Below are positions 1-28,821 of a DNA stretch of 28,821 bases, piece after piece. Under the pieces are notes generated by a model. That model was not told the origin of the DNA, searched no databases, and saw only the letters and a program-made list of their open reading frames with translations. Numbering within the stretch: position 1 is the first letter of the stretch; the number at the start of each line of letters is the position of its first letter. The stretch is taken from the IMG/VR virus record IMGVR_UViG_3300030419_003249, positions 1 through 28,821 of that record; one strand, 5' to 3'. The translations under genes and the position numbers were made by a program. The DNA comes from a virus.

Positions 1-287
1 ACATTTGGTTTGATACCACGAATAACTTTTATATTCTTACTACCAACTTTAAATTCTACCTCTACAATACAACCACTACCATTTACAGTATTAAGAAGTT
101 GAGGTTTATTGATATTGCGAAATGGTTTACCAAACAAACCAAAACACAGAGCATCAAGCACAGTTGATTTGCCTGCACCATTCTCTCCTATAATAAGTGT
201 TGTAGAATTTCTGTCTAGTTGGATTTCTGTGAAGTTGTTACCTGTTGATAAAAAATTCTTCCACCTAACATAATTAAAAATTATCAT
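1..287 (-). CDS. gp46: gp46 recombination endonuclease subunit (Rad50/SbcC-like), 3' part outside window
   Basis: The reading frame starts at an ATG (285-287) and stays open to the left edge, giving about 95 N-terminal residues of a protein that is about 560 aa in T4. It shows the N-terminal ATPase half of an SMC/Rad50-type protein: MIIFNYVRWKNFLSTG at the start, then the Walker A motif GENGAGKST at about residues 39-47, followed by LDALCFGLFGKPF. In T4, gp46 pairs with gp47 to form the Mre11-Rad50-like nuclease that resects ends for recombination-dependent replication and host DNA degradation. The start overlaps the end of the upstream endonuclease VII-like gene by 14 nt, suggesting coupled translation. 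The Walker B and signature motifs and the coiled coil lie outside the window. Confidence 0.93.
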   Translation of the reverse strand, partial: MIIFNYVRWKNFLSTGNNFTEIQLDRNSTTLIIGENGAGKSTVLDALCFGLFGKPFRNINKPQLLNTVNGSGCIVEVEFKVGSKNIKVIRGIKPN

Positions 288-657
288 GTTTTTCCAAATA
301 CCTTACTGCTCTATTCAAACCTTCTAAATTATCCCCAAAAGCACCTAAACCTGTATTACAACTTTTACAAATATATCCTCTGAAAGTATCAGTTTCATGA
401 CAATGATCTACAACCAGATTATATTTTGATTCTATACCACACAGTTGACAAACATCTGGCGCCGGCCCAGCATATTTTCGTAACTTTGATCTTAATATCC
501 TTCCCTTATTCATACATGATTTACATCTAGTGTCTAATTTATCTTTACGGTCTGGTTTAACCGAATACTCACTGTGAGGTTTTTTTTCTTCACAATAGGT
601 GCACTTTCTAAGATTTTTAGGTAATTCCTCACCTAAAAATTCACATAAATTATTCAT
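274..657 (-). CDS. Endonuclease VII-family HNH nuclease (gp49-like)
   Basis: A 127-aa protein with two zinc modules. An N-terminal ribbon carries C19-x2-C22 and C45-x2-C48. The C-terminal half carries C70-x2-C73, the DHCH tetrad (D85, H86, H88) and C97-x2-C100 followed by N101. This is the arrangement of the T4 endonuclease VII His-Me finger (zinc cysteines plus D40, H41, H43, N62), so the active site looks intact. It lies between gp47 and gp46, which are normally neighbours. Its ATG overlaps the gp47 stop (ATGA) and its end overlaps the gp46 start by 14 nt. It could be the phage Holliday-junction resolvase (T4 gp49 is 157 aa) or a related free-standing, homing-type nuclease; the sequence does not decide between these. 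Confidence 0.82.
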   Translation of the reverse strand: MNNLCEFLGEELPKNLRKCTYCEEKKPHSEYSVKPDRKDKLDTRCKSCMNKGRILRSKLRKYAGPAPDVCQLCGIESKYNLVVDHCHETDTFRGYICKSCNTGLGAFGDNLEGLNRAVRYLEKHDNF

Positions 658-1739
658 ATTTCTAAATCCTGTGCTTCAGTATATAATGTTCTCATCGTAT
701 TTTTAAGTCTGTCTTTACTTAGGTCTACTGGTAAATCATCAATGTAAAGTTCTAAAAGTGTCATCGTGTCTTGTGTATTCTCAACGATATCATCAGATAC
801 GTTATTTGCATCTAGTTCTGAAAAGTCTTCAACAATCTTCACCTCATGACAATCAGCTTGCAACAATTTATCAACAAACTGATCAAACTGATATAAATCT
901 TTTTTATTTACCACAATCAGTTTTACATACTTATTCTTATACTTTTGAAAATCATAATCAGTGCTAGAAGGACCAACCATATGACTATAATCATTAACTG
1001 TATCATCATAGTAAATTTTAGAAAATATATTTAATGGATTTACAATACGTTCAAGTTCTCTTTTTTCTGTATCAAATACATGAAACCCCTTGGGATCATT
1101 CCAATCATTCCAATAAATTTCATATGGCGTGCCAAGATAAAATACTTGACCATCATCAGATTTGTGATGATAATGGCCGCTCATAACCATGTCAAATTTT
1201 CTAAATTCTTCTTTGTCCCAACCATGATCCATTACCATACCTTTTTGCATTTCAAAACCATTTAACTCTAAATGGCCCATACAAATTTGAGCTTCAGTTG
1301 AATCTATCATCCCAATAGAATGAATATAATTTTGACTGTTTATCCAAGGAACAAATAAAATTTTACATCCATCAAATTCAACTTCTTCAGCTTCGGGATA
1401 AACTTTAATATTTCGATGTTTACCATCTACAAGTTCTTGTAATGAATTAACATCATTAGTATTTTTATAAAAAGTATCATGATTACCAACTAACATATGT
1501 AATTGAATATCTAGATGGTTAAAGGGCAAGATAAATCGTTCACGAAAATCTTTCGCAATTCTATACGAAACAAATTTTCTACGATCCATTACATCGCCTA
1601 AATGAATACAATGTTTTATATTATGTTGTTGTAGGTATGGAAAAAATACACCTTCATAAAACTGATAAAAGTATTCATTAAAATTTAAATTATCGTTTCT
1701 GGCCCCAAAGTGTGTATCAGTTATTAGAGCTATTTTCAA
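654..1739 (-). CDS. gp47: gp47 recombination endonuclease subunit (Mre11/SbcD-like)
   Basis: A 361-aa calcineurin-like phosphoesterase with the Mre11 motif series: DTHFG at residues 8-12, LGDVMDR at about 46-52, GNHDT at about 85-89 and SGHYHH at about 187-192. These residues bind the two catalytic metal ions. T4 gp47 (339 aa) is the nuclease partner of gp46 in end resection and recombination-dependent replication. The start is a TTG (1737-1739) overlapping the TGA stop of gp55, preceded by GGAG at suitable spacing, so translation is probably coupled to gp55. The C-terminal 100 residues are acidic and lack recognisable motifs, as expected for the gp46-binding part. Confidence 0.95.
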   Translation of the reverse strand: MKIALITDTHFGARNDNLNFNEYFYQFYEGVFFPYLQQHNIKHCIHLGDVMDRRKFVSYRIAKDFRERFILPFNHLDIQLHMLVGNHDTFYKNTNDVNSLQELVDGKHRNIKVYPEAEEVEFDGCKILFVPWINSQNYIHSIGMIDSTEAQICMGHLELNGFEMQKGMVMDHGWDKEEFRKFDMVMSGHYHHKSDDGQVFYLGTPYEIYWNDWNDPKGFHVFDTEKRELERIVNPLNIFSKIYYDDTVNDYSHMVGPSSTDYDFQKYKNKYVKLIVVNKKDLYQFDQFVDKLLQADCHEVKIVEDFSELDANNVSDDIVENTQDTMTLLELYIDDLPVDLSKDRLKNTMRTLYTEAQDLEI

Positions 1740-2272
1740 TTATTTTTCTCCATAAAAATTTCTAATCCTTTATCTTTTTTCGATTCTTTTTTCTTAGGTT
1801 TATAAACATCTTCCTCTGGTAAATTGTCTACTGACCAACCTGTAGAAATTTGATATGTATTATCATCACCATCCATTGTGGTGTAAGAATCAAAAACTTC
1901 TCTTTCAATCATTTTATTTTTTACATGAGTTTGTTTTTTCTCTTTCGCAATTCGTCTAAGAAAAGCGTAATAGATGATTTGTGTAAAGTATGCAAAAGGA
2001 TTCTTCGATTTCTCTGGATTAAAGTTTTTAACATATTGCAAACAATTTTCAATACCATCTGAAATCATTTCGTCTCTATATGTATAATTGATAAAATTAG
2101 GCCTATACGATAAATGTGTAGCAATTTTTAAAAAACACTCACCAATATAATTTGTTACTGGTGGTTGAGGTTGATTCTTTTCTTCAGCTTCATCACAAGT
2201 TTGTCTCCAATCAATCATCGCCTGAAGAAATTTTTTATTATCAACATAATGAACGCCTTTTTGTTTTGCCAT
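1736..2272 (-). CDS. gp55: gp55 late-transcription sigma factor
   Basis: A 178-aa protein from the ATG at 2270-2272. An upstream TTG at 2287 is possible, but the ribosome binding site AAAGGAG lies between the two, so the ATG is the better start. The segment YRDEMISDGIENCLQYVKNF (about residues 63-82), followed by NPFAYFTQIIYYAFLRRI, is the sigma region 2-like core of T4 gp55 (185 aa). This binds the host RNA polymerase core and recognises the TATAAATA -10 element of late promoters. Such elements occur in this window before gp18, gp22 and gp23. The lysine-rich C-terminus (about 150-178) is where T4 gp55 carries its clamp-binding tail. The gene has its own sigma70-like promoter, unlike its tightly packed neighbours. 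Confidence 0.93.
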   Translation of the reverse strand: MAKQKGVHYVDNKKFLQAMIDWRQTCDEAEEKNQPQPPVTNYIGECFLKIATHLSYRPNFINYTYRDEMISDGIENCLQYVKNFNPEKSKNPFAYFTQIIYYAFLRRIAKEKKQTHVKNKMIEREVFDSYTTMDGDDNTYQISTGWSVDNLPEEDVYKPKKKESKKDKGLEIFMEKNN

Positions 2273-2292
2273 TGGTACTCCTTTCAATTAGT

Positions 2293-2324
2293 ATTATATT
2301 ATACTAATAAGATATATTTGTCAA
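2293..2324 (-). promoter_or_regulatory. Sigma70-like promoter of gp55
   Basis: On the minus strand a perfect -35 TTGACA (2319-2324) is followed by overlapping -10 candidates: TATAAT at 2298-2303 (spacer 15), TAATAT at 2296-2301 (spacer 17) and TATAAT at 2293-2298 (spacer 20). Transcription would start near 2286-2290, giving a short leader holding the AAAGGAG site and then the gp55 ATG. Early or middle expression from host polymerase makes sense because gp55 must be made before late promoters can fire. Confidence 0.72.
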
Positions 2325-2346
2325 GTCCCATAGGGCCCTTGACAAA
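2317..2346. repeat. Perfect 9-bp inverted repeat overlapping the gp55 -35 box
   Basis: TTTGTCAAG (2317-2325) and CTTGACAAA (2338-2346) are exact reverse complements separated by 12 bases, which themselves contain CCC-ATA-GGG. One arm supplies the minus-strand TTGACA of the gp55 promoter, and the other gives TTGACA on the plus strand. Because it lies upstream of the predicted transcription start, a DNA operator fits better than an attenuator for gp55. It could also form a hairpin in readthrough RNA from the upstream gene, but no U-tract follows. Confidence 0.6.
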
Positions 2347-2382
2347 CCGGCAAAAATCGTCTACATTATCTATGTGGAGTCG

Positions 2383-2775
2383 TCAATGAATTAATTTAGA
2401 ATCCGTTTTAATTTGTTTTAAAAGTTCATCATATACATCTTCATCGTCTTTTTCTGGCACTAAATTATCGCCCTCTTCCCAAGTGTCATCGATTCTATGC
2501 ATAATATATTCATAATATTTTGATAATCCAACAGAAGCATTAGCTTGTAATACAACTTGTTCTTTTTCAATATTAAAATATTTTTGATCACTAAAATGTT
2601 GAAGCCAGGGAGTTAAATTAAGTGTTTCAGCTGGGCCCTTGGGGGTCATTCTTGCTATGACTTCCATTTTTAAAGGATTCATTATTTCATAACTATTATT
2701 AACATAATTATTTAATTCACATACAATCATTTCACCATTGGACAATTTTAAAATTTTATAGGAATCTACGTTCAT
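2383..2775 (-). CDS. Small Sm-like-fold candidate protein between uvsW and gp55
   Basis: A 130-aa protein whose ATG overlaps the uvsW stop (ATGA). The first 45 residues (YKILKLSNGEMIVCELNNY, then EIMNPLKMEV) have the strand-turn-strand pattern of Sm/LSm-like proteins, in which a 'lsnGe.ivgel' strand is followed by a second strand around 'i.NP..m'. The C-terminus is acidic (EEGD, PEKDDEDVYDE). Conserved proteins of this kind recur next to uvsW and gp55 in marine T4-like phages, to my recollection without an assigned function. The Sm fold is an inference from pattern, not from a search. Confidence 0.55.
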   Translation of the reverse strand: MNVDSYKILKLSNGEMIVCELNNYVNNSYEIMNPLKMEVIARMTPKGPAETLNLTPWLQHFSDQKYFNIEKEQVVLQANASVGLSKYYEYIMHRIDDTWEEGDNLVPEKDDEDVYDELLKQIKTDSKLIH

Positions 2776-4268
2776 TTTAAGTTTATCCTTTTAATTCTAT
2801 AATTAAAATTTTGTTCCTTATAGATATTTAGTCGTTGGTGAAAATGTCTCAAGGTAAAATTGACCTTATTGTGAATGGAAGTGGAAAGGTCATCCGAAAT
2901 GTCGTAGATTTTAAGGCGTTGGCTTTGGCCTCCACGGCGCAAGCCACGCCCAATGGACTGAAGCACTCTGATTTTGCTTTTTGATGGGCTTGCGAACACG
3001 ATGTTATCAATATTCCGAATATTAATACCAGTACTGAACGTACCATAACTGGCAACGATGATTGAATCTTTTTCATTTTCTACAATCTCTCTGATTTGTT
3101 CTCTTGTGTCTGTATCGACACCACCGTAGACAAAAAATATTTTTTTGTCTTTATATTTATCTTTTATTAATTTATGTAATGGTTCCCCATGTTTTTCTAC
3201 GAACTGAAAAAGAACGAGAGTATTTCCACTGATATGACCTACAAGCTCCAATAAAAAAGTATTTCTTTCAGTCTTAGTGACAATGTACTCCAGTTCTTCA
3301 CGATAATCAAACTCCTTTATTATCTGTTTATCCTCATCAGGGTAATTTAAAACTATACAGTCAATTTTTAGCTCTGATAATGTTTTATTATCAATCAATT
3401 CTTTTGTTGTTACAACATACTTTGCTTTACCAAATAAACCTTCTAATACAAGTCTATGTGTCTGTGTACCATCTAAAGTTCCCGTCAAACCAAAACGATA
3501 TTTGCAAGTATCAAGTTTAGTCATAATACCTGTCAGAGATTTTGCCTTAAATAGGTGAGCCTCGTCACCAAACACCGCACCAAACTGTCTAAAATATGGT
3601 CTTGGCATTCTATGTATGGATTGCCAAGTTGATATGACTACATCTTTCTCGACTTTTCTATCGTGTCCTTGATATATTTTTTGACAATATGTCCCAGAAC
3701 TCCAACCATAATCTTCAAAGTCTTTATACATTTGTTCCACAAGATTTGTTGTTGGAACCAGTATTAAAGTTTTTAGTTCCATCATTTGATAATATCGAAC
3801 AAGACAATATATTATTAATGATTTACCGGAAGCAGTAGGAGAAATAAGAAGAGAACGATCTGTGGCAATAGCATGGGTGATGGCATCAATTTGATAATCT
3901 CGTACTTTAATTCGTTTTCCATTGAGCGTTGGTCTAAGACCTCGTATAAATCCTTGCACCACACTTCGGGCAACTTCTCTATCATTTCTGAGTCCGTCTT
4001 CCAATTCATAACTAACACCACGTTCTTTTAAATACTCTTCTATATATGGGAGAAGACCCATATAAATCTCACCTGTGACAATATTATACAAACGTATTTT
4101 ACCATCCCACATTTTATTTCGATATGCAGGCATGTATTTAAAACCGGGCACTTCAAATGTAAAGAAATCATTCAGTTCTGCTGCAGTCGATGGTTCAACA
4201 TTTTGAAGTGTTAGGTTGACCTCATTTTTCTTAGATATGAGCATTCTGAAAGGTTCCAACTTTTCCAT
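2772..4268 (-). CDS. uvsW: UvsW superfamily 2 DNA/RNA helicase
   Basis: A 498-aa helicase from the ATG at 4266-4268. A GTG two codons upstream is possible, but AAGGGG sits correctly for the ATG. Visible motifs are Walker A PTASGKS (about 144-150), a DEAH box GDEAHLF (about 230-236), GLTGTLDGT as motif III, and the C-terminal motif VI stretch QSIGRGLRR. The N-terminal about 110 residues match the small UvsW N-domain (PGFKYMPAYRNKMWDGKIRLY). T4 UvsW (587 aa) unwinds R-loops and branched DNA and drives the switch from origin-dependent to recombination-dependent replication. The start overlaps the end of the upstream oxygenase by 38 nt. Confidence 0.96.
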   Translation of the reverse strand: MEKLEPFRMLISKKNEVNLTLQNVEPSTAAELNDFFTFEVPGFKYMPAYRNKMWDGKIRLYNIVTGEIYMGLLPYIEEYLKERGVSYELEDGLRNDREVARSVVQGFIRGLRPTLNGKRIKVRDYQIDAITHAIATDRSLLISPTASGKSLIIYCLVRYYQMMELKTLILVPTTNLVEQMYKDFEDYGWSSGTYCQKIYQGHDRKVEKDVVISTWQSIHRMPRPYFRQFGAVFGDEAHLFKAKSLTGIMTKLDTCKYRFGLTGTLDGTQTHRLVLEGLFGKAKYVVTTKELIDNKTLSELKIDCIVLNYPDEDKQIIKEFDYREELEYIVTKTERNTFLLELVGHISGNTLVLFQFVEKHGEPLHKLIKDKYKDKKIFFVYGGVDTDTREQIREIVENEKDSIIVASYGTFSTGINIRNIDNIVFASPSKSKIRVLQSIGRGLRRGGQSQRLKIYDISDDLSTSIHNKVNFTLRHFHQRLNIYKEQNFNYRIKRINLK

Positions 4269-4827
4269 AATCACCCCTTAAAAGAATATTCCAAGAAACA
4301 CTTATTCTTTCAAATTGTGTCATGGGAACCCAATGTTGCAACCAAGATGGAAAAATTATACCTGTGCCAATATCAGGATTAAATTGTATCATACCAGAAT
4401 TATTCCAGTTAGGATTATTTTTAGGTTGAAATTGATTGGCTTGAGGTCTTGGATCAAAAAATTGAATTGGTGCGGCACCCTTTGCACTTTCAACATAATA
4501 AACACCAGACCATAAATTATTTGAATGTGTATGTGGAGGATGTGACACACCAACTTTAAGTAAGTTACCCCACATACCTGTCATTTCAATTTTTTTATAT
4601 TCAAATTCTAATTTTTTAAAAATGTCTGCCATCGTATTATGAACTGCTGTGGCAAGAGGTCTAAAGGTTGATAGTTTATAAATATCATCTTCGGTTTGGG
4701 TTCCTTTTTGAGCTCTAATATATGCTGCCATATTAAAATGTAAGTCATTCGCTAAATCGGGATGAAACTTATAAATCATCGTAGGAAATGCGGTATATTC
4801 TTTTATTTCAATTTTTACATCAGCCAT
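4231..4827 (-). CDS. 2OG-Fe(II) oxygenase-type protein (2OG-FeII_Oxy_5 family)
   Basis: A 198-aa protein from the ATG at 4825-4827, which has GTGGAG at about 9 nt. A GTG at 4842 is the alternative start. It matches the family common in marine phages: SHPPHTHSNNLWSGVYYVE at about residues 95-113 (H99 and H101 as metal-ligand candidates), FFDPRPQANQF, then GIIFPSWLQHWVPMTQFERI with H165 as distal ligand and R174 as likely 2-oxoglutarate contact. Members are predicted cytosolic hydroxylases of unknown substrate. It overlaps both neighbours (4815-5354 gene and uvsW), so it is part of a coupled run uvsY-oxygenase-oxygenase-uvsW. Confidence 0.82.
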   Translation of the reverse strand: MADVKIEIKEYTAFPTMIYKFHPDLANDLHFNMAAYIRAQKGTQTEDDIYKLSTFRPLATAVHNTMADIFKKLEFEYKKIEMTGMWGNLLKVGVSHPPHTHSNNLWSGVYYVESAKGAAPIQFFDPRPQANQFQPKNNPNWNNSGMIQFNPDIGTGIIFPSWLQHWVPMTQFERISVSWNILLRGDYGKVGTFQNAHI

Positions 4828-5354
4828 GATATAATACTCCACCTTTCACCTTTTGTTACTTTTTTAACCTCATGAGGAAACATAAAGTTCGATGGAAAAA
4901 CTATTGCTGAACCTTTTGATGGTTTATATTCTTTATCTGTAACAATAAATTCACCACCTTCATAATCATCATTTAAAAACAAGAGTACCGAGCATTGAGG
5001 ATAACCATATTGCTGACGATGAGAGTGGTGTATGTTGTCAACATGTGAGGACATAAAGCCGCCGACGCCATACCTATTAATACGAAAATTGGTATGATGT
5101 ATGCAACTAAACCTTTCATGTTCTTTTGCATAAATCTCGACAATTTTTAAAACTGTTTCTCTCATTAATGGATATGGTTTGTTTATATCTTGAACCCAAA
5201 CCTCATCCATTTTGACTCGTTCTTCACTATTAGAACTTACGCCGTTATTATTTTCATATTTAGAAGGAGCCCAATCCCAAGGATAATTAAATATCTCCTT
5301 GCATTGTTTATCATTCATAATATTTTCATAATATCCAATCCACTTTTCTAACAT
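4815..5354 (-). CDS. 2OG-Fe(II) oxygenase, prolyl-4-hydroxylase-like
   Basis: A 179-aa protein. I chose the ATG at 5352-5354 because it overlaps the uvsY stop (TGATG) and has a perfect GGAGG six bases upstream; a longer TTG start at 5384 would run into uvsY. It has a full double-stranded beta-helix signature: H104-x-D106 in FMSSHVDNIH, LLFLNDDYEGGEF (strand after the first ligands), H161 in FPHEVKKV and R171 in GERWSIISWL. These are the Fe(II) triad and the 2-oxoglutarate arginine of the P4H family. Family members hydroxylate proteins, nucleobases or small molecules; the substrate here is unknown. It forms a pair with the next oxygenase gene. Confidence 0.88.
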   Translation of the reverse strand: MLEKWIGYYENIMNDKQCKEIFNYPWDWAPSKYENNNGVSSNSEERVKMDEVWVQDINKPYPLMRETVLKIVEIYAKEHERFSCIHHTNFRINRYGVGGFMSSHVDNIHHSHRQQYGYPQCSVLLFLNDDYEGGEFIVTDKEYKPSKGSAIVFPSNFMFPHEVKKVTKGERWSIISWLM

Positions 5355-5788
5355 CAAAAACCTCCAGCAATAAACTTTTTCCAATCCTGAGCATTACGAA
5401 TATCCCATCCTCTATTATCTATAGACTTTATAACACCATCAACAAACTCTACTACGGTTTCATAATATGCTATCTTTTTTTCGACTTCTATTATTTCATC
5501 ATCAGAATTAATATACATCTGAAGATCATTCTTCAGAATTTTTAAATCAAAAGGTTTTGCAACATAAACTTTGGCGTCAGCCTTACCACCATAGTATTCC
5601 CACTTTTCACGATATAATCGTTTATGTTCAGCTTTACATTGAAACATCATAAGTTTATATTTGGATTTATAATCCAACCATTTTGGTTTGATGATTTGAT
5701 TTTTATAAGATTGTTGGTGTAAGTCTTCATCATCTACTATAATAAGGTCTTCTTTTGCTTCCGCCTGTAACTCACTTAACTTATCCAT
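5354..5788 (-). CDS. uvsY: UvsY recombination mediator
   Basis: A 144-aa protein close in size to T4 UvsY (137 aa). The segments KWLDYKSKYKLMM and EKWEYYGGKADAKVY correspond to the T4 segments around KWLNKHSS and DYYSGRGDGD, and the ending RGWDIRNAQDWKKFIAGG matches the T4 ending RGFAIKHIQDMRAFEAG. UvsY loads the UvsX recombinase onto gp32-coated single-stranded DNA. The ATG follows the stop of the upstream gene directly (TAAATG), with GGAG inside that gene's last codons. No uvsX gene is present in this window. Confidence 0.92.
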   Translation of the reverse strand: MDKLSELQAEAKEDLIIVDDEDLHQQSYKNQIIKPKWLDYKSKYKLMMFQCKAEHKRLYREKWEYYGGKADAKVYVAKPFDLKILKNDLQMYINSDDEIIEVEKKIAYYETVVEFVDGVIKSIDNRGWDIRNAQDWKKFIAGGF

Positions 5789-6220
5789 TTATTCTCCATC
5801 ATTTACATCAAAACTTTGATACCCGATTTTCGGTCTAGGGTTTCTTTTAACCCTGTCTGGTGCATTGTCTTTATCTCTATGCCTCGCAATAGATGTTGAA
5901 CCAATATCTAATTCTCGTTGTCCGTGTTTTTGTTCAAGATCAGACATATATTTTTTAGTTGCTGGGTTTGACATTGCCTTTTTATATAAAGCAGGAGCTT
6001 TTCGAGCCGCTGCACCCATCGCAGAATGCATACCTTGGCCAATTCCGGTGCCGACATCCTGAACCGTTTTTGTAGTTTGCTTTATAAGTTTAGCTTCTTT
6101 ATTCTTGTCTCCCTGTCCGGCCTTCCGCATAAGCGCAGCATCACGCACTTCTTGGCCAAGGCCGTTCTCATTGACAGAATTATTAGTAATACTATTAATA
6201 AATTCTTTAAAGTTTTTCAT
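5789..6220 (-). CDS. Unknown basic protein with capsid-targeting-like N-terminus
   Basis: A 143-aa protein I do not recognise. It begins MKNFKEFINSI, close to the MK-x3-EFI pattern of T4 internal-protein capsid-targeting sequences. Next come a region rich in Gly, Ala and Lys (GTGIGQGMHSAMGAAARKAP, about 58-77) and a basic C-terminal half containing RELDIG (about 102-107). The sequence VNE at about 16-18 resembles the L/I-x-E cleavage rule of the gp21 protease. It lies between a tail-tube-fold gene and uvsY. It shares the EFI start and the ELDIG motif with the 227-aa protein next to the portal. A virion-internal protein is an inference only. Confidence 0.5.
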   Translation of the reverse strand: MKNFKEFINSITNNSVNENGLGQEVRDAALMRKAGQGDKNKEAKLIKQTTKTVQDVGTGIGQGMHSAMGAAARKAPALYKKAMSNPATKKYMSDLEQKHGQRELDIGSTSIARHRDKDNAPDRVKRNPRPKIGYQSFDVNDGE

Positions 6221-6239
6221 TTAATTATCCTTTGTTGTA

Positions 6240-6851
6240 TCAACATGTATCATCTATTGTACTAAATTCATATAATTGGTATGAAAATGTAGCACTAGCA
6301 GTTATATATTGAACATCAGTAGCACCTTGGTCATATTGCAAAGCACTAAGAGAAACAGGATAACAATCTTGAAAATCTACTTCAATTATAGGATTATTTT
6401 TGTTAGATAAAATAATCAAATATGCATCTGAATAAAATGCGGTATCGGGAGTAGCTTCACTGATTACATCTACAGGAGGAGCATCTCTTACTACTGATGA
6501 AACTTGAGTTGATTTATTTGATCTGAAATCTCTAAACTGTTTTCTACTTTTGGGAAATCCAATACCTGTCATCCAATCATGAAGTGTTCTATAATTTTCT
6601 AGAAACTCATCAACAATAAAACTAATTGTTAATTGTTCATATGTAAGTTTATCACCAATAATTGGTATATCCTTAAATGGAGTACCCATACTTGTTTCTC
6701 CCAAAGTAATGCCGGGAATATTACAAGCTGTCGTAAAAAATTCAACCTTTGGCAGTTGATTTATGCCAAAACGAAATTGTGTTGGACTTGAATAATCCAA
6801 CTTATCTGGTTGTCTTTCTAATGCTTTTGCTGCTGTTGCTCTTACTACCAT
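6240..6851 (-). CDS. Tail-tube-fold protein following gp23 (gp3- or gp54-type role)
   Basis: A 203-aa protein with the layout of the gp19 tail-tube family: FRFGINQLPKVEFF near residues 27-40, an NIPG turn, the strand pair DIPIIGDKLTYEQLTISFIVD, the helix NYRTLHDWM and a C-terminal strand ATFSYQLYEF. The same order appears in this phage's own gp19 (NQFRV, LPG, PFRGRQIFI, ELWMNGI, WRYQHFE). In cyanophages the gene between gp23 and uvsY is, as I recall, annotated gp3 (tail completion and sheath stabiliser); a baseplate tube initiator (gp54-like) is the other option. A perfect late promoter lies immediately upstream, leaving almost no leader, and no Shine-Dalgarno is present. Confidence 0.68.
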   Translation of the reverse strand: MVVRATAAKALERQPDKLDYSSPTQFRFGINQLPKVEFFTTACNIPGITLGETSMGTPFKDIPIIGDKLTYEQLTISFIVDEFLENYRTLHDWMTGIGFPKSRKQFRDFRSNKSTQVSSVVRDAPPVDVISEATPDTAFYSDAYLIILSNKNNPIIEVDFQDCYPVSLSALQYDQGATDVQYITASATFSYQLYEFSTIDDTC

Positions 6852-6856
6852 GTATC

Positions 6857-6864
6857 TATTTATA
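6857..6864 (-). promoter_or_regulatory. Late promoter TATAAATA abutting the post-gp23 gene
   Basis: The minus strand reads TATAAATA followed by GATAC and then the ATG at 6851. With a T4 late -10 element ending near -6, the predicted start of transcription falls at or within a few bases of the ATG. It lies directly after the gp23 terminator, so it restarts transcription for the tail-tube-fold, uvsY and uvsW region. Confidence 0.75.
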
Positions 6865-6865
6865 C

Positions 6866-6895
6866 AAAAAAAGAGGGTGCCTTATGGCACCCTCT
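6866..6895 (-). terminator. Intrinsic terminator after gp23
   Basis: On the minus strand a perfect 10-bp stem AGAGGGTGCC / GGCACCCTCT with the tetraloop ATAA is followed by seven T residues (7-A run at 6866-6872 on the plus strand). It begins 26 nt after the gp23 stop. This is a textbook rho-independent terminator and the strongest hairpin noticed in the window. Confidence 0.95.
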
Positions 6896-6920
6896 AAGTT
6901 TGTAGTCAAGTTTCTTATTA

Positions 6921-8276
6921 TTACATAAGATTTGTAACTTTGACCCGACGATAGTACGAATTCGCATTTGCAGTAAGTGCGATTGTCGCCGCAGTATTAG
7001 CAGCTTCAGCATTCGCAACCGCAAATGGATTGGCAGCAACACCATAACGTGTCTTGAAACCAATCTTCGGCTGGAAGGAATTCTCACCAACCGCACGAAC
7101 CATCTGTAGGGGAACGTATGGGCAGTAGAAGAAACCAGCGTCATAAGGCGAAGTGCCTTTATAACCACAAACGTAATACTGCGAAGCAGCAACGTTAGCC
7201 GAATACGGATCAACATAAACCTTGAAACGACCATTCAATGTACCAGCAAATGTGGTAGAAGTATCATCGACATTCAACTTGTTAGAGTCAAGGGCAGGAG
7301 TATAATCCAGAACACCAGCCATCTGAAGAGCAGACGCAACGTCAGCAGAACAAATAACCATGTTTCCCTTACCCCGGCGAGTTCTTTGACCGATAGCATT
7401 CGCATCTCTTTCGATGGCGAACATCAGGCCCTTGAACTTCTCAACTGACCAACGACCATTTGAGTCAGTGTCGAGGTCGAAAATACCAGCAGTTGTTGTA
7501 TTAATCTGAGCACCAGCTTCAGCAGTCTTGTAAATCGAACGAACAACCTCACGATTGATTTCCGCAAGAATTTCTGTCGAAAGAATATTAGCAAGTTCTG
7601 TCTCGGCATCCAAACCGTGGATGGCTTTGAGGTCTTGCGCCAATTCCATCGAATACTCAGCTTTCAGAGCACGGGAAACCGCTGTAACCGTCGATTTGTC
7701 GATGCTGAATGACATCTCAGCAAAAGCATTAGTTGAACTATCTCCAAGAGCTTCAGCTTCCGCCGTTGTCATACCAGTTGCGAATGTGTAAGTTCCAGCA
7801 GTAGGACTGTCGTTCAGAACAGCAGGGTTGCTTTCACTTGCACCAATGTCTCCACCACCGATTGTACCGGCAGCGTTCTGATTCGAGAAGTCACCAGAGA
7901 AGCCATTAGCAGCTGCACCAGTTGTCTCATCGACCAATGCTTCTTCACCGTCCATCGACAGGTGACGAGCACGCATCGCAAAGATAAGACCCGTAGGACC
8001 AGTCATTGGCTGGACACCACAGATATCATACGCAATAAGATTTGGCATTGCACGGCGAACAAGAGAGATCAAAATTGGGTCCCAATTTGATACGCCCGAT
8101 ACGTTACCTGTTGGAACACTTTCCGAAAGGAAAGCAGCATCTTCCCTCAATGCAGATTCTTGGTTTTCGAGAATGATAGTGGTAACTGCCCGCTTATAAG
8201 AATCCTCAATCTGAGGGAGATCGGGGTGTTCTAGGACTGGCGACCACTTTTCTTGTAGATGTTCTGTTTGAAACAT
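6921..8276 (-). CDS. gp23: gp23 major capsid protein
   Basis: A 451-aa HK97-fold capsid protein (T4 gp23 is 521 aa; marine homologues are shorter). Recognisable segments are SNWDPILISLVRRAMPNLIA (about 63-82), DICGVQPMTGPTGLIFAMR (about 84-102), DKSTVTAVSRALKAEYSMEL and a C-terminal GENSFQPKIGFKTRYGV. The N-terminal region contains FLSE (49-52), which fits the L/I-x-E rule for gp21 cleavage, so maturation after E52 is predicted. AGGAG precedes the ATG, a late promoter lies about 30 nt upstream and a strong terminator follows. The gene looks more GC-rich than the surrounding sequence, which may reflect selection for high expression. Confidence 0.98.
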   Translation of the reverse strand: MFQTEHLQEKWSPVLEHPDLPQIEDSYKRAVTTIILENQESALREDAAFLSESVPTGNVSGVSNWDPILISLVRRAMPNLIAYDICGVQPMTGPTGLIFAMRARHLSMDGEEALVDETTGAAANGFSGDFSNQNAAGTIGGGDIGASESNPAVLNDSPTAGTYTFATGMTTAEAEALGDSSTNAFAEMSFSIDKSTVTAVSRALKAEYSMELAQDLKAIHGLDAETELANILSTEILAEINREVVRSIYKTAEAGAQINTTTAGIFDLDTDSNGRWSVEKFKGLMFAIERDANAIGQRTRRGKGNMVICSADVASALQMAGVLDYTPALDSNKLNVDDTSTTFAGTLNGRFKVYVDPYSANVAASQYYVCGYKGTSPYDAGFFYCPYVPLQMVRAVGENSFQPKIGFKTRYGVAANPFAVANAEAANTAATIALTANANSYYRRVKVTNLM

Positions 8277-8304
8277 TTGTTTCTCCTTTATTTTTTATTA
8301 CATC

Positions 8305-8312
8305 TATTTATG
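8305..8312 (-). promoter_or_regulatory. Late promoter of gp23 (CATAAATA)
   Basis: The minus strand reads CATAAATA in the 47-nt gap between gp22 and gp23, about 29 nt before the gp23 ATG. It matches the NATAAATA late consensus reported for cyanophage S-PM2 and differs from T4 TATAAATA at the first base only. A predicted leader of roughly 23 nt contains AAAGGAG. Confidence 0.75.
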
Positions 8313-8323
8313 ATTTAATAAAT

Positions 8324-9664
8324 TTATGCGCCTCCGTTGATACGTTTTTCTGTACGGCCAATGGCAGACATATACGCTCTCATTGCGTCAGTCGTATCAA
8401 TGTCCTGTACGGCGCTACCATAGTCTTCATCATCAATTTCGTAAGTCTCGTAGCCAGTTCTAGGGAAATAACTTTCCTTTAGAGTGTCCAACTTCTGACG
8501 GAAATTGTCTTCATCATTGAAGTCAATATCTTCCGTAAGTGACTTAAACGTTTCAAATTCTGTATCAGCCAAATCAGAGGAAACCTCCAAAATAACCTGT
8601 TCCCGAACCAAATCAGAATTTGTAGATTTCATTTCAATATTCTGCTCCATAATCGAATTGATATGTTCTTCTAGTTCGGCAATTCTATCAGATTGAGCTT
8701 CCAGAATATCGTATCTCTCATCTGGAACATCAATGTAATGATCTTCAAACAATTGTTTCAATCCAGAAATAAAGTCTTCGGCAATCTCACCCTTGAGTCC
8801 ACGTTCAATTGCCAACTCATTTTCTTTCATCCATTCCTCTACAACATATTCGAGGTAATCATCTACTTTGCTTGCAAGAGCATCTTTATACTCATCAATT
8901 TCTTCAGCAATTGCAATTTGTTGTTCTTCAACAATTCTTGTTACTTCATCACGAGTCTTAGACTTAACTGCAGCTTCAAAAATCACCGCAGCCTTCTCTT
9001 TAAATTCTTCGGAAAGGTCTTCGCCTTCCATAAGGGCTTCAACGTCAGCAGTAATGTCGATGTTTTGAATTTGCATCTCTACAACTTCAGCAAGTTCATC
9101 ATCTTCATCAGAATAATCTTCCTCGACCGCAAAGGCAGAAGCATAAAAATTTTGAAGTTGATCATCATCCATTTGTTCCATAGCGGAATAAAGATGATTT
9201 ACTAAATCTTCTCTAGTGATGTATTCGCCCTCTTCTTCATAGAGGTCTTCTTCATAATCATCGTCGTCATATTCTGTATGTGCCATTTGAACCTCCATGT
9301 GTTTACCTTTAGGCCTTGACTGCATAGGCATTTGGCCAGGAGCACTTGTTTTAGTTCCCTGATCTGATTTATTCACACTAGCATTTGGATCATTCAACTT
9401 TTGCATTGCTACCTGAGCTGGACCCATTTTTGGTAATCTAGCTGCTTTCTTTTTATCCCCCTCATCAGGCAAAGCTTGGTCGGCATCAACATGAGCTTTT
9501 GCATTAGCAACATTTACTGATGTTGCATCTGCCGGGCCCTCTTTCTTAACCTTTTGCATTGGTTCTGATTTAAGGCCTTTACCACCGGGCAATGATGCTT
9601 TTTCATCAAGTTCCGCCATTACCTCGGCTTCTAACTCCTCAATCGTTTGGTCTAATTCAGACAT
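8324..9664 (-). CDS. gp22: gp22 prohead core scaffolding protein
   Basis: A 446-aa, strongly acidic, largely helical protein. It has an N-terminal disordered segment rich in Pro, Lys and Gly (about 20-125), a very acidic patch (YDDDDYEEDLYEEEGEY, about 132-148) and a long coiled-coil-like region (DRIAELEEHINSIMEQNIEM). It lies between the gp21 protease and gp23, the position of T4 gp22 (269 aa), the scaffold around which the capsid assembles and which gp21 then degrades. It is much longer than T4 gp22. AAAGGAG precedes the ATG and a perfect late promoter lies 27 nt upstream. The last residues (RAYMSAIGRTEK) resemble gp22 C-termini of marine phages. Confidence 0.88.
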   Translation of the reverse strand: MSELDQTIEELEAEVMAELDEKASLPGGKGLKSEPMQKVKKEGPADATSVNVANAKAHVDADQALPDEGDKKKAARLPKMGPAQVAMQKLNDPNASVNKSDQGTKTSAPGQMPMQSRPKGKHMEVQMAHTEYDDDDYEEDLYEEEGEYITREDLVNHLYSAMEQMDDDQLQNFYASAFAVEEDYSDEDDELAEVVEMQIQNIDITADVEALMEGEDLSEEFKEKAAVIFEAAVKSKTRDEVTRIVEEQQIAIAEEIDEYKDALASKVDDYLEYVVEEWMKENELAIERGLKGEIAEDFISGLKQLFEDHYIDVPDERYDILEAQSDRIAELEEHINSIMEQNIEMKSTNSDLVREQVILEVSSDLADTEFETFKSLTEDIDFNDEDNFRQKLDTLKESYFPRTGYETYEIDDEDYGSAVQDIDTTDAMRAYMSAIGRTEKRINGGA

Positions 9665-9690
9665 AGGAAGTCTCCTTTTTTTATTAAATA

Positions 9691-9698
9691 TATTTATA
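9691..9698 (-). promoter_or_regulatory. Late promoter of gp22 (TATAAATA)
   Basis: A perfect minus-strand TATAAATA lies in the 36-nt gap between gp21 and gp22, ending 27 nt before the gp22 ATG. Its leader carries AAAGGAG, matching the spacing seen for gp23 and gp18. Confidence 0.85.
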
Positions 9699-9700
9699 AA

Positions 9701-10357
9701 TTATAATTTCTTGAGGAATTTAGCGAACTCTAAAGCTTCAACATTCGCTTGCCTCTGACGTTGTTTAACATCGAATCTTGTTTTCAATTCCGCAACATGT
9801 GCTTCAATTAATGAGCCGTTATTCCAAACCCACTCTTTGCCTTCCATAATACCTTCTACGAAAGCATTTGGTGCAGATGGGTCTGCAACAATATCAGCTC
9901 CAGCGGCTAAATAAAAATCATCATTCACATACTTGGCCCCATTTCTTTCGGTCAAGCTTCCCATGCCTCTTGAAGATACACCCAATTTAGTTCCTTCATC
10001 CATCAATGTTTTGACGATTTTACCCATAGGTGTTCCTAAAATACGAGCCTCACCAATTATTTGTGTACCATCTGGATACAAATTTGTAATTAAATGTGAA
10101 ACTCTTTCTAGATTAACTGTCGGGCCCTCTGGGTGACCTAATTCACCGAACGCCCGTTTCTCATTAACAAACTTTTTATTGTAATTCGCAACCTCTTTTG
10201 TAAGTACTGGCATAGGATAAACCCTACCATTACGGTTTTTAATATCCCCTTCCATAAAAACGCCACGAATTTTATATTCTTTTAAACCGTCTTTATTTTC
10301 CTCGCAGATGTATTCTACATCTTCGATTGATTCTGCAATTAATCTTACATTACTCAT
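9701..10357 (-). CDS. gp21: gp21 prohead core protease
   Basis: A 218-aa serine protease of the T4 prohead protease family (T4 gp21 is 212 aa). It has GDIKNRNGRVYP near residues 37-48, the catalytic His candidate H75 in GELGHPEG, the serine motif LGVSSRGMGS (S128/S129) and an acidic residue near 155-159 in GADIVADPSAP. It cleaves scaffold and capsid proteins at L/I-x-E sites during head maturation. It lies just upstream of gp22 and gp23, as in T4. AAGGAA precedes the ATG. Confidence 0.95.
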   Translation of the reverse strand: MSNVRLIAESIEDVEYICEENKDGLKEYKIRGVFMEGDIKNRNGRVYPMPVLTKEVANYNKKFVNEKRAFGELGHPEGPTVNLERVSHLITNLYPDGTQIIGEARILGTPMGKIVKTLMDEGTKLGVSSRGMGSLTERNGAKYVNDDFYLAAGADIVADPSAPNAFVEGIMEGKEWVWNNGSLIEAHVAELKTRFDVKQRQRQANVEALEFAKFLKKL

Positions 10358-10366
10358 AGCATTTCC

Positions 10367-10819
10367 TTAAATTACTTCTTCGACATAAACAGCGCCGTCA
10401 GAACTAGCAGTTTCATTAATTACTGAAATGCGATAGCCATGTTGAGCAAAATCAGTGATTAAATATGACCCATCATCATATTCAGAACCAACAGTTCCTT
10501 CTTCCAACAAAATTTGATCATTTTCATCAGAAGAATCACTATCTGTACCATTCAAAGCAAATGGGGCTCCTCCAATAGAAAAGGGGCTTGTTGCTGGTTT
10601 TACGGTTACTGATGTACTTGCTTTTAAATGAAACCCATTTGAACTTGTTACAGCGGTATAATCATCAGATATGAGAAAGAAAACATCATTTCCACCAAAT
10701 TCAGTAACTCTGAATGATGCGGCTGGACTTAATTTACCAAGATCAGTATCATGAGCGGCATCGTCGGCAAGTGTTGTCGCAGCAATTGTACCAGCATTTC
10801 TTAATGTTCTAAATGACAT
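10367..10819 (-). CDS. Unknown beta-rich head-region protein
   Basis: A 150-aa protein I do not recognise, inserted between the prohead core region and gp21. It is rich in Ser, Thr, Asp and Gly with alternating hydrophobics, consistent with an all-beta extracellular or virion-surface protein, and it lacks a signal peptide. The segment ILLEEGTV followed by DGSYLIT (about 103-122) recurs in similar form in the neck protein gp14 of this phage. It has a strong AGGAG site before the ATG. Its place in the head operon suggests a structural or decoration protein, but this is inference. Confidence 0.55.
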   Translation of the reverse strand: MSFRTLRNAGTIAATTLADDAAHDTDLGKLSPAASFRVTEFGGNDVFFLISDDYTAVTSSNGFHLKASTSVTVKPATSPFSIGGAPFALNGTDSDSSDENDQILLEEGTVGSEYDDGSYLITDFAQHGYRISVINETASSDGAVYVEEVI

Positions 10820-10828
10820 TTCTCACTC

Positions 10829-11080
10829 CTATATCGTTAACATTTCTCTTTCAAAATATTTCATAAGTTCTTTTTCGGGAACTCGAAATTTTATTGACAC
10901 TTCTCGTATAGTTTTCTCAAAAGTATTTAGGAAATCTGAAGGTTTAGAATCCATAACTTTAAAGATAGAATCGACAGCTTTCCGCATCTTAGGAGATAAT
11001 TTTCTATACTCCTTAGTTGTTTTGTGTTCATCTCTCTCAAAAACTGTGGTTTGATAAACCTCTTCAATTCTTTTTAACAT
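10829..11080 (-). CDS. Small prohead core-region protein (gp67/gp68 position)
   Basis: An 83-aa, charged, helical protein. It starts MLKRIEEVYQTTV and has LSPKMRKAVDSIFKVMD in the middle and a C-terminal helix with EKELMKYFEREM. In T4 the genes between portal gp20 and protease gp21 are the prohead core genes 67 (80 aa) and 68 (141 aa), and this gene occupies that slot. The size fits gp67, but unlike T4 gp67 it is not strongly acidic, so the assignment rests on position. GTTAGGT is a modest ribosome binding site. Confidence 0.5.
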   Translation of the reverse strand: MLKRIEEVYQTTVFERDEHKTTKEYRKLSPKMRKAVDSIFKVMDSKPSDFLNTFEKTIREVSIKFRVPEKELMKYFEREMLTI

Positions 11081-11098
11081 TTTTTTATACCTAACATA

Positions 11099-11782
11099 TT
11101 ATTCAAAGTCGAACACCCGATCTGATTTCTTTGGTGGTCTTCTACCGCCCAGAGCTCCGGGCGATCTGCCTGGTTTCTTAGTTGGATGATGATCACCTGT
11201 ACCAACTTGTGGTTTCTTAGGTTGACCTCCAGTAGCACCACTTTCAATATCACTTGTATCTAGAGGATGCTTTGTATCACCAGGCTGAACAACCTTTGGT
11301 TTCTTTGAAGGTTTTTTAGGTCCGGCACCGATATCTAATTCTTTATTTGGTTTTGATGGCGCTTTTCCTCCAGCTATTTCCATATCTGCTGCAACGCCCC
11401 CATCTCCAGTTCTTTTTGGAAGATCACCTTTTCTTTTACCTTTTGCATCGCTTCTAGTAGGATCAGGGTCTTTTTTCTTGCCACGGGTTGGAGCAGTTGC
11501 TCTACGAGATGATGGCATCTCGCCACGGAGAATCCGTTCTACTTCTCTACTAGATGCTGCCAATTCGGCATCAGTCATTTCTGGTTTCTTTTTTCCCGTG
11601 TCACGAAGAATCTGATTTGCTGTCATTTCTTTTTTTTCATTAACAAGATCATTTGCTAAATCATATCTTCTATCTTCTAAAGAACTTCCTACTTTATCAA
11701 TCATGATATTAGTAAAGTGCATTTCAGCTTCAAGATTATCGTTATCTGCAATATTGTCTATAAATTCTCTAGGATTGTTCAT
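11099..11782 (-). CDS. Unknown disordered Lys/Pro/Gly-rich protein after portal
   Basis: A 227-aa protein of unknown function. Residues 1-100 are mixed and helical (MNNPREFIDNIADNDNLEAE at the start, then EKKEMTANQIL). The rest is low-complexity and basic with many KKP, GKR and GG runs (KKDPDPTRSDAKGKRKGDLP; GAGPKKPSKKPKVV). The N-terminus shares the EFI-x2-I pattern with the 143-aa protein at 5789-6220, and both contain ELDIG. A disordered basic protein next to portal and core genes would suit an internal head or DNA-condensing role, but this is inference. AAGGAG precedes the ATG. Confidence 0.55.
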   Translation of the reverse strand: MNNPREFIDNIADNDNLEAEMHFTNIMIDKVGSSLEDRRYDLANDLVNEKKEMTANQILRDTGKKKPEMTDAELAASSREVERILRGEMPSSRRATAPTRGKKKDPDPTRSDAKGKRKGDLPKRTGDGGVAADMEIAGGKAPSKPNKELDIGAGPKKPSKKPKVVQPGDTKHPLDTSDIESGATGGQPKKPQVGTGDHHPTKKPGRSPGALGGRRPPKKSDRVFDFE

Positions 11783-11814
11783 TTCGTAATTCTCCTTACT
11801 CGTTTTTCCACTCT

Positions 11815-13485
11815 TCAGGCGTAGCCATCTCTAATTAAACCTTCTTCTGGAACTGGTGTTTCTTCTGGAGGTGGTTGCTCCGGCGGAGGTGGTGGATTAT
11901 ATGTTTGACTATCTTCCGGCGGCCCTACATCTCCAACCTTACCTTGTGCAGTATCATCCCTTCGTATACCACCATGATTATCTGGTAAATTAATACCACC
12001 CTCTTCTGGATCAGTTCCAGCTTCTTTATTTATCTGTTTTTGCATTTCTTCAATTTCAGCATCAGTTAAATGCAAAACATTTTTTTGCACCCATTCTTTA
12101 CTGAAGAAAGTTCCAACATATGCTTCTATTTGATTCAAAGTATTAATTCTATCATTAAGAAGTTCTGCTTCTTTTAACTCTGAAAAATGACCATCTGCTA
12201 AGAAGTCATATTGAATATGTTCTTGTATGTTTGGCCAATCATCAGGAGATATAACACCCTTCAATAAAAGTTGTGTTTTTAAAATATCAGTAAATAGTGG
12301 TGTGAATTTTTTTCGTATTCTGTGAACAAATTTAGTAAATTTTAATTCATCTCTTGTAACTTCTGTAGATCGACCAAGACTAAATTGTGTTTCTGCTTCT
12401 AAACGAGAAATAGGAACATTTAATGATCTGAATAACTTTCTTTGGAAGTATACAATGTCTTCAATCTCACCAAGATTAGAACCACCCGGCAGTGTAGTGA
12501 TTTCTGTTCCTCGGCCACCTTCTCTTCGTGGAAGCCAAAAATCTTCCAACATGCTCATATGATTTCGGTCATCACGTATCTCACCCGTATTTGCATCGTA
12601 AACAAGTTTGTTACGATAACGGTTCATCACATCTTTGAGATATTGTTCTGCTTTTATCTTGGGTAGATTGCCAACATCAATGTAGAAAATCCTACGCTCG
12701 GGTGCTCTCGAAATGCGATAGATAACCAATGCATCTTCAATCATCCTTAGTTGATTTACAGGTTTAATTGCCTTGTGTAGATAAGATAAAACTTTACCCG
12801 TATTCCCATCAATCATACCAGAGGGAACATAAGTAATAGAATCTGGAGCAATTTTTAGACCTTGGCCAGCACCAGTTGTTGTTCCTGCTATGCCAGTTGA
12901 CCCTAAACCTTTTTCATTATAAACGAAAAATTCTTCAACTTTTTTAATTTGGTCAACCCCAGTTTTAAGGTCTTTTTGTTTTTTAATGTTTCTAACTTTT
13001 TTAATTTTCGTGGCATCAATATATCGAAGTTCAGTTATACCTTTTCTGGGTTGTTTATTATCAATAATTTTATGGTAATAAATTCTACCATCAACATACC
13101 ATCTACGAAAAATATCATGGCCTTTTTGCTCAAACTTTAATAGACGCAAAACCTCTTCAAATTCTTCTCTAAATCTTTTCTTTATTTTTGTGGGATATGG
13201 AAGCATATCTGTATTAAGTTCAACAGATATATCTTTTTCATTTGCGACGATACCTTCATTGATTATATCTTCAATAGCAGTGTCGCATTCTGATTGTTGT
13301 GCGATATCACGATATCGTTTAATTAAATCGACATCAGATTTTTCTCTTCCATCAGTATTTAAAAAAGAACTATAAAAACCACCACCAGCAATATCAACTG
13401 TGCCATCATCAGAAGTTGGTGCTGTGAAAGACACACCCCCTTCTTCCTTTTTCTTACTGATTCTAAATCCAAACAATTCGGCCAT
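11815..13485 (-). CDS. gp20: gp20 portal vertex protein
   Basis: A 556-aa portal (T4 gp20 is 524 aa). Diagnostic segments are SDVDLIKRYRDIAQQSECD (about 49-67), AIEDIINEGIV, the RIFYIDVGNLPKIKAEQYL stretch (about 269-287), EDFWLPRREGGRGTEI and FSLGRSTEVTRDELKF. The portal forms the dodecameric DNA channel, nucleates head assembly and docks the terminase. The C-terminus is an unusual proline-rich tail (PPPPPEQPPPEETPVPEE). The ribosome binding site TAGGAG is part of an inverted repeat in the gp19-gp20 gap (see hairpin entry). Confidence 0.97.
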   Translation of the reverse strand: MAELFGFRISKKKEEGGVSFTAPTSDDGTVDIAGGGFYSSFLNTDGREKSDVDLIKRYRDIAQQSECDTAIEDIINEGIVANEKDISVELNTDMLPYPTKIKKRFREEFEEVLRLLKFEQKGHDIFRRWYVDGRIYYHKIIDNKQPRKGITELRYIDATKIKKVRNIKKQKDLKTGVDQIKKVEEFFVYNEKGLGSTGIAGTTTGAGQGLKIAPDSITYVPSGMIDGNTGKVLSYLHKAIKPVNQLRMIEDALVIYRISRAPERRIFYIDVGNLPKIKAEQYLKDVMNRYRNKLVYDANTGEIRDDRNHMSMLEDFWLPRREGGRGTEITTLPGGSNLGEIEDIVYFQRKLFRSLNVPISRLEAETQFSLGRSTEVTRDELKFTKFVHRIRKKFTPLFTDILKTQLLLKGVISPDDWPNIQEHIQYDFLADGHFSELKEAELLNDRINTLNQIEAYVGTFFSKEWVQKNVLHLTDAEIEEMQKQINKEAGTDPEEGGINLPDNHGGIRRDDTAQGKVGDVGPPEDSQTYNPPPPPEQPPPEETPVPEEGLIRDGYA

Positions 13486-13492
13486 AATAACT

Positions 13493-13517
13493 CCTACTAA
13501 TTCTTATATTTAGTAGG
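13493..13517 (-). promoter_or_regulatory. Hairpin overlapping the gp20 ribosome binding site
   Basis: In the gp19-gp20 gap the minus-strand RNA reads CCUACUAA, a 9-nt loop, then UUAGUAGG: a perfect 8-bp stem. The 3' arm runs into the Shine-Dalgarno AGGAG (13491-13495), so three of its five bases would be paired. The ATG is 7 nt further. This could lower portal synthesis relative to gp19. The same stretch contains ACTAAATA (13507-13514), one mismatch from the late -10 consensus. Confidence 0.55.
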
Positions 13518-13524
13518 TTAAAGA

Positions 13525-14058
13525 TTAGAAGTTCACAGAGGAAGCTTCAAAATGTTGATATCGCCATGTACAATCAAATTGTTCAATAGCGTCCGCTCCA
13601 TCTGCTGTTAAAGCAATTTCTCCTAAACCAATTGGCCATGCGCTCCTAAATATATACGTTTTTAGAACAGTGTCATCACGATCTAATTGTTCCACAGTCA
13701 AATCTGATTGATAATCTGCAAGAGCAACAGCACCTGTTGCTTCTGCAAGGTCATTAATACCGTTCATCCAAAGTTCTAATGAATTACGAATACCAAAATC
13801 TGTATCATTCAAAAATGTTGTTGTCCATGCATCATCAAATGTTCTGTCACCAGCAATAAAAATCTGTCTTCCTCTAAATGGAATTATGATTGGATTGATG
13901 GTTTGGCCAGGTAGAGCAGACCCCCGACATAAGAAAGAAGACCGGCGAACATCTAATCCAGTAGCAATACCAGTTGGTGGAGTAATTGTGACCCTAAATT
14001 GATTAGCCCTGGCTCCACCGCCGAGTAGGTTTGCTTTAAAATCATCTATTTGTGCCAT
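13525..14058 (-). CDS. gp19: gp19 tail tube protein
   Basis: A 177-aa tail-tube monomer (T4 gp19 is 163 aa). Features are ANQFRVTITPP near residues 17-27, SALPGQTINPIIIPFRGRQI (about 47-66), FAGDRTF-type strand, the helix RNSLELWMNGI and the closing strand FDCTWRYQHFE. Hexameric rings of this protein form the DNA conduit inside the sheath. It follows gp18 by 19 nt and has an AAAGGAG site, so it is probably cotranscribed from the gp18 late promoter. Confidence 0.95.
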   Translation of the reverse strand: MAQIDDFKANLLGGGARANQFRVTITPPTGIATGLDVRRSSFLCRGSALPGQTINPIIIPFRGRQIFIAGDRTFDDAWTTTFLNDTDFGIRNSLELWMNGINDLAEATGAVALADYQSDLTVEQLDRDDTVLKTYIFRSAWPIGLGEIALTADGADAIEQFDCTWRYQHFEASSVNF

Positions 14059-14077
14059 GTGAAATTACTCCTTTAAA

Positions 14078-16186
14078 TTAAAATTTCCCAACTACTTCTT
14101 CAAATTCCACACCAGTACGAACTGCTATGAAATTCAATGTGATAAAGTTAATTGATCTGGCTGGTTTAATATAGATGTCTCCGATAAATTCGTTTCTGTC
14201 TATAACTTCTGGGGTATTGTTCGATGAATCGCAAACTACCTTAAAATCGAAAATACCTCTTCTGCCTTGAACATCCCTCAAGAAAGGTTCTACCATATTT
14301 CTAAATTGTGCCCTTGTAAATTCATCATTGAATTCAAATAGCATATATTTAGCAGCTGTTGCAATTGCTTTCTCAAGAACCAAGAACAATCTACGCACGT
14401 TAATACGATCAAAGGCACTTGGTTTTGCAAGAGCTGTCTTATCACCAAACATCACCACACCTAGGCCCGGAAAATCTACTATTGGATTAATTCTATGTCG
14501 ATACAGAATATCTCTTTCTGATTGTTTTGGCGTATACGAAAGTTTAATAGCTCCTCGTATGTTACCACGATTAAGACCAGCTGGTGAGAACCAAGGGTCA
14601 GCAACATTATCTGTATATGCACAAAGACCAGCAATATCGCCGTTCATTGGAACATAACGATAAACATCATTATATTTGTCGTATTGATATTTGTATCCAC
14701 TATCAAAAACCACATAGGAAGATGAAGGACAAAGTTGGAACGCATCTTTCACATTTTCTGTTGCTGTCGTAGAACTCGTTACACCAACAGTAGCTGCACG
14801 ATATGGCGAAACAAACGCAACACAATCCTTTCTTGTTTCAACGAAATCTGTTAACATTGTTACATGAGTATCTTGTGATGCCGATGTATTGCCTGCTCCA
14901 CCACCTCTACCACCAATAATTAGATTAACATCTACTGTTTCAGTATCAGCAAACTTATCATAAGCAGTCTCAAGTTCTCCAGCAGTTACAGCATAATCGT
15001 CTGTCCCATTTTTGAGAATTGTATTTGTTGGCGTGTCCAGTGCAATATATGCTGTCTGACCTGTTTCTCCCTGCACTTTACCATTCTCGTCATTTCCAGC
15101 ATCATTAGAACCATCTAAAACAATGTTATCTCCAGCATTAGTTCCAGCACCGTCAGTTCCACCATCTTCCATTACGATGAAAGTATCTTGACCATCAAAA
15201 TCTGTACCCCAATTTGAACCGGCACTGTTATGATCCATCCAATAAACATAACTAGAAGACCTAAAGATTTTATCTTTGTAATAAATACTATCTCCTTGTG
15301 GAGATTTTGCTTCTGGATTTTTAGAAAGATTTGCATATGTTTCCAAAAGAGAATTAGTTCTATTACCATTCGCAGTTGCAGAGAAACCAGTAATTTCTCC
15401 CAAATGATCGAATACAACTACATGCATTTCATCTGATGTGCCTCTTTTGTTTTCAGTTGCATAATCGGATGTGCCCGGAGCTCCATCAAATAAATCATAC
15501 CATCTCCAACGGCGTCTGACATTTGTACCAGAAGCAATTTCCGATTGAAGGCCTGCGCCGTTTGGATCATCTTTGAGTTTAATAGTAATAGTCCCAGCAT
15601 CAGATTGAACTGATTCAACTTGATATTCAAAACCTAAAGTTTCCCCAAAGTTTACAATATCATGTGTATTGAAACCTGAAGCATCAGTTACACTAATTAC
15701 CGTTTGACCTAATGCTTCTGTTGCACTCGTTGTTGTTTTGGCAGTTTCCTCGTATGCAGTTGCAGTTGCACAAATAGAAACACCAATGCTGTTGCCATGT
15801 GTGCCCGCTGTACGAGCAGCCCATTCACCAACAGAGCCTTGCCCATCTGCATAAGAATCTTCGTAATGATCATCATCACGAATAATAAAAGATGTTCCAG
15901 ATGCTATAGCATTTGTAACACCGGATTCTGCACGAACAACTCTTAATGCATTTCCATATTGCAGAAAGTTTGCTGCACAAAACCAAGTCTCAAATTGACT
16001 ACTATCATTTTGTGGTTTACCAAAAATCCTTACCAAATCTTCTTCGGAACCAAGAGTTACAATAGAACTTACTGGACCCTTTTTAAATGGACCAGCAATA
16101 GCTGCAATTGAAGTTGAAACGGCTGGGATGATATTTGTAAGATCAATCTCTCTTACATGTACGCCAGGAGAAACTAGAAAACCCAT
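14078..16186 (-). CDS. gp18: gp18 contractile tail sheath protein
   Basis: A 702-aa sheath protein (T4 gp18 is 659 aa). The N-terminus MGFLVSPGVHVREIDLTNII and the C-terminal KPARSINFITLNFIAVRTG are typical. SRSSYVYWMDH-type and LSYTPKQSERDILYRHRINP segments in the conserved C-terminal half match marine homologues. Residues of about 152-226 form a Thr/Ser-rich beta segment (GQTVISVTDASGFNTHDIV onward) that looks like an inserted surface domain, followed by a Gly/Asp/Asn-rich stretch at about 340-370. AAAGGAG precedes the ATG and a perfect late promoter lies 38 nt upstream. Confidence 0.97.
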   Translation of the reverse strand: MGFLVSPGVHVREIDLTNIIPAVSTSIAAIAGPFKKGPVSSIVTLGSEEDLVRIFGKPQNDSSQFETWFCAANFLQYGNALRVVRAESGVTNAIASGTSFIIRDDDHYEDSYADGQGSVGEWAARTAGTHGNSIGVSICATATAYEETAKTTTSATEALGQTVISVTDASGFNTHDIVNFGETLGFEYQVESVQSDAGTITIKLKDDPNGAGLQSEIASGTNVRRRWRWYDLFDGAPGTSDYATENKRGTSDEMHVVVFDHLGEITGFSATANGNRTNSLLETYANLSKNPEAKSPQGDSIYYKDKIFRSSSYVYWMDHNSAGSNWGTDFDGQDTFIVMEDGGTDGAGTNAGDNIVLDGSNDAGNDENGKVQGETGQTAYIALDTPTNTILKNGTDDYAVTAGELETAYDKFADTETVDVNLIIGGRGGGAGNTSASQDTHVTMLTDFVETRKDCVAFVSPYRAATVGVTSSTTATENVKDAFQLCPSSSYVVFDSGYKYQYDKYNDVYRYVPMNGDIAGLCAYTDNVADPWFSPAGLNRGNIRGAIKLSYTPKQSERDILYRHRINPIVDFPGLGVVMFGDKTALAKPSAFDRINVRRLFLVLEKAIATAAKYMLFEFNDEFTRAQFRNMVEPFLRDVQGRRGIFDFKVVCDSSNNTPEVIDRNEFIGDIYIKPARSINFITLNFIAVRTGVEFEEVVGKF

Positions 16187-16223
16187 TTGATTACTCCTTT
16201 ATCAGAGTCTTGTTATTTGAGAA

Positions 16224-16231
16224 TATTTATA
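16224..16231 (-). promoter_or_regulatory. Late promoter of gp18 (TATAAATA)
   Basis: A perfect minus-strand TATAAATA in the gp18-HNH gap, ending 37 nt before the gp18 ATG. Its leader holds AAAGGAG. It lies back to back with a plus-strand TATAAATA 42 bp away, making a divergent late promoter pair. Confidence 0.87.
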
Positions 16232-16273
16232 ATAATCTAATTTCTAAACACGCCTTTTATAAGTGTTATAACA

Positions 16274-16281
16274 TATAAATA
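16274..16281 (+). promoter_or_regulatory. Plus-strand late promoter of the HNH-like gene
   Basis: A perfect TATAAATA on the plus strand ends five bases before the ATG at 16287. By T4 spacing the transcript would start at about the ATG itself, and no Shine-Dalgarno is present, so the message would be leaderless or nearly so. It supports the reality of the only plus-strand gene. Confidence 0.65.
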
Positions 16282-16286
16282 ACTTT

Positions 16287-16586
16287 ATGAATGAACACTA
16301 TGAAAAATACAAAGAAACAATTAAAAAGGTAGCTCGTAGAAACTATCGCAAAAGGATTCTTTTACTTAACGACTTTTTAGCAGACAAATCTTGTATTCAT
16401 TGTGGGGAAAGTGAAACTATATGCCTCAAATTTCATCCCCACGATTCAGAAATTCGTAAATTAACAAAACGTGTTGGTACTAATAACGAAAGTCGTAAAG
16501 AAATATTTCACTTAATTGAAAAATCAAAAATTCTCTGTTCTAATTGTTGGATAAAAGTTGATAACGACCTTATAGAGTTTATTTAG
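16287..16586 (+). CDS. Small HNH-like zinc-finger protein, degenerate
   Basis: A 99-aa protein and the only gene read on the plus strand. A basic helical N-terminus is followed by C36-x2-C39 (CIHCG), LKFHPHDSE at 48-55 and CSNC (84-87). This is the layout of small phage HNH proteins in which LDFHHRD is followed by CANCHRK-x-H. Here the HH pair is HPH, the His after the last Cys is W88, and the final His is missing (IKVDND), so the zinc knuckle is kept but nuclease activity is doubtful. It lies between gp17 and gp18, convergent with gp17 (4 nt between stops) and divergent from gp18. It may be a decaying homing-type insertion or a repurposed zinc protein. Confidence 0.75.
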   Translation: MNEHYEKYKETIKKVARRNYRKRILLLNDFLADKSCIHCGESETICLKFHPHDSEIRKLTKRVGTNNESRKEIFHLIEKSKILCSNCWIKVDNDLIEFI

Positions 16587-16590
16587 ATTT

Positions 16591-18237
16591 TTACCAATCT
16601 GTGGTATAATCTCTAACTACAGGAGTCCATCTAGTACCAAACTCATCTACACTTTCACCATAATTTTCATCTTCAAGACCATTAATAATAAAACCAAATG
16701 GAGCCATATCTTGTTCCAGTGCGTCTTGTTGTTCTTTCATCATTGTTTTTCTAATATCATTATCTGTTAATTCTTTAAAGTATGTCTGATCTGTAGCCCA
16801 TCCAAATAAAAACATACATGCGACTAAATCATCATTACATCCATCATCTGCGGCATATGATGCACCTTTTACAATAAATGTGGATAATTCATTAACGCAA
16901 TCATAATCTTCTATAATAAGTTTACTATCTTCAATTAATTGTTTTAAATTTGAACATCCTACTTTTTTAACTGCCTTTGTAGTTCTTACCCCCAACTGAG
17001 CTCGCCCACCAGAAAATCCTGCTCCAAGTATTTGTCCGGCTCTACCACGCATAGATGCCATAACTAGATTATCATACTCTAAATCAAACTGTAAAGTATT
17101 TGCAACTTGTTCTCCAATATCATTTACTTCAACCATAACAAAAGCTTGATTATATGCTCTTGCAACTTCATATATTTTAGTAGGAAATAAAAGAGGTTTG
17201 ATCTCATTATCTCTAAACTTAGCAACAATTTTATACGGGATTTCAGTAACATCAAAAACAATAAATGCAGAATAATCATTAGCAGTGCCTCTTGATACAT
17301 CTGCTGTTATCATATATGTTCTCTCCTCAATTGGTCTTTCGTAAACATCTAATTTAGAATGAGATTGTATTGGAGTTTTATATGTTAAAGTTTTTAATTT
17401 TATCGGACTAATTAAAGTGTCAATAGACCCCAAAAACTCACATTCAAATTCTGCATTGAATTGTGATTCAGAGGTATTTTTAATGGTTTCTTCTTTCCAT
17501 GCTGCGTCACGGCCAGGAACTTCACTCCAATGAACTTCAACAGGCGTATATAAATTTCTTTTTTCTTGTGCATCTACCCACAACCTATAAAACATATTCA
17601 TTCCATGAGGAGTTGATACAATAATAACTTTTGTACTTTGACCAGAAGTAATTGTTGGATACACAGAAGCAAAGAATTGTTCTGCAACATTTGATGGCAC
17701 AAAAGCAAACTCATCGAGAAATATTACGTTATATGAACCTCCTCGAATTGCACTTGATGATGTAGCAGCTGCTATAATTTTACTACCATTCTCTAACTCT
17801 ATGTTACCTTTGTTCCAAGCTATAATACCTTGTTGCATCCATTTTGGGAGGTTTTCATATGCAAGTTGCAATCTTCCTAATATATCTCTTGCAGTGGATG
17901 ATTTATTCGCAAGAACAGCAATATTTACATTTTGATTGAACAGTGCAAAATGTAAAAGATAACTAATGATAGTAGTTGATTTACCAGATTGCCGAGGTAA
18001 CTTAAAAATACTAAATCGGTTATCGTGCATGGTATTAACCATACCCTTTTGAAAATCATATAAATGAAAAGGAACTAATCCTTCATCTAGTGAAACAATC
18101 TGAACATAATTTTCGATGAAATATAGAGGGTCTTGAGCACACTTATGATACTCTCGCACATTTTCTTCAGTAAACTCTACGACAGTATTTGTCTTTTTTA
18201 AATTAGGATTACCAAGATATTGATTTTTGTCTGTCAT
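16591..18237 (-). CDS. gp17: gp17 large terminase (ATPase-nuclease)
   Basis: A 548-aa packaging motor from the ATG at 18235-18237. An in-frame TTG at 18255 would add six residues; neither has a clear Shine-Dalgarno, so the start is uncertain. ATPase motifs are Walker A LPRQSGKST (about 80-88), Walker B VIFLDEF (about 171-177) and coupling motif VIIVSTPHG. The RNase H-like nuclease half shows ITADVSRGTANDYSAFIVFD (catalytic Asp), NDIGEQVAN and the acidic cluster YAADDGCNDDLVAC. T4 gp17 is 610 aa. It is separated from its usual neighbour gp16 by the 4.9-kb accessory cassette. Confidence 0.97.
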   Translation of the reverse strand: MTDKNQYLGNPNLKKTNTVVEFTEENVREYHKCAQDPLYFIENYVQIVSLDEGLVPFHLYDFQKGMVNTMHDNRFSIFKLPRQSGKSTTIISYLLHFALFNQNVNIAVLANKSSTARDILGRLQLAYENLPKWMQQGIIAWNKGNIELENGSKIIAAATSSSAIRGGSYNVIFLDEFAFVPSNVAEQFFASVYPTITSGQSTKVIIVSTPHGMNMFYRLWVDAQEKRNLYTPVEVHWSEVPGRDAAWKEETIKNTSESQFNAEFECEFLGSIDTLISPIKLKTLTYKTPIQSHSKLDVYERPIEERTYMITADVSRGTANDYSAFIVFDVTEIPYKIVAKFRDNEIKPLLFPTKIYEVARAYNQAFVMVEVNDIGEQVANTLQFDLEYDNLVMASMRGRAGQILGAGFSGGRAQLGVRTTKAVKKVGCSNLKQLIEDSKLIIEDYDCVNELSTFIVKGASYAADDGCNDDLVACMFLFGWATDQTYFKELTDNDIRKTMMKEQQDALEQDMAPFGFIINGLEDENYGESVDEFGTRWTPVVRDYTTDW

Positions 18238-18240
18238 ACT

Positions 18241-18280
18241 ATTATTTAGTTTCAAACTAATATTATTAATTATTTAGTTT
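18241..18280. repeat. 12-bp direct repeat at the cassette-gp17 junction
   Basis: ATTATTTAGTTT occurs at 18241-18252 and again at 18269-18280, 28 bp apart. On the coding strand both copies encode K-L-N-N: one as the last residues of the cassette's final gene (IKLNN-stop), the other just upstream of the gp17 ATG in the same frame. It looks like a duplication or recombination scar at the edge of the accessory block, though in such AT-rich DNA chance is not excluded. Confidence 0.6.
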
Positions 18281-19375
18281 TATTGAATTTAATATTTCAT
18301 TTGGTATTTCATCTTTATTATACCAATATCTACCATCTTCAAGAACAAGTTTTAATTTATCATTTCCTTGTTTAGTTCGTATATGTGGATATGCATTAAC
18401 ATTATTTAATGGAACTAATGATTTTATCTTTTCTTTATTGTCCCTATAATCAGCATCTTTAGTAAATTTGTATATGAAATCTTTTAATTCATATTTGTAA
18501 CTCAGCCATGTTCCTTTGTGTTTTTTATCTTTATTCATGATAGACCAAACTTGTAAATCTTTCCCACTTGCAAAATCATTTTGTGATTTAACATTCGATG
18601 AATTTAAATAATTTGTTGGGTAACAATATACTAACCAATGCCACTTCAATGAAAAATTTAACCACCAATATAAATCATATACGGTTTCAATTTCATATGG
18701 AGAACCTTTCACATGTTCATGTAAAAATTCCATGACATGATTTCTTTTTTCTATCCGCATATTAATAGATAAATCTTTAGAGGCTCTATTATCTCCAGAG
18801 ACATTCCAAATAACATCCCAATCATCAATAGAAGTCCAATGATCATTAACTGCTTCTGGTCTACGTTGTGTAACAGAACTACCAAACAAACAGTCAACAT
18901 TGTTTGCATGAACAAACATAGTGGCATCATTATCAAAACATCTAAACAAATCATATTCACTAACTTGATCAAAAGTGATTACATCATCCCATTTACACAT
19001 TTTGTCATATAACCAAGGGTACTCTTCGATGGCATGTTTAGTAAATCGTATTATTAACTTTTGGTTTTGTGTTTTCGTTTCTAGAAGACTAAACAGAGCA
19101 ACAGTACTATCCATACCGCCGCTCCAAAATAAAGTAATAGGTTTGGTCATAGACTTTTTCCAGAGTTCCGCACCACGATTTATACAAGCATCATAAAATG
19201 ATATTGATGTTCTCTCGTTTGGTATTTTATCATACCCAATGTTTAGTATATTATTCTTTCCAGACCTATCGACATATACGGGACTTCTAATAAGTTTGCT
19301 GGCAAGTCTTAGCCCCTCACTATAATGTTTTAAAGTGTTAGGGTTATAATACATAACTTTAACAGTGTTGTTCAT
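18266..19375 (-). CDS. PP-loop ATP pyrophosphatase, asparagine synthetase-like (copy C)
   Basis: A 369-aa protein with the PP-loop LFWSGGMDSTVALFSLLE at about 82-99, characteristic of N-type ATP pyrophosphatases; the SGG-x-DS core is that of asparagine synthetase C-domains. Later conserved-looking segments are TMFVHANNVDCLFGSSV, WNVSGDNRASKDL and VYDLYWWLNFSLKWHW. Such enzymes adenylate a carboxylate or carbonyl and let a nitrogen or sulfur nucleophile attack. It has no N-terminal glutaminase domain and no QueC-type CxxC cluster. It is much diverged from copies A and B. The ATG overlaps the end of copy B by 17 nt, with GGTG as a weak ribosome binding site. Confidence 0.8.
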   Translation of the reverse strand: MNNTVKVMYYNPNTLKHYSEGLRLASKLIRSPVYVDRSGKNNILNIGYDKIPNERTSISFYDACINRGAELWKKSMTKPITLFWSGGMDSTVALFSLLETKTQNQKLIIRFTKHAIEEYPWLYDKMCKWDDVITFDQVSEYDLFRCFDNDATMFVHANNVDCLFGSSVTQRRPEAVNDHWTSIDDWDVIWNVSGDNRASKDLSINMRIEKRNHVMEFLHEHVKGSPYEIETVYDLYWWLNFSLKWHWLVYCYPTNYLNSSNVKSQNDFASGKDLQVWSIMNKDKKHKGTWLSYKYELKDFIYKFTKDADYRDNKEKIKSLVPLNNVNAYPHIRTKQGNDKLKLVLEDGRYWYNKDEIPNEILNSIKLNN

Positions 19376-20366
19376 AATTCACCAAATCTTTTTTTGTTAA
19401 AGGTCTACCATCAGAAAATTTAATTTCTGCAAATTTATGTTCAGATTTTTTTTGAAAATCCCAGAAATCTCTCATATATTTATATCCTACAAGTTCCTTT
19501 GAATGATAATGCCAAGCCGACCAATCTATAGTTAAAAATTTTCCCAGTATTTCTGTCATCTCTGGATAGCACTGAAGATATATCATCCATTTATCCAAAT
19601 ATTTTTCTAGCAAAGTCATTCCATCTCTGTTAAATTTTGAATTTGTTGGCGAGGTTGACTCATACTTGTCTGCTTCTTCAAATGGACTTTGGTCTATGTT
19701 AGGCGCAAATAATCTATATGGAGTTATAAATGATGAAAAAATTTTATTATCCCAAGTGGATAGATTGACTTGGTTGTTTGGTAAGTCCCATAATGAATTT
19801 ATAGTAGATATCTTAAAAGTATCATAGGAATAATTGAATCCAAACCGATAGTCTCTTGGAAAATTAGAACTTCTTATGACATGACCATCTTGATCACTTG
19901 CCCAAAGAGTTTGAAAAATATCAGTAATTGCAGCATAACCACTTAAACAATAATCATAATAAAATTGCTGTGCTTCTAACCATCTTTCATTTACATTAAA
20001 TTCATAAATTCTAGGTTCAAATCCTAACTTTCTAGCAAATGACGTGGCTCTTTTTCTATCCATTGTTAAAGGTATACCATCGGCAGTAAAAACACCTTGA
20101 ACTATTTGGATAGTATCTGACTTTAATTTTCCTTCACGAACTAAATCTCTGATACAACATAAGACAAATGAACTATCAGTGCCACCGCTATAAGCTAAAG
20201 TTACATTTGAATAAGTATCTGCAATTTCTAAAAGAACTCTTTTTGCTTCAGATTTAACCACATGTACATCATCATTTATCCAGAGGGGATAATTAAGTGT
20301 TATAGAAAAATCTTTATTAGGATTAGAATATGGATGCACTATCGTGAATAATTTTTTTCTGACCAT
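19359..20366 (-). CDS. PP-loop ATP pyrophosphatase (copy B)
   Basis: A 335-aa paralogue of the gene at 22166-23140. The PP-loop is AYSGGTDSSFVLCCIRDL at about 58-75, with KRVLLEIADTY just before it. Shared downstream blocks are IQIVQGVF, FSSFITPYRL, WMIYLQCYPEMTEILGKF and the C-terminal DLVNYE. Residues 1-55 form a short N-terminal domain unlike the Ntn glutaminase of AsnB, so the ammonia source is unclear. The likely reaction is substrate adenylation followed by ligation; the substrate is unknown. The ATG lies within the end of oxygenase 3, with AGGTG upstream. Confidence 0.82.
   Translation of the reverse strand: MVRKKLFTIVHPYSNPNKDFSITLNYPLWINDDVHVVKSEAKRVLLEIADTYSNVTLAYSGGTDSSFVLCCIRDLVREGKLKSDTIQIVQGVFTADGIPLTMDRKRATSFARKLGFEPRIYEFNVNERWLEAQQFYYDYCLSGYAAITDIFQTLWASDQDGHVIRSSNFPRDYRFGFNYSYDTFKISTINSLWDLPNNQVNLSTWDNKIFSSFITPYRLFAPNIDQSPFEEADKYESTSPTNSKFNRDGMTLLEKYLDKWMIYLQCYPEMTEILGKFLTIDWSAWHYHSKELVGYKYMRDFWDFQKKSEHKFAEIKFSDGRPLTKKDLVNYEQHC
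19477..19484 (-). promoter_or_regulatory. Possible internal late promoter before PP-loop C and gp17
   Basis: A perfect minus-strand TATAAATA lies inside copy B, about 100 nt before the copy C start. It could give separate late expression of copy C and gp17. Being inside coding sequence of an AT-rich genome, it may also be chance. Confidence 0.3.
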
Positions 20367-20941
20367 TTTCCCGTCACCTTTAACACCATTAACAATTCTC
20401 TAGCGTCTTCGTAATCTATTTCTTTACTTATCGTAAAAAAACCACTATATCTAGGTTCATATGAATAGTTAATTACTCCATGTCTTCTGGAAGTATTTAA
20501 TAAATATATTCCACCTGGCTCATATTGAGGTTCCTCATATAATGCACAGTTGTTTGCTATAACCCCCCAAGGGTTCTCCATATCTCTAATCGCTGTTCGA
20601 TCTAAAAACTTTTTCTTTTGTTCCTCGTCCATATAAACATCAGGTTCTAATATAAAGGTATGTGACTCCATATCATGAAGACACAAGTTTAAACCACAGT
20701 TTCTTACAGCATCTATATGTTCTCGAAAGATAGAACGAGGTTCCATTTTCATGATACCCATATAATCACAGAATCCACTCAATATCTTGAGAATAGGTTC
20801 TTCAAGTAAAAATGCAGGCATCTTTATAAATTGTCGTCTTGAAGACGGTCGTTTACTATCTCCAGGCCATTCTGCATTCATAGCATATGTGAATATATCC
20901 TGATACGTCTCACAATCGTATTGTAGTCTATACCAGTTCAC
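20339..20941 (-). CDS. 2OG-Fe(II) oxygenase-like protein 3 (paralogue of protein 2)
   Basis: A 200-aa protein starting at GTG (20939-20941), which overlaps the stop of the preceding gene (GTGA). Aligned by eye with its neighbour at 20938-21483 it shares WY near the start, EWP, KRPSS, SIFREHID, CLHD, NTS-x2-H and EPRYSGFFT. The candidate iron triad is H75-x-D77 and H154, with R164 as 2-oxoglutarate ligand. The last residues depart from protein 2 and instead read VLKVTGKW, as at the end of oxygenase 1, suggesting a chimeric 3' end. The substrate is unknown. The family could also be a cupin-like hydroxylase that does not use 2OG. Confidence 0.68.
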   Translation of the reverse strand: MNWYRLQYDCETYQDIFTYAMNAEWPGDSKRPSSRRQFIKMPAFLLEEPILKILSGFCDYMGIMKMEPRSIFREHIDAVRNCGLNLCLHDMESHTFILEPDVYMDEEQKKKFLDRTAIRDMENPWGVIANNCALYEEPQYEPGGIYLLNTSRRHGVINYSYEPRYSGFFTISKEIDYEDARELLMVLKVTGKWSEKNYSR

Positions 20942-21483
20942 AACAACTCTTTCATGTCTTTATATGCTATGTCATATTTCAAAGTAAAAAAACCACTATA
21001 TCTTGGTTGTTGAGAAAAATTAATCACTGCATGTTTCATGGAGGTGTTAACCAAATAAAAATCTCCGGGCTCGTTGTCTACTTTATCAAATGTCACACCA
21101 ATATTTTCAATGAATTGCCATTGTGATGAAGGGTCATTTTTATTTTCAAATTTATTTTCAAACATTATATCGGGATGTAAAATAATTGTATGAAAATCAC
21201 CATCATGCAAACATAGATTGAACCCACATTTTCTACTGGTATCTATATGCTCTCTAAAAATAGAGTTACCCTCTATTCTCATCAATGACATTTCAGAACA
21301 TATATTTTGTAAATTTTTTGAAAGAGAATCTTCTAAAAGATGCACTGGAAAATTGACGTATCTAATAGTGCTTGATGGTCTTTTTTTCCATTCTGGCCAT
21401 TCTGTTTGTTTAGCGTATGACAAGATTTCATCGTAATTTGTACATTTATGTTTTGTTTTATACCATGTGTCATAAGTTTTCAT
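20938..21483 (-). CDS. 2OG-Fe(II) oxygenase-like protein 2
   Basis: A 181-aa protein from the ATG at 21481-21483, chosen because it overlaps the previous stop (ATGA) and aligns with the start of paralogue 3; an upstream ATG at 21564 would overlap oxygenase 1 by 85 nt. The HxD motif is H79-x-D81 in SIFREHID, followed by FNLCLHDGDFH; the distal His is H151 in NTSMKHAVIN and the arginine is R161 in QQPRYSGFF. This is the Asp/Asn-hydroxylase-like beta-helix pattern. It ends at KELL, about 15 residues before the end of paralogue 3. The ribosome binding site is weak. Confidence 0.68.
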   Translation of the reverse strand: MKTYDTWYKTKHKCTNYDEILSYAKQTEWPEWKKRPSSTIRYVNFPVHLLEDSLSKNLQNICSEMSLMRIEGNSIFREHIDTSRKCGFNLCLHDGDFHTIILHPDIMFENKFENKNDPSSQWQFIENIGVTFDKVDNEPGDFYLVNTSMKHAVINFSQQPRYSGFFTLKYDIAYKDMKELL

Positions 21484-22169
21484 AGGTTCCATTTGCCGGT
21501 AACCTTCAACATGTATCTTGGTTTCTGTCCAGCATTTGCAGTCGAGTGGGGCATGTGTCTCCAATCATACCAAAGAGTGTCACCCGCTTTCCATTGATGC
21601 CAATTGAAATTGCCAACTTGGAAAAAATGACCCCACTTCCAATCCTCTAATGCAATAAAAAACCTATGCGTATCATGATCTAACTCAAGTTCATCATGAC
21701 TTTGTACTAATCTACTATCGCCCGGTAATGAACAATTGCAAATGGTATCCATATGAGTATGGAAACTTTCTCCTGGCTGTTGTGCGATAATAGTAGCAGC
21801 AAAATCTTTGATACCAGTTGACTCTACCATTTTCCATATTTTAGGGTGAGTCTCTGGAGTTGTGTAAGCTTGTTTACTAACATAGGTAATATAATTACGA
21901 CCTAATTCCAAACACTCTTGTATGACACCTCTAACAAGAAGTTCGTTAACATCAATGAATTTTTTTGATTCAGATATGTAGAGAAATTCAGTGTTTTCTA
22001 GTTCATCTTGCCAATCACATTCAAACTGCATAAAATTATGTTTTATGTAACCTTTGTCAAAGTCTTCGTAACTTTTTGTAGTTGGGTCAAAATGCCATTC
22101 ACTTGCTCGTCTTCTATGATTCCAATTCGCATTTTCACTTTCATACCAATATTCATTATCTATCGTCAT
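21480..22169 (-). CDS. Aspartyl/asparaginyl hydroxylase-like oxygenase 1
   Basis: A 229-aa protein. The C-terminal half carries PGESFHTHMD (H137, H139, D141), an H-x-D iron-binding motif, then FFIALEDWKWGHFF, KAGDTLWYDWRHMPHSTAN with distal H208, and PRYMLKVTG with R218. This resembles the Asp/Asn beta-hydroxylase branch of 2-oxoglutarate oxygenases. The N-terminal about 120 residues (WNHRRRASEWHFDP at the start) have no motif I can place. The ATG overlaps the stop of PP-loop copy A (ATGA) and AAGGAA lies upstream, so ligase and hydroxylase are probably translated together. Confidence 0.75.
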   Translation of the reverse strand: MTIDNEYWYESENANWNHRRRASEWHFDPTTKSYEDFDKGYIKHNFMQFECDWQDELENTEFLYISESKKFIDVNELLVRGVIQECLELGRNYITYVSKQAYTTPETHPKIWKMVESTGIKDFAATIIAQQPGESFHTHMDTICNCSLPGDSRLVQSHDELELDHDTHRFFIALEDWKWGHFFQVGNFNWHQWKAGDTLWYDWRHMPHSTANAGQKPRYMLKVTGKWNL

Positions 22170-23140
22170 AATTTATATTCCTTATAATTTAATAAATCTT
22201 TTTCTGTGAATATTTTTCCATTTGGAAATTTGAGAGGATTCCAAGATTTTTCTAGAGTTTCATTATCATGAACCACACGGAGAAAGTGTATTTCCTTATT
22301 AAAACATTTTTGTTTCCACAATTTCCAATCTATTGTTACAAATTTACCAAAAATTTCCATCATCTTAGGATAACATTGTAAATATATCATCCACAAATAT
22401 AAATAATGTTCCACATGATTAATTGCTTTATATGGTATATGGCCTTCAGATATATTATATGATTGTAGATTAATATTTCTCCTACCTATTCTAAACGGTG
22501 TTATATAAGAAGAATAATTATCACTATCCCATGTATGAAAATTAATCTGATTATCAAATATACCACATATTCTCAAAATGGTTGCAGATGGTGCAATCCA
22601 TCTTCCATCGCAACCAAGTTCTAGTCCTTTAAATAACCTCGGGGCATGACATGATATCACAACACCATCTTGCTCTCTAGAAAACAAAATTTGATAACTT
22701 GCAACTACAGTTGTATTTCCAAATAATTTATATTTTAAAATAAAATCTTCAAGGTCTTTCCATTTTTCATTTATATCATATTTGTAAATACGAGGATTAA
22801 AACCTAATGAATTTGCAAACTTTGTTGCTCTCTCATGATCTGGAGTTAATATAACATTTCCACCAGTAAAAATACCCTGCACTATCTCAATCGTATCTTC
22901 AGTTATTTTTCTTTCATCTATTAAATCACGAATGCAACACAGAACAAAACTACTATCCATACCACCACTGTATCCTAATATTAGTTTTGGGTATGTATCA
23001 ACCATTTCCAAAAGAACTCGTTTGCCGTGTTCTTTCGCCGCAAAAATATTTTCCGATATGTATAATGGGGAATTAATAATAATGTCAAAAGATTCCCCAA
23101 AATCTTTTGGAAGACTTTTAATATTAAATATACTTTTCAT
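22166..23140 (-). CDS. PP-loop ATP pyrophosphatase (copy A), first gene of cassette
   Basis: A 324-aa protein with PP-loop LGYSGGMDSSFVLCCIRDL at about 55-73, preceded by KRVLLEMVDTYPK. It shares IEIVQGIF, YSSYITPFR, WMIYLQCYPKMMEIFGKF and a C-terminal KDLLNY with copy B, so the two are clear paralogues. An asparagine-synthetase-type adenylation chemistry is expected from the family; the acceptor is unknown. It starts 9 nt after the gp16 stop without a convincing Shine-Dalgarno, so it probably depends on transcription and perhaps translation from the gp13-gp16 run. Confidence 0.82.
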   Translation of the reverse strand: MKSIFNIKSLPKDFGESFDIIINSPLYISENIFAAKEHGKRVLLEMVDTYPKLILGYSGGMDSSFVLCCIRDLIDERKITEDTIEIVQGIFTGGNVILTPDHERATKFANSLGFNPRIYKYDINEKWKDLEDFILKYKLFGNTTVVASYQILFSREQDGVVISCHAPRLFKGLELGCDGRWIAPSATILRICGIFDNQINFHTWDSDNYSSYITPFRIGRRNINLQSYNISEGHIPYKAINHVEHYLYLWMIYLQCYPKMMEIFGKFVTIDWKLWKQKCFNKEIHFLRVVHDNETLEKSWNPLKFPNGKIFTEKDLLNYKEYKL

Positions 23141-23149
23141 AATTAAAAA

Positions 23150-23563
23150 CTATTTTTCTTTCAACATCTTCTGCAATTCAGCAGTACTCCCTACAAATAA
23201 AGCGTTAGTCACACTCTTCGGTGCATTATCTGGCACCTCTTTCAGTTTTTTCATTTTTTCTTGTAAGTCTCCAAGTTTTTCAGTAACCTCTGCAACTTGC
23301 TTAATAAGATTTCCAGCAACCTCATATGCTCTTGGGTGGTCTGATTCTTTTGCGAGCTCCAATATTCCTTCGACGGCATCAGTTCCCCTTTCAACTAAGT
23401 TATAAAAGTTTTGTCTCTGATATGCATAATCTCTCTCTATGTCATTTTCATCACCATAATCTCTTCCAGATATTGGTGGTTTAGGAGAGACGACCTCTGC
23501 AAGAGAGGAGTGTTCAGACATATTATCAATTACACCTAGTGCTTTATCAATAGAATTATTCAT
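23150..23563 (-). CDS. gp16: gp16 small terminase subunit
   Basis: A 137-aa protein from the ATG at 23561-23563, which overlaps the gp15 stop and has AGGTG upstream; a GTG at 23569 is the alternative. The central stretch DYAYQRQNFYNLVERGTDAV, then ILELAKESDHPRAYEVAGNL and a coiled coil (EVTEKLGDLQEKMKKLKE), is typical of T4-like small terminases (T4 gp16 is 164 aa), which form rings and regulate the gp17 ATPase and genome recognition. In T4 it adjoins gp17; here six genes intervene. Confidence 0.9.
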   Translation of the reverse strand: MNNSIDKALGVIDNMSEHSSLAEVVSPKPPISGRDYGDENDIERDYAYQRQNFYNLVERGTDAVEGILELAKESDHPRAYEVAGNLIKQVAEVTEKLGDLQEKMKKLKEVPDNAPKSVTNALFVGSTAELQKMLKEK

Positions 23564-24356
23564 CGTCACCTGTCACGGGGTTAAGTTCTTTAGCATCTTG
23601 AAAGAATGATGTGGTTTCATTAAATCCGAAATCATCATCAGCATCTGCACTGAATGGGTCTGGCTTAACAGTGTATCTTTGTTCTCTTGTTGGTGATTTA
23701 TCTGGCATATCTGTATATTGATCCACAATTGCAGTTTTGATGACACCAGTAGATGTAACCGGGCCATATAGATAAAATTTAGCAGTAAAGTCTAATGTAT
23801 AGATAAGAGCTCTACGTTGATCAAAATCGCCCTGATAATTATCTTCATAACTAATACCATTTAAGATAATTGGAACATCTCTTTTGATACCCATATCAGC
23901 CATATCATTAATCGTGATTGTATAATCTGGTTGAAAATATGGTAGAATTTGTTCGACAATTTGTAGAGCATCATCAGATTGTTTTGCCATAACATATAAC
24001 TGTATTGAAAGATTATATGGAACAGGCATAAATTGAGTATCTAATTCTCTACTTGTAGCACCTTTTACTTTTTTAAATTTTTGAACACGATTTAATTTAC
24101 GAGTAGGATCATACGACAAATTTTGAATTTCAAACCCAATACGAGGAAGAGTAACTGCAACTTTGCTTCCTAAATCTGGATCAGCTCTAAGACGAACAAG
24201 AAACTTTTCCCTAGGCCCATATGCAAGAGGAACTTTCATAGATTGAGCAACATTACCAGAACTATCTTTGCGAACTAGTTGTATATTATTAAATGTAGTA
24301 CCAAACCCTACGATTACTTTGCGTATAGTTTCATGGTAAAATTGTTGACCTAACAT
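23556..24356 (-). CDS. gp15: gp15 tail completion/sheath terminator protein
   Basis: A 266-aa protein (T4 gp15 is 272 aa). Diagnostic stretches are FYHETIRKVIVGFGTTFNNI (about 5-24), KVPLAYGPREKFLVRL (about 41-56), LPRIGFEIQ, VPYNLSIQLYVMAKQSDDAL and QIVEQILPYFQPDYTITIND, ending with DFTAKFYLYGPV. gp15 caps the tail and joins it to the neck (gp13/gp14). The C-terminal 50 residues are acidic and variable. A GGGGGA in the last codons of gp14 serves as ribosome binding site. Confidence 0.94.
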   Translation of the reverse strand: MLGQQFYHETIRKVIVGFGTTFNNIQLVRKDSSGNVAQSMKVPLAYGPREKFLVRLRADPDLGSKVAVTLPRIGFEIQNLSYDPTRKLNRVQKFKKVKGATSRELDTQFMPVPYNLSIQLYVMAKQSDDALQIVEQILPYFQPDYTITINDMADMGIKRDVPIILNGISYEDNYQGDFDQRRALIYTLDFTAKFYLYGPVTSTGVIKTAIVDQYTDMPDKSPTREQRYTVKPDPFSADADDDFGFNETTSFFQDAKELNPVTGDDE

Positions 24357-24362
24357 TATTAA

Positions 24363-25376
24363 TTATCCCCCTACATCACCAAATGGATTTTTCTCACTGA
24401 AATCAAGAACTGAATTTGCAGCAGTTGCTGAAATTGATCCATCTTCAGTTTCAAACAATTCATTTTGCGCCATATCATCTATATTATTTTCTGTCGTACC
24501 GTCACCTATTATATATGTTTCTTGTATCAAGTATTCTCCTGTCTCAGCAAGAAGCACACCAGCAGATGTTGTCATATCACTCGTTTCTAGTGCAACAATA
24601 TCATCACCATCGGTATTATGCATAATACGACCTTGTTCTGTTTCAAGATTCAATGCATCAATAGTAGCAGTTTCCATTTCTAAAGTAAATTGATAAATAC
24701 CAACATCTGTGCTTAGAGAATCTTCAATTGCATCAATTGCACTAACATCAGTATCCAATACTTCAGAACTATAGTCAAAGAGACGGCACCGCATTTTATA
24801 AACAGGGTTATTGTCTAATTGAAAATATGGGTCATCATGATCAACAAAATTTATTTGGAATATTTTTGCAAGGATAGGATGATAAATTAAATCTCCTTCA
24901 AGTGGTCTATCTGAATCTGTTGATGTTGCTTCAGAAATAATATAACCACTTTCAAACGAAGCAGAAGCTTCAACCGTTCCACTATCAATAGTTCCATCTT
25001 CTAATAAGATAGAACCGCTAAGTGTGTCTGTTCCCGCCTCTATAGTAATTTGTTTAGTAAGGTCTTGAAATCTTTTCTTTGCAACAACAAATGTAGCTTC
25101 ACTTAAATTTTGTAAACCAAATTGATTAATTATTTCTCTTTCGCCAGCAAAACCTCCTTCACTGTTTTCCATATACATTTCAATTTTAGCTTGTGTGGTA
25201 AACTTAGAAAGACTATCTGTTCCAAGAATCGTATCTTCATTCACAAGAGTACGGTCAAGATAATGAACATCATGGCCATGTATCTGGATTGCCTCAATTA
25301 TTAAATCTCTGTAGAGATTTTGTTCTGTTGAAATTGCTGCAACATTACTGGTATGGAATATCGAATTGACAGCCAT
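24363..25376 (-). CDS. gp14: gp14 neck protein
   Basis: A 337-aa neck protein, longer than T4 gp14 (256 aa). The N-terminal EQNLYRDLIIEAIQIHGHDV, DRTLVNEDTILG and KIEMYMENSEGG, followed by ATFVVAKKRF, are the conserved gp14 core. The extra length comes from Glu/Asp/Thr/Ser-rich segments, such as GSILLEDGTIDSG (about 121-133) with SGYIISEATS, and VLLAETGEYLIQE further on. These look like repeated beta-hairpin decorations; a similar unit occurs in the 150-aa protein at 10367-10819. It works with gp13 to connect head and tail. Confidence 0.92.
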   Translation of the reverse strand: MAVNSIFHTSNVAAISTEQNLYRDLIIEAIQIHGHDVHYLDRTLVNEDTILGTDSLSKFTTQAKIEMYMENSEGGFAGEREIINQFGLQNLSEATFVVAKKRFQDLTKQITIEAGTDTLSGSILLEDGTIDSGTVEASASFESGYIISEATSTDSDRPLEGDLIYHPILAKIFQINFVDHDDPYFQLDNNPVYKMRCRLFDYSSEVLDTDVSAIDAIEDSLSTDVGIYQFTLEMETATIDALNLETEQGRIMHNTDGDDIVALETSDMTTSAGVLLAETGEYLIQETYIIGDGTTENNIDDMAQNELFETEDGSISATAANSVLDFSEKNPFGDVGG

Positions 25377-25379
25377 AAC

Positions 25380-26198
25380 TTATCCTATCATATGCATAGG
25401 TGGTAATTCAAAAGCTAATTGTATTTGTTCTTCCAATCTAACAATTTCTTCCTGTGCTTGACTGTATAAAGTGTCACCATTCATAGTTACACCACCTAAC
25501 ATTGTAACACCAGAAAACTTAGATAAGTTTGCTCCCCATTGTCTTTTTAGTAATGCAGTTGCGTATCTTTTTAAATAAATATCATCATATATGTCTGTGT
25601 ATGATGTTGGATCAAGTTTTCTCCAACACTCAATTACGATATAATCCTCATCAGCAGTTACATCATTTGCCCAATCCATATCAATATACAAACGATTTTG
25701 ATGCTGATTAAATCTTAATGGTGTTTCACCAATTAATATATGCTCCAAATAATCTAGATGTTTCATTGTCATATCATAATGTATAACAGATTGTGAAGAG
25801 AAATCATAAAGGTCATTCAGTCGTAATTGATAACGAACATCAAACATATTTGATGTAGAACCTTCATTAAAAGGAAATACTTGAACTACGGATAATACTG
25901 TATCGGGAACAGGAATCCAATTCTTTCCTTCTTTCCAATCAGCAGTTATAGTACCATCAAGCTTATCTGTAGCAGTTACCGTAGTATCAGAACGAGCTCG
26001 AGTTACATCATCACTTGAAATCAAGTGTTTCAAATACATTTTTTCCACGCCGTCGTAGTGATATTGTGAAAAATATTGAAGAGCTTCATCTATTCTGTCA
26101 TCTGCTTGGTCATCTGACACATTAACATCAACAACTCCATAACCAAGTGCTCTTAGACAATAACTTTTGAATGTAGCTTTTGTTGTTGGTACGGCCAT
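25380..26198 (-). CDS. gp13: gp13 neck protein
   Basis: A 272-aa protein (T4 gp13 is 309 aa). The opening TKATFKSYCLRALGYGVVDV with VSDDQADDRIDEALQYFSQY (about 27-46), then GVEKMYLKHLI, is the conserved marine T4-like gp13 N-terminus. The later WIPVPDTVLSVVQVFPF, DYIVIECWRKLDP and LKRQWGANLSKF also fit. It forms the neck ring on the portal and receives the tail. The ATG overlaps the previous stop (TAATG). Confidence 0.93.
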   Translation of the reverse strand: MAVPTTKATFKSYCLRALGYGVVDVNVSDDQADDRIDEALQYFSQYHYDGVEKMYLKHLISSDDVTRARSDTTVTATDKLDGTITADWKEGKNWIPVPDTVLSVVQVFPFNEGSTSNMFDVRYQLRLNDLYDFSSQSVIHYDMTMKHLDYLEHILIGETPLRFNQHQNRLYIDMDWANDVTADEDYIVIECWRKLDPTSYTDIYDDIYLKRYATALLKRQWGANLSKFSGVTMLGGVTMNGDTLYSQAQEEIVRLEEQIQLAFELPPMHMIG

Positions 26199-26455
26199 TA
26201 CTTATCTACCAATTGTTGTAAGAGATTCTTTATTTCATGCATCTCTGATTTTAAACTATTTATCTCTCTGGTTGCAGTTCTAATAGCATCTCTTTGTTCT
26301 TCTTCCTCTATAAGTCTTTTCTTTGCATCCAATGCTCTCTTTTTTGCTTTTTCGTATGCAGACCTATTTCGATTTATAACAACTCCTGGCACATGTTTGT
26401 CTTTTTTCATGTCAGGAAAATCTTTCACATTTTCATATCTACTTTCATCAATCAT
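26198..26455 (-). CDS. Small coiled-coil protein upstream of gp13
   Basis: An 85-aa, highly charged protein. Residues 34-70 form a long Lys/Glu/Arg/Ala helix (EKAKKRALDAKKRLIEEEEQ), followed by a leucine-heptad tail (SLKSEMHEIKNLLQQLVDK), so a coiled-coil oligomer is likely. Its ATG overlaps the stop of the preceding structural gene, and its stop overlaps the gp13 start (TAATG), so it is tightly coupled to virion genes. Similar small proteins occur beside gp13 in marine T4-like phages; I know of no assigned function. GATAAATA (26255-26262) inside it could be a late promoter for gp13, with low certainty. Confidence 0.6.
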   Translation of the reverse strand: MIDESRYENVKDFPDMKKDKHVPGVVINRNRSAYEKAKKRALDAKKRLIEEEEQRDAIRTATREINSLKSEMHEIKNLLQQLVDK

Positions 26456-28380
26456 TATATCGCCAACGCAATTGCTCGAAGGTCACCGATTCGAGGAACC
26501 TGTGCCATATTAGTTGATTGCATAACAATTTTAATAGAAAAAGAAATAAATTCTGTAAGAGGAGTTCCAATACCATCATCAGTAACACCAGCACTATATA
26601 CATACTCTTGAAAATCATTCTCCCCAAGAGAAGGATTAACAGAAACATCAGGAGAACCATCTGTATTAAAAAAACGATATTCCAAATCGTCAAAATCTAT
26701 AGAATCTTCACTTCCTAAAATTCTATACAATAATTTAATTTCAGCATCTGACGGTCTGTTTGCAGTGAGCAAAACTTTTATAGCAGTAGCAGGACTTTCT
26801 AATATAACTTTTTTAGTCATGTAAATTGCAGCATTATTATCTCCATCTGGGTCTGTAGATGGAACATATGTAAGATTTGATGCAAGGTCAGAAGCAGAAT
26901 CAATATTGTTTATTCTATTTGCAATAGAAACCCATGACATTCTTTTAGTATCTATAACTGGTGATAGATTTTTTTTACTGCTTCCCATAGTTATTGTTTT
27001 AATATATGATTTATCACCACCCATTTCATTTGTTTCATTGATAGTCGATGCAATCATAAATGGATTATCAAAATTATGATTATCATTTAAAGGCATTGAA
27101 ATAGCATTAGTTTCAGTTGTTTGAGTAAATGATGTTTCAGTTCCAGACACGCTAGTTGCAGTCGTCGGCCGGATCTGCGCTGTAACTGTAGTTTTTGGAA
27201 ATTCCAGCAGACCGATGCTAGAATGGCCGGTGCAAATTATATGATTTTCTGAAGCAGTAACAGAAGTTCCACCATTTTGAGCTTCTGATCCACTGCCGCC
27301 ATCAAATGCAGGGCTTGTAGTTAAAGTAATACTATATGAATCTATATCAAGATTACCGAGTGTAGTGTGCGTTGCATTGACCTCTGTTAAAGGAACTTTA
27401 TGTAATTGATAAAATTCAACGGTGGCCCCAGTTGAATGTGAAGCAGCTGTAGTATTATTTTGAGCTCGAACCAAACTAGATACAGCAGTGTCAGATATAG
27501 CAGTATAATACATAATTTCATCATCAATTTTAATATACCAACGAGGAGTAGAATCTGCTGTTCTCGACCATTTTCCAGTTGTTAAATTAAAATTAGTGCC
27601 AGAAGTTAAAGTTAATGTTGTTGCAGTCGAAGTAATACCAGCAGCAAGTGTCGTGGACAATCCAGACACAGCACCAGAAATTGTCACATTATTTGTCGTA
27701 TTATACATTCCATGATCTTTGTGAGTTACTTTCAATGCAGTGCTACCATGAGTAAATGTTAAGGGATTGTTTAATAATCTTTTTGATGGTAAAGAATCAT
27801 TATTTAATACCACAGAGGCGTCTGCTGAAATATCAAATTTTGCCACTTTAGCCCTTACTTTTAAATCTTCCATTGGAGACATTGCCCACGATCTATTATT
27901 TGTTGACTTGAAAAGATTTCCCATAAGAGGTTGTTTATCTAATAATTTACCACCAAGTAATGAGGGTTCACCTAATCTAGCAATAAATAATTTATATTCT
28001 GGAGAATTACACATAATAACTAACGCATACATTTCCGCTTCTTGAATATAAACTGGAGCAGGAAAAGTGAATGTTGTTTCAACATCTCCAAGATCAGATG
28101 TATTAACATCCTCTGAATTCAAAATTACTCTAGAAAAAGGCAAAACAGTTTGAGTTGGAGCTCCAGACTGAACTGTTCTTAATTCCACAGTTATAGGTAA
28201 AAGTTCATCTTTTCCGAAAAAAAATAAATCAATTGAAGTTAGAAAAGCACCACCTCTGAAGTCACCTGCTAATGAAGCGTCATATGTAGCTGACATGGTA
28301 GCTGGGAGTTCAAAAGTTTGCGCCAAAGGATGAATATCGTGTTCTCTTCTAATTTCTTTAGCATTTAGAATATTTGCCAT
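26455..28380 (-). CDS. Large baseplate/fibre-type structural protein
   Basis: A 641-aa protein. The N-terminal half (DIHPLAQTFELPATMS, FRGGAFLTSIDLFFFGKD, PITVELRTVQSGAPTQTVLP, FTFPAPVYIQEAEMYALVIM) matches a beta-sandwich motif found in large structural proteins of T4-like cyanophages, often annotated as tail-fibre or gp10-like. Residues of about 248-325 form a separate Thr/Ser-rich module with IKIDDEIMYYTAI, SLVRAQNNTTAASHSTGATV, a repeat domain common in marine phage virion proteins. The C-terminal part (KKVILESPATAIKVLLTANR, IKLLYRILGSEDSIDFDDLE) is also typical. A baseplate wedge or pin role is plausible but not proven. GGAG precedes the ATG, which overlaps the previous stop. Confidence 0.68.
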   Translation of the reverse strand: MANILNAKEIRREHDIHPLAQTFELPATMSATYDASLAGDFRGGAFLTSIDLFFFGKDELLPITVELRTVQSGAPTQTVLPFSRVILNSEDVNTSDLGDVETTFTFPAPVYIQEAEMYALVIMCNSPEYKLFIARLGEPSLLGGKLLDKQPLMGNLFKSTNNRSWAMSPMEDLKVRAKVAKFDISADASVVLNNDSLPSKRLLNNPLTFTHGSTALKVTHKDHGMYNTTNNVTISGAVSGLSTTLAAGITSTATTLTLTSGTNFNLTTGKWSRTADSTPRWYIKIDDEIMYYTAISDTAVSSLVRAQNNTTAASHSTGATVEFYQLHKVPLTEVNATHTTLGNLDIDSYSITLTTSPAFDGGSGSEAQNGGTSVTASENHIICTGHSSIGLLEFPKTTVTAQIRPTTATSVSGTETSFTQTTETNAISMPLNDNHNFDNPFMIASTINETNEMGGDKSYIKTITMGSSKKNLSPVIDTKRMSWVSIANRINNIDSASDLASNLTYVPSTDPDGDNNAAIYMTKKVILESPATAIKVLLTANRPSDAEIKLLYRILGSEDSIDFDDLEYRFFNTDGSPDVSVNPSLGENDFQEYVYSAGVTDDGIGTPLTEFISFSIKIVMQSTNMAQVPRIGDLRAIALAI

Positions 28381-28821
28381 TATTTTTTCTCCGCAATCAT
28401 GTTATCTTTAAATTCATGTTTTTCACCAAATATTACCATAAATCTTAGTAAAGCAAATAACGCAATCATTCCATATGTATTGATTTTACCTTTTTTTGCA
28501 ACAAATTCAGATATTGGATAACCAACACACATTAACATTTTACCTAACTTACTTCCTTTTTCTCTAATGCCCATCTCATGTGCCATTTGTATTGCCCAAG
28601 GTGTTGCAATTGCTTGGGCCCATTTTATGGCCCAATTTGCTTGTCTTTTAAGTCTTTCTTTATCATCTTCAATCCACCACATTACAGGTTTAATACCTTC
28701 TGGGTCTTTACCATTCATCCACTCAACAACAACTTGAGCCCATGCATGATATCCCTTAATAATATTTGGGTGGGTAATTGCAAGTTGTCTGCCGTATTCT
28801 TGGTCAGCAGCAAAAATGTCG
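28380..28821 (-). CDS. Unknown protein, 5'-truncated by window edge
   Basis: The frame is open to the right edge, giving about 147 C-terminal residues; the ATG at 28718 is internal, because the coding sense continues upstream of it without a break (DIFAADQEYGRQLAITHPNI, then WAQVVVEWMN). The sequence is rich in Trp and Ile (KPVMWWIEDDKERLKRQAN, WAIKWAQAIATPWAIQ). There is one hydrophobic stretch near the C-terminus (YGMIALFALLRFMVIFG) that could be a membrane-associated helix. It ends with TAATG overlapping the start of the structural gene. I do not recognise the family. Confidence 0.6.
   Translation of the reverse strand, partial: DIFAADQEYGRQLAITHPNIIKGYHAWAQVVVEWMNGKDPEGIKPVMWWIEDDKERLKRQANWAIKWAQAIATPWAIQMAHEMGIREKGSKLGKMLMCVGYPISEFVAKKGKINTYGMIALFALLRFMVIFGEKHEFKDNMIAEKK

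Follow-up and report, generated by a model that had tools for sequence, protein, structure and literature searches.

The two terminase genes of a T4-like marine myovirus enclose six genes that make up, in the reading towards which we lean, a mobile auxiliary-metabolism island that is built on carboxylate-activating ligases, probably serves an imported organic acid, and sits in the known gp16–gp17 hot-spot. The genes encode three PP-loop proteins and three putative oxygenases; this cargo is not a family in Pfam, NCBIfam or PHROGs, and a search of the open literature found nothing alike.

Layout and genomic setting of the island

The window analyzed here, i.e., the whole 28,821-base IMG/VR fragment, belongs to a Kyanoviridae-like marine myovirus. 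Its TerL shares 69% identity with that of Methylophilales phage Melnitz and 64–66% with those of pelagiphages and cyanophages, the closest named phage by this measure thus infecting Methylophilales rather than cyanobacteria. A tRNA and Rfam search of the window gave no match.

All six open reading frames of the island lie on the (-) strand and occupy positions 18266–23140, as the first-pass annotation had placed them, with gp16 (terminase small subunit, 23150..23569, (-), PHROG match at 6e-46) as the upstream border and gp17 (terminase large subunit, 16591..18255, (-)) as the downstream one. In order of transcription, they encode the PP-loop protein PPA (324 aa, 22166..23140), the putative Fe(II)/2OG oxygenase OXa (229 aa, 21480..22169), the paralogous putative oxygenases OXb (181 aa, 20938..21483) and OXc (200 aa from a GTG start, 20339..20941; 44% identity between the two), the AsnB-like PP-loop synthetase PPB (335 aa, 19359..20366), which is a paralogue of PPA (40% identity), and the PP-loop protein PPC (369 aa, 18266..19375), a phage member of a family common to bacteria. 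The start listed for OXb, a TTG at 21564, is probably too far upstream, and we prefer the ATG at 21483, with which OXb overlaps OXa by 4 nt. The overlaps reported earlier are then found at every junction (4 nt for PPA/OXa, OXa/OXb and OXb/OXc, 28 nt for OXc/PPB and 17 nt for PPB/PPC), and with only ~10 nt separating the island from gp16 on one side and gp17 on the other, there is no room for a RiPP precursor-peptide gene. Evolutionarily, dN/dS ratios of the island genes against their relatives range from 0.02 to 0.35, a purifying selection which indicates that these genes are selected as proteins.

The site had been thought remarkable because gp16 and gp17 were taken to lie close together, as a rule, in marine relatives, but this assumption is wrong. 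We compared 64 loci carrying both genes, namely the window, eight phage records of named or single-cell origin, and 55 loci sampled from IMG/VR through gp17. The distance between the two genes varies between -22 and 6382 bp and the cargo differs widely, the genes abut in only 12 loci, and the 4895 bp of the window rank second largest. In Melnitz, this interval contains an F5/8C-domain protein; P-SSM2 and S-T4 have fibre-like proteins there, and HTVC008M a 2OG oxygenase along with a tryptophan halogenase, i.e., tailoring-type enzymes as in the window, but without PP-loop genes. The gp16–gp17 interval was listed among four hot-spots by Sullivan et al. (2010; PMC3037559), who credited Millard et al. 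(2009), and a 2010 review described 4–14 inserted genes between g15 and g18 (PMC2984593). With the hot-spot already published, the site itself is not unusual; it is the cargo that seems to be new. The island shares its position, its variable metabolic and structural inserts and its exchanged cargo with the hyperplastic gp15–gp18 region of cyanomyoviruses (Millard et al., 2009; PMC3037559; PMC2984593), whereas the cargo described there comprises carbon-metabolism genes, plastoquinol oxidase and structural genes (PMC3037559; PMC2984593) and here of AsnB-like PP-loop arrays and putative oxygenases. PP-loop genes occurred in 3 of the 55 complete islands of the gp17-sampled set (drawn from the best 80 of 600 candidates, most relatives being contig fragments). 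PP-loop cargo is therefore a minority at gp16–gp17, and is enriched in the clade of the window.

Broadly, these islands are modular. The exact six-gene set of the window was found in no other locus surveyed, and neighbouring islands carry other mixes of three PP-loop families (PPA/PPB, PPC and PPD; 1–4 copies in each complete island), to which oxygenases, radical-SAM proteins, a cupin or transporters may be added. Examples include gp16-rSAM-OXc-PPB-PPB-PPB-PPD-gp17 (locus L013), OXa-PPB-PPB-PPD (L024), PPB-PPD (L052–L054), PPD with a cupin (L058) and PPC-cupin (L061). PP-loop genes without an oxygenase are common (L052–L054, L058, L061, and also L015, where the contig ends after three PP-loop genes), and the arrays recur mostly in the order PPA/B, then PPD, then PPC. 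PP-loop genes also occur elsewhere in phage genomes, beside gp44/gp45/gp62 (L037) or phoH and lysozyme (L033, L049), with one 88.8-kb contig carrying them in three or more places, and the nearest relatives of PPA that were found sit outside the island (60% identity in L037, 55% in L033).

Synonymous divergence between the window and related loci is lower in the island genes (dS 0.36–0.76, except for PPB against L024, at 1.0) than in gp13–gp17 of the same pairs (0.93–2.67), which shows that phages have exchanged most of the island genes, and have done so since their core genes diverged. OXa, which is 99% identical at the amino-acid level across L024–L026, matches L024 at 92% DNA identity, with a dS of 0.54 against 0.93–1.76 in the flanks. 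Plain recent transfer does not suffice to account for this match: the dS supports an exchange, but a strong constraint (dN 0.004) explains much of the protein identity.

PP-loop proteins and putative oxygenases

The SGGxDS motifs were exactly where the first-pass annotation had put them (SGGMDS at 58–63 in PPA, SGGTDS at 60–65 in PPB and SGGMDS at 85–90 in PPC), and the motif is invariant across the PPA/PPB, PPC and PPD families. An AlphaFold model of PPB, predicted from a 35-sequence alignment (pLDDT 83, pTM 0.86), best matched beta-lactam synthetase (1mbz; Z 12.8, rmsd 5.0, 259 residues aligned with VIA-align), followed by human asparagine synthetase (Z 12.3), E. coli AsnB (12.0) and carbapenam synthetase (11.6); given the large rmsd, this match to a predicted model is to be read as an assignment of fold class and not of function. 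LarE (Z 10.6, 164 residues) and NadE (Z about 9.7) share the PP-loop core with PPB, but give a shorter structural match than the AsnB-type enzymes and come with no LarE or NadE family assignment, and QueC, TilS, MnmA or DndC enzymes were not among the top structures listed. The AsnB-like character suggested earlier for the PP-loop proteins is thus upheld through the PPB model, while for PPC and PPD it relies on the motif and on weak profile links (e.g., an HHalign link of 49% between PPB and PPC over only 22 columns). Like AsnB, beta-lactam synthetase and carbapenam synthetase (PF00733), the island proteins combine the fold, in PPB (Z 11.5–12.8), with SGGxDS and, in the PPC family, GExGDxxFG. 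This second motif, GExGDQxFGS in that family, is reduced to its D, F and G in the PPC of the window and is lacking in PPA/PPB. A further difference from AsnB-type enzymes is that these 324–369 aa proteins begin beside the PP-loop domain without a Cys at residue 2, i.e., the N-terminal Cys-nucleophile glutaminase domain is absent.

Sequence databases returned only sub-threshold P-loop matches for these proteins. PF00733 was matched below the Pfam curated cut-off by PPB (E 0.27) and by the PPD of L013 (E 0.019), and Pfam NAD_synthase by PPA at a sub-threshold 1e-3, while the matches of PPC to a PHROG annotated “QueC-like” (3e-5) and, weakly, to TilS covered P-loop stretches only; the NCBIfam sugar-amidotransferase family gave no match. 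Profiles against PDB chains yielded nothing usable (the match of PPB to argininosuccinate synthase had an E of 0.43, and that of PPD to GMP synthase, at 0.004, was confined to the P-loop). Searching 50,697 phage records by tblastn with PPB, PPC, OXa, OXc and PPD gave no match, and PPC-family queries against the same records retrieved Pseudomonas phage Cygsa01 alone. Neither the PPA/B nor the PPD HMM gave a match in eight marine phage genomes of named or single-cell origin.

For the other three proteins, the predicted H-x-D was present in each (H139/D141 in OXa, H79/D81 in OXb counted from the ATG at 21483, H75/D77 in OXc). In the OXb/OXc family, H75, D77, H154 and R164 (OXc numbering, HID at 75–77) are invariant in 10 sequences, and the H139, D141 and H208 of OXa (HMD at 139–141) are kept in a relative from the distant phage L125 (28–31% identity), where the Arg is not. 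None of the three has a Pfam match, HHalign connects them only weakly to recognised 2OG families, and the OXc model (pLDDT 47) makes its fold search meaningless. Across 87 dereplicated islands, OXa occurred in 2 of 28 with PP-loop genes and 0 of 59 without, as did OXb/c (p = 0.1 each), and other 2OG oxygenases in 3/28 and 8/59, respectively (p = 1). In L125, a phage otherwise unlike that of the window, a PPC relative, an OXa relative and an SSF symporter lie inside 4.3 kb, the PP-loop gene and the OXa relative being 0.9 kb apart; this is the best sign of a possible ligase–oxygenase coupling. The first-pass annotation went further in seeing a single pathway in the six genes, a view that gains no support from a set seen nowhere else, the many PP-loop islands without an oxygenase, and the lack of a statistical tie to oxygenases. 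Known systems offer an analogy only, with no biosynthetic cluster or precursor recognised here: CarA/CarC and BLS/CAS likewise pair an AsnB-like ligase with a double-stranded beta-helix superfamily enzyme (a 2OG oxygenase), and albofungin Afn9/Afn14 a cupin with an AsnB-like protein (PMC11705231).

Cupin and transporter neighbours of the PPC family

Relatives of PPC were found in 40 bacterial loci from Bacteroidota, Gammaproteobacteria, Verrucomicrobiota, Planctomycetes and CPR, most at 30–37% identity, and 24 of these have a cupin gene on the same strand within 0–457 bp. These operons contain neither phage structural genes nor nucleoside-pathway genes. Phage cupins are ~50% identical to the bacterial ones and usually adjoin a PP-loop gene, and they were present in 11 of the 28 dereplicated PP-loop islands but in none of the 59 others (p = 7.7e-7, an indicative value since the two groups of islands came partly from different queries). 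In cells as well as in phages, the cupin is a partner of the PPC family that was invisible to the first-pass annotation. Neither a cupin nor a transporter occurs in the island of the window itself, a 28.8-kb fragment.

Carboxylate/solute importers are also repeated neighbours of PPC genes: SSF symporters occur in L066–L070, L072, L125–L128 and, in bacteria, L151 (with 45% identity between the phage and the cellular proteins), TctA in L090, L094 and L095, and TRAP DctM with TAXI in L253. Each transporter class amounts to 1/28 after dereplication (p = 0.32), so that this is a pattern across classes and not a statistic. In 20 bacterial genomes with PPC, no PPD relative was found and PPA/B gave P-loop matches only. 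The small proteins encoded beside PP-loop genes in marine phages, in Cygsa01 and in L125 showed no link to one another when compared.

Candidate roles of the island

Since the bacterial relatives of PPC sit in a conserved cupin operon, the phage probably borrows a small-molecule pathway from bacteria. The PP-loop proteins would use ATP to activate a carboxylate (forming an acyl-adenylate and PPi, with Mg at SGGxDS), which would then be coupled to an amine or ammonia; without a glutaminase domain, these proteins would have to use free ammonia or another nucleophile. The recurrent importers beside PPC (SSF, TctA, TRAP-DctM) suggest that the substrate would be a small organic acid or amino acid imported by carriers of these types, rather than phage DNA. 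The same or related metabolites would probably be hydroxylated by the HxD...H(...R) proteins, in the role that falls to the cupin in bacteria and in other phages. This is the least supported step, and that OXa, OXb and OXc all act on one compound is the least certain part of the reading.

The alternatives to this auxiliary-metabolism reading can overlap with it. PP-loop genes and oxygenases might be separate insertions that share a hot-spot, each with its own job and no joint pathway, which we consider possible though not probable. Such independence would account for an island composition matched by no other in the survey, for the occurrence of PP-loop genes without oxygenases and oxygenases without PP-loop genes (e.g., OXc relatives beside the baseplate genes gp5/gp6 in L020–L023), and for generic 2OG oxygenases not being enriched with PP-loop genes: the two Pfam-recognised ones of the window stand far from the island (4231–4842 and 4815–5384), and cyanophages carry up to 24 such enzymes, as in S-SCSM1 (PMC9602691). 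It would not, however, readily explain why every OXa on a contig that extends further was seen close to PP-loop genes, even in the distant L125, nor why PP-loop genes recur in arrays of mostly one order. The enzymes may instead modify a virion protein such as a tail fibre through amidation or ligation plus hydroxylation. Large fibre-like proteins do occupy the same site in relatives (P-SSM2, S-T4, and the F5/8C-domain protein of Melnitz), two PPC relatives directly follow tail-fibre genes in Cygsa01, and OXc relatives adjoin baseplate genes, but this role is unlikely given that bacteria share the PPC family in a cupin operon free of phage structural genes, that transporters recur beside PPC genes, and that PP-loop islands usually lack a fibre gene.

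Modification of a host-surface or phage glycan, with the PP-loop proteins resembling the sugar amidotransferase WbpG, is less probable again. In its favour, a PPC relative in L256 has a KdsA-like DAHP_synth_1 gene and a sugar-isomerase-like cupin nearby, another in L254 lies close to ORFs resembling sulfotransferases and glycosyltransferases, and the L050 island includes a CDP-alcohol phosphatidyltransferase; no such gene occurs in the island of the window or in most PP-loop islands, and the NCBIfam sugar-amidotransferase match is missing. We consider a QueC, TilS, MnmA or DndC-like modification of nucleic acid very improbable: the QueC-like and TilS matches, as well as the annotation of the Cygsa01 relatives as MnmA, would point this way, but these matches cover the P-loop alone, the best structural matches of PPB are amide- or beta-lactam-forming synthetases, and the bacterial PPC operons have a cupin without nucleoside-pathway genes.

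Beyond the window, and more speculatively, phages and bacteria (Bacteroidota, Gammaproteobacteria, Verrucomicrobiota, Planctomycetes and CPR) might share an undescribed system in which a glutaminase-less AsnB-like ligase works with a carboxylate importer and a dedicated cupin, whose place a putative 2OG oxygenase could take in phages, to produce a new amide- or N-N-containing metabolite, and which marine T4-like phages would expand into tandem arrays, shuffle through gp16–gp17 and use to alter host metabolism; this broader scheme we regard as doubtful. Methodologically, gene pairs common to cells and phages can reveal the partner of an orphan phage enzyme. If the small-molecule reading is true, a set of marine phage “hypothetical” genes would gain a testable role, and these phage genes would draw attention to an unstudied bacterial operon (cupin, PP-loop ligase and sometimes a symporter) that occurs in several phyla.

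A small protein family and PP-loop genes in other settings

Among the dereplicated gene islands, a family of ~100-aa proteins (MAWKRVQVRTIP...) occurred in 4 of the 28 with PP-loop genes vs. 0 of the 59 without (p = 0.009). Its members (L016, 2017-2340; L030, 3731-4051; L055, 10394-10699; L253, 5205-5516) returned no match in a family search. In the 88.8-kb contig L253, an A-type Fe-S assembly protein (PF01521, 7173-7478) is the sole gene in the gap between gp16 and gp17 (terminase small and large subunits), and a gene of the PP-loop family PPC stands immediately past gp17 with a TRAP/TAXI transporter. L256 has, at 5215-6349, a DAHP_synth_1 gene resembling KdsA together with a cupin similar to sugar isomerases; a PPC relative is close by. 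Pseudomonas phage Cygsa01 (L129, PP179332.1) carries two PPC-family genes (8022-10171), separated by a 90-aa ORF and directly behind tail-fibre genes; their annotation as “tRNA-specific 2-thiouridylase MnmA” looks wrong.

Radical-SAM proteins in and around the islands

B12-binding radical-SAM proteins (L034, 3701-5230; also L060 and L089) are island cargo adjoining PP-loop genes. Upstream of gp16 in L050 (2893-3841), one ORF encodes a radical-SAM protein and the neighbouring ORF encodes that protein's SPASM domain, a split pair also seen upstream of gp16 in L061 and L067-L070. Adjacent radical-SAM and SPASM ORFs are found downstream of gp16 as well (L079, L080), and the two are fused after gp16 in L012/L013.

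Window genes outside the island and constraint on OXa

Distant from the island, two mutually overlapping 2OG-Fe(II) oxygenase genes lie on the minus strand of the window (4231-4842, Pfam PF13759, 2e-19; 4815-5384, Pfam PF13640, 5e-19). Directly past gp17, on the opposite strand, a 99-aa gene (16287-16586, plus strand) is kept in almost all relatives (63% for the copy in Methylophilales phage Melnitz); its product contains Cys/His pairs, and a family search with it gave no match.

Within the island, the putative Fe(II)/2OG oxygenase OXa (21480-22169, minus strand) shares 99% protein identity with its counterparts in L024, L025 and L026 (dN 0.004, dS 0.54), the structural proteins of the same phages sharing 82-89%. 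Judged by these sequence comparisons, the putative oxygenase is a cargo gene under unusually strong constraint.
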